Shown piece after piece: positions 1 to 53,219 of a DNA stretch of 53,219 nucleotides. Source of the DNA: a virus; the IMG/VR virus record IMGVR_UViG_3300021591_000002, positions 1 through 53,219 of that record. The stretch is one strand, 5' to 3'. The number at the start of each line of letters is the position of its first letter. Position 1 is the stretch's first letter. The notes under the pieces are model-generated. The model was not told the origin of the DNA. It did not search any database and saw only the letters and a list, made by a program, of their open reading frames with translations. A program made the translations under genes and the position numbers.

Positions 1-67
1 GTCTCGTTACCGTTTTTGTGCGATTCCTGATCGCCTCGCGTGTCCATGAGAACGAGATGATCTTCAT
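1..67 (-). CDS. ASCH-like phage protein, N-terminus only (cut by window edge)
   Basis: Only the first 22 codons lie in the window. They begin M-K-I-I-S-F-S-W-T and carry K-T-V-T-R at residues 18-22. That arrangement is typical of the N-terminus of a widespread group of short phage proteins with an ASCH-like fold, usually continuing R-x-W. The ATG at 67 overlaps the TGA of the GT9-like gene upstream (ATGA), the usual coupling in this operon. The family assignment rests on this short stretch only, and the function of such phage proteins is not settled. Confidence 0.5.
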   Translation of the reverse strand, partial: MKIISFSWTREAIRNRTKTVTR

Positions 68-1194
68 TTTGTATCTCCGTCCAGGAACTTGGACACCGCG
101 TCCTTGATAGCGGCGGGCACGTAGTTAACGCAGTCGGTTGTGCGCTTACCGTTCGCCAGCGCCACCCTGCACGTCATGCCCCAGTGGTCAGGGGGCAAAC
201 CATACGCCCATGACCAGAAGCACGTGCCTATGGGGCAAGGAAGACGCCCGCCGGGGGTTGCTATGGAGTGCACGTTGCCCTCTATGGCGAAGAACGGGTA
301 CGGCGTCGGCCCCATTAGGGTGAGGCAGCGGCATGATGCAGAACGCGCTACATATGATGCAAATCCCTCAACGGACACCACACCAAGCGCGCCCCTCATC
401 AGCTTAACTACTGCGTCCATGCGAAGCCCGCGTGCGTCAATCGTTCCATCAAGTTTCGGTACATCGCGCGCACCTATGTGCACAACCTCGACGCCGCGCT
501 CCTTAGCGCAATCCAGCACGACCTTAATGCAATTCTGCGGAAGGCTCTTGACGGCGGATAGCATGCCACTGGCGAACGACACCACTATGTATTTCTTGCC
601 CTTGGGTATTTTGGGAGGTGTGGCCTTACCCCAGTTTTCGGGGCGTATGCTGGTTAGCGGCGGCGGGAGATTGTCCTTGCGCGGTCGCACAGGGGGCTTA
701 TCGAGTACGGGCATTAAGTCTGGCGTTACCGGCACACCCAAGGACGCAGATGCCGCCTCGAACTGCGTTTCCCCAAGCGCGCGGAGCATGTAGCGAGAAT
801 ACGGGTCTCCAAGCGAAAGCCCAAGATATGGCATCGAGGATGCCACCGGTCGCCCGCGCCTATCCCAGAGTATCGGCACCATTGATGTGGCGTCAAGCAC
901 GTAGCCCCATTGCTTAAGTAACCTGGCAAGCATACCGCGCGTCGGCATGGGTTGGTGGGCGACGAAGCCCGCAAGCCAAGGGCACGCGGCGGCTATGGAC
1001 CATTCTATTGATGTGCCAGTCACCGTGGTGGTGAATATTACCTTACCGTAGCCCGCCAAGTGAAGCGCCCTGGCGCAGGCGGCAGCCCGCATCTTATCTC
1101 CGTAGCCCACGCCGGATAACACAAGCACGTAGTCATGGGGGTGGGTCTTGACGAGGCTGTGTAGTTTCGCCACGAGCCACTCAAAGCGTGTCAT
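64..1194 (-). CDS. GT9-like (heptosyltransferase-type) glycosyltransferase
   Basis: 376 aa. The protein has the two-Rossmann-domain (GT-B) layout of ADP-heptose:LPS heptosyltransferase-like enzymes. An N-terminal Gly-rich turn reads SGVGYGD (residues 27-33), and the C-terminal donor-domain signature is VSVEGFAS (273-280) followed by MGPTPYP (294-300). In classical GT9 the second motif is D-S/T-G-x-x-H, and here the His is replaced. It therefore probably transfers a sugar from a nucleotide donor, but donor and acceptor cannot be told. It is the distal partner of SSB (TGATG overlap), an odd place for a glycosyltransferase, and a second GT9-like gene sits in the virion operon at 34030. Fold likely; activity inferred. 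Confidence 0.65.
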   Translation of the reverse strand: MTRFEWLVAKLHSLVKTHPHDYVLVLSGVGYGDKMRAAACARALHLAGYGKVIFTTTVTGTSIEWSIAAACPWLAGFVAHQPMPTRGMLARLLKQWGYVLDATSMVPILWDRRGRPVASSMPYLGLSLGDPYSRYMLRALGETQFEAASASLGVPVTPDLMPVLDKPPVRPRKDNLPPPLTSIRPENWGKATPPKIPKGKKYIVVSFASGMLSAVKSLPQNCIKVVLDCAKERGVEVVHIGARDVPKLDGTIDARGLRMDAVVKLMRGALGVVSVEGFASYVARSASCRCLTLMGPTPYPFFAIEGNVHSIATPGGRLPCPIGTCFWSWAYGLPPDHWGMTCRVALANGKRTTDCVNYVPAAIKDAVSKFLDGDTK

Positions 1195-1595
1195 CAGAAT
1201 GGCACCTCCGATGCATCGTCAACGAACGCTTCGGGCTTGGCATCCTCGGCTTGCTGCTGGTCGCGGAGCGCCGCCCCGGTTATGACCTCTCGCGCTATAA
1301 TTTCGTATTTCCACCCTGTCTTTCCGCGGTAGGCATCGAGCTTGCCTATTATGCCGATGCGTTCGCCCCGCTTGACGTTAGCCAGGATACGCGCGGCTGA
1401 ACCCCAGGCGCTGATCGGGAAGAACCGATTGCTCCACTTCTCCACGCCATTCTCGAGGCGCGTTGATGCCGATACGCGAAGCAATAGCTTGACACGCGGC
1501 ACGCCGTTGTATTCGGTAATCTCGGGCTGCTCGGCCTGCTGGTAGGGAACGGCGCGCCCCGACAACACAACGAAGTTGGTGTCTGCCCAAGGCAT
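1194..1595 (-). CDS. ssb: Single-stranded DNA-binding protein
   Basis: 133 aa, an OB-fold SSB. Visible hallmarks are an N-terminal strand starting NFVVLSGR, a central block with NRFFPISAWG and a K-R-G-E-R-I-G turn (the usual 'kG..v.v.G.l' region). A short acidic tail ends D-D-A-S-E-V-P-F, matching the D-D-x-x-P-F tip that recruits partner proteins. It coats ssDNA during replication and recombination. Its start overlaps the ERF stop by one base (TAATG), with AGGAG about ten bases upstream. The neighbouring ERF, RuvC-like and nuclease genes make a compact recombination set. Confidence 0.88.
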   Translation of the reverse strand: MPWADTNFVVLSGRAVPYQQAEQPEITEYNGVPRVKLLLRVSASTRLENGVEKWSNRFFPISAWGSAARILANVKRGERIGIIGKLDAYRGKTGWKYEIIAREVITGAALRDQQQAEDAKPEAFVDDASEVPF

Positions 1596-2572
1596 TAGAA
1601 TGGCTCCTCCTTAACAGGGCGGACCTCGCGGATTTCACGCCACGTCTGGAAGCCGCCGCTCGGCACGCGTATCTGGCGCTCCCCAACGTCGCGGAACGCG
1701 ACCACATCACCCACGCCCCACGGATGGGACTTGTCTTTCGGATTACTCCTTGTAACGAGTTGTTCGTCTATTCCTTCGATTTCTACGAGCTTGAACCACG
1801 TGGCCCCCTTCAGCGCGGCCCGCAACCTTTCCTGCTCTTCGGGTGGGGCATTGCGGCAGGAGCCGAGCGTGTAGGGCTTCCCGTTGTGCCATGTCCACCA
1901 TTCGGTCTCGTCTTGTATCTTGAGGACCTTGCCCCGGCGTTGCTCTCCAAGTTCCTCTTTCCACGGTGCCTTCGCTTGCGGCGGGGGCGGTTCCGGCGTG
2001 CCGCCAAGGTCCTTGACGATTCGAACCCCGTCCATGTCGTCATCCGTTGTGCAAAGGCCCAGGGCGGCAACGAGGGCGTAGCGCTGGAGATACTTTAGCG
2101 TGGAGCCCACGGCCTGGATGTCATTCTTGGCCCCGCTGGTGTCGGCTGGCGCCCACACGGTCGCCTGCGTGCGGTGCCCGGCCTCGTGGGCGACGACGCA
2201 CGTCATACCAATCCGCCTATGCTGTGGGTCCTCTTGCGGCTCAAAGCGAACCGAGAAGCCGTATTCGGAAAGCTTGTCCTTGATTGTGCGCCAGATGTTG
2301 CCCAGGCTGGCGTAGCAATACTCCACCTTGCCGCGTCCGGTAGAATACTTGACCTTCACGTCCTTGGTGATTTCCGGCAGCTCGCTTTGCAGCCGAGTGA
2401 AGGCGGTGGCGTACGCGGCCTCCGCCTCGATGCGCTTCATGCGCTCCCAAAGCGTCATAAGTTGCGAAAGCGCCTCGGGAGAAGCGCCCTTTTCGATTGC
2501 CATGCAGATCATGTTTTCCGGTCGCACGAGTGCGCCGGTCTGCTCTGCTGGCTTTGCGACTTCGTTGGCCAT
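1595..2572 (-). CDS. ERF-family single-strand annealing protein
   Basis: 325 aa. Residues about 35-185 match the ERF (essential recombination function) superfamily: an N-terminal helix with A-Y-A-T-A-F, a conserved Y-A-S-L-G-N-I-W-R region, and a Gly-rich segment ending Y-L-Q-R-Y-A-L-V-A-A-L-G-L with D-D-D-M-D after it. These proteins form rings or filaments that anneal complementary ssDNA, promoting phage recombination and genome circularisation. The remaining C-terminal 140 residues are Pro/Lys-rich and family-variable. Start ATG at 2572 has CAGGAGGTGTGAC upstream. It lies between the RuvC-like gene and ssb. Confidence 0.82.
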   Translation of the reverse strand: MANEVAKPAEQTGALVRPENMICMAIEKGASPEALSQLMTLWERMKRIEAEAAYATAFTRLQSELPEITKDVKVKYSTGRGKVEYCYASLGNIWRTIKDKLSEYGFSVRFEPQEDPQHRRIGMTCVVAHEAGHRTQATVWAPADTSGAKNDIQAVGSTLKYLQRYALVAALGLCTTDDDMDGVRIVKDLGGTPEPPPPQAKAPWKEELGEQRRGKVLKIQDETEWWTWHNGKPYTLGSCRNAPPEEQERLRAALKGATWFKLVEIEGIDEQLVTRSNPKDKSHPWGVGDVVAFRDVGERQIRVPSGGFQTWREIREVRPVKEEPF

Positions 2573-2573
2573 G

Positions 2574-3101
2574 TCACACCTCCTGTTCCATTTGCTGGCG
2601 TGCGTACAGCGCCAGCAGTACCGCGTCCGCTGTTTGCGTTGTCAAGTTTTTGACCTCGCCGGGGATGAGGGATTGGACAATGGACAGCGCGCGCTGCTTC
2701 CGCGCCGACCGGCTAAGCCCGCGGCCGTATATGCCAAAGTGCTTTTGCCACTTTTGGGGGCGCGCAAGTATGTGGGGAATGCACGCGCAGGTGAGCGCAG
2801 CAACCACAACGCCGCGTGTATAGCCGAGCGTGAAGCAGGCAGATGCGCCCCAGCCCGCGCTGCCGGTGGTGTGTTCGACACACGCACACACAACCGATCC
2901 ACCGTATTGATAATGTATGTTCTCGATGGTCCAACATATGTCGCGCACGTTTATTTCACGCCGGCCTTTTGGGCCGCTTCGGAGCGTTGGCATGGGGTGT
3001 ATCTTGCATTCCTCCACGCGCCCACCTTCGTTAATAGCGACGATGGCGATGGCGCCATTAAGGTCGGGGTCAATCCCAACGTAATGCCTCAGGCCAGTCA
3101 T
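2574..3101 (-). CDS. RuvC-like Holliday-junction resolvase
   Basis: 175 aa, RNase H-fold nuclease of the RuvC type, near the family's usual length of about 170. Motifs are GIDPDLNGA (D11), VEH (E76) and TADAVLLALYA near the C-terminus (D159). The residue three before D159, an Asp in RuvC itself, is Gln156 here, so the fourth acid may be missing or supplied elsewhere. Expected role: cutting Holliday junctions or branched DNA before packaging. It overlaps the nuclease gene upstream by 32 bp and precedes ERF by one base. GGAGAAGACGAAG precedes the ATG. Confidence 0.8.
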   Translation of the reverse strand: MTGLRHYVGIDPDLNGAIAIVAINEGGRVEECKIHPMPTLRSGPKGRREINVRDICWTIENIHYQYGGSVVCACVEHTTGSAGWGASACFTLGYTRGVVVAALTCACIPHILARPQKWQKHFGIYGRGLSRSARKQRALSIVQSLIPGEVKNLTTQTADAVLLALYARQQMEQEV

Positions 3102-4101
3102 CTTCGTCTTCTCCTTGCGGAAGCTCCATTAGCCAGTACGGCTGGTAGCCCGACACCCTGTGTTCCGCCGCAAAATCACAGAACGGGGCCACGTCGCACC
3201 AGTCCCTGCATCGTACCAAGGAGTCCCCCGGTACCGCTTTTACCCTCAGGTCCTCCCTTCTGCTAGCGTGTACCTTGGCCTCCTCTGGGTCCTTGTACAC
3301 CTTAGTGGCTCTACGCGCTCCCTTTTTCATAACCTTATATTCATCAGCCTTACTCCACCTCTCCTCCGGAGTACATACCCTTGGTACTTGGCCAGTACGT
3401 ACTGAGTCCCTAAAGGTACGTACTTTGTCTTCTATAAGAGAGTACACCTCCTCCTCGTCTAATGGAGAGTACTTAAATACCTCGGCAGGAGAAAGCTGGT
3501 ACCTTCTCTCTCTCATAGCTCTAGAGAGTACATGGTCTTTATAGAAGTACCACAGCTCGCACCTCTCTATCTGTACACCATAGGTCTCTTTAATGAGCCA
3601 TGAGTATATGTACGTTTGTAGCTTATGAGTAGGGTCCCCCTTACTATAGCCCTTGGCTAGATTAGTAAGCTTAACGTCGATCACCCTCTTGCCATCAAGG
3701 TCAACGATATCGGGTGTGCCGACAACGGCAGCGTCGCCGACCCTAGCGGATAGGTCGGGCTCTATTAGCCAGTCGGGGTGGAGTCTGCCGACCTGCGGCA
3801 GGAAGAACTTGTGCCACGCTGTCCCCAGCAGCATCGCCCACGCACGTATGGGGCAAGCGACCAACTCGTCCCAATGCTTCCAACGCAGGTAGAGGATTCG
3901 CGGCGGCTCGCAAAGTTCGGTGACGTGTATCCTGTCAGGGTCCGGCCGCCTTATTCCCAAGGCGACGATTTCGTACCACTCTTTCAGCGGTATTGCGTCA
4001 AGTTCTACGATCTTCACGGGGCTAGTCTCCCTAATTTGCCACAGAATCGCCGAGGATTGCGTGTACGGCGTTTCGCGGGCTTGAATGGCTTCTGATACCA
4101 T
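3070..4101 (-). CDS. PD-(D/E)XK nuclease, RecB/Cas4-like with probable Fe-S cluster
   Basis: 343 aa with the ATG at 4101, chosen over an in-frame ATG at 4260 because GAGGGGG lies just upstream and the longer form would enter the methyltransferase gene. The nuclease core is G-T-P-D-I-V-D (128-134, Asp131), V-I-D-V-K-L-T (Asp142, Lys144) and the Q-T-Y-I-Y-S-W helix of RecB-family nucleases. Cys83 (A-C-P-I-R-A-W) together with Cys298, Cys302 and Cys308 (CRDWCDVAPFC) fits the one-plus-three cysteine Fe-S arrangement of Cas4 and AddB. It would resect DNA ends to feed the ERF protein. Oddity: residues 145-300 are encoded by AT-richer DNA packed with GTAC. Confidence 0.75.
   Translation of the reverse strand: MVSEAIQARETPYTQSSAILWQIRETSPVKIVELDAIPLKEWYEIVALGIRRPDPDRIHVTELCEPPRILYLRWKHWDELVACPIRAWAMLLGTAWHKFFLPQVGRLHPDWLIEPDLSARVGDAAVVGTPDIVDLDGKRVIDVKLTNLAKGYSKGDPTHKLQTYIYSWLIKETYGVQIERCELWYFYKDHVLSRAMRERRYQLSPAEVFKYSPLDEEEVYSLIEDKVRTFRDSVRTGQVPRVCTPEERWSKADEYKVMKKGARRATKVYKDPEEAKVHASRREDLRVKAVPGDSLVRCRDWCDVAPFCDFAAEHRVSGYQPYWLMELPQGEDEDDWPEALRWD
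3212..3613. other. GTAC-rich, compositionally atypical patch inside the nuclease gene
   Basis: This patch holds 17 copies of GTAC in about 400 bases, where roughly 1.6 are expected by chance, and two copies of the octamer GTACGTAC (3395-3402 and 3416-3423). Codons here include TTA, TCT, GTA, CTA and AGA, which are scarce in the neighbouring genes. The flanking parts of the same gene look like the rest of the genome. The same octamer recurs in the two central non-coding islands. It could be a recombination patch or a cis-acting site embedded in coding sequence. Confidence 0.7.
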
Positions 4102-4151
4102 CCCGCCCCCTCGTTCGCCCCACAGGCGATCCTCGTGGCTTCTGTGGCTTG

Positions 4152-5090
4152 TTATGCATTCTCGCCCTCGGGCAGGCAATGCGGCGAAAACCATATCCGC
4201 TCCTGGCGGCGGCGAGACGTCGGGGCCTGCTTCCGATTTTGCAAGCCCGAAGACGTCCACGCATAGGTGGTCCAGCCGAGGTCCTCAAGGGCGTTGTGTT
4301 CGCCTTCGAGGCCGCAGAGGGCTATCCGAAGCCTTGGGTCATTGCCGTGGTCAATGCACCAGTCTCGCACGGCATCGGCAATGTCGGGCTCGTCGGTATC
4401 GTAGATATTCCGTTTCCGCCCCGTGCTATGCGAGTACGGAGGGTCCAGGAATATGCCGACGTGCTTACCACGCATCAGGCATGCATGCCGCAGCGCCACG
4501 GTCCAGTCGGAACACAGAATCCACGTGTCCGCCAGGCGGCACGCAAGGCACGCGAGGTATTCTCGCAACGTCTTGCTACACGGAAAGATGCAGCCCGGCA
4601 CACGGCACGCGTCCTTGTTGATGCTGTTCAGGCTTTGGTGGTTCGACACATTAGCAAGTCCCTTGCGCCTGCTTCCGCGTTGCGCGAAGCCTTCACCAAC
4701 CCACAGGCTTTGCCCCCACGCCCACAGGCCGGCCACCTTGGCGTCATAGAAGTCCATATTCGAGCACACCTTGTTTCGGAAGTCCTCGAAGTCGAACACC
4801 TCCGCGAACCACCTATGCACGGCGCGCAGGTCTGCCTCGACCTTCGGCCTATCTGCGTGCTCGGCAACTTCATCCGGTGCCGCCTTCACGGCGCGGAAGA
4901 AATTGGCTATGTAGCAGTTCAGGTCATTGATGATCTCCTTTCGCCTTGGCCCATAGGGGCAGCCCAGTAATACGGCAGCGGTACCGCAGAACGGCTCCAC
5001 GTACGTGTGGACTTCGCCAAAGCGCTCCCACACGACACGCGCTACCCTGCGCTTGCCGCCGAAGTACGTGAATGGCGGAATGAGTTTCAC
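4152..5090 (-). CDS. D12-class N6-adenine DNA methyltransferase (copy 1)
   Basis: 312 aa. Motif order is that of Dam/DpnII-type enzymes: F-T-Y-F-G-G-K (residues 7-13), the SAM-binding E-P-F-C-G-T-A-A-V (32-40) and the catalytic D-P-P-Y (216-219) followed by S-H-S-T-G-R. The middle, residues about 100-200, should be the target-recognition part. The start codon is GTG at 5090, overlapping the previous TGA (GTGA), with AGGAGGAG upstream. It is a tandem paralogue of the next gene and shares its C-terminal E-R-I-W-F-S-P. Likely roles are protection against host restriction or marking of regulatory sites; specificity cannot be read from sequence. Confidence 0.83.
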   Translation of the reverse strand: MKLIPPFTYFGGKRRVARVVWERFGEVHTYVEPFCGTAAVLLGCPYGPRRKEIINDLNCYIANFFRAVKAAPDEVAEHADRPKVEADLRAVHRWFAEVFDFEDFRNKVCSNMDFYDAKVAGLWAWGQSLWVGEGFAQRGSRRKGLANVSNHQSLNSINKDACRVPGCIFPCSKTLREYLACLACRLADTWILCSDWTVALRHACLMRGKHVGIFLDPPYSHSTGRKRNIYDTDEPDIADAVRDWCIDHGNDPRLRIALCGLEGEHNALEDLGWTTYAWTSSGLQNRKQAPTSRRRQERIWFSPHCLPEGENA

Positions 5091-6022
5091 CAGAGGCTCT
5101 CCTCCTTCAAGCAGGCGGGTGAGAACCAGATGCGCTCGGCGTGCCTGCGTTGCGTTGCGCCAGTTTCGCCTTGCCCGTGGAACCCGCCGCTATTTGACCA
5201 AGTGTACACTTCCCAGCCGCGCTTCTCCAGCTCGTTGTGCTCCCCCTCGAGCCCGCAAAGGGCGACGCGCAACGTTTCGTTTTTCTTACACCATTCTCGC
5301 ACGGCGTGGGATACACTATCGTCCAACTTATCCACCGCGTAGCACCCCTTATCGCGCCCCGTGCTGACCGCGTACGGGGGATCGAGAAATACGCCAACAA
5401 CGTGCTGCTTGCTGAGGCGTGATGGGGAAAGCCCAAGGCGAATCGTGCGCTCCCAGTCTGCGCAAAGGATAAAGACGTTGCTGAGCCGCCGCGCAAGACG
5501 GCGCAAATATTCCACCACACGTTCTCTGCCGTCTTCCCTTAGCCGAAGCAGTCCTTGTTTCTCATCTTTCAGCGTCCCGCCAGCTGGGCAGGCGGTCGCC
5601 TCACTGCCATACCAGGCGCACAATACAAATGCCCACCAGCCCGCAAGCTGCGCGTCATAGTACATCGGGTCCGCTTCCAACGACTGCACCAACTGCCCGC
5701 TCTGGCGGATTTTCCAAAGATACGCATTCCTTGCGCGAAGGTCCGCCTCGATGCTCGGCCAATCAACGTGTTCTGCCACCTCTTCCGGCGCATACTTTAC
5801 GGCGCGCCAGAAGTTCGCCACCAAGCCATCCTTATCGCCAATCACTTCGCGCCTGCGAGGTCCGTACGGACAACCAAACAGCATGGACGCCGAACCGGCA
5901 AAGGGCTCGATGTAGCAGTCCACCTCACCGAGCCTGCTCCACACCACGGAGCACACGCGCCTCTTGTTCCCGAAATACGGGAACGGCGTCTTAATCTTCG
6001 CTTTCGGCTTCGCCCGGCTCAT
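5087..6022 (-). CDS. D12-class N6-adenine DNA methyltransferase (copy 2)
   Basis: 311 aa, paralogous to the gene immediately downstream. Motifs are P-F-P-Y-F-G-N-K (13-20), E-P-F-A-G-S-A (39-45) and D-P-P-Y-A-V-S-T-G-R (from 214). The family's usual second Gly of F-G-G-K is Asn here. The ends align well with copy 1 (R-R-x-E-R-I-W-F-S-P) while the middle (residues about 100-165) does not, so the two probably recognise different sites or act as a pair. ATG at 6022 follows AGGAGTACTAA. The product overlaps the Cys-rich gene upstream by 32 bp. Confidence 0.83.
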   Translation of the reverse strand: MSRAKPKAKIKTPFPYFGNKRRVCSVVWSRLGEVDCYIEPFAGSASMLFGCPYGPRRREVIGDKDGLVANFWRAVKYAPEEVAEHVDWPSIEADLRARNAYLWKIRQSGQLVQSLEADPMYYDAQLAGWWAFVLCAWYGSEATACPAGGTLKDEKQGLLRLREDGRERVVEYLRRLARRLSNVFILCADWERTIRLGLSPSRLSKQHVVGVFLDPPYAVSTGRDKGCYAVDKLDDSVSHAVREWCKKNETLRVALCGLEGEHNELEKRGWEVYTWSNSGGFHGQGETGATQRRHAERIWFSPACLKEESLW

Positions 6023-6269
6023 TTAGTACTCCTACCTTAATGTTCGGTGGCATGATTGGGCGCAACGCAAGCTCGAACCACTTGCATCGCTGCTTCTGCA
6101 TGACGAGGCACTTGCCGTAGAAGATGCAGCCGCCGCGCCGCCAGCAGGAGCACTCGCCCTTGATAAACGCCTTGAGCGTCCTGTATCGCCGTAAACGGAC
6201 TGACGCGGAGGGCGCACCTTGCGGGTGTCCTGCCCTTCGTAGCTTCCGCCTCCTTTTCCCCATTGCCAT
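5991..6269 (-). CDS. Small Cys-rich protein, probable metal-binding
   Basis: 92 aa. The centre has E-C-S-C, G-G-C, G-K-C and Q-R-C-K-W-F-E within about 30 residues. This resembles small uncharacterised phage proteins whose spaced cysteines end in C-x-[YW]-F-E. The N-terminus is very basic (MAMGKRRRKLRR), suggesting nucleic-acid contact. GGAGG lies nine bases before the ATG. It lies between the DnaB-type helicase and the methyltransferase pair. Function unknown; a structural zinc site is inferred. Confidence 0.65.
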   Translation of the reverse strand: MAMGKRRRKLRRAGHPQGAPSASVRLRRYRTLKAFIKGECSCWRRGGCIFYGKCLVMQKQRCKWFELALRPIMPPNIKVGVLNEPGEAESED

Positions 6270-6286
6270 GTTGTATGCCCTCCGCG

Positions 6287-7588
6287 TCAGCCTCTACGAT
6301 ATCCTCTCGAAACAGGCCCGATGTGGTGCGTCGCAGGGTCGAGGTCAACGATCACCGTTCCCGTTGCCCCAGTCCTACGCTTCACGCACCCTATATGCAA
6401 TTCGCGCCCGAAGCCGTCGGGGTCAACTTCGGCGCGCCTAGGGTCCTCCACGCGAGGCCAGTAAACCGTCAGCGCCGTGTCGCTCTGCTCTATGATTTCG
6501 CGCGTTTCGCGGAAGTCCGCCGCGGTGGGTGGCTTCGGCCTGCCCTCTGCGTACTTCACCTGCGATAGCACTATCACCGCGCAATCACAATCAACTGCAA
6601 TCCGGCGCAATTGCACCATTATATCACCAAATGCCAAGTCGCTACGGCCGGCAATCCCAGCACCTGCCGCGTGCCCGACGCGCTGTATTGTGTCAACGAC
6701 AAGCAGCCACGGCCTGTGGCGCAACACGGCCAGCTCGATTACCGCGGGATCGGGGCTTGTGATGATATGTAGCCGGTTCCCCCAGGCAGCCGCAAGGCGC
6801 TCGGCGTACGCGTGGAAGCGCTCTTCGAGCTCTTGCGCTATCATCTGCCCCTCTAGCAACGGGCCATACGGCACGTTGCACTCCTGAGACACAAGGCGGG
6901 CGAAGATGACAGAATCCTGTTCTTCGGCGGCATATACCACAGCCCCACCCTTATTAAGCGTGGCACGCACAATCGCCAAAGCCAGCGCTGTCTTGCAATG
7001 ACGGCTGCGACCGCCAATCGTCAAGATTGTGCCGCGCATGAGCCTTGGCACAAAGTTGGACACGCCGGGCACCGCGTGCGCCCAGCCACGGCCGTTGCGG
7101 CTATCGGCGATAATGGCCATGAGTCGTTGCCGGCTTGTCTCTGCGTCGGCGGTGTGTGCCGTATCGGCGGCGCTCGAAAGTGCTTGCTGCATCCTTTCAA
7201 GCCCGGCGGCGCATGACGATATTGGGATGGTAGGGTCTATGGAATCACGAGCCAGCGCCCTCGCCAGCTTGTTTACCCGTCGCCTGGCTGCCCATTCCAC
7301 GACAACCGATGCGTAGTATTCTGCGTGGGCGGCGGAGGGCGTGCGCTCCAGGCAGTCGCAGACAACATCGCCGACGTTCTTGCTGTCGCACCTCTCCAGC
7401 ACGATAACGGGGTCCGGCGGCCGGCCCTCCTTGTGCACGTCGAGGCAAACACGGTAGATTTCCCGCAGCGTGGCGTCTGAGAAATGCTCTGGCGCTAACG
7501 CCGCCCGCACTTGGGCTATTTTGGACGGGTCCAGCAATATGGACCCTATAACAGCGCGCTCTGCTTCTTCTGGCGTGAACTTAATCAT
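6287..7588 (-). CDS. DnaB-type replicative helicase
   Basis: 433 aa. An N-terminal DnaB domain (E-R-A-V-I-G-S-I-L-L-D, residues 10-20) precedes a RecA-like ATPase. Walker A at 192-200 reads GGRSRHCKT, with Cys198 where the family has Gly, while Lys199 and Thr200 are kept. Walker B is L-L-V-V-D-T (Asp299). Downstream are V-I-V-L-S-Q-V (motif H3-like) and K-R-R-T-G-A-T-G near the C-terminus, matching the 'KnRnGptG' element. It should unwind the fork as a hexameric ring. No primase or polymerase is visible in this window. ATG at 7588 follows AAGGATAGCG and overlaps the preceding gene by 8 bp. Confidence 0.87.
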   Translation of the reverse strand: MIKFTPEEAERAVIGSILLDPSKIAQVRAALAPEHFSDATLREIYRVCLDVHKEGRPPDPVIVLERCDSKNVGDVVCDCLERTPSAAHAEYYASVVVEWAARRRVNKLARALARDSIDPTIPISSCAAGLERMQQALSSAADTAHTADAETSRQRLMAIIADSRNGRGWAHAVPGVSNFVPRLMRGTILTIGGRSRHCKTALALAIVRATLNKGGAVVYAAEEQDSVIFARLVSQECNVPYGPLLEGQMIAQELEERFHAYAERLAAAWGNRLHIITSPDPAVIELAVLRHRPWLLVVDTIQRVGHAAGAGIAGRSDLAFGDIMVQLRRIAVDCDCAVIVLSQVKYAEGRPKPPTAADFRETREIIEQSDTALTVYWPRVEDPRRAEVDPDGFGRELHIGCVKRRTGATGTVIVDLDPATHHIGPVSRGYRRG

Positions 7589-8006
7589 CGCTATCCTTTA
7601 GCGAGGCCGAGCGCCCGGCGTTACGAGGGGGTGCGAGTGTCGCCTTGACAGGAGGTGCAAGAGGTGGGACCGGGCGCTCGACCAGCCAGTATTTATAGTA
7701 TTCACCATCGTGGTTGCGGCAATAGTTCTCTGCGAGAAACACGAGCGTTGCCCAGGCGGCCTGCTCGATACGGTGCAGCGTCACGGTCCAGTGACGTGGC
7801 AGCACGGGATCAAGCAACCGTAGGCGCTCGCGACCGGGAAACAACAGCTCCGGGCACTGCTCCCAGTGCGCGTGTATCTGGTGCGCGAAGCGGAACCACG
7901 CCCAGTCAGGCATGCGCCACCCGCGCTTGTAGAGCAGCTGGGCGCCCGCCAACTGCAACGCCCGCATTGCTCGCTTCAGATCGTCTTGGGTCGGGGCTTC
8001 AATCAT
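7581..8006 (-). CDS. Hypothetical protein upstream of the helicase
   Basis: 141 aa, not recognised. It is rich in aromatic residues (R-G-W-R-M-P-D-W-A-W-F-R-F, residues 29-41) and largely helical in appearance, ending in a Pro/Ala-rich tail. The 8-bp overlap with the helicase start indicates translational coupling. The position just before DnaB is where phages often encode a helicase loader or replication accessory protein, but no loader motif such as a Walker A is present. A GGGGG stretch lies about 7 bases before the ATG. Confidence 0.65.
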   Translation of the reverse strand: MIEAPTQDDLKRAMRALQLAGAQLLYKRGWRMPDWAWFRFAHQIHAHWEQCPELLFPGRERLRLLDPVLPRHWTVTLHRIEQAAWATLVFLAENYCRNHDGEYYKYWLVERPVPPLAPPVKATLAPPRNAGRSASLKDSDD

Positions 8007-8057
8007 TCTCGCACCCCCGGTTTCCCAAGTAAAGAATACCCCAAGATGCCCCGCTTG

Positions 8058-8264
8058 TCAAGTCTCGCCGTCCCCCTTGCGTCTGGCACCCTCAAGCCAA
8101 AGGCGATTAGGGGCGCCCGGATTCCTGGCGTCCGGGAAGGCTTGCCATTGCCGCTTGCATTCGGGGCAACGGCGATTCCACGGCCCTTCGGACCAGAATA
8201 CCTTTCCGCATGTTAGGCACGTTCGCTGCTTGTAAGCATCGCCGCGAAAAGGGCTTCGACGCAT
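8058..8264 (-). CDS. Zinc-ribbon miniprotein
   Basis: 68 aa from the ATG at 8264. C-L-T-C-G and R-C-P-E-C, twelve residues apart, make a four-Cys zinc ribbon (residues about 15-36), and the rest is basic. AGGAGACCCGAGGAA precedes this start. An upstream in-frame ATG at 8312 has no such signal and would lie further inside the neighbouring gene. As called, it still overlaps that gene by 52 bp, the longest overlap here, which lowers confidence in the exact start. Confidence 0.6.
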   Translation of the reverse strand: MRRSPFRGDAYKQRTCLTCGKVFWSEGPWNRRCPECKRQWQAFPDARNPGAPNRLWLEGARRKGDGET

Positions 8265-8602
8265 TTCCTCGGGTCTCCTTTCATGATCCCACCGGAGGCA
8301 AAGGGCTCGCATTCAGGGATATTCTCAATCGAGAAATCGCCTTCGACGTCCACCGTGATGCATATATCGCCGTGCCACGCACGCCATTCATACGGCACGA
8401 ATTTGGCGTCGGGTATCGTCGCCCTGGCGTGGTAAAGCGCTTCTTCCGCTGTGTCGGACACGCCGTTCATGAACGGCTTATCTTCCCCTTGCGGATAGAA
8501 TGTCCACAACCAGCGGCGGTCATCCGATTCCCATATGTTACCACGGTTCTTGCCTTCGCTATTGGTTATCTCATACTCGCTCACGTACCACTCAAGCCTC
8601 AT
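8213..8602 (-). CDS. Hypothetical protein of the W-x-W/Ala-helix family
   Basis: 129 aa. It carries R-R-W-L-W-T-F followed by S-D-T-A-E-E-A-L-Y-H-A-R, and then V-P-Y-E-W-R-A-W-H-G-D-I-C. The gene at 10266 has the same order (K-W-L-W-Y, then E-P-Y-E-W-E-A-R-R-G-D-V-C), so the two are diverged paralogues. A strand-hairpin followed by an Ala-rich helix is the shared element seen in several left-arm genes. GGGGGAA precedes the ATG. No function is known. Confidence 0.7.
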   Translation of the reverse strand: MRLEWYVSEYEITNSEGKNRGNIWESDDRRWLWTFYPQGEDKPFMNGVSDTAEEALYHARATIPDAKFVPYEWRAWHGDICITVDVEGDFSIENIPECEPFASGGIMKGDPRKCVEALFAAMLTSSERA

Positions 8603-8819
8603 CGTGGTTTCCCCCTAGTGGCGTAACAGACATCGCGGAATCATCCGGCTGGCGCGCCCCTCCCGGCGGCCAGCCCAAATCGGTTCGCCGCGCTAGCGCG
8701 TATGGGTCCATCACTTCCTCAACAGGCACGCCCATCGCTAGCAGCCGGCGGGCTCGGTATGTCAGCACAGGGTCTGGCTCATCGCGGCCCGGCCACCCGA
8801 TCCAGATTTCCTCGTTCAT
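8592..8819 (-). CDS. Hypothetical protein
   Basis: 75 aa, not recognised. It begins M-N-E-E-I-W-I-G-W-P-G-R-D-E-P and has a short predicted helix (T-Y-R-A-R-R-L-L-A-M-G) before a Gly/Pro-rich end. AGGAG lies seven bases before the ATG, and the stop overlaps the next gene's start by 11 bp, so it is almost certainly translated with its neighbours. Confidence 0.6.
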   Translation of the reverse strand: MNEEIWIGWPGRDEPDPVLTYRARRLLAMGVPVEEVMDPYALARRTDLGWPPGGARQPDDSAMSVTPLGGNHDEA

Positions 8820-9177
8820 CGCATCGCTCCTTAAATGATAAGGTGTAGCCGTCGCGCTCCAAGCGCGATGCGAGCTGCTCTATGCCGCAGTCCGCGTGCA
8901 CACGAAACGCAACGACGGGGGCATTACCGAACGCCACCCTCACCATGTCGGCCAAGTTGCTAACGGGCGCCGCGAACACCCATCCCCAGTGCCACACGCA
9001 CAGATCGCGCTTCTGAAACCGCGCGCGCACATCGCCATACCGCGCCAGCATGCCCTCTATAGCAGAGTAGAGGCATTCTGCCGCACCCGGCACGGCGCGC
9101 ATTGACTCACCCAACGCACGGCAAAGCGTGTGCGTGTCAAGAATCACCTCTACGAGCACGCAATCATTAGTAGGCAA
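8779..9177 (-). CDS. Hypothetical protein
   Basis: 132 aa if translation begins at the TTG at 9177, which has AAGGGGAAGAAGA just upstream; GTG codons a few residues on are alternatives. It has mixed alpha/beta character with an aromatic strand (L-C-V-W-H-W-G-W-V-F) and a helix with I-E-Q-L-A-S-R-L-E-R-D-G-Y near the end. It overlaps its downstream neighbour by 41 bp and its upstream one by 11 bp. No family recognised. Confidence 0.55.
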   Translation of the reverse strand: MPTNDCVLVEVILDTHTLCRALGESMRAVPGAAECLYSAIEGMLARYGDVRARFQKRDLCVWHWGWVFAAPVSNLADMVRVAFGNAPVVAFRVHADCGIEQLASRLERDGYTLSFKERCDERGNLDRVAGPR

Positions 9178-9304
9178 TCTTCTTCCCCTTGCATGCGCGC
9201 AAGTCTTGCAGCATCTTTAGGGCGGCCTTGTCGCCGCGCTCGCTTTCGTAAATCACGTCAGCTACAATCCGGGGGTCGGGTAGCCTGCGTTCAGTGTCGT
9301 TCAT
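9167..9304 (-). CDS. Small hypothetical protein (45 aa)
   Basis: A 45-codon gene with ATG at 9304 and TAA at 9167-9169. A textbook ribosome binding site (GTAGGAGG, eight bases before the ATG) and its fit between neighbours support it. The product starts M-N-D-T-E-R-R-L-P-D-P-R and ends K-G-K-K-I-A-Y. It is charged, with a central amphipathic helix (A-A-L-K-M-L-Q-D-L). Function unknown. Confidence 0.65.
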   Translation of the reverse strand: MNDTERRLPDPRIVADVIYESERGDKAALKMLQDLRACKGKKIAY

Positions 9305-9316
9305 TATATCAGCCTC

Positions 9317-9592
9317 CTACCTGAGCAAATCGTGCAACACGTAGAAATGTGGCGCGAGCATTCGCGCGAAGTACACAAGGCACACCGCGCCGCCTATCGC
9401 CATTCCAATCGCGGCAGCGATGATGAGCGCCATACCCCGAAACGCGGTTACCTCGTCTTCATCATCGATCATCCGCACGCCAGTGCACATTAGCAGGGCA
9501 CACACTACAAGAAGGACGGCGCCCGCAAGCCCGTACAGTAAGCACACGCTCGCGTATTCACGCGTTAAAGTGTGTACGGCTTCTGTTATCAT
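9317..9592 (-). CDS. Small membrane protein with two predicted TM helices
   Basis: 91 aa from the ATG at 9592, whose first bases overlap the TGA of the preceding gene (ATGA). Two hydrophobic segments are clear: residues about 17-37 (Y-G-L-A-G-A-V-L-L-V-V-C-A-L-L) and 54-76 (A-L-I-I-A-A-A-I-G-M-A-I-G-G-A-V), separated by an acidic loop (D-D-E-D-E). It is paired with a second small membrane protein just upstream. Early-operon membrane proteins of this size are often host-takeover or superinfection-exclusion factors, but nothing here proves that. Confidence 0.65.
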   Translation of the reverse strand: MITEAVHTLTREYASVCLLYGLAGAVLLVVCALLMCTGVRMIDDEDEVTAFRGMALIIAAAIGMAIGGAVCLVYFARMLAPHFYVLHDLLR

Positions 9593-9792
9593 TGCATCAT
9601 CCTCCAGATCACGTAGGCAAGTCCCGTGCCCCAAAAGCACGCGAAGATGAAGAACGCTATCGCCGCGGCGATATCCCTCTCGCGATCCCACGCGTCTTGC
9701 ACGGCGCTTATGACGTTGACCACGCTGCCAAGCAGGTGGAAAAGCGTCATCGAGCCCAGAAAGATTGCAGCCAGGATGTACACGACTGTCAT
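9589..9792 (-). CDS. Small membrane protein with two predicted TM helices
   Basis: 67 aa from the ATG at 9792, preceded by AAAGGAGATGCGCA. Hydrophobic stretches lie at residues about 3-27 and 43-63 (A-A-A-I-A-F-F-I-F-A-C-F-W), with a short charged loop D-A-W-D-R-E-R-D between. The stop overlaps the next membrane-protein gene by 4 bp, so the two are probably made together and may act as a pair. Function unknown. Confidence 0.65.
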   Translation of the reverse strand: MTVVYILAAIFLGSMTLFHLLGSVVNVISAVQDAWDRERDIAAAIAFFIFACFWGTGLAYVIWRMMQ

Positions 9793-9805
9793 TGCGCATC
9801 TCCTT

Positions 9806-10264
9806 TCATGCCTTGCGCACAATCTCGACAACCTTGTCCAAGTCGGGGCGCGGCGGCGTGATTTTATTGATATACCACCGCATGATATCCGCGATCATTT
9901 CCGCCGCAACGCACGCCTCTTCGCGTGTCTCCGCTACGCCGGACACGCTACTGTGCGCGCTACACCAATTGCCCTCGCTTCTGTATTGCGCGAAGCCCAC
10001 CCACCAGGAAAAGTAGCGCCCTCCGCTATCCTCCTCACAACGTTTGACTGTGGCGCGCACAGCGCCTTCCACACTATCCCACGCCATCTCCTCCCATGCC
10101 AGCTTCCGCTTGGCGTGCCGAGCGCAGGCGCTTTTAGCCCCGCTGAGGGTCTCTGTAACGCCAAGGGAATAGAACTCGTGGCTCCAAGCGTACCGCTCGT
10201 TAGGGCCTATCTGCCTAACTATCTGGTACTCACCGGCCCGCCAGCGATACGGTTTCCAGTCCAT
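9806..10264 (-). CDS. Hypothetical protein with two W-rich/Ala-helix units
   Basis: 152 aa from the ATG at 10264 (TACAAGGAGATGTGAC upstream). Residues about 2-60 and 80-140 look like two copies of one small unit: a Trp/Tyr strand region (W-K-P-Y-R-W-R-A-G-E-Y; F-S-W-W-V-G-F-A-Q-Y), then a segment such as S-G-V-A-E-T-R-E-E-A-C-V-A-A entering a helix. The same unit appears singly in other genes of this arm. No known domain recognised. Confidence 0.68.
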   Translation of the reverse strand: MDWKPYRWRAGEYQIVRQIGPNERYAWSHEFYSLGVTETLSGAKSACARHAKRKLAWEEMAWDSVEGAVRATVKRCEEDSGGRYFSWWVGFAQYRSEGNWCSAHSSVSGVAETREEACVAAEMIADIMRWYINKITPPRPDLDKVVEIVRKA

Positions 10265-10265
10265 G

Positions 10266-10652
10266 TCACATCTCCTTGTATAGCGCCAGGGCTTTTTTCG
10301 CGAAGGCTTCAGCACGTTCCTTCGCGCCTTGCTCCGTTTTTGCCGTGCCGCGGCCATCCACTAGGAGATATTTCCTGGTGCGGTTTATCTGCACCTCAAC
10401 GCGCCACACGTAGTAGTGGCTCATGTGGAGAACCTGCATGCAAACATCACCTCGCCTGGCCTCCCACTCGTATGGCTCCCATTCGTGCTCGTCGCCAACG
10501 GCGCGCTCAAGCGCGCGCATAGCCTTGCGCATTCCCCATTCAATATCGCCCGTGTCCAACACCGGAGTGTACCATAGCCATTTGCGACCACCCTCGTGTT
10601 GGACGTGCCCGGCGCGGCACTCCATGCCAATCACTCGCCACCTCGTGGGCAT
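10266..10652 (-). CDS. Hypothetical protein, paralogue of the gene at 8213
   Basis: 128 aa. K-W-L-W-Y starts the first unit, and E-P-Y-E-W-E-A-R-R-G-D-V-C followed by V-W-R-V-E-V and G-T-A-K-T-E-Q-G-A-K-E-R-A-E forms the second. The Y-E-W-x-A-x-x-G-D-x-C string is shared with 8213-8602. AAGGAGCAAAAGCA precedes the ATG. It is adjacent to the two-unit protein at 9806, so three family members lie within 2.4 kb. Function unknown. Confidence 0.7.
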   Translation of the reverse strand: MPTRWRVIGMECRAGHVQHEGGRKWLWYTPVLDTGDIEWGMRKAMRALERAVGDEHEWEPYEWEARRGDVCMQVLHMSHYYVWRVEVQINRTRKYLLVDGRGTAKTEQGAKERAEAFAKKALALYKEM

Positions 10653-10682
10653 TGCTTTTGCTCCTTACGCATCGCTCACACC

Positions 10683-11084
10683 CTACCACTCTGTATGGAC
10701 TGTAACGTCCCAGCCCCATTTCTTCAGCCACGATTGCACATAGGCGCACAAGTTGTGGCAGCTTGGCGCCGCCTCCTCGATTATCACGTCAAAGCGTTGT
10801 GGCGGCGCCTTATCTTCACTCCCGACTGGTTCCAGGGCATAGGCGCCAAGCGTGCCCCAGTTTATCGGCTCGCTTCTAAACGCCTCTGCAATGCGCTTGT
10901 CACCTTTGATCCTCTTTTTGTCGAGCGCATATACAGTGTCTTCTTCCACCTTATCGTACAAGCTTAGCAACACCCAGTTAGCTAAGCTCTCGACGCATTT
11001 GTAATACGCCCACGGCACGTCGTGGTACAACGGGTGGGACTCAATCTCCGCACGCGTCATCAGAAAGGCAGTGTCAACGAGCAT
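10683..11084 (-). CDS. Hypothetical protein
   Basis: 133 aa from the ATG at 11084, chosen for the AGGAGTGAGCACA signal. It is alpha/beta, with S-L-A-N-W-V-L-L-S-L-Y-D-K-V-E-E-D-T in the first half and F-D-V-I-I-E-E-A-A-P-S-C-H-N-L-C-A-Y near the end. The last part resembles a cysteine-containing active-site or metal segment but fits no family I know. It overlaps the end of the DUF5131-like gene by 11 bp. Confidence 0.6.
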   Translation of the reverse strand: MLVDTAFLMTRAEIESHPLYHDVPWAYYKCVESLANWVLLSLYDKVEEDTVYALDKKRIKGDKRIAEAFRSEPINWGTLGAYALEPVGSEDKAPPQRFDVIIEEAAPSCHNLCAYVQSWLKKWGWDVTVHTEW

Positions 11085-11874
11085 TGTGCTCACTCCTATC
11101 CCAAGGGGTTTCCTGGATACGGAGGCCATCTGGGAAGTCCGCAGCGCATTCTGTTACCATGTATGGGTTTTTGCCTTGCCACTCACGGTCGGGGTCGTAC
11201 ATCGGCAACTGCTTGACCCATACAGGAATGCCCAAATCGCGGCAGTCCATCACAACACGGCGCGTCCACCATGTCACGTCCCACTCGTTATCCCCAATAG
11301 ACCTTCCCCACGATTCCTTCGCGCGTGGCCCACTCTGGCAGCCAACGACCACCCAGTCGGGCTTGCCCAAGCCATCGAATGCTGTATATAGCTCGACGAA
11401 AGAAACATCGCCAAGTATTGGCTCAAGCGATATCCACTTATGCTTTGCGTCTATATGCGGTAGGCACTTGAGCGCATACCACAAGTTCGCTTTATCGGTG
11501 GCCGATACGCCAAACCACAAGTTGGGCGGGAACTCAATGCCCTCAAGCGCCAGGGGGCGTTTAGTAAGTGTTAGGAACGTGTGCTGAGAGTGTGCCGCGA
11601 CCTTCCGAAGCATGCGCTTTATATCACCACGCCCAGCGAATGCCCAGTCACCCATGTAATTCAATGCTATAACTTTCGATTTGCGCGGTAACGGCCTAGC
11701 GAATACATCCTCGTGGAACGTCGGCGCAAACGGTTTGCCTTTTGGGTATCCGTAGCGCCCGCGCAAGCGGTAGGCCATGCGCCGCGCCCAGCAAAACTCC
11801 CAGCAGGGCAATCCTCTTACGCAGCCCGTAAACCAGTTCAGGCCCATGTCGCAGTACTCGGCCGGCTTACTCAT
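11074..11874 (-). CDS. DUF5131 (Gp37/Gp68-like) protein, radical-SAM-related fold
   Basis: 266 aa. The whole chain follows this phage/bacterial family: an N-terminal cysteine cluster (C18, C24, C28; G-C-V-R-G-L-P-C-W-E-F-C-W-A), N-Y-M-G-D-W (72-77), T-L-T-K-R-P (102-107), N-L-W-F-G-V-S (118-124), S-L-E-P-I-L-G (149-155), D-W-V-V-V-G-C-Q-S-G-P (173-183) and a final P-V-W-V-K-Q-L-P. The cysteine spacing differs from the family's usual G-C-x-x-C-Y-A, with three residues between the last two Cys. The family is thought to bind an Fe-S cluster; its reaction is not established. It sits in an operon of small unknowns. Confidence 0.82.
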   Translation of the reverse strand: MSKPAEYCDMGLNWFTGCVRGLPCWEFCWARRMAYRLRGRYGYPKGKPFAPTFHEDVFARPLPRKSKVIALNYMGDWAFAGRGDIKRMLRKVAAHSQHTFLTLTKRPLALEGIEFPPNLWFGVSATDKANLWYALKCLPHIDAKHKWISLEPILGDVSFVELYTAFDGLGKPDWVVVGCQSGPRAKESWGRSIGDNEWDVTWWTRRVVMDCRDLGIPVWVKQLPMYDPDREWQGKNPYMVTECAADFPDGLRIQETPWDRSEHNAR

Positions 11875-12155
11875 TGCCTACGCCCTCCGCCCACCATGGG
11901 AAACAGGATTTCTTTGGCCCTTTCGCAATGGGTCATTATCTGGCCCACAGCCACGATGCAGCGATGTGGCCAGCCTCTTTCACGCCTTTCTATCTCTTCT
12001 GTGGCCCACTTGGCGCACTCTGATATTACATTGAAAAGGTCCTGCAGGCCGCAATCCCCTCCGGTCCCCAAAGCACGATCTTCCTTCCAGGGATAGTTGC
12101 TCTTCTGCACTTTCGACATCTCCGCAATGTTCTCAAGGACGTGGTACTTTTTCAT
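11871..12155 (-). CDS. Hypothetical protein, possible dATP/dGTP-pyrophosphohydrolase-like helical fragment
   Basis: 94 aa from the ATG at 12155 (AGAAAGGGAGGAGTC upstream). It is helical and charged, with G-G-D-C-G-L-Q-D-L-F-N-V-I-S-E-C-A-K-W-A-T-E-E-I-E-R and I-V-A-V-G-Q-I-M-T-H-C-E-R-A-K-E. Short all-helical phage proteins of this look are sometimes MazG-like, but the E-x-x-E/E-x-x-D metal motif is not clear, so the product is best left unassigned. ATGA overlap on both sides. Confidence 0.6.
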   Translation of the reverse strand: MKKYHVLENIAEMSKVQKSNYPWKEDRALGTGGDCGLQDLFNVISECAKWATEEIERRERGWPHRCIVAVGQIMTHCERAKEILFPMVGGGRRQ

Positions 12156-12370
12156 GACTCCTCCCTTTCTGCTTGCTCTATTGCGCCATAGATGAACACC
12201 TTCCATGCAGCTTGCTCGCGCGTCCTTGCCGTGCCGGAGCGCAAGAAGCGCTTGCTGTCCTCGATGTGCCAATGCCACTCGCCTCGCGGCGGGTCCAAGC
12301 ACCAGATGCTGGCGCGAAGACCACCCGCGAGCCTCAACCTGTGCACCACGTAATCAGCCGGATCGCCCAT
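12152..12370 (-). CDS. Minimal W-x-W/Ala-helix family protein
   Basis: 72 aa. Residues 30-70 contain the family core in its plainest form: G-E-W-H-W-H-I, then R-S-G-T-A-R-T-R-E-Q-A-A-W-K-V-F and a terminal helix. It overlaps the gene downstream by 4 bp and has AGGAGAATGCG before the ATG. Useful as the reference copy when comparing the other members in this arm. Function unknown. Confidence 0.68.
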   Translation of the reverse strand: MGDPADYVVHRLRLAGGLRASIWCLDPPRGEWHWHIEDSKRFLRSGTARTREQAAWKVFIYGAIEQAEREES

Positions 12371-12379
12371 CGCATTCTC

Positions 12380-12790
12380 CTACCACGCGATTGTGAAGCA
12401 CTTTTTCCCCTTATGCTTCATGAGAAAAGCCAGCACCTCCGTCGGGTCATTGACCTTGTAGCCCGTCTGGTTGGGTTTGGCCAGCGCATCTCGCACCTTT
12501 CCGATAAGCTCGTCGTCAATAACGGGGAAATCCTCTCCAATGGCCTCGCTGACCGCCATGACCGGCGCGGGAATATAGGTGTCATTGTCATCGAGGAGCG
12601 CTGCCTTCAGCCACGATACCTCGCCCACCCACACGGCCGGTGTTTTGGCAAGCTTGCGGTCGATCACATCCCACTCTTCATCCGTGCACGGCGTTCCGAA
12701 GTACTTGCTGCCAATAGTGTTCCCCTCGAAGCGCTTTATGTCATCCTCAGTCACGCCTTCGAGTATGTGAATGTACAGGTCTGCGGCCAT
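12380..12790 (-). CDS. Hypothetical protein
   Basis: 136 aa, acidic. It has an opening strand M-A-A-D-L-Y-I-H-I-L-E-G-V-T and helix-rich remainder with W-V-G-E-V-S-W-L-K-A-A-L-L and a long loop before V-I-D-D-E-L-I-G-K-V. AAGGGAGTTAAC precedes the ATG. It looks like a complete soluble single-domain protein but matches no family I can name. Confidence 0.62.
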   Translation of the reverse strand: MAADLYIHILEGVTEDDIKRFEGNTIGSKYFGTPCTDEEWDVIDRKLAKTPAVWVGEVSWLKAALLDDNDTYIPAPVMAVSEAIGEDFPVIDDELIGKVRDALAKPNQTGYKVNDPTEVLAFLMKHKGKKCFTIAW

Positions 12791-12791
12791 G

Positions 12792-12902
12792 TTAACTCCC
12801 TTTCGATTCTAGTGCTCGTGCTGTCATCCGCCGCACGGCGACCCATAGCGGGGCACCGAAGACGGCGAGCAGGACGGCTAGGTAAAACATGGCCTCACTC
12901 AT
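12792..12902 (-). CDS. Single-TM microprotein (36 aa)
   Basis: ATG at 12902 (a second ATG lies directly before it at 12905) and TAA at 12792-12794. AGGAG precedes the start by seven bases. Residues about 4-23 are a hydrophobic helix (M-F-Y-L-A-V-L-L-A-V-F-G-A-P-L-W-V-A-V), followed by a basic tail R-R-M-T-A-R. It overlaps the upstream gene by 8 bp. The topology and the R-R-M end are the same as in the other microprotein at 17587. Function unknown. Confidence 0.6.
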   Translation of the reverse strand: MSEAMFYLAVLLAVFGAPLWVAVRRMTARALESKGS

Positions 12903-13101
12903 CATGCGTCTCCTTATCTGCGCCAATGGCTTCTCGTGCGGGCGCCATTGGCTGAACCTCGACGCGATCAAACAGGGTATTTAGATAGTCGAAAGCGAGG
13001 TGCCTCCGGTGGAGGGGCGCCGCGCATGCAAAATTCAATGTGCTCAGCACCTGCTCTTTGAATCTCTCCCATGTATCGTGGGAAACTACTACTGCTCGCA
13101 T
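12895..13101 (-). CDS. Hypothetical protein
   Basis: 68 aa. M-R-A-V-V-V-S-H-D-T-W-E-R-F-K-E-Q-V-L opens the chain; the same kind of start (M-Q-R-A-V-I-L-E-Q-S-E-W) appears in the gene at 17094. GATAAGGAGGCCAAGC precedes the ATG. Probably a small helical protein; no family recognised. Confidence 0.6.
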   Translation of the reverse strand: MRAVVVSHDTWERFKEQVLSTLNFACAAPLHRRHLAFDYLNTLFDRVEVQPMAPAREAIGADKETHDE

Positions 13102-13112
13102 GCTTGGCCTCC

Positions 13113-13433
13113 TTATCTATCTCCATTGTTTCCCGACCCAGGCGTTGTAGGGCTCGTGCCCGCAGTCGGTGGAGCGGGTATGTCCGTGCTCATATCGAGG
13201 GCAAGGTCAAACGCCATAGCCATCAGCGCGGCTGCACAGGCGGCGCCTCGTATAGAACGCGCGGCATATGGCCCTAGAAAAGTGCCTGCCCCCCAGACCT
13301 CCCACGTGGGTTCGCCGCCACAGCGGAGCTTGCCATGGCGGACCTCCGCTACCATGCATCCATACCTGCGCCAGTAGCCACACGGCTTGCCATCCTCGGA
13401 GAGAATCGGTGTCCAGGCCGGTAACTCACTCAT
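13113..13433 (-). CDS. Hypothetical protein, W-x-W/Ala-helix type
   Basis: 106 aa from the ATG at 13433, which overlaps the neighbouring TGA region by 8 bp. Strands M-V-A-E-V and P-T-W-E-V-W-G-A-G are followed by R-S-I-R-G-A-A-C-A-A-A-L-M-A-M-A-F, the Ala-rich helix of the family. The C-terminal 20 residues are Pro/Thr/Ser/Gly-rich and look disordered. An ATG three codons earlier (13442) is a poorer start. Confidence 0.6.
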   Translation of the reverse strand: MSELPAWTPILSEDGKPCGYWRRYGCMVAEVRHGKLRCGGEPTWEVWGAGTFLGPYAARSIRGAACAAALMAMAFDLALDMSTDIPAPPTAGTSPTTPGSGNNGDR

Positions 13434-13665
13434 CGGTTTCACCCTTCAATGCCTTGTCCAACCGAGTGCGTAGCGCCTCAACCGCAACATCGGTTAGCAG
13501 GAGCTGCACCATGTCCTGATGGTCCTTTCGGAAGGCCGTCACGATGACGCTGTAGGCTCCGTCGCTCATCCGATGTGCACACACCGAAGGGGCTCGGACG
13601 TCAAGGTAGTTGAAGACGAAGGTCTCGCCGGCGATTGGGTAGTTGACCCAATGCTGATACCGCAT
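13426..13665 (-). CDS. Hypothetical protein
   Basis: 79 aa from the ATG at 13665 (AAGGAGCAAAATA upstream, TAATG overlap with the previous stop). It has beta-rich first half (F-V-F-N-Y-L-D-V-R-A-P-S-V) and a C-terminal helix (V-A-V-E-A-L-R-T-R-L-D-K-A-L). It follows the tandem paralogue pair at 13665 and 13932. Function unknown. Confidence 0.6.
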   Translation of the reverse strand: MRYQHWVNYPIAGETFVFNYLDVRAPSVCAHRMSDGAYSVIVTAFRKDHQDMVQLLLTDVAVEALRTRLDKALKGETDE

Positions 13666-13916
13666 TATTTTGCTCCTTCTCCTTGCGTTAGCATGACGCA
13701 GCGCCTCTCGAATGCGTTTCGCAGGGCAAACTCGAAGATCGGGATGATGGCCTCCCATGCCCTGGCCTCCCCATAGCAACGAGTCTGTTGGCCTTTCTCG
13801 ACCAACCACACTCGCCAACAACTGGCTCCGTGACTACGAGGCTTATCTAGGACATGGTGATCAATCTGGAGCTCGACGCCCTGCCCAATGTATGCTCGCG
13901 CAATTGTCTCTGCCAT
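13665..13916 (-). CDS. Hypothetical protein, tandem paralogue A
   Basis: 83 aa. S-C-W-R-V-W-L-V-E-K-G, then C-Y-G-E-A and I-P-I-F-E-F-A-L-R-N-A-F align with D-R-W-K-V-R-L-I-E-R-G, L-F-G-D-A and R-A-I-L-E-F-A-L-R-A-F of the next gene upstream, so the two arose by duplication. The layout is also that of the wider W-strand/Ala-helix family. GAAGGAGGAGCACGCTG precedes the ATG. Confidence 0.67.
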   Translation of the reverse strand: MAETIARAYIGQGVELQIDHHVLDKPRSHGASCWRVWLVEKGQQTRCYGEARAWEAIIPIFEFALRNAFERRCVMLTQGEGAK

Positions 13917-13931
13917 CAGCGTGCTCCTCCT

Positions 13932-14156
13932 TCACTCGTCGTGTGTCTTCTCCTGCTGGGGCAACGGGGTGAATGCCCGTAGTGCGAACTCCAGGATGGC
14001 GCGCGCGAACACCACGCTATCGGCATCTCCGAAGAGGTGGACCGGCACCCCGCGCTCTATCAGACGCACCTTCCATCGATCTCGGTTGCTGACATAGACG
14101 ACCTGCACCTCTTTTGCCTCCCCTACAGGAACCCGTGCACAACAATGGCCAGTCAT
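13932..14156 (-). CDS. Hypothetical protein, tandem paralogue B
   Basis: 74 aa from the ATG at 14156 (GGGAAGGAGTGAGCCG upstream). It is the partner of the gene at 13665 and shares the strand-Gly-helix core, but its N-terminus differs (M-T-G-H-C-C-A-R-V-P-V-G). The ending T-H-D-E is also found at the end of the product of 12895, suggesting local sequence exchange between these small genes. Function unknown. Confidence 0.66.
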   Translation of the reverse strand: MTGHCCARVPVGEAKEVQVVYVSNRDRWKVRLIERGVPVHLFGDADSVVFARAILEFALRAFTPLPQQEKTHDE

Positions 14157-14160
14157 CGGC

Positions 14161-14331
14161 TCACTCCTTCCCGTAAAGCTCCCGCCGCAGCCGCCAACAA
14201 GCATCCCGGAACAGGGCCGCGTAGCGGGCAGCCAGCGCCCGGCGGAATGGTGGCAGTCGCCGCAGCCGCAGCGGGTCGCGCTTGCGGGCCAGGTCGGCCA
14301 GCGCGCGAATCTCAAGGTCGCGGCGAGTCAT
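14161..14331 (-). CDS. Small Arg-rich protein
   Basis: 56 aa from the ATG at 14331 (GCAAGGAGGCGAAATC upstream, ATGA overlap). About one residue in four is Arg. The chain looks like two amphipathic helices (L-E-I-R-A-L-A-D-L-A-R-K-R; F-R-R-A-L-A-A-R-Y-A-A-L-F). Strong positive charge fits nucleic-acid or acidic-partner binding, which is inference only. Confidence 0.58.
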   Translation of the reverse strand: MTRRDLEIRALADLARKRDPLRLRRLPPFRRALAARYAALFRDACWRLRRELYGKE

Positions 14332-14597
14332 GATTTCGCCTCCTTGCCAGTTGCGTGGGCAAGGGCCGCCGCCATGTCTGCGGCGCCATCTAGATAGGCT
14401 GCGCAATCGGCATAGCCGGCCGCACGTAGGCGCCTAGCCGCCACACGCAGCTTTCTGATCCTGTCGCAGCGCAGGCTGGCGATTTGCGAGTGGCGAAGCG
14501 CCTCTGCGGTTTGCGCCGCGTCGCGCAACTCCGCGGCCAAACGTTCGCCGCGCGCGGCGATCTCCTCTGCCCACACGTCCAGAATGCCAAAGCTCAT
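14328..14597 (-). CDS. Small helical Ala/Arg-rich protein
   Basis: 89 aa from the ATG at 14597 (AAAGGAGGTGAAGCG upstream). Almost entirely helical with heptad-like spacing, rich in Ala and Arg, e.g. A-A-R-G-E-R-L-A-A-E-L-R-D-A and L-R-V-A-A-R-R-L-R-A-A-G. Probably a coiled-coil or helical-bundle protein. ATGA overlaps join it to both neighbours. No function recognised. Confidence 0.6.
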   Translation of the reverse strand: MSFGILDVWAEEIAARGERLAAELRDAAQTAEALRHSQIASLRCDRIRKLRVAARRLRAAGYADCAAYLDGAADMAAALAHATGKEAKS

Positions 14598-14839
14598 CGC
14601 TTCACCTCCTTTTCCCGCTCCCGCATCCTTTGTCGCCTCCGAATGGCCGTCCACTGCGCATGCGATATCCGCGAGACGCCGGCCGAGGAGCCGCACAGGC
14701 AGTCGCTCACGAACCACCCGCACTTTGCGCACCGGTATTCCCACCAGGTGCAGTAAGGCGTGCTGCACCTCCCTCCAGCATAGTAGTGGCCATCATCTAC
14801 GTGCTTACCCCATGGGCAAGGCTCGGGGGCGGTCTTCAT
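14594..14839 (-). CDS. Small Cys-rich (zinc-ribbon-like) protein
   Basis: 81 aa. Eight cysteines: C-P-W near the start, then G-R-C-S-T-P-Y-C, Y-R-C-A-K-C-G-W and D-C-L-C-G in the middle, followed by a basic tail. This spacing would bind one or two zinc ions. AAAGGAACTGGAG precedes the ATG. One of at least five different mini zinc-binding proteins in this arm. Confidence 0.65.
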   Translation of the reverse strand: MKTAPEPCPWGKHVDDGHYYAGGRCSTPYCTWWEYRCAKCGWFVSDCLCGSSAGVSRISHAQWTAIRRRQRMREREKEVKR

Positions 14840-15090
14840 CTCCAGTTCCTTTCAACCCACGCGTCATATAGCTCATGCCCGCAGCCGGTTGAGTCGGGGT
14901 CGCCGACCGCCCAGCGGTCGTAGGACACGGTGAAGCACCAACCGCAGCTGGCACACTCATACTGGGCATCGTCCAGGTCGTAGTCCTGGAACTCGGCCTC
15001 CCCGTTACACTGTGGGCATGGCCACGTGTCGGGCGCCTCCGGGCCGTCCGGGGGCTCGATGTTGCGTTCAGGGAAAACGTCGGGGCGCAT
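14836..15090 (-). CDS. Acidic zinc-ribbon protein
   Basis: 84 aa from the ATG at 15090 (TAGGAGATCAGTG upstream; TGATG overlap). W-P-C-P-Q-C-N-G and Y-E-C-A-S-C-G-W make a classic C-P-x-C / C-x-x-C zinc ribbon, with an acidic linker D-Y-D-L-D-D-A-Q between. The tail is C-G-H-E-L-Y-D-A-W. Phage proteins of this Lar-like style occur in several lineages, but no enzymatic residues are evident. Confidence 0.67.
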   Translation of the reverse strand: MRPDVFPERNIEPPDGPEAPDTWPCPQCNGEAEFQDYDLDDAQYECASCGWCFTVSYDRWAVGDPDSTGCGHELYDAWVERNWR

Positions 15091-15314
15091 CACTGATCTC
15101 CTACAGGCACCGACAGGCCCGGTGCCACGTAGTGCACAGATGGTTGCTCGGCGATCCACTGCTCAACCTCCACCAGGCCGTGCTCGCCGACGGCGTTCGA
15201 TGCGATAGCGAGCGTCGCATAGTCATGCTCTCCCTCATCGGGGAGGGGCGGTTCGGGGACGATTTCCGTCCCGCGAACGCGGTACTCATCGGTCAGCTCC
15301 ACCTCGTACAACAT
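15090..15314 (-). CDS. Hypothetical protein
   Basis: 74 aa from the ATG at 15314 (TAGGAGATTGACG upstream). Acidic; a first strand L-Y-E-V-E-L-T-D-E-Y-R-V-R-G and a middle helix A-T-L-A-I-A-S-N-A-V-G are visible. No family recognised. Confidence 0.58.
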   Translation of the reverse strand: MLYEVELTDEYRVRGTEIVPEPPLPDEGEHDYATLAIASNAVGEHGLVEVEQWIAEQPSVHYVAPGLSVPVGDQ

Positions 15315-15324
15315 CGTCAATCTC

Positions 15325-15579
15325 CTACCTGGCGCGTCCGTTGCGGATGACCAGCCCTTCGTACCCGCCTGCGCGGTAGGCAGCGCGGGCGCGCCGCAAC
15401 TCGGTAAGAATCCGGTCATGCCATTTGGCATGCGGGTTGTCTGGTGAAAATGCGACGAACTTGGTGTCGGGTGGGATGCCATCCCATTCGCAGGCGTGCC
15501 GCCAGGCTAGCCGTGCGGCATGGGCTAGCGAGGCGAGATAGCGCCTCCCCTGCTGGTTGATCTTTTCTTGCGTTGTCAT
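15325..15579 (-). CDS. Hypothetical protein
   Basis: 84 aa, basic and mostly helical (R-R-Y-L-A-S-L-A-H-A-A-R-L-A-W-R-H-A; I-L-T-E-L-R-R-A-R-A-A-Y-R-A-G-G). AAGGAGGTCCCGCG precedes the ATG. Function unknown. Confidence 0.6.
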   Translation of the reverse strand: MTTQEKINQQGRRYLASLAHAARLAWRHACEWDGIPPDTKFVAFSPDNPHAKWHDRILTELRRARAAYRAGGYEGLVIRNGRAR

Positions 15580-15612
15580 CGCGGGACCTCCTTGCGCTGA
15601 TCGGCTAGTAGT

Positions 15613-15819
15613 TTAGCGCGTCGGTTCTGCCGCGACAAGGGCACGCAACGGGCGCACGCTGTGCGCGAACTCTCGCTCGTCGTCCAGCATGTTTGCTGGA
15701 ATGGCACTCGCCCGGTGGCGCTCCCTGACCCAGCCGAACACGCGCGACCAGTACGCGACCGTCTTGCCGTCGCGCACCGCCTTCAGGTGGTAAAATGGCG
15801 CGGCCACGATGTGACTCAT
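15613..15819 (-). CDS. Hypothetical protein
   Basis: 68 aa. Opens M-S-H-I-V-A-A-P-F-Y-H-L-K-A-V, with strand V-A-Y-W-S-R-V-F-G-W-V. AAGGAGGCGGACAG precedes the ATG, and the start overlaps the neighbouring stop by 4 bp. Another reading frame over the same bases (15605-15880) lacks a ribosome binding site and is rejected. Confidence 0.6.
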   Translation of the reverse strand: MSHIVAAPFYHLKAVRDGKTVAYWSRVFGWVRERHRASAIPANMLDDEREFAHSVRPLRALVAAEPTR

Positions 15820-16058
15820 CTGTCCGCCTCCTTAACATACGCGTTGACGGAATTGAGAACGACCTGGAGTTTTCGCTCAAGCCAGTGGGCGAGCCGGATC
15901 ACACAGCGGCGGGTCTCAGCGTCACCGCTCGCGTCCATGTTGAGCGCCAACAGCTCCCTGTTCGCGCCCTGCACAATGCTAGCCAGTGTGCTAAGGCTGT
16001 CGGCCAGCTTGTTTGCCAGCTCCCCGGCCTTGAGTCGAGTAGTTGCTTCATTTTTCAT
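15816..16058 (-). CDS. Small helical protein
   Basis: 80 aa from the ATG at 16058 (CAGCAGGAGGTGCGTG upstream; the GTG just before could also start). All-helical, with L-A-N-K-L-A-D-S-L-S-T-L-A-S-I-V-Q-G-A and L-A-H-W-L-E-R-K-L-Q-V-V-L-N-S-V. It starts inside the last codons of the preceding gene (11-bp overlap). Comparable in size and fold to the gene at 17094. Function unknown. Confidence 0.6.
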   Translation of the reverse strand: MKNEATTRLKAGELANKLADSLSTLASIVQGANRELLALNMDASGDAETRRCVIRLAHWLERKLQVVLNSVNAYVKEADR

Positions 16059-16368
16059 CACGCACCTCCTGCTGTGTCATTTCATCATGAACGGCGCGCT
16101 CAAGCTCGCCCTTTCTCGCGCGGCGCCATCCGCCTCTTGGCCCGCCAACGTAGGCGCGCAGGCGTGGCAGTTTGCGTCGCAGGGTGAGCACGATGGCGGC
16201 GGCGCGGCCCGGGCTGCAATCCAGCACAACCGCGCCTCCGTCCAGCTTGCCTTTTTCCGCGTTCACCACGCTACGTATGCGCAGCGGCGAGAGAATCCAT
16301 GTGGCCGTCTGCCGCACCTTTGGGTGCGAAAGGTCCGAAACATTGATTGCGATCTGCGTTGCGCTCAT
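16048..16368 (-). CDS. Hypothetical protein
   Basis: 106 aa. Beta-rich first half (I-A-I-N-V-S-D-L; G-G-A-V-V-L-D-C-S-P-G-R-A-A-A-I-V-L) then a basic segment and acidic tail. GAGGAGGTGTCGAC precedes the ATG. No family recognised. Confidence 0.6.
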   Translation of the reverse strand: MSATQIAINVSDLSHPKVRQTATWILSPLRIRSVVNAEKGKLDGGAVVLDCSPGRAAAIVLTLRRKLPRLRAYVGGPRGGWRRARKGELERAVHDEMTQQEVRDEK

Positions 16369-16787
16369 GTCGACACCTCCTCAATAAAGCGCAGCCCGTC
16401 GCACAGCACGGTTCCGTGCGGCGCACAACACTGCGCGAGTCCGGCCTTCTTCGCGTATTCCCGTGCCGAAGATAACTTGCCAGCGCGGATTAATCCAAGC
16501 CATTTATCATGCGCACCTGTGACCGCCCAGCGGAGACTGTATGTTGCCAGAACATGGGTAACGTCATGCACACTTTCAGTCTCGCACTTCCATATTTCAC
16601 ATGACGGTTTAAGACCATCAGCAAATTCTTGCGCTTGCGCCGCATCCGCAAAGGCAAACACGCCGTCCCATTTTTCACGCAACCATTCCCCGTCCACCAT
16701 ATATAGCAGTCCCAGCGGTGGCCGGACTACGGCGGATGACAATACACCTTCCCGCCCCGCGCGTAGGACCTTCCATACGTTTGTCAC
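16365..16787 (-). CDS. Hypothetical protein
   Basis: 140 aa from the GTG at 16787, which sits in the TGA of the previous gene (GTGA) and has GAGGAGGAAGAAAC upstream; no ATG has such a signal. Two strand-helix units are visible: W-K-V-L-R-A-G, then G-V-F-A-F-A-D-A-A-Q-A-Q-E-F-A-D-G, the style of the W/Ala-helix family. A Cys-containing C-terminus (A-Q-C-C-A-P-H-G-T-V-L-C) is unusual. Function unknown. Confidence 0.6.
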   Translation of the reverse strand: MTNVWKVLRAGREGVLSSAVVRPPLGLLYMVDGEWLREKWDGVFAFADAAQAQEFADGLKPSCEIWKCETESVHDVTHVLATYSLRWAVTGAHDKWLGLIRAGKLSSAREYAKKAGLAQCCAPHGTVLCDGLRFIEEVST

Positions 16788-17080
16788 GTTTCTTCCTCCT
16801 CTTCTTCGCCATAGAGAAGGCTTTCGCATAGCTCTTCCGCCTCCCCAGTGGACATTTCCAGCAGCCTAGTAAGCCAGTCTGTCAGTATTTCCACCTCGCG
16901 CCAGCCCATTCCGGGGTTCAGGCCATGCGGCCTTATTCCGGCGATCTTGGCATCCTCGTCGTGCCCTGTGAGGTCGGCCAGAATAGCCGTGAAAACCCTG
17001 TCCAGCGACCATTGGTCCCTATTGTAGTTGAGCGCCTCCATGCGCACGTCTTCTGCCAGCTCTTTTACCTTATCGCTCAT
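16784..17080 (-). CDS. Acidic hypothetical protein
   Basis: 98 aa from the ATG at 17080 (AAAGGGGAACGAAG upstream). Helical, ending in a run of six glutamates and Thr; the acidic tail is encoded by the GAGGAGGAAGA sequence that also serves as the ribosome binding site of the next gene. Such acidic tails occur in DNA mimics and partner-binding tips, but nothing more specific is visible. Confidence 0.6.
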   Translation of the reverse strand: MSDKVKELAEDVRMEALNYNRDQWSLDRVFTAILADLTGHDEDAKIAGIRPHGLNPGMGWREVEILTDWLTRLLEMSTGEAEELCESLLYGEEEEEET

Positions 17081-17093
17081 CTTCGTTCCCCTT

Positions 17094-17351
17094 TCACGGC
17101 TTCTCCCCAAGAGTGCCAAGCGCCTTTTGTAGGATGTTCAACACGCACTCGCTGAGATTGTCGGACACGCTCGCTATCTCCCCAGCGGCGTGGCTAACCA
17201 CGGCGTCATGAAGAACGCGCGCAGCACGCGTGAGTCGCAGGGACGTTTCGTTTAGTGTGTCGCACGCAGATGATGTGATGTCAATGACATGGTGGAGCGC
17301 GTCCATGATGGACTCCCACTCGGATTGCTCTAGGATTACTGCGCGTTGCAC
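17094..17351 (-). CDS. Small helical protein
   Basis: 85 aa starting at a GTG (17351) with GGGAGGACTGAAG upstream. All-helical: W-E-S-I-M-D-A-L-H-H-V-I-D-I-T-S, L-R-L-T-R-A-A-R-V-L-H-D-A-V-V. Its opening M-Q-R-A-V-I-L-E-Q-S-E-W resembles that of the product of 12895. Function unknown. Confidence 0.6.
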   Translation of the reverse strand: MQRAVILEQSEWESIMDALHHVIDITSSACDTLNETSLRLTRAARVLHDAVVSHAAGEIASVSDNLSECVLNILQKALGTLGEKP

Positions 17352-17353
17352 CT

Positions 17354-17587
17354 TCAGTCCTCCCGTTTAGCAAGCGCTTCTTGAAGCGCACGCAAAAGGT
17401 CGCCTGCCTGTTTGCGCGTCATGGTAATTGACCGCGTGCGCATGTCGGGCATGTCCCACATCACGGTGTATAAGTCTTCCTTCGGTGGTGTGTTGCCATG
17501 TATATACACCGTGATGCGTGGCTTTTCATGTTGGAAGTGCCACGCCATGCGCATGACGTGCTTGCTGTCTAGCTCGATAATCGTCAT
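17354..17587 (-). CDS. Hypothetical protein
   Basis: 77 aa from the second of two adjacent ATG codons (17590 and 17587); GAGGAGACC gives the better spacing for the second. Met-rich (W-D-M-P-D-M-R-T-R-S-I-T-M-T-R) with a final helix A-G-D-L-L-R-A-L-Q-E-A-L. No family recognised. Confidence 0.58.
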   Translation of the reverse strand: MTIIELDSKHVMRMAWHFQHEKPRITVYIHGNTPPKEDLYTVMWDMPDMRTRSITMTRKQAGDLLRALQEALAKRED

Positions 17588-17673
17588 CATGGTCTCCTCA
17601 TCCTGCGCAGCACGAATGCTGCGGCCGCCATGAACGCCAGAAACATGCACGCATTGAATGCGAATTCGCTCAT
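17587..17673 (-). CDS. Single-TM microprotein (28 aa)
   Basis: ATG at 17673, TGA at 17587-17589, with AAAGGAGGCGCA immediately upstream, one of the best ribosome binding sites in the arm. The product is one hydrophobic helix (F-A-F-N-A-C-M-F-L-A-F-M-A-A-A-A-F-V-L) and a basic end R-R-M-R-R-P. Size, topology and tail match the 36-residue protein at 12792. Function unknown; the strong signal and exact fit between neighbours support translation. Confidence 0.6.
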   Translation of the reverse strand: MSEFAFNACMFLAFMAAAAFVLRRMRRP

Positions 17674-18014
17674 TGCGCCTCCTTTCCGAAGGAGATGAAC
17701 CCCGGCACGCCGATGACGCGCCCCTGTTCGTCGCGCACGGCGCGCGCCGTGTCCGGCGCCAAGACATCGGCGCGCGCCGCTTGCTGCGCGACAACGAGCG
17801 AAACTATATAGAACGTTCCCTCTTTAGGTTCTGGCAGTCCTTCCACCTTACCTGGCGCCAATCTGCGTACGGGCACGTCCCCAGGTAACATAGCATGGCC
17901 TGCCGGCTCGAACTCGATCCGCGCTATGTCTCCTGTCGGCGGTATGTTCACCACGCGTTCTCCACCATCCAGCACCAATGTAACCCTATGTGGCGTCAGG
18001 TTGATATACGTCAC
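17670..18014 (-). CDS. Conserved phage 'NLTPH' protein
   Basis: 114 aa from the GTG at 18014 (AGGAGGAGTAAGGCC upstream). It opens T-Y-I-N-L-T-P-H-R-V-T-L-V, then I-P-P-T-G-D-I-A-R-I, E-G-L-P-E-P-K-E-G-T-F-Y-I-V-S, a segment A-D-V-L-A-P-D and a G-R-V-I-G-V-P-G-F end. This is a recognisable uncharacterised family found in many phages and actinobacterial or proteobacterial genomes. It appears beta-rich. No activity is known to me. Confidence 0.72.
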   Translation of the reverse strand: MTYINLTPHRVTLVLDGGERVVNIPPTGDIARIEFEPAGHAMLPGDVPVRRLAPGKVEGLPEPKEGTFYIVSLVVAQQAARADVLAPDTARAVRDEQGRVIGVPGFISFGKEAQ

Positions 18015-18018
18015 GGCC

Positions 18019-18522
18019 TTACTCCTCCTCTTCGGGCTCCACTTCCGGCACTGTGACAACTGGTCCCATGCTATAGGCAGACGCCGGCAGGCCGTCCGGC
18101 ACATCGTCAATATATCCCAGCGCCTGTCCCCATCTTGCAGCCGCCGCCATGTCCGTGCCGAACTCGGCGCGGGCCACGCGGTCTGCGACCTTATCCAGCT
18201 CCTTGATGTATGGGTCTCCGTCCGCGTCCAGCATCGCCATGACGGGCATGCACACATCGGCGCCCCCGTGGAATCTAGCCATGCGCCAGATGTACCACGC
18301 GCGCCGATGCGCCACCTTTACCTCCCACGGCGCATCTTCTGGCGCATACCGTGGACGCGACCTGCGCAGCCGGCCGGTCCGGCTATTGGTGATCAGCTTT
18401 GCGATCAGCTCCGCATGCGCGCGTGGCGTCGGGAAGTACCCGTGGCCATCGCACCACGGGCACTCGCGCCATCGCCCGCGCCCATTCCCGCCACACTTGC
18501 GACATGGTCTTTTCTCATCCAT
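18019..18522 (-). CDS. DnaJ-type zinc-finger protein
   Basis: 167 aa. The N-terminus (residues 6-30) contains C-R-K-C-G-G-N-G and C-P-W-C-D-G-H-G, the C-x-x-C-x-G-x-G repeats of DnaJ cysteine-rich domains. The remainder is helical and has no J-domain H-P-D motif. It ends with a poly-Glu tail. AAGGAGAAAGCG precedes the ATG. Possibly a protein- or nucleic-acid-binding adaptor; function inferred only from the zinc finger. Confidence 0.68.
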   Translation of the reverse strand: MDEKRPCRKCGGNGRGRWRECPWCDGHGYFPTPRAHAELIAKLITNSRTGRLRRSRPRYAPEDAPWEVKVAHRRAWYIWRMARFHGGADVCMPVMAMLDADGDPYIKELDKVADRVARAEFGTDMAAAARWGQALGYIDDVPDGLPASAYSMGPVVTVPEVEPEEEE

Positions 18523-18805
18523 CGCTTTCTCCTTGAAGTGCTGCCACTACCCTGTCGGCTTCTTCGAGATATCCTTGCGCGTAGTCCAGAAAGCTCCGCG
18601 CATTGAGAAGGAATTCCGGATGGGGTTCCCCCTCCCATGCGCGCAGCTCATCGACTGCGTTAATGATGCTTCTCATGGCATCGAGCGTGTGGGTCCAGAA
18701 GCATTCACGTGGGTTGCTCATTTCTGCGTCCTCCTGTCGTGCTGGTCTCCGCGTCCCGCGCCGCGCCGGGCGTGCCACAATCATCCACACCTGCGCCATG
18801 CCCAT
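18515..18805 (-). CDS. Hypothetical protein with two possible starts
   Basis: 96 aa from the ATG at 18805 (AAAGGAGAAAGGC upstream), or 68 aa from the in-frame ATG at 18721, which has its own AGGAGGACGCAGAA. Choosing the first avoids a 100-base gap in an otherwise gapless operon. The N-terminal extension is hydrophobic then Arg-rich (Q-V-W-M-I-V-A-R-P-A-R-R). The core is helical (F-L-L-N-A-R-S-F-L-D-Y-A-Q-G-Y-L-E-E-A). Both forms may be made. Confidence 0.58.
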   Translation of the reverse strand: MGMAQVWMIVARPARRGTRRPARQEDAEMSNPRECFWTHTLDAMRSIINAVDELRAWEGEPHPEFLLNARSFLDYAQGYLEEADRVVAALQGESDG

Positions 18806-18821
18806 GCCTTTCTCCTTTGTG

Positions 18822-19085
18822 TTACTGCTTGTGGCCAGCTGTGAAGTCCGAAGGCGCAACACGCCACACCACCACTTTGGCAAACTCGCGGCCAGTTATC
18901 TCGCGCACTGCGTTCAGCGCGCGGGCTTGGTCCCGTTTGATGCGCTCGCGAAGCCCCGCAATGGTCGTTTCGCGCTCGCCAAGATAAGCGAGCGTTTCGC
19001 AGTGAAGCTGGTCAACGGTGTCCGCTACCTCCACAATGGCCCGGCCGCGGCCGCCGTCAACGATGCCAATATGGTACGTACGCAT
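18822..19085 (-). CDS. Hypothetical protein
   Basis: 87 aa from the ATG at 19085 (CAGGAGAGAACGC upstream). Strands T-Y-H-I-G-I-V and R-A-I-V-E-V-A-D-T precede a charged helix G-L-R-E-R-I-K-R-D-Q-A-R-A-L and a last strand V-V-V-W-R-V. The first codons contain one of the few GTACGTAC octamers outside the islands (19074-19081). Function unknown. Confidence 0.6.
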   Translation of the reverse strand: MRTYHIGIVDGGRGRAIVEVADTVDQLHCETLAYLGERETTIAGLRERIKRDQARALNAVREITGREFAKVVVWRVAPSDFTAGHKQ

Positions 19086-19287
19086 GCGTTCTCTCCTGCT
19101 GGTCCGGCCCGCGCCACATTGATGCGCAGCAGTACGGGCACACGTAGGGATCATCCTGTGGGATTTCTTCAACCCACGGCAGCCTCCCCTCGGTGAGCAA
19201 GCGCTGACGCTCGATGCGGTCATTGTCTTTTGTCCATTGGCCGCCGCACTCGGCGCAAGTGCGCGGCCAACCGTGTGGTTGCGTCAT
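19057..19287 (-). CDS. Zinc-ribbon protein
   Basis: 76 aa from the ATG at 19287 (GGTGAGGGGAACTAGT upstream). C-A-E-C-G-G-Q-W and Y-V-C-P-Y-C-C form a four-Cys zinc site about 40 residues apart, with a charged helix between. Ends aromatic (Y-V-P-Y-W-H-R). Overlaps the downstream gene by 29 bp. Function unknown. Confidence 0.6.
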   Translation of the reverse strand: MTQPHGWPRTCAECGGQWTKDNDRIERQRLLTEGRLPWVEEIPQDDPYVCPYCCASMWRGPDQQERTHAYVPYWHR

Positions 19288-19288
19288 A

Positions 19289-19717
19289 CTAGTTCCCCTC
19301 ACCTTTAAGCTTCCGCACGCCGCGCGCGCAGACGGTGTGCGTCCAACCAGCCGCACGCGCATGCGCGTACCGCCCCGCCGGGAGCGGTTGCATGTCAAGC
19401 ATGCACAACTTCTCTCGCGGGACAAGCAGCAGGTCCTGCGCGTTTTCGACCAGCTCAAGGCCGCATTCCAACGCGAGCAGAACTTGCTCCCCGTCCTGCT
19501 CGACGACGGCGGCGAAGTACCGAGGTGGCCATCCCCCGCGCCCGCGGAGGGAGGCAACTTCGGCGCGCCTGTCCTCGTATCGTGCGCGTCCAATACCCTC
19601 GTGGAGGGCGTCGAGCGTGGTGTCGTCCGCGCTATCAAGCGCGCGCTCATACGCCTCTCGGGCCTCGCGCTCGCGCGGTCCGCAGGCGGCGCGTACTTTC
19701 TCCAACCTCTCGCGCAT
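19289..19717 (-). CDS. Hypothetical protein
   Basis: 142 aa. A long charged helix (R-A-A-C-G-P-R-E-R-E-A-R-E-A-Y-E-R-A-L) leads into a beta-containing C-terminal half (Y-F-A-A-V-V-E-Q-D-G-E-Q-V-L-L-A-L). AGTAAGGAGAACGAG precedes the ATG. No family recognised. Confidence 0.62.
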   Translation of the reverse strand: MRERLEKVRAACGPREREAREAYERALDSADDTTLDALHEGIGRARYEDRRAEVASLRGRGGWPPRYFAAVVEQDGEQVLLALECGLELVENAQDLLLVPREKLCMLDMQPLPAGRYAHARAAGWTHTVCARGVRKLKGEGN

Positions 19718-19727
19718 CTCGTTCTCC

Positions 19728-20105
19728 TTACTTCTGCGCCATGAGTCGCAACACCTCGCCGCGCTCTACAGGTACGACCTGCTGGTCCGGCCGGCGCATG
19801 GCCAGCAGTAAGTCCAATTGCTCTTCGATTCCATGCGCCACTTGGTCGAGGTGGTGGACTATCTCCTTGGTGGACTCTAGCGCCACCTGCAGCGCCTGGA
19901 CGGCTTCCAAGCGCCTTTCCCAGGCGCGCTCGGCGCCTAGGCGCTCGCACGCCCCGGCCAGGGCTTCCAGCGCCTTCCGCGCCTCGGCGCACCGGCGCTC
20001 CAGCGCGCCTTCGCAGCGCAGCGCCCGCTGCGCTTGCGCGGCCATATACTCGGCCACAGCGCTCCAGCGCGCCGCCGGAATGTACCGCATTCTCACCGTT
20101 GCCAT
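19728..20105 (-). CDS. Coiled-coil protein
   Basis: 125 aa from the ATG at 20105 (GAGGAGAAAGAC upstream). Residues about 25-105 form a nearly continuous coiled coil (A-E-A-R-K-A-L-E-A-L-A-G-A-C-E-R-L; L-E-A-V-Q-A-L-Q-V-A-L-E-S-T-K-E-I-V-H-H-L). Likely dimeric or higher. Function unknown. Confidence 0.62.
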   Translation of the reverse strand: MATVRMRYIPAARWSAVAEYMAAQAQRALRCEGALERRCAEARKALEALAGACERLGAERAWERRLEAVQALQVALESTKEIVHHLDQVAHGIEEQLDLLLAMRRPDQQVVPVERGEVLRLMAQK

Positions 20106-20115
20106 GTCTTTCTCC

Positions 20116-20388
20116 TCACCTGACGCGACACACCACAGCGCGGGTGCACAGGCCGTCAAGTGCGCCAAAGTCCAGATAGGCGCGCAACTCAACGACGTGC
20201 GTTGCGCCGCGCTCGCGGGCGAACTCATGCCGCCCGCCACGGTCCCAGCCGGCCGCCGCGTGCTCCGGCACGCGGTTCCACGGCCCGCTGGGGGATTGCG
20301 CCACCCGCCACGGCCAGCGCGTGCGGTCAACGAAGACCGCCTTAGCGCCAGCCGGCAGCCGAGCGGCCGCGTGCTGCAGGACGTCCAT
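20116..20388 (-). CDS. Hypothetical protein, W-x-W/Ala-helix type
   Basis: 90 aa from the ATG at 20388 (TAGGAGGCCGAAC upstream). R-T-R-W-P-W-R-V opens the core, followed by a G-G-R-H-E-F-A-R-E-R-G-A-T-H strand and a final L-R-A-Y-L-D-F segment. More diverged than the other family members. Function unknown. Confidence 0.58.
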   Translation of the reverse strand: MDVLQHAAARLPAGAKAVFVDRTRWPWRVAQSPSGPWNRVPEHAAAGWDRGGRHEFARERGATHVVELRAYLDFGALDGLCTRAVVCRVR

Positions 20389-20398
20389 GTTCGGCCTC

Positions 20399-20674
20399 CT
20401 AAACGGCAAACGCCTCGGCGCGCTGGGCCGCGTCAATCGATACGGCCTCGACAGCGCACTGGAGCGCAATCCAGCGCTCCGCCGCGTACAGTGCGGCGCC
20501 GCGCGTCCTGAACCCACCCGATTGGTGCGCCGGCTTGCCGGCGAGCGGGCCTCGCCACACCGCGAAGGCCCACCTGTGACGCGGGCGCTTATGCACGCAC
20601 AGCGTCCACGTCCGCGCGTACGGCGCGTCCGAAACGACGCCGTACAGATACCCAATAGCGTGCTTGTGCAACAT
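20399..20674 (-). CDS. Hypothetical protein, W-x-W/Ala-helix type
   Basis: 91 aa from the ATG at 20674 (GGTAGGAGAAACGTG upstream). W-T-L-C-V-H-K-R-P-R-H-R-W-A-F-A-V-W-R-G is followed by G-G-F-R-T-R-G-A-A-L-Y-A-A-E-R-W, the family's turn and helix. It is the first gene after the 339-base non-coding stretch to its right, so its promoter should lie there. Function unknown. Confidence 0.62.
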   Translation of the reverse strand: MLHKHAIGYLYGVVSDAPYARTWTLCVHKRPRHRWAFAVWRGPLAGKPAHQSGGFRTRGAALYAAERWIALQCAVEAVSIDAAQRAEAFAV

Positions 20675-20720
20675 CACGTTTCTCCTACCAAAGACCAACG
20701 AAGCGCACGCTATATGTTAT

Positions 20721-20734
20721 CCGGCGTACGCCGG
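20721..20734. promoter_or_regulatory. Perfect 14-bp palindrome, operator-like
   Basis: CCGGCGTACGCCGG, 47 bases upstream of the start of the gene ending at 20674. A dimeric repressor or activator site is the simplest reading. It contains one of the island's GTAC words at its centre. Confidence 0.5.
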
Positions 20735-20862
20735 CTATCGTCATGCAAGCGGGCACGCGGCTACGCACGTACGTACACACATTGTATGTACGAGCGTGCA
20801 ACGTACTACACCATACACGCTATGCGCATGCATTACTATAGCGCGGGGTACTAGTACGTACG

Positions 20863-20880
20863 CTCATGCATCTCATGCAT
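20863..20880. repeat. Tandem 9-bp repeat
   Basis: CTCATGCAT occurs twice head to tail. Each copy contains the palindrome ATGCAT. It lies in the middle of the non-coding stretch next to a GTACGTAC octamer, which suggests a protein-binding array. Confidence 0.6.
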
Positions 20881-20934
20881 AAAGAGCGCGTACATACCAT
20901 GTAAGCGTTAGGTATGCACGTGTATATGGGTAAT

Positions 20935-20962
20935 CCCATGTACGTGCATGAGCGTACATGGG
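20935..20962. repeat. Inverted repeat with 10-bp perfect arms
   Basis: CCCATGTACG and CGTACATGGG flank the 8-base loop TGCATGAG. There is no T-run on either side, so it is more likely a binding site or structured RNA element than an intrinsic terminator. Confidence 0.6.
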
Positions 20963-21013
20963 GTGTACGTATGGGTAGGGCAGGGCCGGCGGGCGGCGGT
21001 TAGGGTGTTTCTC

Positions 21014-21313
21014 CTAGTAGCCCAGGGCGTACAATGCTCTGAGCGCGGTGGTCGCGGCCTTGAAGTGGCGCGTGTTGGGTTCGCCATCGATTAGTCGGGA
21101 GATGATGGCGCTGGTGTGGGCGGAATTGCACACGCCGGTTTTGAGGTCGCGTGCGGCCTTCAGGATATGGTCTCCGATATGGGGAGGGAGATCGAGGGCC
21201 ACTTTGCGAAGGTGGTATGCGCCCTCGAGTTGGAGCATTCTGATGATGTGCATCGCGCCTGTTTCGACGTAGTCGTGCGCTGTTACTGCGTCCATGGTGT
21301 TGAATGCTGACAT
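21014..21313 (-). CDS. Hypothetical helical protein
   Basis: 99 aa. Mostly helical (M-H-I-I-R-M-L-Q-L-E-G-A-Y-H-L-R-K-V-A-L-D; I-G-D-H-I-L-K-A-A-R-D-L-K; F-K-A-A-T-T-A-L-R-A-L-Y-A-L). GAAAGGAGGTCCGCC precedes the ATG. It stands alone between two regulatory stretches and has a near-palindrome 52 bases upstream matching one upstream of the gene at 21440. A regulatory role is conceivable; no HTH is clear. Confidence 0.65.
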   Translation of the reverse strand: MSAFNTMDAVTAHDYVETGAMHIIRMLQLEGAYHLRKVALDLPPHIGDHILKAARDLKTGVCNSAHTSAIISRLIDGEPNTRHFKAATTALRALYALGY

Positions 21314-21364
21314 GGCGGACCTCCTTTCGTCATGCCGCCCGCCGGATTGTCAATGAGCGTGCCC

Positions 21365-21382
21365 TGCCAAGGCGCCTTAGCA
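21365..21382. promoter_or_regulatory. Near-palindromic operator-like site (copy 1)
   Basis: TGCCAAGGC-GCCTTAGCA, 18 bp with one mismatch between arms, ending 52 bases before the start of the gene at 21014. The same arrangement (TGTCAAGG...CCTTAGCA) sits 53 bases before the start of the gene at 21440, overlapping a promoter there. Confidence 0.55.
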
Positions 21383-21391
21383 CGGCGCACG

Positions 21392-21409
21392 TGCCAAGAC
21401 GTGTTGGCA
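21392..21409. promoter_or_regulatory. Inverted repeat TGCCAA-N6-TTGGCA
   Basis: Perfect 6-bp arms around GACGTG, ten bases to the right of the operator-like site. The half-site TGCCAA also begins that site, so a single protein could bind both. Confidence 0.5.
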
Positions 21410-21439
21410 GGTGGCAGACCCGGGCCTAGGTTGCGGGAA

Positions 21440-21871
21440 TTAGACGTCCAGTTCGTCGATCACCACGTCTTCGACCTCGGTTGTCTCCTTTTTCTCCTTC
21501 GGGGTGTACGGCACGCTGTGCCGCGCCACGGGATTGAAGTCAATGCCGAGCGCCTTTGCCGTGTCCAAGCGCTTCTCAAGCGCTTCGGTGGTGTAGCCGG
21601 TAGCCGGCCGCAATTCTCCACGGCGGCGCGGATTGTAGCACAGATTTTCCGCGGCCTGGAGTTCGGCGGCGGCCACCGCCAGAATCGACCACACCTGCTC
21701 AGCGTTGCGGGCAGGTGTAGCGACCTTGACCGCGGCGGAAGCCAGTTTCCGGGCGCGTTCAAGACGCTCGATGGCGTCTTCAACCGCCGATTCAATGACG
21801 GCGGCCACGGCGCCGATGCGTCGAACGCCACCATTACCCAGCGCAGTGCCGGTGTTTTTCTTGCTGGCCAT
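21440..21871 (-). CDS. Hypothetical protein, first gene behind the leftward promoter
   Basis: 143 aa. Basic N-terminus, a long central helix (I-E-S-A-V-E-D-A-I-E-R-L-E-R-A-R-K-L-A), a second helix ending K-R-L-D-T-A-K-A-L-G, and an acidic C-terminal tail V-E-D-V-V-I-D-E-L-D-V. CAAAGGAGAATCGTC precedes the ATG. Position directly behind a strong promoter suggests early, high expression. No family recognised. Confidence 0.68.
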   Translation of the reverse strand: MASKKNTGTALGNGGVRRIGAVAAVIESAVEDAIERLERARKLASAAVKVATPARNAEQVWSILAVAAAELQAAENLCYNPRRRGELRPATGYTTEALEKRLDTAKALGIDFNPVARHSVPYTPKEKKETTEVEDVVIDELDV

Positions 21872-21923
21872 GACGATTCTCCTTTGTCATGGCCCGGGCC
21901 TGCTCGCTTGCCAAAGAACGACC

Positions 21924-21942
21924 TGTCAAGGCATCCTTAGCA
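21924..21942. promoter_or_regulatory. Near-palindromic operator-like site (copy 2)
   Basis: TGTCAAGG-CAT-CCTTAGCA overlaps the -10 box of the leftward promoter, the right place for repression. It matches the site at 21365-21382 in both sequence and distance to the start codon. Confidence 0.55.
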
Positions 21943-21967
21943 TACCATAGACGGCGGGCGTTGTCAA
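21939..21967 (-). promoter_or_regulatory. Sigma70-type promoter driving the leftward arm
   Basis: On the minus strand: TTGACA (21967-21962, a perfect -35), a 17-base spacer and TATGCT (21944-21939, four of six -10 bases). It faces the gene at 21440 with a leader of about 60 bases. Confidence 0.68.
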
Positions 21968-22020
21968 GCCGACTTGCCACGGCGGGCAGCCTGGCGAAAT
22001 GCGGCGGCAGGCGGCGGCGG

Positions 22021-22050
22021 AAAAATCCCCCCGCGATTCGCGGCGGGGGA
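22021..22050 (-). terminator. Terminator-like hairpin on the minus strand
   Basis: Read leftward, a GC-rich stem (CCCCCGCCGCG against CGCGGGGGG, slightly bulged) is followed by ATTTTTC. It would stop leftward transcription coming from the island to the right before it reaches the promoter at 21940. The bulge and short T-run make it only a candidate. Confidence 0.45.
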
Positions 22051-22154
22051 ATAATCCCCCCCGTTTGCGCGGAGAAAATTCCGTGGCTCGTTGCGGTGTC
22101 GTGCTTTGCAATAGCCCCTAGAAGCCGCGAGGATTGCGTGTGGCGGCATCCGGG

Positions 22155-22166
22155 GTGGTGCAAAGT
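22155..22166. repeat. Direct repeat GTGGTGCAAAGT, copy 1
   Basis: The same 12 bases recur at 22306-22317. GCGTGT words lie near both and between them. Possible iteron-like or regulator-binding repeats. Confidence 0.5.
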
Positions 22167-22305
22167 ATAAGAAGTCGCGTTACGTGCGCGATAATCGTTA
22201 TCAATAAGCGTAAGCGTGGCGTGTTATTGGGCTTACGTTCTTACTGGGAAGCGTTATCATTTGCGTGTTTGAGCAAATAGGGCGTGTGGGGCACGAGAAT
22301 CGCGT

Positions 22306-22317
22306 GTGGTGCAAAGT
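22306..22317. repeat. Direct repeat GTGGTGCAAAGT, copy 2
   Basis: Second copy of the 12-base repeat, directly abutting the 16-bp palindrome on its right. Confidence 0.5.
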
Positions 22318-22333
22318 TGGTTCATATGAACCA
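22318..22333. promoter_or_regulatory. Perfect 16-bp palindrome
   Basis: TGGTTCATATGAACCA. Two-fold symmetric and AT-rich at its centre, the form of a dimer-binding operator. It is followed three bases later by a second inverted repeat. Confidence 0.6.
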
Positions 22334-22336
22334 GTT

Positions 22337-22353
22337 AGTGCCATTTTGGCACT
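22337..22353. promoter_or_regulatory. Inverted repeat AGTGCCA-TTT-TGGCACT
   Basis: Perfect 7-bp arms around TTT. Together with the palindrome just to its left it makes a 36-base double site. Confidence 0.6.
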
Positions 22354-22431
22354 CGGTGTTTGGGTGAGGGTTGGCGCGGCTGGGGAGGGGCGAAATCGGC
22401 TGGTTACGGCGGGAAGGAGGGGAAAGGGCGT

Positions 22432-22736
22432 GTACGTATATAAGGGGTACGTCTATGTACGTACATGGAAGTATATAATTAGGTACGTACATGTACGGGG
22501 TACTAAGTTATATAATAATATATAGCTAGGTACTCTGTGTACATGGGTATATGAGTGGGGTACCGGCTTATAAGGGTAGGGTATAAGCTTATAGGAGGGG
22601 TAGGTACACGTACGTCCAGACTACCTATATAAAAGGTAGTCTGGACGTGTACGTACGTACTGGTACCCTTAAAGTAACGTACAGTGGGTACCGTACGTAC
22701 AGTAAGGGTACATAGATAGGGGTACAGGTAGAGTAC
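22432..22736. repeat. GTAC island
   Basis: 24 GTAC tetramers in 305 bases (about 1.2 expected), including five GTACGTAC octamers (22457, 22483, 22649, 22693 and an overlapping one at 22653) and several GGTACC. The sequence is AT-richer than the surrounding genome. The apparent Tyr-rich open frames here are by-products of the repeated word. Confidence 0.8.
22612..22648. repeat. Perfect 14-bp inverted repeat with AT loop
   Basis: ACGTCCAGACTACC and GGTAGTCTGGACGT enclose TATATAAAA. The stem is the longest exact inverted repeat I found in the window. No T-run follows on either strand, so an operator, origin hairpin or RNA structure is more likely than a terminator. Confidence 0.7.
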
Positions 22737-22778
22737 CGTGGAGCTCATGAGGGGTAACCCTACATGACACAGATGGGG

Positions 22779-22807
22779 TTGACTTGCGGGGTGAGTGGTG
22801 GTAGTAT
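22779..22807 (+). promoter_or_regulatory. Sigma70-type promoter for the head/packaging operon
   Basis: TTGACT (22779-22784), a 17-base spacer and TAGTAT (22802-22807). The expected start site near 22814 would leave a leader of only about 15 bases holding the GGAAGGAGG ribosome binding site, so another promoter further left is also possible. Confidence 0.55.
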
Positions 22808-22828
22808 CTTATAGGAAGGAGGCTTGGT

Positions 22829-23326
22829 ATGACAGGGCCTGAGCGTGAGTTTGCTCTGTTTTGCGCTAGGGTGCGCGATAAGGAAGGGCGTCTGGCTAAG
22901 TGGAGGGAACTCGGGCTGGATAATGGGGAGAGCGATGGGAAGGAGGCGCAGCGCATAGCTGCCTTTCTTCGGAGGGATGACGTGGTGAATTTGCTGGAAG
23001 CAGAGGAAGACCGTGCGGACATAGAGGCGCGCGCCACGATAATGGAGGAGCGCGAAGAGCGGGCGCGGCTCTATAAGAAGCGGCTCCAGCTGTGGCAAGA
23101 GGTGCTGGACTCCGCGCTCGAAGCGCTGGGTAAGGTGCGGCAGCAAATACGCGAGGGTGATAACATTGGCACCATACAGGCGTACTCCAAGCTGGTGGAT
23201 GTGCTTCGCAAGCTTGTGCCGATGGATATCGAAGAGGAGGACGTGCTGGTTACGCAGCGTGAGCGTGAAGCAATTGCCCGCTCTATCGGCTTCAAGATAC
23301 CCGACGAGTTGATACCGCGAGCATGA
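22829..23326 (+). CDS. Probable terminase small subunit
   Basis: 165 aa. Assigned mainly by place, directly before terL, and by shape: an N-terminal helical segment with A-Q-R-I-A-A-F-L-R-R-D-D-V-V-N-L-L (residues about 39-56), like the DNA-binding end of TerS proteins. Then comes a long charged coiled coil (R-A-T-I-M-E-E-R-E-E-R-A-R-L-Y-K-K-R) suited to oligomerisation. It would recognise phage DNA and hand it to TerL. GGAAGGAGG precedes the ATG. Sequence similarity alone would not prove the call. Confidence 0.62.
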   Translation: MTGPEREFALFCARVRDKEGRLAKWRELGLDNGESDGKEAQRIAAFLRRDDVVNLLEAEEDRADIEARATIMEEREERARLYKKRLQLWQEVLDSALEALGKVRQQIREGDNIGTIQAYSKLVDVLRKLVPMDIEEEDVLVTQREREAIARSIGFKIPDELIPRA

Positions 23327-23327
23327 C

Positions 23328-24851
23328 ATGCGCAAGCTAGACCCGGCGATAGTCCGGCGAGATGTACGGGAGTGCCCGATAGCGTGGTTCTCCGTGAAGC
23401 GCCGCCCAGGCCAGCGGGCGTTTTTTTATGATAAGAGCGTCGTCTCGGTTGTTATCGGGGGGCGGCGTGCCGGCAAAACCACATGCGTGGTAGGAAGAAC
23501 GGTGGCGGCAGCTACGGGTATAGAGCCGCTTGAACTTCCCGGCTGCACGGAAGGCTTCCCAAAGCCACCGCTGGCCATCAGGCACTTCTGCGTGGATATC
23601 AACCGCACGTGGGAGCAGGTGATCCTGCCGAAGTATCTGGCACTTATCCCGCCCTCGATGCTGGACAAACGCAAGGGTGCAAAGCGCGACGGGTACGAGC
23701 GCCACAAGAACACGCTGTGGCTGCGCAACGGGACGTACATACAGCCGATGACGTACGGCATGACGCTTGATAAGAGCGAGTCCGCTGTGCTGGATATCGT
23801 GAATTTTGACGAGTTTCCGCGCCAGGAGCTTTTCCACAGCCAGCTTGCACGCGTGCTGACAACTGGCGGGCGCATATTTATCGCCGGGTGTCTGGACCAG
23901 CGCAGCATGCCGTGGCCCATAGACTGGGTGCACGAAGAACTCCTTGACACCGATAATCCGCACGTGAGTGTGCACTACTTCAGCACCGAGGAAAACATCA
24001 AGGCACTCGCAGAAGAGGCGGGCGAAGAGGTCGGCGCCCGCATCAAGAAAAACCTTGAGGCCATACGCGCCTTCCTGCCCGAAGAAGAACAAAGCGTGGT
24101 GCTTGGCGGCACGCCGTCGTGGCAATTCGGGCGCGTGTACAAGGAATTCACGCCAGAAAAACATGTGCTCAAGGGCTTCCAGCCGCACCACTTCCTAGCC
24201 ATGATGCGTAAGGGCTATGGTGAGATATACGCGGGGTGGGATCACGGAATCAACCACCCAACGTGCGTGGCGTATGGTTTTCTCACAACGCATGACGTTC
24301 CAAACTTGCCTTTTAAGCGCGGCGATGTTATAGTGTTTGACGAGTACTGGCGCCAAGGGCTGAAGGCGCCGCAAATGGTGGGTGAAATCCTGCGGCTCCA
24401 CAAGATGTACATCCCGAAGCGCTACTTCTGCTGCCGCAGGATGTTCATCAGCGGTGAACTCGGGCCGTCCGTGGCGCGTTACTACATGGATAACGGGATC
24501 GCACCGCTGATTTCCGCAAGCCACGGGCGAATGGACGCCATAGACCCTGGAGTCCAGCTTGTGTCGGCGCTCATACACGAAGGCGAAGAGTGGCCGAGGT
24601 TGCGTGTGTGCGAGAATTGCACGCACGTGATCCGCGCGCTCAAGTCGTGGTCTTTCAAGCCGTCGTCGTCCGATACCAATACCGGGGCAAAATATAGCGA
24701 CAAGTACAAGGATGCAGCCGATGCCGTGCGGTATCTGGTTACCGGCTGCGCCAGGCGAAATGAAATCGCAAGGCCGGTCATGTGGCCGCAAGTCGATCAT
24801 CCCGGCCTGCCCATATCGGCACTAAGCATACTTAGCGGGGTTGGCTACTGA
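23328..24851 (+). CDS. terL: Terminase large subunit
   Basis: 507 aa, close to the family norm. The ATPase half has Walker A G-G-R-R-A-G-K-T-T (44-52) and Walker B with V-L-D-I-V-N-F-D-E (154-162). The nuclease half has Y-A-G-W-D-H-G (Asp305), V-F-D-E-Y (338-339) and K-D-A-A-D-A-V (Asp462, Asp465), the acidic triad of the RNase H-like headful nuclease. It pumps DNA into the prohead and cuts it. The ATG is one base after the TerS stop. Confidence 0.93.
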   Translation: MRKLDPAIVRRDVRECPIAWFSVKRRPGQRAFFYDKSVVSVVIGGRRAGKTTCVVGRTVAAATGIEPLELPGCTEGFPKPPLAIRHFCVDINRTWEQVILPKYLALIPPSMLDKRKGAKRDGYERHKNTLWLRNGTYIQPMTYGMTLDKSESAVLDIVNFDEFPRQELFHSQLARVLTTGGRIFIAGCLDQRSMPWPIDWVHEELLDTDNPHVSVHYFSTEENIKALAEEAGEEVGARIKKNLEAIRAFLPEEEQSVVLGGTPSWQFGRVYKEFTPEKHVLKGFQPHHFLAMMRKGYGEIYAGWDHGINHPTCVAYGFLTTHDVPNLPFKRGDVIVFDEYWRQGLKAPQMVGEILRLHKMYIPKRYFCCRRMFISGELGPSVARYYMDNGIAPLISASHGRMDAIDPGVQLVSALIHEGEEWPRLRVCENCTHVIRALKSWSFKPSSSDTNTGAKYSDKYKDAADAVRYLVTGCARRNEIARPVMWPQVDHPGLPISALSILSGVGY

Positions 24852-26944
24852 TGGCACACTTCACACTAGATGACGTTGCAAAACTCAGCGCGGAATTGAC
24901 CACCGCGTACAACGATGCGAAGTCGCGCTACGCCGAGAAACACGATGTGGTGTGGCCCAGGTGCTACCGCTTCTACAAGATGCTGCACGACCCCAGTGTG
25001 CTTCAAGGATGGCGCGAGGCGGTGATGGCGATGGGGCCACAACATCCCGCCAAGAAGGCGGCGGCCATATTCTATCCGCTTGCCTTTACCGCCGTCGAGA
25101 CGTTGATCCCGCGATTCGTGGGCGCCGTCCTTAGCCGCGAGCCACGCGTCGAGTTGGCCGACCCCGACGCCGTTGATGAAGAGAGGCTCGACCTCCTCAA
25201 GGCTTACGAAAAACGCGTCCAGGCTCATCTTGCGTACCGTATTGCGAATGATTTTCGTTTGCGTGAACTTAGCCCGCTCATCTGCCGCGACGCCTGCATC
25301 TATGGTACAGCGATTCTACACGTAGCATGGGACTACGAGGTCGATTTTCAGCGAACTTACGTCCCGCGCAAGAAGGAGACGCCTGTCGGCGAAAAGTGGG
25401 AACTCGTAAAGGAGAAAGAGCCCAAGTTTCGCGCGGGAATGTCGCTGAAGCTTATCTCGCCATATGATTTCTTCCCTGACCCTCTCGCCGACGGCATCAA
25501 CCGCACGTCGTATTTCCCCGCCCGCTACGTCATGTGGCGACGCCTTGTGCCCGTCAAGACGCTGTGGGAACATATAAGGGCAACGAAGAAGAAGCGGAAG
25601 TGGAGAGTCCAGAACCTGAAAGAGCTGCAAGAGCTGGCGGAGGCGGGGAATCAACCACCACGCCACTTCGAAGTTGCGGCGGAAGCAACGGGTGAAAGTT
25701 CGCCTGTGCCCAAGGATGACGTGATTACCGTCTTCGAATGCTGGACCTCTCCGCCCGACCCCGCGTACATTATCGCCATCGGGCGGCATTCCCCGAAGGT
25801 TATCCTCGTCGAGACAGAAGAGCAGCATCCGTCCATTCGCGCCCCGATTCCGTTTGCCCTTGTCAAGCCGATTTCCATACCGCGCGAATTCTACGGGCAG
25901 AGTATCGTTGACGTACTTGGCCCGCTCAATGACATGGTCAACGCCCTTGTCAACCTGCGCGTGATCGGTTTGTCCAAGTCGGTGGCCGGCTTCACCGGCA
26001 TCAACAAGGACATGATTTCCGCGGGCGCCGACGCGGTGCTCCGCAACCCGTTACGCGTGTACGAATTCATACCGGGCGGCACAGGGAAGCCGATTGAGTA
26101 CACGGATATCCCCGATCACACCACCGGCGTCCAGGCCCAGATCAACGATATCGTCTCGCACGCCCAGATGGCGGCGGGCACGCCGGAGCCGGTGCTTGGC
26201 GCGGGCGGACCCGAAACGGCACGCGGCTACGGGTGGGCAATCGAGCAGTCGGCCCAGCGATTCTCCCTCGCTGCCGAATCTATAGCCGCGGGCTTGCGCG
26301 ATATCCTTGAGATAGCCGTGGCCATAGATGCCCAATACATGGAACGCGGTCGCTTCGTTACCATTGAAGACAAGGGCAAGAAATATCGGCTTCCACTTGA
26401 GCCCGATATGCTCGCTGAGCCGTGGCGGATTATCGTTGACGTTGACCCGATCAAGACGAATCCGGCGCTCCAACTCCAGCAATGGCTCAACATGCTCACC
26501 GTTCTCCTGCCGTTGCCGGATATTCATCGCCACAGCTTGGTGCGCCGCACACTTGAACTTATGGGCATCAAGGACCCGCAGGAATTCCTCAAAGAAGAGG
26601 CAAGCGATCCTGAGCACGAAAACGCCCTGTTCCTTGCACGTGGTGAGTACCCGCCGCGACATCCTGGCGACAACGACGCGCATCATATCGAGGTCCACCA
26701 GCGCATTTCCGATAAGGCGGTGCAAATGGGGCCAGCGGCGGTCGCCGCGCACGCCCAGCATATCATAGAACATAAGCTTGCAATGCAGCCGCAGGCCCCG
26801 CCGCCTATGCCACAGGCCCCGGGCGCGCCTGTCGGCGCCACGCCGGAGCACGGCGCGCCCGGCATGCCCGTTGGCGAAGAAGTAGGTATCCCGACGCCAG
26901 AAGCTGCGCCCGAAGGAGCTTCATATGGTCTGCCACCCGAGTGA
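24851..26944 (+). CDS. Portal protein
   Basis: 697 aa. Order directly after terL, size, and a portal-style chain support this: an N-terminal helix, a wing with Y-D-F-F-P-D-P (about 203-209), G-Q-S-I-V-D-V-L-G-P-L-N-D-M-V-N-A (the long stem-helix approach), and a C-terminal crown. The last 70 residues are Pro/Ala/Met-rich and probably flexible. It forms the dodecameric ring through which DNA enters and to which the tail joins. TGATG overlap with terL. Confidence 0.85.
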   Translation: MAHFTLDDVAKLSAELTTAYNDAKSRYAEKHDVVWPRCYRFYKMLHDPSVLQGWREAVMAMGPQHPAKKAAAIFYPLAFTAVETLIPRFVGAVLSREPRVELADPDAVDEERLDLLKAYEKRVQAHLAYRIANDFRLRELSPLICRDACIYGTAILHVAWDYEVDFQRTYVPRKKETPVGEKWELVKEKEPKFRAGMSLKLISPYDFFPDPLADGINRTSYFPARYVMWRRLVPVKTLWEHIRATKKKRKWRVQNLKELQELAEAGNQPPRHFEVAAEATGESSPVPKDDVITVFECWTSPPDPAYIIAIGRHSPKVILVETEEQHPSIRAPIPFALVKPISIPREFYGQSIVDVLGPLNDMVNALVNLRVIGLSKSVAGFTGINKDMISAGADAVLRNPLRVYEFIPGGTGKPIEYTDIPDHTTGVQAQINDIVSHAQMAAGTPEPVLGAGGPETARGYGWAIEQSAQRFSLAAESIAAGLRDILEIAVAIDAQYMERGRFVTIEDKGKKYRLPLEPDMLAEPWRIIVDVDPIKTNPALQLQQWLNMLTVLLPLPDIHRHSLVRRTLELMGIKDPQEFLKEEASDPEHENALFLARGEYPPRHPGDNDAHHIEVHQRISDKAVQMGPAAVAAHAQHIIEHKLAMQPQAPPPMPQAPGAPVGATPEHGAPGMPVGEEVGIPTPEAAPEGASYGLPPE

Positions 26945-27491
26945 TCTCTGGCGTGGCCCGTGCCCGTTGGCAGAAGCCGACGATGATCTGATCGAGGCGG
27001 CCAAGAAGATTGCCGCCGCAGCGCAGTCGCTGAAGCGCCACAACGGGTGGAAAGTCATCGATGACATGCTTGGTGAAGCGGAGCGTGCCGCCACGCGCGT
27101 GCTTTCTACGTCCACAGACCCGGAAGAGCGCGAGGTAGCGCGACGACGCCTGGTTGCCTACACATTTCTTGGGCATGTACTTGACGCGCTGGCTGACCTT
27201 CCAAAAGAACTTGAAACACGCCGTGAGCCGCGTATAATGAACCGCCGGGGAGTTGTGGACGATCCGGCATTGCTGGAGCGTGCTGCCATGCTGGCCGAGG
27301 CGCTCCAGACGGACGGATGGAACGAGCTTATGGCCGTTATTCGCGGCATGATTATCGGGTGGCGCGTGCTGCTGCCAGACATGCCCGCGGATAGCGCACA
27401 ATGGGTAATAGAGGTCATAACAGCATTAAGGAGCATCCTCGCGCGTGTGCGTGAGGCCATCAATAGGGCACGTGAAGAAGGAGTCGCGTAA
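26925..27491 (+). CDS. Hypothetical head-region protein with internal duplication
   Basis: 188 aa. Two helical units appear related: Q-S-L-K-R-H-N-G-W-K-V-I-D-D-M-L (residues about 34-49) and E-A-L-Q-T-D-G-W-N-E-L-M-A-V-I (126-140), each opening with an L-x(5)-G-W turn and followed by a long helix. All-helical and placed between portal and scaffold-like gene, it may be a minor head or portal-associated protein. GAAGGAGCTTCAT precedes the ATG. Confidence 0.6.
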   Translation: MVCHPSDLWRGPCPLAEADDDLIEAAKKIAAAAQSLKRHNGWKVIDDMLGEAERAATRVLSTSTDPEEREVARRRLVAYTFLGHVLDALADLPKELETRREPRIMNRRGVVDDPALLERAAMLAEALQTDGWNELMAVIRGMIIGWRVLLPDMPADSAQWVIEVITALRSILARVREAINRAREEGVA

Positions 27492-28402
27492 TGGGTACCG
27501 AAGACCCCGACGTCCTTGCTGAAGGTACGGACCCCGAAATGGAGGGGACAGCCGATACCGAACAGCAGGAACCGGCCCCGCAAGAAGGGACAACCGGCGA
27601 AGGGGAAGACAGCGCCAAGTTCTTTCAGACCAAGTACCAGCAAGAGCGCGCTCGTACGAAAGAACTTGAAGAGAAGGTCACCGAGCTCTCCGCCAAGCTG
27701 GATACGCTCCAGAGCCTCCTTGGTGATTTCGAGGAGGCGGAGCGCGAGCTGGAGGGCGAAACAGCGGCTCCAGAAGGGCAGGCCACGCAACAGCCCACCA
27801 CAACGGCGGTGGACTGGAAGCAGTGGGCCTATGATAATGCCCTGCAAGCGTGGAAGGACGGCAACTTCGAGCTGTTCAACGCGATTCGCGAGCGCTTCGC
27901 CGACGAATTGCGTGATACGCCTCTTAGTACCGTCATCGCGCAGCAAAGTGCCCAGCAGCAGCAACCGGCTAACCAGGAGCAGGCTGTCGATCCCGTGAAG
28001 ATGGTTCTCCGCCTTCGCCGGGTCGAGCAGCAGGTTTCGCAACTCGCCGGCGCCTATGGCAAGGAATTCCTTGACCAGCAGGTCGTCTATAATGGCGAGA
28101 CGGTTAGCCGCGCTGAGGCCATCACGATGGAGTCACTCGCGCGCGGGGAAGACCCGAACGCCGTGGCGCTCAAGCTGTTTCCGCAGGATGCCCAGAAGGC
28201 GCTTGTGGAGCAGGCACGGCGGTCGGTCTCCACTGGGATGGCTGGTGCGCTCCAGGGTGCGCCTTCGCCCGGAGGCCAGCCCGGTGCTCAGCAAGGGCCA
28301 GATCAGGCCGATATGCTGCTGAGCGATTCGCTTCTGTCAACCAAGCCGCCGGAAGGCACCAAGGAGCCGCCAGAGGTTTTCCTTGGGGGCGGCGCAGTGT
28401 AA
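27491..28402 (+). CDS. Probable scaffolding protein
   Basis: 303 aa. Very acidic N-terminus, a coiled coil at about residues 50-95 (Y-Q-Q-E-R-A-R-T-K-E-L-E-E-K-V-T-E-L-S), a Gln-rich middle and a disordered-looking Pro/Gly/Gln tail. This composition, the position directly before the major capsid gene and the TAATG coupling are typical of scaffolds that shape the prohead and then leave. No direct homology seen. Confidence 0.65.
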   Translation: MGTEDPDVLAEGTDPEMEGTADTEQQEPAPQEGTTGEGEDSAKFFQTKYQQERARTKELEEKVTELSAKLDTLQSLLGDFEEAERELEGETAAPEGQATQQPTTTAVDWKQWAYDNALQAWKDGNFELFNAIRERFADELRDTPLSTVIAQQSAQQQQPANQEQAVDPVKMVLRLRRVEQQVSQLAGAYGKEFLDQQVVYNGETVSRAEAITMESLARGEDPNAVALKLFPQDAQKALVEQARRSVSTGMAGALQGAPSPGGQPGAQQGPDQADMLLSDSLLSTKPPEGTKEPPEVFLGGGAV

Positions 28403-28424
28403 GCCCGGAAGGAGGTGAACGGTC

Positions 28425-29657
28425 GTGGCTTCCTGGGAAAGCGCAAGCGGCGTGACCCTGCTCACGGGGTCCACCAACGAAAGCGTGCCGTCGGGGGAAA
28501 CGTTCACCAACGTGGACATCTACACCGCCGGCGGTGATGGACCGCAGATCGTCCCCCAGGTGCAGAAGAAGGTGTATGTGATGAACGGCGATCCGGCCGC
28601 CTTCACGGCCTTTCTCTCGCGCCTTGGGAACTTCACTGCGGTCGGCACGTCCTACTCGTGGAAAGAGCACCGGCTAGTGCCTGAGATCACCACGATCTCT
28701 GGCTCTGTGGCTGGCACCGAGACTCAGCTCACGGTGGCCCACGGGTCCATTGTGCCGACCAACGCGGTCCTCTTCTTCCCGGCTGCGAACGCACACTTTG
28801 CCGTCACCTCCCGCAGCGGCAACACCCTTACCGGGTTCTGGCTGCAAGAGCCGTCCGGTGGCATCGCTAACGGTGCCACGGCTGTTGTCATACATGTCGG
28901 CATTCCCGATGGCGCGCGTGGTTCCACCATGCCGGTGGCCGCGATGACCACGCGTACCAACTACTACGTGGATGTTGACATCAGGCAACAGTTCTCGGAC
29001 AAGCTCCTTGCGACCCAGTTCCTGGCTCCGTCCGGCAGCTACGTTGAGCATCTCAACAGGCTGCTTTCCGCCGAGTTCCTGAAGATGCAGGAAAAGGCTC
29101 TCCTTTTCGGTGTCTCGGGGACCGCGAGCGGTGATAACGGCGTGTTCTACTGGAGCGATGGCTTGCTCCAGTACGCCGTTGAGGACGGCGAAGTTGCCGT
29201 TGGCGGGGCGCTCACCCAGACTGTCTTCGAGAACAATCTCGAAGAGAAGCTGTTCAACCGCAACAGCGGTCCAGCCAACTGGGTGGCGTTCATGGCCGGC
29301 AGCGTTCGCAGGGTCATCTCGAACTGGTACAAGGACGATGTCCGGTACCAGCCTGGCAAGGGACGCGAGGCTGGGCTGAGCGTTGATACGCTCACTCACC
29401 CGTGCGGCGAGACCATCAAGCTCGTTACGCACAAGCTGCTCAGCCTGCTGGGCCTCACAGACATCATCTTCGTGGTCAACATGACCCCGGACAACTTGAA
29501 GTTGATCCGGAACAAGTGCTGTGCTGGCCCGGTCAAGCGGCTCTTCAAGAACCTTAACGGGTCTAACTCGCTTGAGGTTTCGATCCGTAACGTGTTCACC
29601 TTGATGTGCCAGGGTGCGTCCATCAACACGATGGTGTTCCGGCAGATCGAGGTGTGA
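28425..29657 (+). CDS. Major capsid protein, HK97-fold (SU10/DUF5309-like)
   Basis: 410 aa from the GTG at 28425 (AAGGAGGTGAACGGTC upstream). Segments fit the group of capsid proteins annotated DUF5309/SU10-like: an early K-E-H-R-L-V-P-E-I-T (about 76-85), an inserted beta-rich domain around residues 90-160, R-T-N-Y-Y-V-D-V-D-I-R-Q-Q-F-S, then a K-M-Q-E-K-A-L-L-F-G-V-S-G helix (spine-helix region) and G-R-E-A-G-L-S. It shows no N-terminal delta domain, consistent with a separate scaffold. It should be the most abundant virion protein. Confidence 0.8.
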   Translation: MASWESASGVTLLTGSTNESVPSGETFTNVDIYTAGGDGPQIVPQVQKKVYVMNGDPAAFTAFLSRLGNFTAVGTSYSWKEHRLVPEITTISGSVAGTETQLTVAHGSIVPTNAVLFFPAANAHFAVTSRSGNTLTGFWLQEPSGGIANGATAVVIHVGIPDGARGSTMPVAAMTTRTNYYVDVDIRQQFSDKLLATQFLAPSGSYVEHLNRLLSAEFLKMQEKALLFGVSGTASGDNGVFYWSDGLLQYAVEDGEVAVGGALTQTVFENNLEEKLFNRNSGPANWVAFMAGSVRRVISNWYKDDVRYQPGKGREAGLSVDTLTHPCGETIKLVTHKLLSLLGLTDIIFVVNMTPDNLKLIRNKCCAGPVKRLFKNLNGSNSLEVSIRNVFTLMCQGASINTMVFRQIEV

Positions 29658-29686
29658 TGTGTGCCGCGTCCGCGCGTCCAGTGAGT

Positions 29687-29720
29687 GATGGTGGGGGTGG
29701 GGCTTCCCGCCCCCATCATC
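29687..29720 (+). terminator. Hairpin after the capsid gene
   Basis: A stem of about 13 pairs with some G-T pairing (GATGGTGGGGGTGG against CCGCCCCCATCATC) lies in the 90-base gap. There is no T-run after it, so it may be a partial terminator or an RNA-stabilising element that leaves capsid mRNA more abundant. Confidence 0.5.
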
Positions 29721-29747
29721 CGAACTAACATTATTGGAGACTGCGTG

Positions 29748-30197
29748 ATGCCAGAGACGTATGTTTGTAACAGGCCGAAGCTAAAGGTTGTCGCTGTTCC
29801 CCCCGTGCCGATGGTCGGCACCGGCAATTCGGCGCGTCCGCTCACCAACATTCCCGAGGTGAGTGTGCAATTCGTTGGGGCGAAGTGCACCCCGCCGACG
29901 GTTGAGGAGCTTGTGCCGCGCTTCGAGGCCGCGTACCTTGAGGCAGGCGAAGATGTGCATGAAGCCAAGAAGAAGGCCAAGCTTGCCGCGAAGGCAGCTC
30001 ATGATAGGCTTATGCGGCTCCTCAACAGCGATAAGCTTCGGCAGCTTGCTGGCGTTCGCCCGGAAGGCGAATTGCTTGAATCGCGGGCTAAAGCCGCAGC
30101 CGAGATGCTGCAAAAGGTCGCGCAGGACCAGGGCAAAAGCGTTGACGAGCTTCTGAAGCAACTTCCGCCCGCTTCCGATGAGGGCACGAATGAATGA
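29748..30197 (+). CDS. Hypothetical virion protein
   Basis: 149 aa from the ATG at 29748 (TTGGAGACTGCGTG upstream). A short beta-like N-terminus with Pro-rich turns (V-A-V-P-P-V-P-M-V-G) is followed by two charged helices (E-A-K-K-K-A-K-L-A-A-K-A-A-H-D-R-L). Position after the capsid suggests a minor head or decoration protein. No family recognised. Confidence 0.6.
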   Translation: MPETYVCNRPKLKVVAVPPVPMVGTGNSARPLTNIPEVSVQFVGAKCTPPTVEELVPRFEAAYLEAGEDVHEAKKKAKLAAKAAHDRLMRLLNSDKLRQLAGVRPEGELLESRAKAAAEMLQKVAQDQGKSVDELLKQLPPASDEGTNE

Positions 30198-30841
30198 GTT
30201 ACCAGACATTCGGCGATCTCAAGCGCCTTGCAAGATATTTGGTGGGGGAGACCGGAAGTGAGCCGCGTACGATGGAGTGGATTTCCACTGCCATCAACGC
30301 AGCCTACGCCGAATTTTGTTCCGAGTATCCCTGGAGCTTCAGGCAGCGCATAACCACGGTTACGTACCCCGCCAGGGCATCCTCTTTGTCTATTTCCTCT
30401 TACGGGGTGATACAGGGCGTGTTTCGCGTTGGCGGTGGCTTCCTTGACTGGATGCCGCCGCTTGTGCTTACTGCGCGCAAAGAACGCACCACAGGCTATG
30501 GAACACCGCGGGCGTGGTCCGTCTATTCCACCGACCTCTACTTGTTTCCAACCCCCGGAAGCGACACGAACTTGAAGCTCTACCATCTAATAGACGTTGA
30601 TCCGTTGGTCAACGATTCCGACGAACCGATCATCCCACTCGCCTTTCGCCCATATCTCGCGTACGGCGCGCTTGCCATAATGACGGCAACGGAGAATTTC
30701 GAGAATCCTTCCGCCGCGCGCATGTACCGCGACATCTACGAGAAGGGCGTCCGCTTGGCGAAGATGCAAGAGCCTGGCGGAGCGCTCTACAAGGCGCACC
30801 AGGATATGCCGGGGTGGCCCACAAGTGGAGCAGTATATTGA
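30194..30841 (+). CDS. Head-tail adaptor protein
   Basis: 215 aa. It opens Y-Q-T-F-G-D-L-K-R-L-A-R-Y-L with an early helical pair (W-I-S-T-A-I-N-A-A-Y-A-E-F), then a beta section (I-T-T-V-T-Y-P-A; L-Y-L-F-P-T-P) and a last helical part with F-R-P-Y-L-A-Y-G-A-L-A. This is the layout of podoviral adaptor (gp4/gp11-like) proteins. It would bind under the portal and hold the tail nozzle. ATGA overlap with the gene before. Confidence 0.7.
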   Translation: MSYQTFGDLKRLARYLVGETGSEPRTMEWISTAINAAYAEFCSEYPWSFRQRITTVTYPARASSLSISSYGVIQGVFRVGGGFLDWMPPLVLTARKERTTGYGTPRAWSVYSTDLYLFPTPGSDTNLKLYHLIDVDPLVNDSDEPIIPLAFRPYLAYGALAIMTATENFENPSAARMYRDIYEKGVRLAKMQEPGGALYKAHQDMPGWPTSGAVY

Positions 30842-33023
30842 TATTCCCGCCGTTCGCATAGGTCCGATGGCCGACACGGCCGATCACGCCCAACTTGCGC
30901 CATCAATATCGCGCGAGCTTAGAAACTGCTGGTTCAAGGAGGGGTACGCGGATATAAGGCCGACGTGGGGTAATAGCGGGCTTACCGATCCCGCGCCGGG
31001 CGATGGGTGCCTTGGGAGCGGATACTTCACATCGGACTCCGGCGAGATAACCTATATCACAATCACGTGGGATCAGGCGACGGGGGTGCCAGATGGCTGG
31101 GGGGACGAGACGCCACGGGATGATGTGGCTCCCGACTCTGTGGTACTTGTGATACCCTGGAAGAATGGCGCCTTCATAGTTCCCTCACGCCCGCCGGGGT
31201 ACTACACCAACGGCGAAAGCGGACCCATACTTTATGCAAACACGGATGGCATCTCCCGCATAAATGCGGACCAGCCGGATGCTCCTAACGTCGAAGAACA
31301 CACGGAAGCCGGCAATGTCATGCCGGGGGTGTATTCCTACGTAGTGCAATGGGAAAACGTTGCAACCGGCATTTTGTCGCCGGCGTCGGAGCCAACGCAG
31401 ATAACAGTGGGGCTGAATGAGGAAGATGCGCAAGGACCATCCGCAGGTCCCGTGGTGTCCGTGGAAAGCGGCGGAAACATTGATAAAGGGTCCCGGCTAT
31501 ATAGTGTGGCGTTCTACAATCCTTCGACAGGGCGCGAAACGGCGCTCGGTACCGCGACTACGGCGATAATAACGGAAGACAACAGCAAGGTTGTGCTTAC
31601 CGGGGTACCGGTGCCCAAGAACACCACGGAATGGCCGCAGAAGAGGCTTTATGTTTCGGACGCGGCGGGCGCTTTTCGCCGCCTAGCGACACTCTCCGCA
31701 ACTACAACTTCTTACGTAGATGATGGGAGTGTATCCCCCGGTGATGAACATGTAACAACGGGCACTTCCGTAAAGATCACTTGGGCTGAAAACACCGCTC
31801 CACTTGCCGGCAGTTCATGGAAAATGCGCGTGTACAGGTCGTCGGGTGGCGGTGGTTATCAATTTCTAGGTTACATGGAAGGTGGTCAATTCATTGACAC
31901 ATATGAAACAGCCGAAGAAGCTCCTGGCGGCGGGACCTTGCTGGAGACCATCACACAAGTGCCGTGGTGCAATCATGCTTGCGCATCCGTGGACGGCATT
32001 GTCGCGTGGGCATGTGATAAAGAGACGCCCGCACCATTCAAGGTGTACGTATCATCTTCGCCCGATCAGCCCCTATCCGTGGGGGAAGAATACGACATCG
32101 ACCCACGCTATGGCCCGATTACCGCGCTGGCGCGCTGCGGCGAGAACTTCCTGGTCTTTACGGCGCGCTCTATCCAGGCGATTACGCCAACATCTGGCAG
32201 GGCGACGGTCATCACGGCGGGTATGGGGTGCATAGGTCCACGCGCGTGGTGCGAAACGCCACACGGCATAGCATTCGCGTCAATCTACGGGCCTGCCTTT
32301 CTGCCAAGATGTACGGGCGATCCCCGCTATGTCGGCCCCGATCCGGAGCAGTTCGCCCTTCGCGATCTCTGGGCGGAAATGTTCTCCACGGACAATGGCC
32401 GCACGACACAAACGATAGACATAGCCCAGTACAAGGTGCGGTGCTTACATGTTCCGGAAATACCTGCCGTGCTATGGTTCTTCCAGCGCGCCAAGTGGCC
32501 GGCGGACACGAGCATCCTGCCGTACACATTCGATACCGCAATAATGTGGGAATACGGAAGGCGCGATGAACGATTGACGGTGCACGATCTTCTGTGTGTG
32601 CAGGATGTACTGCTTACGCCGGAGGGCACGCCGCGCCCGCTGTGCTGGCTGTGGCCCGGCGGCTGGAAACGGATATTTGGCAAGGACGTAACCGAAGAGA
32701 TAGTGCAATACACCGGTCTGTCTAGCGATGGCCATGCCGTGAGCGGATTCCCCGCAGAACAGATACCTAGCCAAGGGGACGTTCTGTATGTTTCAAGCGG
32801 CACGGGACAGATGACCGGGGACGTCCAACGGATGGTTGATCACGTCGTGGTGAGCGTTGGTTGCGGGGGCATAGTCATAACCGCCGGGGAGCCAGTGCTT
32901 GGAGAGGATTCCACCGTGTGGCTGAATGGCTTCCCGTGGGTGGTAGATATAGGCCCAATCGTTCCTGCGGAGCCGGAGTTGGTGAAGCGCTGGACTCGCA
33001 TTTCCGTGGAGACTGCACAATGA
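30825..33023 (+). CDS. Tail nozzle-like (packaged-DNA stabilisation) protein
   Basis: 732 aa starting at a GTG (30825) that overlaps the adaptor gene by 17 bp. Typical passages are G-P-M-A-D-T-A near the start, a Fn3-like section at about 210-350, and the run F-L-V-F-T-A-R-S-I-Q-A-I-T-P followed by G-C-I-G-P-R-A-W-C-E-T-P-H-G-I-A-F, which is the recurring 'v.f....i......GcvspRs....~~Gi~f' stretch of nozzle propellers such as P22 gp10 and T7 gp12. It would close the tail end of a short-tailed virion. Adaptor followed by nozzle supports podovirus morphology. Confidence 0.72.
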   Translation: MEQYIDIPAVRIGPMADTADHAQLAPSISRELRNCWFKEGYADIRPTWGNSGLTDPAPGDGCLGSGYFTSDSGEITYITITWDQATGVPDGWGDETPRDDVAPDSVVLVIPWKNGAFIVPSRPPGYYTNGESGPILYANTDGISRINADQPDAPNVEEHTEAGNVMPGVYSYVVQWENVATGILSPASEPTQITVGLNEEDAQGPSAGPVVSVESGGNIDKGSRLYSVAFYNPSTGRETALGTATTAIITEDNSKVVLTGVPVPKNTTEWPQKRLYVSDAAGAFRRLATLSATTTSYVDDGSVSPGDEHVTTGTSVKITWAENTAPLAGSSWKMRVYRSSGGGGYQFLGYMEGGQFIDTYETAEEAPGGGTLLETITQVPWCNHACASVDGIVAWACDKETPAPFKVYVSSSPDQPLSVGEEYDIDPRYGPITALARCGENFLVFTARSIQAITPTSGRATVITAGMGCIGPRAWCETPHGIAFASIYGPAFLPRCTGDPRYVGPDPEQFALRDLWAEMFSTDNGRTTQTIDIAQYKVRCLHVPEIPAVLWFFQRAKWPADTSILPYTFDTAIMWEYGRRDERLTVHDLLCVQDVLLTPEGTPRPLCWLWPGGWKRIFGKDVTEEIVQYTGLSSDGHAVSGFPAEQIPSQGDVLYVSSGTGQMTGDVQRMVDHVVVSVGCGGIVITAGEPVLGEDSTVWLNGFPWVVDIGPIVPAEPELVKRWTRISVETAQ

Positions 33024-33244
33024 TCATCTTGAAATCTCGCCACCATTCCATTGATAAGGCCGCGCCGTCGGATTCCCTTCCGAAAGCGCCGCCGCGTAAG
33101 CGCTGCATCAGATGCGGCGCCTCTTTCCGCGGCAACACGCTCATTTGCCCTGTGTGCCACAGGGCGGCGCGTGAAATATGGGAGAAGAACCGGCGTAAGA
33201 GCGACGGCAACTTGCCACCGGGCGTGGTCAGGGTGAGGAAATGA
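33020..33244 (+). CDS. Zinc-ribbon protein
   Basis: 74 aa from the ATG at 33020 (ATGA overlap). R-C-I-R-C-G-A-S-F and L-I-C-P-V-C-H-R-A-A make one zinc ribbon (residues 30-51), with a basic tail. Proteins of this kind also occur between structural genes of other phages without known role. Confidence 0.65.
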   Translation: MIILKSRHHSIDKAAPSDSLPKAPPRKRCIRCGASFRGNTLICPVCHRAAREIWEKNRRKSDGNLPPGVVRVRK

Positions 33245-33245
33245 G

Positions 33246-33479
33246 ATGCCACGCAGGCCAAAGCACATAGTAATACGCCGCGTCGCGGGCGGCGGAATTT
33301 CTGTCCATACCGTTGACGGAGCCGTTAACGCGCGGCACACGCTAGACGTTACGATTGCATCACCGCCAGGGAAGAGTACCGAGGAGGCTGCGTATGAGGC
33401 AGCACTTACGATCCTGAAAATCGAGAAGGAACTTACGCAAGAAAAAATGCTTCTCGGTGAAAGGCCACTGGGATGGTAA
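33246..33479 (+). CDS. Hypothetical protein
   Basis: 77 aa. Beta-rich first part (H-I-V-I-R-R-V; I-S-V-H-T-V-D-G; T-L-D-V-T-I-A) and a terminal helix A-A-Y-E-A-A-L-T-I-L-K-I-E-K. GAGGAAATGAG precedes the ATG. It overlaps the methyltransferase start by 7 bp and is probably part of that cassette's transcript only. Confidence 0.58.
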   Translation: MPRRPKHIVIRRVAGGGISVHTVDGAVNARHTLDVTIASPPGKSTEEAAYEAALTILKIEKELTQEKMLLGERPLGW

Positions 33480-34051
33480 GCATGCCAACACGCCAACGCA
33501 CGATCAAGAAGTGGCTTGATTACCTTGCCGAAACTAACGGGGAGGTGGCGGCACTTGAGATCGGGCGGGTTCGCAGCCCGAATGAGACAGTTGGGCACTC
33601 AACGGTAGTGATCGCAAGGCACCCCGCAGTCAAGCGGCTCGTTTCGATTGATATAAATGCCGCGACGGAGTACGTAGCGCGTGAGCTGCTTGGAGAGGAA
33701 ATTCAGAAGGTTGAGTTCATAAATGCCGATTCGTTCTCCGCGCTGGAGAAACTTCTCCTGAGGGGCGACACCTTCGATTTTCTGTACCTCGACGGCGCCA
33801 GTGATGCCGAGATATGCTTTACGGATTTTATGGGCGCCCTCAATGTGTCGCGTGAGGGCTCCATAATAGTGCTGGACGATACGGACCCGAAGTGCGACGT
33901 GAAGGGCAACCTTACCGTCCCTTGGGCGGAAGAACACGGCGACATAGTGGAAATCGTGGATCGCGTGCCTTCCGGGCCGGATAGCAACGGGCAAACTGTC
34001 TTGCGCGTCATAATCCCCGGAGTGTTTGAATGCGAGCCTATGCGTACTTAA
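33473..34051 (+). CDS. Class I SAM-dependent methyltransferase (CmcI/Methyltransf_24-like)
   Basis: 192 aa. A Rossmann-like order is visible: A-L-E-I-G (motif I), R-L-V-S-I-D-I-N (motif II), F-I-N-A-D-S-F, D-F-L-Y-L-D-G-A and G-S-I-I-V-L-D-D-T-D. The double Asp after the last strand is typical of small-molecule O-methyltransferases. As first gene of the glycosyltransferase cassette, a sugar or glycan is the likely acceptor, which is inferred. Start ATG at 33473 overlaps the previous gene; the ATG at 33482 is an alternative. Confidence 0.72.
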   Translation: MVSMPTRQRTIKKWLDYLAETNGEVAALEIGRVRSPNETVGHSTVVIARHPAVKRLVSIDINAATEYVARELLGEEIQKVEFINADSFSALEKLLLRGDTFDFLYLDGASDAEICFTDFMGALNVSREGSIIVLDDTDPKCDVKGNLTVPWAEEHGDIVEIVDRVPSGPDSNGQTVLRVIIPGVFECEPMRT

Positions 34052-34890
34052 CGAAGAGCACGCTCGCGTGGCGCGGCGCCGGGCAGATTGCACGCAATAC
34101 GAAGCGCCTATTCGTCGGCCCATGGATTGGTGAGTTCGGATTCGAGGTTATGAACCTCGGTGTGGTACGGAGACTTAAGCAATACTTTGAGGAGGTGATT
34201 GTGTGTTCGCGTCCTGGCTCTCGCGCGTTGTACGACGGTGTGGCCGATGAATTCATCGCGCACGACATTGACTGCATAGGAGCGTGTGTGGGGCTTTCGA
34301 CAATATCGCGGCCCGTATCGCAGCAAGAAATAGAGCGCTGGCTTCCTTCGCCGCACGAGGCAACCATGCAAAAATTAATTGACTATGGCAACCACTGGCC
34401 GGGCGTCTATCAACGGCTCGGAAAGCGCGTGAAAGATTGGGATGGTATTGTCGTTGTCCACGCGCGACACAGAGAGCACGCCCCGGAAAGAAACTGGTCG
34501 CGTGAGCGCTGGAACATGCTTGCGAGACTCCTTCTTCGATCTGGTGCCGTAAAACGCCTCGTGGCCATCGGCACGGAGGAAAGCGCGTGGTCTGTCGAGG
34601 GGGCGATTGATGCGCGAAGGCTTGACCTTCGCGAGCAGATGAGTATCCTTGCGAGCGCCAGGCTGGCGATCGGTCCATCCAGCGGTCCCATGCACTTGGC
34701 ACAGCATTGCGGCTGTCCGGTGATGGTGTGGTGTGGAGGGCCAGAACGCTTCGTCATCGCTGATCGCTACAGGTGGTGGTGGAACCCGCTTGGCACACCC
34801 GCCTACCCGCACGTGGAAGAAGGATGGTGGCCTTCGGTGGAGCAGGCTTACCATTGGACAATAGAGGCCCTTGAGAAGGAAGCTGGATAA
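34030..34890 (+). CDS. GT9-like glycosyltransferase
   Basis: 286 aa. G-P-W-I-G-E-F-G-F-E-V (30-40) forms the acceptor-side turn, H-A-R-H-R-E-H-A-P-E-R-N-W (144-156) the inter-domain region, and I-G-P-S-S-G-P-M-H-L-A-Q-H-C-G (214-228) is the GT9 donor signature including the His. It keeps more of the catalytic pattern than the left-arm copy at 64. GGAG lies seven bases before the ATG. It overlaps the methyltransferase by 22 bp and the next glycosyltransferase by one. Confidence 0.75.
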   Translation: MRAYAYLTKSTLAWRGAGQIARNTKRLFVGPWIGEFGFEVMNLGVVRRLKQYFEEVIVCSRPGSRALYDGVADEFIAHDIDCIGACVGLSTISRPVSQQEIERWLPSPHEATMQKLIDYGNHWPGVYQRLGKRVKDWDGIVVVHARHREHAPERNWSRERWNMLARLLLRSGAVKRLVAIGTEESAWSVEGAIDARRLDLREQMSILASARLAIGPSSGPMHLAQHCGCPVMVWCGGPERFVIADRYRWWWNPLGTPAYPHVEEGWWPSVEQAYHWTIEALEKEAG

Positions 34891-35873
34891 TGAGTGTTGT
34901 GCTTTTGCGAGAGGACCCGCCGGGCGCCGTTGGTGGTGTGCCTAGATACTACGACAATCTTGTGAAGGCGTGCGGTATCGTTGATGTTGGCATAAACGAT
35001 AGCACGCTCATTGACTGGAAGGCCGGGCGCTTGTCTATTTCGGCGGACAATGATCTCGTTATTGTTACCAACCAGTATGCGTGCGATATTCCCCCGCAGT
35101 ACGCGGTCATTGCCATTCAGCACGGCTGCGCAATGGAGCATGGCCTTGCTAATAACTACCAGCCGCACATAGAAATGGGCGCGCGCCAGTTGGCCGCCGC
35201 GCAACGAGAACGAACGTATTGGGTGGCTGTGAGCGAGTACGCCGCGCTGCATTGCAAGTGGCATATGGGCGTTGACGCGAGGCGGATAATATGGGGTGCG
35301 GTTGACACGGAAGCATTTCATCCCGGCGAGCGGCAGATGCATCGGAATCCGCAGGGCAAGATAGTCGTCTTGGCGTCGGCTACCGATGATTGCAAGGGGC
35401 GGCATCTGCTTGACGACGTAGCCAATGCCCTTGGCGATTGCTTTAGTGTGAAGAATCTTGTCGGCGTGAAGCCAAGCGAAATGCCCGACGCCTTGCGTAG
35501 TGGCGATATATTTCTTAGTCTGTCGCTTGAGGAAGGCTTGCCGACGGTTGTGCAAGAAGCATTGTCCGTCGGGCTTGTGGTTGTGGGTACGCGGACCGGC
35601 TTCCTTTGGAGCCACGCCCACGGCGACCCCGTGTATTGTGGCAACAGGGACGCCGTGGCATGGGCCAATTACGATGTCGGCGCGGTCATCTTCGATCCGC
35701 GTCTCCGCGACATGGCCGAGTGGGTGGCCGACTTCATTCGGGGCGCCTGGGAGAGGCGGCATCGCTTCAACGGGCGCGTCTTCGCCTTGCGGTGGTTCGG
35801 GCTTGAGCTTTTCGGGCGGCAGTGGGCGCTTGCGTTCGCCGAAGCCCGCGAAGAACTAGGGGTGAAACCATGA
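34890..35873 (+). CDS. GT4-family (GT-B) glycosyltransferase
   Basis: 327 aa, somewhat short for GT4. G-G-V-P-R-Y-Y-D-N-L (15-24) is the N-terminal loop, V-D-T-E-A-F-H-P-G (138-146) the 'GVD...F.P' element, and S-L-E-E-G-L-P-T-V-V-Q-E-A-L (212-225) the E-x7-E donor-binding motif. It most likely uses a nucleotide-activated sugar with retention. TAATG coupling to the GT9-like gene and ATGA to the GT2 gene place all three in one translational unit. Confidence 0.83.
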   Translation: MSVVLLREDPPGAVGGVPRYYDNLVKACGIVDVGINDSTLIDWKAGRLSISADNDLVIVTNQYACDIPPQYAVIAIQHGCAMEHGLANNYQPHIEMGARQLAAAQRERTYWVAVSEYAALHCKWHMGVDARRIIWGAVDTEAFHPGERQMHRNPQGKIVVLASATDDCKGRHLLDDVANALGDCFSVKNLVGVKPSEMPDALRSGDIFLSLSLEEGLPTVVQEALSVGLVVVGTRTGFLWSHAHGDPVYCGNRDAVAWANYDVGAVIFDPRLRDMAEWVADFIRGAWERRHRFNGRVFALRWFGLELFGRQWALAFAEAREELGVKP

Positions 35874-36580
35874 AGCCGGTTGGCGTGGCGATAATAGCGT
35901 ATCGGCGCCTCGAAGACGCACGCCGTGCCGTAAGGTCCGTGCTGGCGAACACGCGGTACCCCTTCAGGCTACTTGTATTCGATAACAGTGATGACTTTCG
36001 CATTGGCTCGTGGATGCTCGCGCATGCTAACTCCGCGATGTATAGGCGAAGCCCGTACAATTGCGGCACGTGCCTTGCCCGTAACGAAATCATGCGGGTA
36101 TTCTGCCGCATGGGTATGGATTATTGGGTAGTCATGGACCAGGACGTGGAGGTTGTGGCGCCCGGCTGGGTAAAAGACATGCTTGACGTGTTCAAGCATT
36201 ATCCGGATACTGGTATCGTCGGCTGGCGCAATGCCGTGCGTTCGGCAGGGTGCCCGCATGCGCCAGATAATACAGGCCGTATGCCGGAGATACCAGGCGT
36301 GTGCACAATGGTAAGTCGCAAGTGCGCAGAGGCGGTAAATGGTTGGTGCGCCAGATACTTCCTGCACCGTGGGGAGGATACAGACTTCTGCCTGGCGGCT
36401 GCGACAAAAGGCTTCGCAACACGGGTTGTGATGGGGCCGGATAAGATAGCCCACCACCACCCACATCGTGGTGTCCAAGCCTTCGCCGGCCACGGCAAAA
36501 TGTGGAGCCTGAGCGACGCAATACTCAAGGAGCGCACGGAAAAACTTGGGTTCGAACGTATCCCCGGGATAAATGCCTAG
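35870..36580 (+). CDS. GT2-family (GT-A) glycosyltransferase
   Basis: 236 aa from the ATG at 35870 (ATGA overlap). V-A-I-I-A-Y-R-R-L opens the Rossmann-like fold, V-F-D-N-S-D-D (36-42) binds nucleotide, M-D-Q-D-V-E (89-94) is the metal-binding D-x-D region, and G-E-D-T-D-F-C (168-174) carries the acidic catalytic base motif (E-D). It is inverting by family. It ends the cassette; no lipid-carrier or export gene follows, so the acceptor may be a protein or host glycan. Confidence 0.8.
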   Translation: MKPVGVAIIAYRRLEDARRAVRSVLANTRYPFRLLVFDNSDDFRIGSWMLAHANSAMYRRSPYNCGTCLARNEIMRVFCRMGMDYWVVMDQDVEVVAPGWVKDMLDVFKHYPDTGIVGWRNAVRSAGCPHAPDNTGRMPEIPGVCTMVSRKCAEAVNGWCARYFLHRGEDTDFCLAAATKGFATRVVMGPDKIAHHHPHRGVQAFAGHGKMWSLSDAILKERTEKLGFERIPGINA

Positions 36581-36589
36581 GGGTAGGTC

Positions 36590-37198
36590 ATGAGGAAGCG
36601 AGTAACTAGCGAGAACACGGGGGGCAAGCTCCTGGTTGGGTGTGCGCGGGGGCGCTGGATATGGCGTCCGTGGCGTTGGCCCGGCCTGCTGCTGGGCGTG
36701 CTAATCCGACTGTTTGGCGCGCTTAGTTGCGGACGGTTTGCGCCATATAGCCACATGTTTTTGTGGTATGGCTCAACGATATGGGAGGCTAGTAAGACAT
36801 GGCGGCGTGGGCACATAAGCGAGTACGACGATAAGTCGCTTGTGGTGGATGTGTACGAGATACTTCAGCCGAATGGAAAGCCGCTTGCGCAATGGCAGGT
36901 GCGCCGCGCGCTGGAAATGGCGGACGCGATGGTGGGGCAGCCGTATGACTGGTACCACCTTATACGCATGGCTGCATCAATGCTTGGTATTTTGCACGAT
37001 GATATCGACACATACATTCCAACGAAGCCCTTGTGCTCCGAAGGTGTGGCGCTTTGTTACTACGCCGCCGCCGTTGATATTCCGGGCGCTGCGGGCACCA
37101 AGCTCTGGACATTCGCGCCATGGCATATCTTGCGTCTGCTCAAGCGCAAACCGCCGATGGCAACGTTGCAGGGGAGGCTTTCGTTGGGCTTGAATTAA
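36590..37198 (+). CDS. Permuted papain-like (NlpC/P60-YiiX type) amidase/peptidase
   Basis: 202 aa. S-H-M-F-L-W-Y (His55) and W-E-A-S lie before L-C-S-E-G-V-A-L (Cys149), the reversed His-then-Cys order of the YiiX/LRAT-like permuted NlpC/P60 superfamily. A hydrophobic stretch at about 31-47 (P-G-L-L-L-G-V-L-I-R-L-F-G-A-L) may be a membrane anchor. Next to membrane and lipoprotein genes, peptidoglycan cleavage is plausible, but these enzymes can also hydrolyse other amide or acyl bonds. Confidence 0.68.
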   Translation: MRKRVTSENTGGKLLVGCARGRWIWRPWRWPGLLLGVLIRLFGALSCGRFAPYSHMFLWYGSTIWEASKTWRRGHISEYDDKSLVVDVYEILQPNGKPLAQWQVRRALEMADAMVGQPYDWYHLIRMAASMLGILHDDIDTYIPTKPLCSEGVALCYYAAAVDIPGAAGTKLWTFAPWHILRLLKRKPPMATLQGRLSLGLN

Positions 37199-37237
37199 CG
37201 CAACCACGTGGTATATTGGTTGTGATTGGAGGCGATA

Positions 37238-37588
37238 GTGAAGCGCTGCAAAGCATATTGGATGATTGGTCTAATTGCGGTAGCTGCCGCTTCATGCGCG
37301 CCGCGCCCGCCACGCGAATCGACAAAGGCCGTGCTAGCGATCCTGTCGCGGATGGTTGGCGGCGAGGTGCCGAGCATGGTAGCAGCGCAGGTGGCGGCCA
37401 TTGCGGAGGGACGAGAAGTCAAACCCGTCAAGATCACGCCCCAGAACCAGATAGTTTCGCCCGTTACAGGCAAGCTGTGCAGCTTTATCACTAAAGATGG
37501 CCTGACGCCGGCCGGTATTGCGGTGGTAAAGCTTCTGCTCGGAAGTGCCGCAGAGCCAGCGCCGGAGAGTACGCAGCATGGGAAATGA
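37238..37588 (+). CDS. Putative lipoprotein
   Basis: 116 aa from the GTG at 37238 with GGAGG five bases upstream; an upstream TTG (37226) would bury the signal peptide. N-terminal M-K-R-C-K, a hydrophobic core W-M-I-G-L-I-A-V-A-A and a lipobox A-A-S-C (Cys20), then Pro-rich sequence. A spanin-like outer-membrane role is possible since the next two genes encode membrane proteins; the length is greater than for Rz1. Overlaps the next gene by 11 bp. Confidence 0.62.
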   Translation: MKRCKAYWMIGLIAVAAASCAPRPPRESTKAVLAILSRMVGGEVPSMVAAQVAAIAEGREVKPVKITPQNQIVSPVTGKLCSFITKDGLTPAGIAVVKLLLGSAAEPAPESTQHGK

Positions 37589-37847
37589 ATGGCTTCAGCT
37601 TGGCGTTGCCATTGGTTCGGCGTTTTGCGGCGCGGTGATGGGCGCCGTTGGGGCGACACGACTACTCAACGGCAAGGTCGCCAAAACGAATGGCCACCCA
37701 TTGCCGGAATGCGCAGCAACCTTTGCAAGGCACGACGAGGCGATATCGAGCCTTCGCGGGTGGCTAGAACGAATGGAAGAGCGTTTAGGCAACATACACG
37801 ACGTGATCCTGGAAGTGCGTAACCACTTGAGGGAAAGGAGCAGGTGA
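37578..37847 (+). CDS. Small protein with N-terminal TM helix and helical tail
   Basis: 89 aa from the ATG at 37578 (GGAGAGTACGCAGC upstream). One TM segment (L-G-V-A-I-G-S-A-F-C-G-A-V-M-G-A-V-G-A) and a charged coiled tail (R-L-G-N-I-H-D-V-I-L-E-V-R-N-H-L). The layout fits an inner-membrane spanin or a class III-like holin partner of the lipoprotein; not proven. Confidence 0.6.
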   Translation: MGNEWLQLGVAIGSAFCGAVMGAVGATRLLNGKVAKTNGHPLPECAATFARHDEAISSLRGWLERMEERLGNIHDVILEVRNHLRERSR

Positions 37848-37981
37848 TGGGACGCAACCGACCTGGCGTGCGGGACGGTACAGGCCCCTACAAGGGCAGC
37901 TGGCAGCGCCGACAGACGGGCAGCCGAGGCAAGCGCCAGCTGCGTGGCGAGAAGTGTCCGAAGCGCGGGAGGCGCGGCTGA
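37847..37981 (+). CDS. Small basic protein (44 aa)
   Basis: ATG at 37847 overlaps the previous TGA (TGATG), AAAGGAGCAGGTG lies upstream, and the TGA is at 37979-37981. The product is Arg/Gly-rich: G-R-N-R-P-G-V-R-D-G-T-G-P-Y-K-G-S followed by G-E-K-C-P-K-R. The R-D-G-T-G-P-Y phrase recurs in small uncharacterised phage proteins. Function unknown. Confidence 0.6.
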   Translation: MGRNRPGVRDGTGPYKGSWQRRQTGSRGKRQLRGEKCPKRGRRG

Positions 37982-38061
37982 CATGTGCGTCTTGGTGAAG
38001 CTGACGCGGCACGCGCGGGAGCATCTCGCGGCAACCGCACAGGACCAAAAGGAGAAGCGCG

Positions 38062-38247
38062 ATGAAATGGCTCGCAGGCAAAAAGACCTACATCACGATG
38101 GCTGCGGCGGTCCTGACCGCAATCGCCTCGCTCGCTAGCGGGGAGATCACCGTCGGCGAGTGCGTGGTGGCCATACTCGGCGCGCTCGGTGTGGCAAGCC
38201 TCCGTGCCGGCGTGGCCAAGGCGGAGAAGGCCGCGAAGAAGGAGTAG
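38062..38247 (+). CDS. Holin-like small membrane protein
   Basis: 61 aa. Two hydrophobic helices (residues about 10-27, Y-I-T-M-A-A-A-V-L-T-A-I-A-S-L; and 31-48, V-G-E-C-V-V-A-I-L-G-A-L-G-V-A), a short acidic turn between and a Lys-rich C-terminus. Typical of class II-style holins and of a common group of small phage membrane proteins. Located after the peptidase and lipoprotein. AAAAGGAGAAGCGCG precedes the ATG. Confidence 0.62.
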   Translation: MKWLAGKKTYITMAAAVLTAIASLASGEITVGECVVAILGALGVASLRAGVAKAEKAAKKE

Positions 38248-38250
38248 CGC

Positions 38251-38613
38251 ATGACGCTGAGCGCCGGCGACTTCAAGGTCAAGTGGGAAGCCGGCCGCCG
38301 GGGTGTTCAGTGGGCGGTCGTTACGCACGTGCCATCGGGTCGCACATTTCGCCTGAAGGCCGCGGCGTGTGTGACTCGCACCTGGCGATCTGAGGCAGAC
38401 AGGGATGCGTGGCTTCGCAAACACGCGCTCGCCTACTACAGCCGTATGACGCATGAAGAATTGCCTGACGGCATACGCGAAAGGCTCCTAGAGGAAGCCC
38501 GGCAGCGCCTGGAAGAGCTGAGGGCCGCCCGTGAGTTCTTCGAGGAGCTACGAGAGCGCTACCCGGAGTATTCGGACCGGATCCCTACTGTGACAATCAG
38601 CGGAGGTGAGTAG
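38251..38613 (+). CDS. Hypothetical protein
   Basis: 120 aa. Beta-rich N-terminal half (F-K-V-K-W-E-A-G; V-Q-W-A-V-V-T-H-V-P-S-G-R-T-F) and a charged coiled C-terminus (L-E-E-A-R-Q-R-L-E-E-L-R-A-A-R-E-F-F). GAAGGAGTAGCGC precedes the ATG. The stop overlaps the spike gene's GTG by one base. Function unknown. Confidence 0.6.
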   Translation: MTLSAGDFKVKWEAGRRGVQWAVVTHVPSGRTFRLKAAACVTRTWRSEADRDAWLRKHALAYYSRMTHEELPDGIRERLLEEARQRLEELRAAREFFEELRERYPEYSDRIPTVTISGGE

Positions 38614-40028
38614 TGGCAGACAAGGTTTTCGACAATCTCGGCAACGGCTCTGGCACGTGGGAAGACCCCACCGACTGGGACCCTGAAGGCGTCCCTGCCG
38701 ACGGCGACACCATCCGGATCAGCGCCGACTGTACCGTGAGTACAGATTACTCCGCGTTGACATTCTCGGACCTGGAGATTGACGCGGGCAAGACGTTGAC
38801 CGTCGCAAATGGCGGCGACATCCGCTTCGGTACCAATCCCGGTCACATTGCCGCCACAGGCAAGCTGCATATTGATACTGGCGGGAACATACGCTACACC
38901 GACACATACCTGGAAGTCGATGGCATCATCGAATTCGATGGCGGGGTATTCGAACTATACAGCACAGCTACGACAAGTACCTACATCTATATGCAGTATG
39001 ATAGTGCCATTACCGCGACGGCGAATGGCGGCACAGTACGGATGAACTGTGCGGCGGACGCAAAGTGTTATATCCGCGCCCGCACTGGTGGCGTAACCAT
39101 CGCTGGAAATCCGGCAGCGAGGCTCATCCTGGACTGCGGCAACGGGGTGGCCAAGGCGAATGGCATACAAGGATATGAGTCGTATTCAGCACCCGCGCAA
39201 CTCTCGCATCTTGAGATTCGGGATGCTTATATCGGCGTGAAGCTCGGCAGAACTAATTGTGCGACGATCACTGATTGCCTAATCCACGGATGTCAGTATT
39301 GTGGCCTGTTCTGTGACGGAGGCCCGGCATGTCTGGTGCGTGATTGCGTTATCTATGATTGCTATGTGGGCATGTATGGCCACTTCGCTTCTTGTCTGTC
39401 GGCCGTTAATATTGTGTTGGGCGAGACAGAAGACGAAACACCCGCGCCTAATGACTATGATGTCTCTGTAAAGTATATGGGCAACACCATGGTCTTTTAT
39501 AATTGCAAGTTTTCTAGCCCCGTGCCAGTTAGAATAGAGACGACGTACAATCAATGGAGCGGGCGACACTGCGGCATGATTTCAAATGCTCATGATCAGG
39601 ACAAGGAGGCCTTTAAGCGCTGGATAGGCCCGGGGCATACTCTTGAGAGCGAGTTTAGCATCACGCACGGAGGTAGCCGCCAGTCTTTAAAGATGACCAC
39701 AAGCAGTAAGGCGGGCGCTGATGAGCGGCGTCGCGCCGACTTCACCCTGGCCACATGGCCAGCCACCCACGGCGACACGCTGGATGTCAGCCTGTATGTT
39801 CGCGGCCAGGCGGGCGACAAGATCAAACTCATAGTTGATCCCGAAGGCCACTACGGCACCACGCAGAGTACAGAGCACACCCAGAGCGTTAGCGATGCGT
39901 GGGAGAAGGTCAGCGTGCCAACCTACACCGTGAACACCAACCCAGGCGAGAAGATGGGCATCCCAATCGTGGTGCGGTGCGAGGAGCCGTTAAAAACCTG
40001 GTATCTCGATACCCTGGAGGTCAACTGA
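38613..40028 (+). CDS. Beta-helix tail spike
   Basis: 471 aa from the GTG at 38613 (GGAGGTGAGTA upstream). Residues about 40-290 show the short repeating turns of a right-handed beta-helix (G-D-T-I-R-I-S; L-E-I-D-A-G-K-T-L-T-V; I-E-F-D-G-G-V-F-E-L). A Cys-rich run (about 213-251, eight Cys) interrupts it. Residues about 350-470 look like a jelly-roll carbohydrate-binding end (L-D-V-S-L-Y-V-R-G; I-P-I-V-V-R-C). It probably binds or cuts host surface glycans; no catalytic acid pair can be assigned. Confidence 0.68.
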   Translation: MADKVFDNLGNGSGTWEDPTDWDPEGVPADGDTIRISADCTVSTDYSALTFSDLEIDAGKTLTVANGGDIRFGTNPGHIAATGKLHIDTGGNIRYTDTYLEVDGIIEFDGGVFELYSTATTSTYIYMQYDSAITATANGGTVRMNCAADAKCYIRARTGGVTIAGNPAARLILDCGNGVAKANGIQGYESYSAPAQLSHLEIRDAYIGVKLGRTNCATITDCLIHGCQYCGLFCDGGPACLVRDCVIYDCYVGMYGHFASCLSAVNIVLGETEDETPAPNDYDVSVKYMGNTMVFYNCKFSSPVPVRIETTYNQWSGRHCGMISNAHDQDKEAFKRWIGPGHTLESEFSITHGGSRQSLKMTTSSKAGADERRRADFTLATWPATHGDTLDVSLYVRGQAGDKIKLIVDPEGHYGTTQSTEHTQSVSDAWEKVSVPTYTVNTNPGEKMGIPIVVRCEEPLKTWYLDTLEVN

Positions 40029-40219
40029 TGCCCACGCAGGTGACGTTTGACTATGGTGCCTATGACGGGCGGCCAGTGATCGACGAAACGCCGCAAGACA
40101 CGGAGAGTCTTGACTATGGCGCCTATGATGGCGTGCCGGTAGTCTATCCCCAAGAGACAGCCCCGCCGACGGGCGTCGCCCCGCAGTTCATGCACTACGC
40201 GCGCTTGAGGAGAGCGTGA
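40028..40219 (+). CDS. Small protein with duplicated DYGAYDG motif
   Basis: 63 aa from the ATG at 40028 (TGATG overlap; CTGGAGGTCAAC upstream). D-Y-G-A-Y-D-G stands at residues 8-14 and 29-35, each followed by x-P-V. The two 21-residue units look like a tiny tandem repeat. It lies between spike and fibre genes and is probably a virion or fibre accessory. Confidence 0.6.
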   Translation: MPTQVTFDYGAYDGRPVIDETPQDTESLDYGAYDGVPVVYPQETAPPTGVAPQFMHYARLRRA

Positions 40220-40220
40220 G

Positions 40221-41855
40221 ATGCTCTTTCTGAAACAGAACACCGCAGCAACCATCATCATCGGCCCGATGGTTAGTGATAGCGATGGATACACGCCAGA
40301 GACCGGCCTTACCATCTCGCAGGCCGACGTGCGCCTGAGCAAGAATGGCGGAGCGTTCGCCCAGAAGAATGACAGCAACGCTTGCACACACATGGAGAAC
40401 GGCTACTACTCCTGTCAGCTCGACGCCACCGACACGAATACCCTGGGGCGGCTTGTGGTGGCGGTGAGCGAGAGCGGCGCGCTGCCGGTGTGGAAGGAGT
40501 TCATGGTCATCCCCGCCAACGTGTATGACAGCCTGGTGGGCGGCAGCGACAAGCTCCAGACCGACGCCGTGGAGATCAGCGGCAGCAGCGCGGCGGCCGA
40601 TGCCGTTGAAAGCAACATTGGCAATCTCGACGCCGCGGTCTCCGGTGTGAAGAACCAGACAGACAAGTTGACCTTCGACGCGAGCAACCGCGTGGCGGCC
40701 GACGCGCGGGCCATCAGCGCTTCGACAGCGGCGGCAGATGCGCTTGAGGCCAACATTAGCAATCTTGATGAGGCCAGTTCCACACTGCTCTCTGCGATCT
40801 TCAACATCGGCGTGGCGGCGGCCAGCGCGGCTAAGGTGGCCGAGGGCCGCGCCATCACCAGCGGCACCGAGACCGGCACCTACGAGAACACTTACGCGCT
40901 CGATGAAACCTACCACGTCATCACGGCGGACGGCGGTGAGATCGACCTCTACTATGACTTCACGCTCAGCGACGACTCGGTGCCCGTGGCGGCGCATGTC
41001 AAGGGCCGCCTCCACGAGGGCAGCACCCCTGGCGGCGGGGACAGCGTGGACATCTACGTCTATGACTGGACTACCAGCAGCTGGGAGCAAGTGGTCCCAC
41101 CGCTCGGCGGCTTCGTGGGCGTGGCCAACAGCGACAGCGATGACGATGAAGTCCGCGTGATTCCGCTCTTCCCGCGCCACAAGGACAGCTCCACGAACAA
41201 GGTCCGCGTGCGGTTCGCCGGTAGCTCCCTTGAGGCGAACACGGCGCTCTACGTTGATCAGATTTACCTGACCCACACGGCGGTCCTCTCCTACAGCGGC
41301 ATTGCAAGCTCCATCCTGGCGACGCCAGCCAACAAGCTGAAGACCGACAGCGACGGCTACGCGCAGGCCGACGCGGTGAAGATCAGCGGGAGCGAGGCTG
41401 CTGCGAACAGCGTAGAGGCGAATATTGGGAATCTTGACGTAGCTGTGTCTAGCCGCAGTACGTTCGATCCCAGCTCTGATAAAGTGGACGTTGGTAAGTG
41501 GGCGGGCGCGTCCGTAGCCACGGGTACAACTAGCGGGATGCCGAAGGTGGACATCCATGCCATCAACGACAATATAAGCGCCGCCGACACCCTTGAAAGC
41601 AACGTCAGCAATATGGACGCCAAGGTGTCCGAGATCAAGGCGCAGACCGATAAGCTTCGATTTGAAGACAACGACGTGAAGGCCACGCTTGATGGCGAGA
41701 AGGTGAATCTGAACGATAACCAGGCCACGGTAACCATCGGCACGGTCAACGCCCTGGGGAATCAAGCGAAGACGGACGTGAAGGGGCAATGCGGTCAAGC
41801 GCTGGGGGATTACGGCGCGGCAAAGGCATCTGATGTGCAGGTTATTGTGCCATGA
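40221..41855 (+). CDS. Tail fibre with repeated helical units
   Basis: 544 aa. Residues 1-110 form the beta-rich attachment-type domain common in phage fibres (L-F-L-K-Q-N-T-A; G-Y-Y-S-C-Q-L-D; F-M-V-I-P-A-N-V-Y-D). Four related units follow at about 117-141, 162-186, 386-410 and 444-470, of the form S-x-S-x-A-A-x5-E-x-N-I-x-N-L-D-x-x-V-S. Between them (about 205-355) is a jelly-roll-like domain. The repeats should form a trimeric coiled stalk. Confidence 0.7.
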   Translation: MLFLKQNTAATIIIGPMVSDSDGYTPETGLTISQADVRLSKNGGAFAQKNDSNACTHMENGYYSCQLDATDTNTLGRLVVAVSESGALPVWKEFMVIPANVYDSLVGGSDKLQTDAVEISGSSAAADAVESNIGNLDAAVSGVKNQTDKLTFDASNRVAADARAISASTAAADALEANISNLDEASSTLLSAIFNIGVAAASAAKVAEGRAITSGTETGTYENTYALDETYHVITADGGEIDLYYDFTLSDDSVPVAAHVKGRLHEGSTPGGGDSVDIYVYDWTTSSWEQVVPPLGGFVGVANSDSDDDEVRVIPLFPRHKDSSTNKVRVRFAGSSLEANTALYVDQIYLTHTAVLSYSGIASSILATPANKLKTDSDGYAQADAVKISGSEAAANSVEANIGNLDVAVSSRSTFDPSSDKVDVGKWAGASVATGTTSGMPKVDIHAINDNISAADTLESNVSNMDAKVSEIKAQTDKLRFEDNDVKATLDGEKVNLNDNQATVTIGTVNALGNQAKTDVKGQCGQALGDYGAAKASDVQVIVP

Positions 41856-42688
41856 TTGTGTATCATCGGGCCTGCCAGCAATACAGCAACGGCGCCTGGT
41901 CTGCGCTGACGCCACTGTCTATCTCTGCCGAGACATTCACGCTTTCCGGCACGAGCATTGAATCCCTCTCCGCATCATATGATTCGTCTGCCGGGCGCTA
42001 TTATGTGCAAACCACGGATGTGCAGTATGTTAGCGGGCAAACATACGAGATTAGGTGGAGTGTAACGCTCGCGTCGGGGACATACGCAGTCTCTGATTAT
42101 TTTGTCCATCGGCAACCGTCTGGGGCAGGGAGCCCGCCAGAGGCGCCCACCGTCCGCGTACTGGAGACGCATGTCGGCTACGCTACTTTATATGTCGCGG
42201 AGCCAGCAGACCCCGACGATGATTATAGCCATTCGATTATATACGTCACAGGACGCGATGGCACCTTTGGTTCGTACACCGCCCTTCCCGGCGCGCATGT
42301 GCAAGTATTTGGCGCGGCGGGCGTGGAGCATTTTGCGACGGCCGTGGCAGTCGATTCTGAGGGTAACAAGAGTGCCCCATCGCCGGTGGTAACGTTTGTG
42401 CCGCTTCAGGAGGAGGACGATTCCGCCGGCGAGATGCCAATCACTGTCCGGTGGTATGTAGATGAAGAGGGAGAACATGCCTTTTCGCCGGGCTACATAA
42501 ATACGGGGAGGCACGGGATACAAACGATAGGTTCTACCCTCGCGCCTATAGCGCGTGGACGCGGACTGCGCGTCAGGCTTGAGTGTAGATATCCGGTGCA
42601 CCCCAAGGTCCGTAGGATAATGCTCATGTTTACCGCGCCGGTACGGCGTCCCCCGGAAGGCGTGCACACGAAGGCGAAAGAGCGATGA
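41852..42688 (+). CDS. Tail/fibre protein with Fn3-like domain
   Basis: 278 aa. Beta-rich throughout; residues about 90-185 have the pattern of an Fn3-like sandwich (P-T-V-R-V-L-E-T-H-V-G-Y-A-T-L-Y-V; F-A-T-A-V-A-V-D-S-E-G-N-K-S-A-P-S). The last part (R-G-R-G-L-R-V-R-L-E-C-R) is basic. ATGA overlaps on both sides link it with the fibre and the His-rich protein. Confidence 0.62.
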   Translation: MIVYHRACQQYSNGAWSALTPLSISAETFTLSGTSIESLSASYDSSAGRYYVQTTDVQYVSGQTYEIRWSVTLASGTYAVSDYFVHRQPSGAGSPPEAPTVRVLETHVGYATLYVAEPADPDDDYSHSIIYVTGRDGTFGSYTALPGAHVQVFGAAGVEHFATAVAVDSEGNKSAPSPVVTFVPLQEEDDSAGEMPITVRWYVDEEGEHAFSPGYINTGRHGIQTIGSTLAPIARGRGLRVRLECRYPVHPKVRRIMLMFTAPVRRPPEGVHTKAKER

Positions 42689-43905
42689 CCGTACAGGAAG
42701 CGCTCAAGGCCCTTGGTGGCTGGAGTCCTGATAGTTGGTGTTTAGAAGGAATGCCGCCCGAGACACGGGAGGCGCTGCGGGCGCTTTCGGGATTCCTTCA
42801 TAACATCTTGCCGCGGGCCATTCAGCAGGTCATAGACTCTACATTAGCTTCCAGCAGCGGGGACAGTCTCGATCAACTGGTCGGCGATGGTGCCTTTATA
42901 AAGGTGATAAGAAACCGGCAGGCTAATGACTTCGTGCCCGCCAAGGGGCTTCCTTCGTATCCCGGAAGCGGCATCATTGTGGCGCACGGTAACCCTGCGC
43001 CGTCGTGGGTCGGTGGCAACACGTCAACGCACATGCTTGGCAACGTGGCGGGTAAGTGCGTCGTCGGCGTGCGCGTAGATGATGCGGATCACGTGAAGGG
43101 CGTAGAGCTTGGCCCGCTGTCCAGCGCCAATGTGATCCCTGCCGTTGCGGTATCGGATTATGACAAGAATGCCGATCCGCCCACAGTATATGTGCAGCTG
43201 CTTCAAAGTTGGACGGGCACGCCTTACGGCGACACCAAGACGTGCGTGCTACCGTATGGCGGAAGCTTTTACCCCAATGTTCGGACGGGCGATATCATTG
43301 CGGTAACGGAAGATGGTGTTATAGAAGAATATGATCTCATAGCGCTTGCTGGGCATCTGGATCTTCATATTGGCGCTGTCATACACACGACGTTAACGGG
43401 CGATTTACGGGCGGGGTGGCAGCAATTTGCAGAAAGCCGATATCTTATCGGCTACCCCAAGTCTGGCCGTGATATGCTCAGCGAGGGCGGCTCCGAAACA
43501 CACACACATGAGCCGCATGACAAGTATATTTGGCAGCATTACCACACGGTCAGCGCCCACACGCACGCCATTAGTGGGTCCGACTTGTATTCTGCCCTTG
43601 CCCATGTGCATGACATGACGCACGCGCATGGGTATAATGGGTGGTCGCAAATCGATCCTATGGCATTTACGGGCACTGGCTTTGACTGGGTGATACATTG
43701 GAATTCCAACTATGACCCGCCCACCACGGATACGTACAATGGTGATACGGGCGACGCGAAGTGGAGTAGCGCAGGGGATATTTCCACAGGCAGCGGCGGA
43801 GGCGGAAACACATCAACATGGGAGCCGAGCGCGGACGTAGAACACAGCGAGGAGTCACACGAGTATCTGGACGTCGTGGTGCGCCACATAATGCGCGTTG
43901 ATTGA
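42685..43905 (+). CDS. His-rich short tail fibre / collar-like protein
   Basis: 406 aa. A run with many His-x-His pairs lies at 273-315 (T-H-T-H-E-P-H; Q-H-Y-H-T-V-S-A-H-T-H-A; A-H-V-H-D-M-T-H-A-H), like the metal-coordinating tips of T4 gp12 and gp37 and of phage collar domains. The C-terminal part is Gly/Ser/Asp-rich. It is probably a trimer folded around iron or zinc and involved in host binding. Confidence 0.68.
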   Translation: MTVQEALKALGGWSPDSWCLEGMPPETREALRALSGFLHNILPRAIQQVIDSTLASSSGDSLDQLVGDGAFIKVIRNRQANDFVPAKGLPSYPGSGIIVAHGNPAPSWVGGNTSTHMLGNVAGKCVVGVRVDDADHVKGVELGPLSSANVIPAVAVSDYDKNADPPTVYVQLLQSWTGTPYGDTKTCVLPYGGSFYPNVRTGDIIAVTEDGVIEEYDLIALAGHLDLHIGAVIHTTLTGDLRAGWQQFAESRYLIGYPKSGRDMLSEGGSETHTHEPHDKYIWQHYHTVSAHTHAISGSDLYSALAHVHDMTHAHGYNGWSQIDPMAFTGTGFDWVIHWNSNYDPPTTDTYNGDTGDAKWSSAGDISTGSGGGGNTSTWEPSADVEHSEESHEYLDVVVRHIMRVD

Positions 43906-44459
43906 TGCTGTACAGATGGGAGAAATACGAGCTTGTGGTGCTGTCCGCGCAGGCGCAACCATCATCGCATTATATAGTTGTGCCGGGCAACCGCTATATC
44001 TACGCGCGTATGCTATGCGAGGTCGCGCAAACAAGGAAAGATGGGCGCGTCATGGCTGTGATGCCAAGCGAGCGATCCGCGAAAAGGCTAGATAAGTGGC
44101 TTAAGCATGAAGACATACACTTGCGGAAGCTGGCCAACGTGCGGACGCTACCGCCAGATGCGTCCCTACGTGGGCACATTCAATACATTTATGGCAATAT
44201 TGAGGACGAGGTTGACAAGCTAGTACTGGGCGGTTATCCTAATTGTGGTTACTTGCTGTATGCCGGTAGCTATACGAGCTTTGTGGGTATGTACTGCGCG
44301 CTGGAACCGCTACTTGCGGCTGGCGCGGTCATAGTGCTGCCCGATATGCGAACGGATCGTGCTCGGGGCGCGATTGTGCGCGCGGCCGGCGTGCTCGGGC
44401 TTCCGTTGATATTCCTTGGGCAAGTGGCGCTTATGAATAGGGCGCGAAGATGGCGATAG
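43905..44459 (+). CDS. Hypothetical protein
   Basis: 184 aa from the ATG at 43905 (TGATG overlap). Alpha/beta: L-V-V-L-S-A-Q-A; M-A-V-M-P-S-E-R-S-A-K-R-L-D; G-A-V-I-V-L-P-D-M-R; L-P-L-I-F-L-G. The arrangement of strands suggests a Rossmann-like domain, but no nucleotide-binding motif is clear. Lies between fibre genes and internal-protein genes. Confidence 0.6.
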   Translation: MLYRWEKYELVVLSAQAQPSSHYIVVPGNRYIYARMLCEVAQTRKDGRVMAVMPSERSAKRLDKWLKHEDIHLRKLANVRTLPPDASLRGHIQYIYGNIEDEVDKLVLGGYPNCGYLLYAGSYTSFVGMYCALEPLLAAGAVIVLPDMRTDRARGAIVRAAGVLGLPLIFLGQVALMNRARRWR

Positions 44460-45508
44460 AAGATTACCTTTCCGATTATTGGCAAAAGTGGCGCTCGTAC
44501 AGGCGTAAGTACGAGCCGCGCGCCGCCTCGTCCGGTGGCGTCCTTCCGCCGTTGCCGAGTGTTTCCACACAACAGCCGGCGACGCCAGGGCCACAGCCAC
44601 TTGTACCGGAGGCTGTGCCGAAGCCGCATTGGAGCGCACCAATATACCCTCCCCCGATTGATCCGCTTCTTGGGCAGCAATTATATCAGCCTAAATCGAT
44701 AACCCTTCTTCGCAAGCAACAGGCGGCCAGGGCCGGGGCACAGGCCGGCTCCCCGATTAATGTCAAGGATATCTATGATGTCCTTCCGCTGAATTTGTAC
44801 TGGTCCGACGTGGCGGCACAGCGCTACATGGAGGCCAAGCGAGAAGATACGCGTAACCAATTGATGCAGGCGCTGTTACAATCGCTATCTCCCGGTGCTT
44901 GGCGTCTTTCTGACGTTGGGTCGGCGTACTGGAAAGCGCAGGCCGATGAACGCCTGGCCCGGTTGAACACAATCGCGCAGACGCAAAAGCAACGAATCGA
45001 AGAGATGTATCGGTCCGGGCGTCTTAGCGCACCGGCTTACCGTCGGATGCTTGAGGAAATTGAGCTACGTAGAGCGCTAGAGGCGGGGCGCATCCAGGAG
45101 CAGCTCGCCGCAGAGCGTGAGCGTGCTGCAATGCAATGGGCGGCGCGTAGGACGCAAGGCTTGCTTGGTGCATACGGCGCTGTGCCGCGCGACAGATTGC
45201 GCTTGCCGTATCCGCCCGTCGCCGAGAAAGAACGCAAGATAAGGGACGTTGTACCGACCTTCTTGTCGCGCGGAAAGAAAAAGAAGAGTAAGGCGGAGTT
45301 GGCGGAAGAAATACAGGAAATGTTCCCTGGCGCTGAGAGCATCCGGGACCTGTCGATTGACGACTGGCAAAAGCTAGTCAATCGCTACCAGGGCGACCCC
45401 GAGGCCCAAATATATCTGCGCCAGCTATTCGAAAGATTGTATAAGGGCAAGCGCATGCAGCGCAACCCGCAGACAGGGCAATGGGAGCCAGAGGAATTAC
45501 CGGAGTAA
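44450..45508 (+). CDS. Probable internal virion protein
   Basis: 352 aa. Pro-rich first third (P-A-T-P-G-P-Q-P-L-V-P-E), a short Y-Q-P-K-S-I-T-L-L-R-K-Q-Q segment, then long charged helices (E-L-R-R-A-L-E-A-G-R-I-Q-E-Q-L-A-A-E-R-E-R). With the next three genes it forms a late block of Pro/Ala-rich, helical proteins after the fibres, as in podoviruses with ejected internal proteins. Inference from place and composition only. Confidence 0.58.
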   Translation: MAIEDYLSDYWQKWRSYRRKYEPRAASSGGVLPPLPSVSTQQPATPGPQPLVPEAVPKPHWSAPIYPPPIDPLLGQQLYQPKSITLLRKQQAARAGAQAGSPINVKDIYDVLPLNLYWSDVAAQRYMEAKREDTRNQLMQALLQSLSPGAWRLSDVGSAYWKAQADERLARLNTIAQTQKQRIEEMYRSGRLSAPAYRRMLEEIELRRALEAGRIQEQLAAERERAAMQWAARRTQGLLGAYGAVPRDRLRLPYPPVAEKERKIRDVVPTFLSRGKKKKSKAELAEEIQEMFPGAESIRDLSIDDWQKLVNRYQGDPEAQIYLRQLFERLYKGKRMQRNPQTGQWEPEELPE

Positions 45509-45512
45509 CGGC

Positions 45513-45878
45513 ATGCCGTTCAAAAGTAAGGCACAGCTACGCAAGTTCGCCGCGATGGAGCGGCGCGGAGAAATACCCAAGGGCACGTTCAAGCGGTGGC
45601 TTGAGGAGACGCCAAACGTCAAGAAATTGCCAGAGAGGGCGAACAAAATGGCCAAGAAGAAAAGCGATAACAAGTTCCTGGCGGGCGCCATCAAGCGGCA
45701 CGGGTGGCTTCGACGCACGGCGAAACGGCTTGGCATGACCGTCTTGCAGGCTGCCAAGCATATCGTTGCGTCGTATCGCCAGCGCAAGGGCAAATGGACG
45801 CTTGATGATTTCAAGGCGGCCAACCTTTACCTCAAGGTGCTGCGCAAGGTTCACCAAAAGAAAAAGGCCGGCAAATGA
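45513..45878 (+). CDS. Small basic protein with SKAQ-type N-terminus
   Basis: 121 aa. The opening P-F-K-S-K-A-Q-L-R-K-F, then G-E-I-P-K-G-T-F-K-R-W and E-E-T-P-N-V-K-K-L-P-E-R, is a short element recurring in phage proteins near late structural genes. The rest is helical and Lys-rich (W-L-R-R-T-A-K-R-L-G-M-T). It may bind DNA or join the ejection set. GGAGTAACGGC precedes the ATG. Confidence 0.65.
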   Translation: MPFKSKAQLRKFAAMERRGEIPKGTFKRWLEETPNVKKLPERANKMAKKKSDNKFLAGAIKRHGWLRRTAKRLGMTVLQAAKHIVASYRQRKGKWTLDDFKAANLYLKVLRKVHQKKKAGK

Positions 45879-47506
45879 GCTTCGACTGGAAATCGCGGCT
45901 TGAGGCAGTAATCTCGGAAGACCCTGAATTCGCGCAAAGCCCGTTCGGCGCGCAGACCCTCTCGCGTCTGAACCTGTACCAAAAGTACGGCGGGTCGCTA
46001 TCACCGGAGCAAGTAAGTTACTTGGAGCAACTCATTCGCGGAATACGCCAGCAGGGTAAGTGGCGCGAGTGGAGGCCGGACATACAGGGCGAAGGCGGAA
46101 CATACATCACATCCGCCGACGTTGCATGGGCCAATATCAGAAACCCCAATGCGCCTGTTTCTGGCCTTGTGCCAATGGCGTCGGGCGGTTTTATTACGGC
46201 TTCCAGGCCCGAACCGCGTTCGCCGGAGCCCGTGCCGGCGCCCGAAACATTGGGGCAATTCGAGGGACTTCCCGAAGCTACGCCCGTGACTGCCGTGCAG
46301 CCGCCGCAACCGCAACCGCAAGCGCCTGCACCGCCCGCTCCGCCACAACAGCCGATGCCCGCGGCTATAGCATCCGAACAGAAACCGCTGACCGAGCGCG
46401 AGAAGATTCTGCGACGCGTTATGGACTACGCTAACGACTTGGTAGAGCGTGCCAGGGAGTACGAAACATTCGCGGAGCAGGCGCGCAATAACCCCTACGC
46501 CCACTCGCTGACAAATCGCGCCGCATACGCCTATTGGATGACGCGCGCGCAGAACCTTGAGAGAGAGGCTGTGGGCAGAATGCTTGATGTGTACCGGCAC
46601 ATGTCAGACGAGGAGAAAGCCAACTTGCGGCGCCAAGAACTGGGTGCCGATATGGAGGTGGCTCACGGGCTTATGGGGCGCATATATAGCATGGGGGATG
46701 ACGAGCTGGCGCGGGCAGAACAGGAGGCCATGAAGATACGAGATTATGCGCTTCGCGCGCACGTGCTTAGCGCTATTGGCAACAGGCGGACGTTGCTTCG
46801 GAAGGAAGGTGAACTCAAGGAAATCGCAAAAGCCACCAGGGGCGCGAACAATAAGATAAAGGCGGCAGTGTCGAAGACTATCGCCGAAATACGCGGGATA
46901 GTTGATGCGCTCAACCTAGAGGGCACCAAGGACCCGCGGGTGATAGCGGAGCGTCTTCGCAAGGCTGCTGATGAGATAAACCTTCGTCAAGCGGCCTTTG
47001 TCGGCGCAATGATGGACTTGATTGCAACGCTGCCGCCAAAGGCTCGCCCCGATGCCAGGGCGCTCCTCAACCTTGGCCTTGAACAAATACGACAATCGGT
47101 GGCGCCAATTTATCGGCGGCTCGACGTGATACAGAAGCAATACCTTGGGCGCGAGGCACCCACGTTAGCCATATCGCCTGATTCGCAGCGCAAGATTATC
47201 GAGACGGCTAAGCGCGTATTCGCCGCTTATGGCTTCAAGGAGTTCCCTGGCTATGAGCAAATGTTCGCGAAACTAACGCCGGCTATGGCGAGGGCGCTTG
47301 CGGCGCTTCTGGCGCCACAGATACCAGAGTCCGAGTTCAAGACTTTTGTGCGCTTGCTTGGCATGCGCGTCGGGGCATCGCTCATGGACATGATGGGCGG
47401 CGAGCCACCGAAGGGTGGCGAGAAAGCGGGCGTCTCGGAAGCGGCGCAACAGGGTCTTGCCGATGCATCCTATGGGCCAGCAATTGGGCTGAACGTGGGG
47501 GAGTGA
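45875..47506 (+). CDS. Probable internal virion protein
   Basis: 543 aa. A Pro/Gln-rich linker (about residues 113-165, P-E-P-V-P-A-P-E, Q-P-P-Q-P-Q-P-Q-A-P) separates a small N-terminal part from a helical region to residue about 500 (A-R-E-Y-E-T-F-A-E-Q-A-R-N-N; R-V-I-A-E-R-L-R-K-A-A-D-E-I). ATGA overlap with the SKAQ-type gene. Composition matches ejected or internal virion proteins; no catalytic motif seen. Confidence 0.58.
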   Translation: MSFDWKSRLEAVISEDPEFAQSPFGAQTLSRLNLYQKYGGSLSPEQVSYLEQLIRGIRQQGKWREWRPDIQGEGGTYITSADVAWANIRNPNAPVSGLVPMASGGFITASRPEPRSPEPVPAPETLGQFEGLPEATPVTAVQPPQPQPQAPAPPAPPQQPMPAAIASEQKPLTEREKILRRVMDYANDLVERAREYETFAEQARNNPYAHSLTNRAAYAYWMTRAQNLEREAVGRMLDVYRHMSDEEKANLRRQELGADMEVAHGLMGRIYSMGDDELARAEQEAMKIRDYALRAHVLSAIGNRRTLLRKEGELKEIAKATRGANNKIKAAVSKTIAEIRGIVDALNLEGTKDPRVIAERLRKAADEINLRQAAFVGAMMDLIATLPPKARPDARALLNLGLEQIRQSVAPIYRRLDVIQKQYLGREAPTLAISPDSQRKIIETAKRVFAAYGFKEFPGYEQMFAKLTPAMARALAALLAPQIPESEFKTFVRLLGMRVGASLMDMMGGEPPKGGEKAGVSEAAQQGLADASYGPAIGLNVGE

Positions 47507-47507
47507 T

Positions 47508-50500
47508 ATGCCGAACCTCCTCGATCTCTCTCGCTACTTCAAGCGGAAGCAAGAGGCCGCGCCAATGACGGGCGAGGGGCTTCTGCCCATGCCGCCCCCC
47601 GTGCGTATTCCCACGCCCTCGACAACTTCTCCGGAGCCTGCTCCACCCCCGCAGCAAGCGACGCCCGCGCCGCCGCCACAGCCGTCCCCAGAACCATATC
47701 CGTGGACTGCAGCATACAATCCTGCGGCATTCGGCGGCTGGGGTTACGCCCCGCAAGGTACGGGGATGGAAGAAGAGTACGTGCCGCCGACAGGCCTTTC
47801 GCGCGATAAGTACGTCGGATCGAAGTTCCTCGAGGAAGAAAGGGACGCCATTGAAAAGCTTGGCGGCAAGTTCACGGGGTGGAAGAAGCTTACTGTCGGC
47901 TATCCGAACGGGCGGTGGGGCTATGTATATGTGCCGGAGTTTGACCCCGATTCGCTAAAGGCTATCGCGGGCACCGCGCTTGGTGCCCTGCCGTTGGCGG
48001 GCGGCGCCCTCACGGAAACGATGCGAGAGGCGTACGAGCGCGAAATGAAGGGGCTTCCGCCGAGGGTCCCCGTCCATACAGGCCTACCGCCATCTGCGGA
48101 AAGATATCCCTACGCAGGATGGACAAGCCTGCCGTCCGAGGTTTCGCCCGAACTTGCAGCCAAGCGGCAGAAGCTTTTGGCACAGCTGTATCTTCACGCC
48201 AAGAAGTTGCCCGGTGGCGTTCCCCTTGAGGTTGCTAAGGGCCTGATAAAATCCCTCGGCTTTGCCACCGAGCTTGGTCTATCCGAGGCGGTGGTGGCGG
48301 GTCTGTTCGCCAAGCTGGCGAAACATGGCCCGCGGCTTGCGAAGGCCGCCAAGCTGTTTTCCACGCCCGTGAAAAAGCTTAGTACACTTGCGCGCGTAAA
48401 GCGGGCGCTCGCCGTTACCGCCTTGGGCTCACCTGTGCGTGCTGGCAGGATTCTTGAGACATATTCCGACTTGGTGGAATCTGGGGAAAAGCCTGGCCTT
48501 GGCACAGTGGGTAAGGCGTTTCTTACCGACTGGATTAGCGCGTTGGCAGAGATGGGTAGCGGCGAGCTGGTGATCGGCGCGGCTAAGCGGATCGCACGCC
48601 CGATAGCCAGACTTGCGCCAGCCAAGCTTCTGTCCACCAAGATTGGGCAGCTTGGGAAATATCTTGGCAAGACGCGCGCCGCCAAGCTCATCGCGCGGAT
48701 GAAAGAGTTTGCCCGCCTGAAGGGGCGCTTCGATATAGCCGATAAGCTTGAGAAGCTGAACATTGGCAGCTTCGCTGAGGAAGTCCTTGAAGAGCGCGTC
48801 GAGGACATCCTGCGCTTCGTTGCAGGCCTGGACAAGACGCTTCAGCTGCCGCAAGGCAAGCAGGCGGCCATTGAGCTGCTTACCATTGGCCTTATGACGC
48901 ATGGCCCGCGAGTGGCGCTACATACGGTGGAGGGGGCGAACAAGCTCTATCAGCACTACAAAAAGATAGCGACTAAGGAACTAGAGGATATTCTTGAATC
49001 GTATGGTGCTGGCCTTCGTGGCGAGCCCGCGCCCGCCGTGGCTGGAGCGCGATATGCAGGCCTACACCCTAACGCCATTGCACAATCGCTTGGGGCCATC
49101 GTGCGCGTAGTGCGTGATGTATTTAAGAAGCGCGGCTTGAATGATTTTGTGGCAAAGCAAGTGGCGATTGGCGGGGGATTCGAGACATTCGCCCGCAAGA
49201 AAAAGGACGACATCAATGAAGCGCTGAAGGATACTATTATTGGTGATGTAGCCCAACAACTTAGTATAGATAACGCCGCCGATCTTTATGACTACATCTT
49301 AAAGGGCGCCATGAAAGACAAGACGCCCGACATTAAGCAAATCAAGCGCGATCTTGGCGAGATGACGGGGCTTGAGGTTGGCGAGGCGTTTATTCCCGAC
49401 GACGCGGCGCGCGCCGTGCGTGCGGCGATAGGCGAAATGCGCGCCATACGTGAACACAACGAGCGCGCCCTTAAAGAGGAGGAACCCACGCGCGCGAAGG
49501 CGGAGGTGCGCGGCGCAAAGACGTACGAAGACGCGCTTGAATTCGCAAAGGCGTTGGATAAGGCCGTGCAAGAAGCGTACGGGGTAGAGCTTAAGGGGCA
49601 TCTTGGGGATTATGGTCTCCGGATAGGGCCATTTACCGTATATGCGCGCCAAGGTAGTCCCAAGGCCGACGTTTATCTCGGGCTCGGGCACTACAAGATT
49701 GGTAGCGTGGAACTTAATCCGGCCAAGGTGATCAACCTTATCGAAAACTACGATAAGAAGCTCGGCATGCGTAAGTCTCCGGAAGAAACGGCGGAGACAA
49801 TCATCGCTGCTATACAGCGTGCGCCACGCAGTGCGGTGTTGCCCGGTACCGATTGGGTAGAGGTTTCTGATGTTGTTAGCGCAATACGCGAGATTACCGG
49901 GAGGAAAAGGTATGGCACGAAGGACCTTGCTGCTGATTTATACAAAGCCGATGATGCTCTTGCCGGAAGGGTAGGTACGCGCACGGCAACGCGAAGGCAG
50001 ACGGCTAAACCCCAAACATTCGTTTTGGTGTTTGGAAAAGGCCCAGGCGGCATGAGCGCTATTGGTAATCTGTGCCTAATTGAGCCGTCAAAACGCGCTA
50101 CGGCCAGAGAAGCCCCACGCACAGCACGGGCTCCTAAGCCTACGCGCGCCGAAGACAAGCTCACGCGCGAGCAGGTTGCTGAGGCGCTCAAAGAAACCGA
50201 GCGCAAGGCACCACAAGAAACGCCGCCTGCCGAGATGCCGACAGAGCCCGCCCCCGAGGGCACAGTGGTACGCCATGAGGGCAACGAGTATATCAAGGTT
50301 GGCGATGAGTGGCACATCGTGCGGGGCTACGAGCCTCTCGAAGGTGGTCGCGTACGTCGCCAGTGGGCAAAGCGAGCGGTACCCGACGACCTAGCGCAGA
50401 CGCTAGAGCAGAAATGGGCGGAGAAGCAAGGTGCGCGGAAGAAGGAGGGCGCGGAACTTATAACACCTGCCGATGTTGCCGCCGCAATGGGTGAGGGTGT

Positions 50501-53219
50501 GGCGCAAGCGCAAGCGCCACTACAGCCCCCCGCTGCACAGCCAACACGACGGCGCGCAGCGCAGAAAAAAGAGGTGGGCAAGCCGGTAGAACTCCCTGCC
50601 CCGGAAACCCGCCGACAGCGTACGATTTATGCCAAGCCACTCAAAGTGCGCGAGCTTGAAACTGCCGCGGGCGAGATCGCCGATGCGCTTGGCATGAAGA
50701 AGAGCCGTGCACGCGAATTAGTGGAGCGCCACCACCGTGAGGCGTTGAGCGATACGCAACTGAAGGGCGCAATCGCTGGCGCCTTAGGTCAGCCGGTGGA
50801 GCAAGTACCCGATTCCGCCGTCGCTACTGTGCGCAGCGCCGTGACTAAAGCCGAAGAGGCGCTACGTGCAGTGGCAAAGCCGACCGAAGAAAAAGCACCA
50901 CGCGGCAAGCGCATAACAAATGCGCAAGCCAAGCGCTTGTCCGAGATGGGCTACTCGGTAAAGCAGATTGGCCATCTGCGCCCATATCCTGATGTCGCCC
51001 AGTGGCTTATAGACAATGATATCCGTGGGGCATATACATCGGTAACGCCGCGCGGCAGCGTCTTCATTACAGAAAAGGGCAAGCGCACCCAGATCGCCAA
51101 GTCTGGCAAGATCGTTGCTGGCGAGACCCCTCCGCCCAGGGCGGAAAAAGCTAGAAAGCCAAAGCCCACGTCCAGACAAGCGCGCGACATTGCGTATGGT
51201 GTGGCTACCGATCTTGCAAGCGTGCATCGTATTGACGAGGAGGCTGCGAGCAGGCTTGGCGCCGGTCTTGCCGCGATAATCAATGAAGGCAAGGAGCCAA
51301 CGGCTGAGGAAGTTGTGCAGCGTTCGGGCATAACAAGCCGTGAAGCAGCGCAGGCAGTCGTTGACACATACAAGAGCTTGCACGATAGCGTATCAAAGCT
51401 TGTGCGTCGCAGGCTAAAGAAGCTTGGCGCCGAAGCCGCGCCCAGTGAGGCGATTGAAGATGCAGTGCGGCGTATTTTGGCGGCACGCGGTAAAAAACTC
51501 ACAGCTAAATCAAGGCAGGCAATCGCTGATAAGCTTGGCCTGCAACCGCGTCAGGTAGAAAGCCTTATAAAAGACGCCCAAAAGGCAGAGGAAGCCGCGC
51601 GCAAGGCGATTGTGGCTGACGTGGCCAGAACCGCCGAAGAGGGGTCGCCTGGGCGTGCTGAAGCGTTGTTGCAGACGCAGCCCAAGGACTACACGGATGC
51701 GCTAAAGAGCGTTGAACCGCCCGCATCGCTAATGGCGTGGCTTCGCAGGAAGACCGGGGCCGCGCGTGAGGAAATAGAACGCTATGTGCGCGCCCTCATG
51801 TCAACGCCGCCCGGGAAAGATACAACGCCGGATAAAGCGCACAGAGAACTACTTGAAGCCCTTGGGGGCAAGGAAGGGTTGCCGGATTGGGTATCCGGCG
51901 ACACATTCCTTGATTTCGTTGGCCGCGTGCGTGCATGGATTGCCGAAGTCGGTGAAGCGGCATGGAATGCCGTCGCTCAGCGGGCGGGCGAAATCCGCGA
52001 TGCGCTCGGCCTTGAAATAGACCTTACGCGTCATCAACTCGAAGCCATTACGTCTGCGCTACTTGCTGGTAAGTATAATGAACGCGCGCTTGATACCGTG
52101 CTTCGCCAGGCGGGAATACCCGTCAAGAAACTCACCGGGGCGGCGCGCGATAAGGTGGAGAGCATACTCACGGCGGCGCGCAGTGAACTTAATATCGAGA
52201 TGGAGCGCCTTGGCGAGGTCATCGCCCAACGTGAAGAGCAATATGCTCGACCGAAACGAGCAGAGGTGAAGCGTGCTGCAGCTAGGCCGACGGGCGCCGC
52301 TGAGGTACTGACACAAGAAAGGGTGACGGAGGCCTTGCGTGAAGCGGATGAGGAAAGGGGCGAGCTTACCGAGGCCGACGTAGAAAAGCTTACAGGCAAG
52401 AAAGTCGAGAAAGCGCTAGAGGGTGAGCGCAAGAAAGGCGTAAAAAAGAAGGCGCGTGCCACCGAAGATGACATCAAGGAAATGGAAGAGACGGAGCATG
52501 CGCTACCAGCAGAAGCGGAGGAGCAGCTTGAAGAGCAATCAGAAGAACCGGAAACGCTTACCGAGCAAGCCAAAGCACCCGCGCCACCGACCACGCAGCC
52601 GGAAGTGGTTGCCGAGGAGCGCCCCGCCGAACAGGAAAAGGCAGCCGAGACGCCAAAAGCGACGGTGAAGGGCTTGCTTCCACCGCCGCCTACGCAAAAG
52701 GCCCGGGGCGTCGGTAAGGGCAAGCAGCCGCCACCGCCCGGGCAAGCGAGGGGCGAAAAGCCTTCGCCGCCGCCGCGTCCCGCATATGGTAGCCGCGTGG
52801 CTAACGCAGTGAAGGCTGTATTTGGCAAACCGTTCTGGGTCGAGACAGGCGAAAAGGGACTTGCAAAAGCCGTGCGCAACCTTTTCAGCGGCATTAGTAC
52901 GGTACTTGGCAAGCTACTCGCCGGCAAGATGGATGAGAAGCAGGCGCGCACGGCATTCGATCCGAAGGCACAACCACGGCACGCCAAGGTATTGAATGCC
53001 ATACTCGATGGCGAGCCGGTGTTCATCCCAATTGATTACGTTGGCAAGACATTCTACAATTCGCAGAAACCTGTGAAGCAGCGCAATGCGCCGAAAGGAT
53101 TGCCAGCTGTGCTTGACTGGGTGGACGTGGCGCCATACTTCACCATCCGTGGCAAAAAGAATCGATATGCCAGGGTCCTGCTTTCCGGTTCTTGGTACGT
53201 AACGCATTCACACTTGCGT
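47508..53219 (+). CDS. Giant virion protein, open for at least 1904 codons (cut by window edge)
   Basis: The frame from ATG 47508 (GGGGGAGTGAT upstream) has no stop before the window ends, so the protein exceeds 1904 aa. Residues about 22-65 are Pro-rich; 90-900 are mainly helical and Ala/Lys-rich. Between about 1050 and 1360 at least three HTH-like stretches recur (E-I-A-D-A-L-G-M-K-K-S-R-A-R-E-L-V; E-V-V-Q-R-S-G-I-T-S-R-E-A-A-Q-A-V-V; Q-A-I-A-D-K-L-G-L-Q-P-R-Q-V-E-S-L-I). Residues about 1600-1760 are acidic then Pro-rich linkers. Position and size suit an internal protein ejected with DNA. A polymerase or other enzyme at the unseen C-terminus cannot be excluded. Confidence 0.75.
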   Translation, partial: MPNLLDLSRYFKRKQEAAPMTGEGLLPMPPPVRIPTPSTTSPEPAPPPQQATPAPPPQPSPEPYPWTAAYNPAAFGGWGYAPQGTGMEEEYVPPTGLSRDKYVGSKFLEEERDAIEKLGGKFTGWKKLTVGYPNGRWGYVYVPEFDPDSLKAIAGTALGALPLAGGALTETMREAYEREMKGLPPRVPVHTGLPPSAERYPYAGWTSLPSEVSPELAAKRQKLLAQLYLHAKKLPGGVPLEVAKGLIKSLGFATELGLSEAVVAGLFAKLAKHGPRLAKAAKLFSTPVKKLSTLARVKRALAVTALGSPVRAGRILETYSDLVESGEKPGLGTVGKAFLTDWISALAEMGSGELVIGAAKRIARPIARLAPAKLLSTKIGQLGKYLGKTRAAKLIARMKEFARLKGRFDIADKLEKLNIGSFAEEVLEERVEDILRFVAGLDKTLQLPQGKQAAIELLTIGLMTHGPRVALHTVEGANKLYQHYKKIATKELEDILESYGAGLRGEPAPAVAGARYAGLHPNAIAQSLGAIVRVVRDVFKKRGLNDFVAKQVAIGGGFETFARKKKDDINEALKDTIIGDVAQQLSIDNAADLYDYILKGAMKDKTPDIKQIKRDLGEMTGLEVGEAFIPDDAARAVRAAIGEMRAIREHNERALKEEEPTRAKAEVRGAKTYEDALEFAKALDKAVQEAYGVELKGHLGDYGLRIGPFTVYARQGSPKADVYLGLGHYKIGSVELNPAKVINLIENYDKKLGMRKSPEETAETIIAAIQRAPRSAVLPGTDWVEVSDVVSAIREITGRKRYGTKDLAADLYKADDALAGRVGTRTATRRQTAKPQTFVLVFGKGPGGMSAIGNLCLIEPSKRATAREAPRTARAPKPTRAEDKLTREQVAEALKETERKAPQETPPAEMPTEPAPEGTVVRHEGNEYIKVGDEWHIVRGYEPLEGGRVRRQWAKRAVPDDLAQTLEQKWAEKQGARKKEGAELITPADVAAAMGEGVAQAQAPLQPPAAQPTRRRAAQKKEVGKPVELPAPETRRQRTIYAKPLKVRELETAAGEIADALGMKKSRARELVERHHREALSDTQLKGAIAGALGQPVEQVPDSAVATVRSAVTKAEEALRAVAKPTEEKAPRGKRITNAQAKRLSEMGYSVKQIGHLRPYPDVAQWLIDNDIRGAYTSVTPRGSVFITEKGKRTQIAKSGKIVAGETPPPRAEKARKPKPTSRQARDIAYGVATDLASVHRIDEEAASRLGAGLAAIINEGKEPTAEEVVQRSGITSREAAQAVVDTYKSLHDSVSKLVRRRLKKLGAEAAPSEAIEDAVRRILAARGKKLTAKSRQAIADKLGLQPRQVESLIKDAQKAEEAARKAIVADVARTAEEGSPGRAEALLQTQPKDYTDALKSVEPPASLMAWLRRKTGAAREEIERYVRALMSTPPGKDTTPDKAHRELLEALGGKEGLPDWVSGDTFLDFVGRVRAWIAEVGEAAWNAVAQRAGEIRDALGLEIDLTRHQLEAITSALLAGKYNERALDTVLRQAGIPVKKLTGAARDKVESILTAARSELNIEMERLGEVIAQREEQYARPKRAEVKRAAARPTGAAEVLTQERVTEALREADEERGELTEADVEKLTGKKVEKALEGERKKGVKKKARATEDDIKEMEETEHALPAEAEEQLEEQSEEPETLTEQAKAPAPPTTQPEVVAEERPAEQEKAAETPKATVKGLLPPPPTQKARGVGKGKQPPPPGQARGEKPSPPPRPAYGSRVANAVKAVFGKPFWVETGEKGLAKAVRNLFSGISTVLGKLLAGKMDEKQARTAFDPKAQPRHAKVLNAILDGEPVFIPIDYVGKTFYNSQKPVKQRNAPKGLPAVLDWVDVAPYFTIRGKKNRYARVLLSGSWYVTHSHLR

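Follow-up and report, generated by a model that had tools for sequence, protein, structure and literature searches.

Locus and late operon

The window analysed here (positions 1 to 53,219 of IMG/VR record IMGVR_UViG_3300021591_000002, 53,219 nucleotides) comes from an uncultivated short-tailed phage, a SU10-like podovirus in which the SU10-type portal, major capsid protein (MCP) and adaptor were all matched. Its rightward late operon carries, just past the adaptor and nozzle genes, a four-gene cassette at 33473-36580. A Methyltransf_24 methyltransferase is followed by a GT9-like, a GT4 and a GT2 glycosyltransferase (GT), with overlaps of 22, 1 and 4 bases, and all frames are open. The features of this part of the operon are:

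24851-26944, + strand: SU10-type portal protein (PF23899, 4e-14)
28425-29657, + strand: SU10-type MCP (PF17236, 1.5e-10)
30194-30841, + strand: SU10-type adaptor protein (PF24175, 4.3e-13)
30825-33023, + strand: nozzle-position tail protein after the adaptor, 732 aa (phrog_511, 6e-9)
33020-33244 and 33246-33479: two small open reading frames between nozzle and cassette
33473-34051, + strand: class I SAM-dependent methyltransferase of the Methyltransf_24 / O-methyltransferase kind, 192 aa (PF13578, 8.1e-10; PF01596, 3.4e-6)
34030-34890, + strand: GT9-like glycosyltransferase of the GPWxGEFG[WF]E family, 286 aa, 22-base overlap with the methyltransferase gene (family profile, E about 1e-60; AlphaFold2 model)
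34890-35873, + strand: GT4-type glycosyltransferase, 327 aa, 1-base overlap with the GT9-like gene (Pfam Glyco_trans_1_4, 2.7e-7)
35870-36580, + strand: GT2-type glycosyltransferase, 236 aa, 4-base overlap with the GT4 gene (Glycos_transf_2, 1e-8; phrog_2456 glycosyltransferase, 8e-10)
36590-37198, + strand: 202-aa protein at the start of the lysis-type stretch (phrog_1128, 2.4e-7)

The first-pass annotation had described a cassette for glycan modification that is produced alongside the late proteins, and this is well supported: the open reading frames bear out the gene order and the three overlaps, and the operon neighbours support its placement between tail nozzle and lysis-type genes. From the nozzle gene through the lysis-type gene, each junction overlaps or spans fewer than 10 bases. 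Promoter-like and terminator-like sites, sought by consensus from 28 to 41 kb, were not commoner than in shuffled sequence. The nozzle-position gene and its positional equivalent in the SU10-like phage G001 both match phrog_511; a sequence search of solved structures gave the window protein no match. Judged by eye from its SHMFLWYG and CSEGVALCY motifs, the 36590-37198 product is possibly a permuted papain-like hydrolase.

Relatives of the phage's terminase were only 23-29% identical, tblastn of the portal against deposited phages and blastn of the cassette against phages gave no close relative, and neither did related-locus searches from the GT9-like, portal and GT2 genes.

Enzymes of the cassette

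For the methyltransferase, Methyltransf_24 (PF13578) scored 40 bits, above its cut-off of 26.3, and the second family matched, PF01596, is Methyltransf_3. The GT4-type product scored 31.4 bits with PF13692 (cut-off 27) and has EGLPTVVQE as its EX7E motif. The GT2-type product scored 35.7 bits with PF00535 (cut-off 23.3), with a DxD in MDQDVEV and an ED in GEDTDF. Compared by sequence with solved structures, these three proteins gave weak matches only. With tblastn in 50,697 phage records, the methyltransferase and GT4 found no match and the GT2 three weak ones, none from a mycobacteriophage. The window GT4 also had no match in nine bacterial genomes holding the GT9-like gene, in a search that had no positive control.

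The GT9-like product is borderline by Pfam: Glyco_transf_9 (PF01075) gave 1.6e-4 and 21.6 bits by hmmscan against a cut-off of 22, or 22.6 bits when neighbouring matches on the frame were included, and several relatives scored 26-28 bits. Its assignment is supported by the family profile and by an AlphaFold2 model (pLDDT 85) that, among PDB structures, matches GT9 enzymes best, at Z 16-17 (3tov 17.0, WaaF 1psw 16.9, WaaC 2h1h 16.5; TibC 4rap follows at 14.2). The model resembles WaaC, WaaF and TibC in its predicted GT-B fold (Z 14-17), and the catalytic-type GPSSGPMHLA motif at the C-terminus is like the GT9 signature. In contrast, identity to these enzymes is 13-17%, and the window family has an N-terminal GPWxGEFG[WF]E with an invariant E35. 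As it follows the first strand, E35 may be the counterpart of the WaaC catalytic aspartate.

A second GT9-like enzyme had been proposed at the far end of the early arm, where the window encodes:

64-1194, - strand: 376-aa protein (hhalign match, 62% probability, P 7e-5, 74 columns)

This proposal is not well supported, as the 74-column hhalign match is its one indication; the product had no Pfam, PHROG or GT9-like family-profile match, and fold prediction gave it no reliable model (pLDDT 34).

A GT9-like family of uncultivated phages

Searching for the signature GPWxGEFG[WF]E gathered 96 IMG/VR contigs, from which the family profile was built. Across 53 sequences G30, P31, W32, G34, E35, F36, G37 and E39 are invariant, chiefly an effect of having collected the relatives with that motif; outside the signature R146, G181, G219 and W251-N252-P253 are also invariant. 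Some relatives are GT4-GT9 fusions, and in the window these two genes adjoin.

Probes from four branches found no member by tblastn in 50,697 deposited phages, and among 80 viral loci collected by terminase alignment none (0/80) had the family in the stretch fetched. It is an unnamed family, not found in these deposited phages, that recurs in particle-gene blocks of uncultivated phages.

Outside the window, at least two further SU10-like lineages and one HK97-type phage have the GT9-like gene among head or tail genes, accompanied by additional transferases and methyltransferases. The SU10-portal phages G001-G003 have the order CgeB-like GT4, methyltransferase, terminase, portal, GT9-like, scaffold-like, MCP, GT-A-like gene, adaptor and nozzle-position gene. 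In the SU10-portal lineage G006/G007/G027 (with G008), Methyltransf_24, GT plus methyltransferase, GT9-like and GT9 plus GT4 genes come after the nozzle-position gene and the fibre-like genes, in the same slot as the window cassette. The HK97-type contig has GT9 and GT2 genes between head protease and MCP, and its GEFGWE gene downstream of the tail genes. In 18 of 22 records, Methyltransf_24 was no more than 6 kb away from the GT9-like gene, whereas random placement would give 5.9. In T4-like marine contigs, the family occurs in large sugar-biosynthesis blocks, not strictly among head genes.

A neighbourhood search for the same four families had been suggested before. The GT9-like gene recurs with GT and methyltransferase genes, but for the methyltransferase, GT4 and GT2 homology to genes of relatives was not demonstrable beyond family level. 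The absence of demonstrable orthologues for these three in other SU10-like phages points to a set made of interchangeable parts. It could also be taken to mean that the phage picked up the genes in passing, as morons from polysaccharide clusters of hosts, and that they serve no selected function in it. We consider this improbable: the four frames are intact and keep their motifs, the codon use of the cassette agrees with that of the phage's own genes, and the same enzyme kinds recur in the same operon zone of separate lineages.

As for its origin, the tree suggests that the GT9-like family was recruited separately into SU10-like phages two to three times. Its closest bacterial counterparts belong to polysaccharide clusters in PVC-group genomes, where they adjoin polysaccharide flippases and GT4 genes.

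What the cassette may modify

Glucosylation of DNA was rejected because the base-modifying partner enzymes were not found. DNA-hypermodifying phage GTs are known (Pyle 2024, as listed in PMC12619734), and two features of the window could recall them: a very weak TAGT score of the GT2, and the phage glycosyltransferase 9iqz low in the Foldseek list. That score is 9.6 bits, far below the cut-off of 27.5; the TET/JBP (PF12851) and thymidylate-synthase (PF00303) families are absent from the window, and the cassette belongs to the virion operon rather than standing beside replication genes. Modification of phage DNA bases by the cassette GTs against restriction, the case that the first-pass annotation had named as contrary to its own reading, is therefore unsupported and very improbable.

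That annotation had also called the cassette a complete-looking glycan assembly set. This was overstated: genes for sugar-nucleotide synthesis, priming, a flippase or a ligase were not found beside the cassette; a dedicated initiating protein glycosyltransferase was not recognised either. Membrane-like segments are lacking in all four proteins, and each could therefore work on virion proteins in the cytosol. LPS-core enzymes are cytosolic too, and thus this feature does not decide between virion and surface.

We favour, with moderate confidence, a late module whose product is a short glycan, possibly methylated, carried by virion proteins; those of the capsid or of the tail and fibres are the likeliest. 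The glycan would be built in the host cytoplasm during assembly, by enzymes working in series. The GT9-like, GT4 and GT2 enzymes would add sugars from host nucleotide-sugar pools, and the methyltransferase may cap or modify one sugar. The acceptor would be a virion protein, and the purpose shielding or altered attachment. The observed basis is the intact genes, their enzyme classes, the operon position, and the recurrence of the GT9-like gene in virion-gene blocks of uncultivated phages. A search for a serine/threonine-rich acceptor region returned one segment, in 41852-42685 (P 0.01), which was not significant over the 21 proteins tested.

Several observations stand against a virion module. 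Surface-polysaccharide clusters hold the closest bacterial homologues, the T4-like contigs have large sugar blocks, and neither a significant acceptor region nor an initiating protein glycosyltransferase was recognised. The first two bear on the main rival, in which the cassette, late in infection, remodels a glycan of the host surface (LPS core, O-chain or capsule) and so blocks adsorption of competitors or sticking of progeny to debris. GT9 is the LPS heptosyltransferase family, the PVC-group homologues keep the flippase and GT4 neighbours described above, and heptose-type sugar-nucleotide genes adjoin the GT9-like gene in the T4-like relatives. For marine myophages, O-chain modification is what the authors of PMC7029224 argue. 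We hold this rival possible but doubtful. Flippase, polymerase and ligase were not recognised in the cassette or its neighbours, the cassette proteins have no membrane-like segment, and the GtrA family (PF04138) was not found in the possibly incomplete record. A virion target accounts better for the repeated presence of the GT9-like gene in the midst of portal, scaffold and MCP genes.

Both targets had been proposed for the cassette before, and decoration of capsid or fibres is favoured, since in unrelated phages the GT9-like gene lies between portal and scaffold, after fibre genes, or on a contig that has its other GT genes between protease and MCP. Because the family recurs in particle-gene blocks of uncultivated phages, the enzymes most likely coat the phage's own particles, and a host-surface role is less likely.

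Comparison with known systems

Serotype conversion by the Gtr cassettes of temperate phages depends on three components: a GtrA flippase, a GtrB anchored in the membrane, and a membrane GT. These cassettes resemble the window in having phage glycosyltransferases adjoining late genes, but none of the three components was found in the window's phage record, itself possibly incomplete.

Pelagimyophages carry blocks of GT and LPS genes in the host-recognition region, together with sugar-nucleotide synthesis, and their authors favour modification of the host O-chain (PMC7029224). The likeness lies in sugar-gene blocks of T4-like marine phages, as T4-like contigs in the present analysis carry the GT9-like family.

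In mycobacteriophages, capsid glycosylation by phage-encoded enzymes is established (Freeman 2023, as cited in PMC11256854 and PMC12619734). As presented in these sources, phage-encoded GTs decorate virion proteins in Che8, Rita and others, which is the mechanism that we propose for the window. However, the window enzymes showed no sequence kinship with that system (tblastn, 50,697 phage records), and the window set is a GT9-like/GT4/GT2/methyltransferase one in a late operon.

Biological significance

We tentatively suggest that virion glycosylation may be common in uncultivated short-tailed phages. The GT9 subfamily, not seen in deposited phages, may repeatedly have entered the head-and-tail operon from polysaccharide clusters of hosts, accompanied by a sugar methyltransferase, and the virions may as a result display a methylated glycan that copies one of the host surface. 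Few systems have been shown to glycosylate the proteins of phage particles. With a signature motif to flag such modules in uncultivated phages, they could be counted, expressed and tested. This would show whether virions other than those of mycobacteriophages are sugar-coated, with consequences for adsorption, environmental stability and virion recognition.

Results

At the genome level, the window (53,219 bases, an IMG/VR virus record) carries SU10-type virion genes on a rightward arm and replication and recombination genes on a leftward arm (DnaB-like helicase, Erf-type annealing protein, RuvC-like resolvase, exonuclease, and DNA methyltransferases). Because its last gene runs past the end, the record is possibly incomplete. 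This open frame (47508-53219, at least 1,904 aa) occupies the position of a 1,982-aa protein in the related record G007.

Features of the window, with best profile matches
Rightward arm: SU10-type portal (PF23899, 4e-14)
Rightward arm: SU10-type major capsid protein (PF17236, 1.5e-10)
Rightward arm: SU10-type adaptor (PF24175, 4.3e-13)
Rightward arm, 3' of the adaptor: nozzle-position gene, 732 aa (phrog_511)
33473-34051 (+): methyltransferase (Pfam Methyltransf_24, 8e-10)
34030-34890 (+): GT9-like (Pfam Glyco_transf_9, 1.6e-4, 0.4 bits below the cut-off)
34890-35873 (+): GT4 (Pfam Glyco_trans_1_4, 2.7e-7)
35870-36580 (+): GT2 (Pfam Glycos_transf_2, 1e-8)
4152-5090 (-): DNA methyltransferase (phrog_56)
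5087-6022 (-): DNA methyltransferase (D12 adenine class)

The two DNA methyltransferase genes are similar neighbors with a 4-base overlap (4152-6022). Also on the minus strand, 11074-11874 encodes a 266-aa protein that, on visual inspection, resembles the Gp37/Gp68 (DUF5131) family of phages.

The cassette layout of the first-pass annotation was confirmed, with overlaps of exactly 22, 1, and 4 bases. The four frames are intact and agree in codon use with the rest of the phage's genes, and no membrane-like stretch occurs in any of the proteins. The GT4 presents the EX7E motif, the GT2 DxD and ED motifs, and the GT9-like protein GPSSGPMHLA. From the nozzle-position gene to 36590, every junction overlaps or is shorter than 10 bases, consistent with one late transcription unit; promoter and terminator consensus sites between 28 and 41 kb showed no excess over shuffled sequence. 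The nozzle-position gene end overlaps by 4 bases a 74-aa zinc-ribbon-like ORF with two CxxC pairs (33020-33244), and 3' of the lysis-type genes lies a G8-domain/right-handed beta-helix protein, likely a fiber or spike (38613-40028). The reading of the cassette as a complete set for glycan assembly was not upheld, and 64-1194 as a second GT9-like gene is unproven.

The GT9-like N-terminus (GPWIGEFGFE) fits the pattern GPWxGEFG[WF]E, which retrieved 96 viral contig stretches. A profile of 62 representatives, built leaving the window gene out, matched it at 1e-60. Across 53 aligned sequences (22-36% identity to the window protein), R146, G181, G219, R246, and W251-N252-P253 were invariant besides the gathering motif. 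The nearest structures to the AlphaFold2 model (pLDDT 85) were GT9 enzymes: 3tov (Z 17.0), WaaF (16.9), WaaC (16.5), and TibC (14.2). Among 50,697 deposited phages, none gave a tblastn match to probes drawn from four branches, and no PHROGs family matched the window gene or six of seven tested relatives, the seventh matching solely via a fused GT4 part. Several relatives carry the GT9-like domain fused behind a GT4-type domain (by Pfam, contigs L009 and L071).

Among 50 tested records with the gene, six had SU10_portal. Records G001-G003 (contigs L033, L015, L046) are ordered CgeB-like glycosyltransferase, methyltransferase, terminase, portal, GT9-like, scaffold-like, major head protein, GT-A-like gene (phrog_1574), adaptor, and nozzle-position gene. 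G006, G007, and G027 (and G008) start with head genes, a phrog_1574 glycosyltransferase-methyltransferase fusion, an adaptor-position gene, and a long nozzle-position gene; then come fiber-like genes, Methyltransf_24, a glycosyltransferase/methyltransferase protein, GT9-like, a GT9-GT4 protein, more fiber-like genes, and finally lysis-type genes ahead of a protein of about 1,980 aa. Their sugar genes occupy the same slot as the window cassette. The HK97-type contig L064 has GT9 and GT2 genes between head protease and Phage_capsid major capsid protein, and its GEFGWE gene lies downstream of tail genes, followed by a sulfotransferase (in overlapping contig L004). Methyltransf_24 exceeded the cut-off in 20 of 50 records, and of the 22 records with any match, 18 had it no more than 6 kb from the GT9-like gene (5.9 expected under random placement), although the P value overstates the case because placement is not independent among related records.

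The phrog_1574 protein (PHROG function unknown, GT-A-like) follows head genes in two SU10-like lineages (L198 18518-19564; L201 3302-4600, fused to a methyltransferase) and is a candidate further virion glycosyltransferase. In marine contigs, L067 62-904 (-) and related loci encode an RpiB-like protein (by eye) with a heptose 1-phosphate adenylyltransferase-type C-terminus (phrog_7878), adjoined by PfkB-kinase-like and HAD-like genes; together these may represent an unusual route to heptose nucleotides, encoded next to the GT9-like gene.

Discussion

The sequence establishes the enzyme classes, their integrity, their place in the operon, and their recurrence. From these we infer the order of action, donor, acceptor, and purpose of the cassette, and lean towards virion glycosylation: the three transferases would add sugars one after another onto a virion protein, and the methyltransferase would modify one of them. 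That the genes are passengers is improbable, given intact frames and recurrence in relatives. DNA modification is very improbable, as no partner enzyme of the TET/JBP or thymidylate-synthase families was found in the window.

Relatives of the GT9-like gene occur at 17 loci of bacterial genomes, mostly PVC-group assemblies, and at those examined the neighbors were polysaccharide flippases (Polysacc_synt), GT4 genes, and PMT-like membrane proteins. These contexts favor the main alternative, a less probable but serious one, that the cassette remodels the host surface; so do T4-like contigs with heptose-type genes beside the GT9-like family, and the authors' reading for marine myophages (PMC7029224).

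In the maximum-likelihood tree, the window gene grouped with six bacterial relatives (support 83/85, not a starred fork; long branch of 1.74), and G001-G003 and G006/G007/G027 fell in separate starred clades. Thus, SU10-like phages have likely recruited the gene two or three times. A PVC-group host for the window phage is only a guess.

Regarding virion glycosylation, capsid glycosylation by phage enzymes is already known in mycobacteriophages (Freeman 2023, as cited in PMC11256854 and PMC12619734). The GEFGWE branch of GT9 is new, as are its absence, by the probes used here, from deposited phages and its repeated occurrence in virion operons of uncultivated podoviruses.
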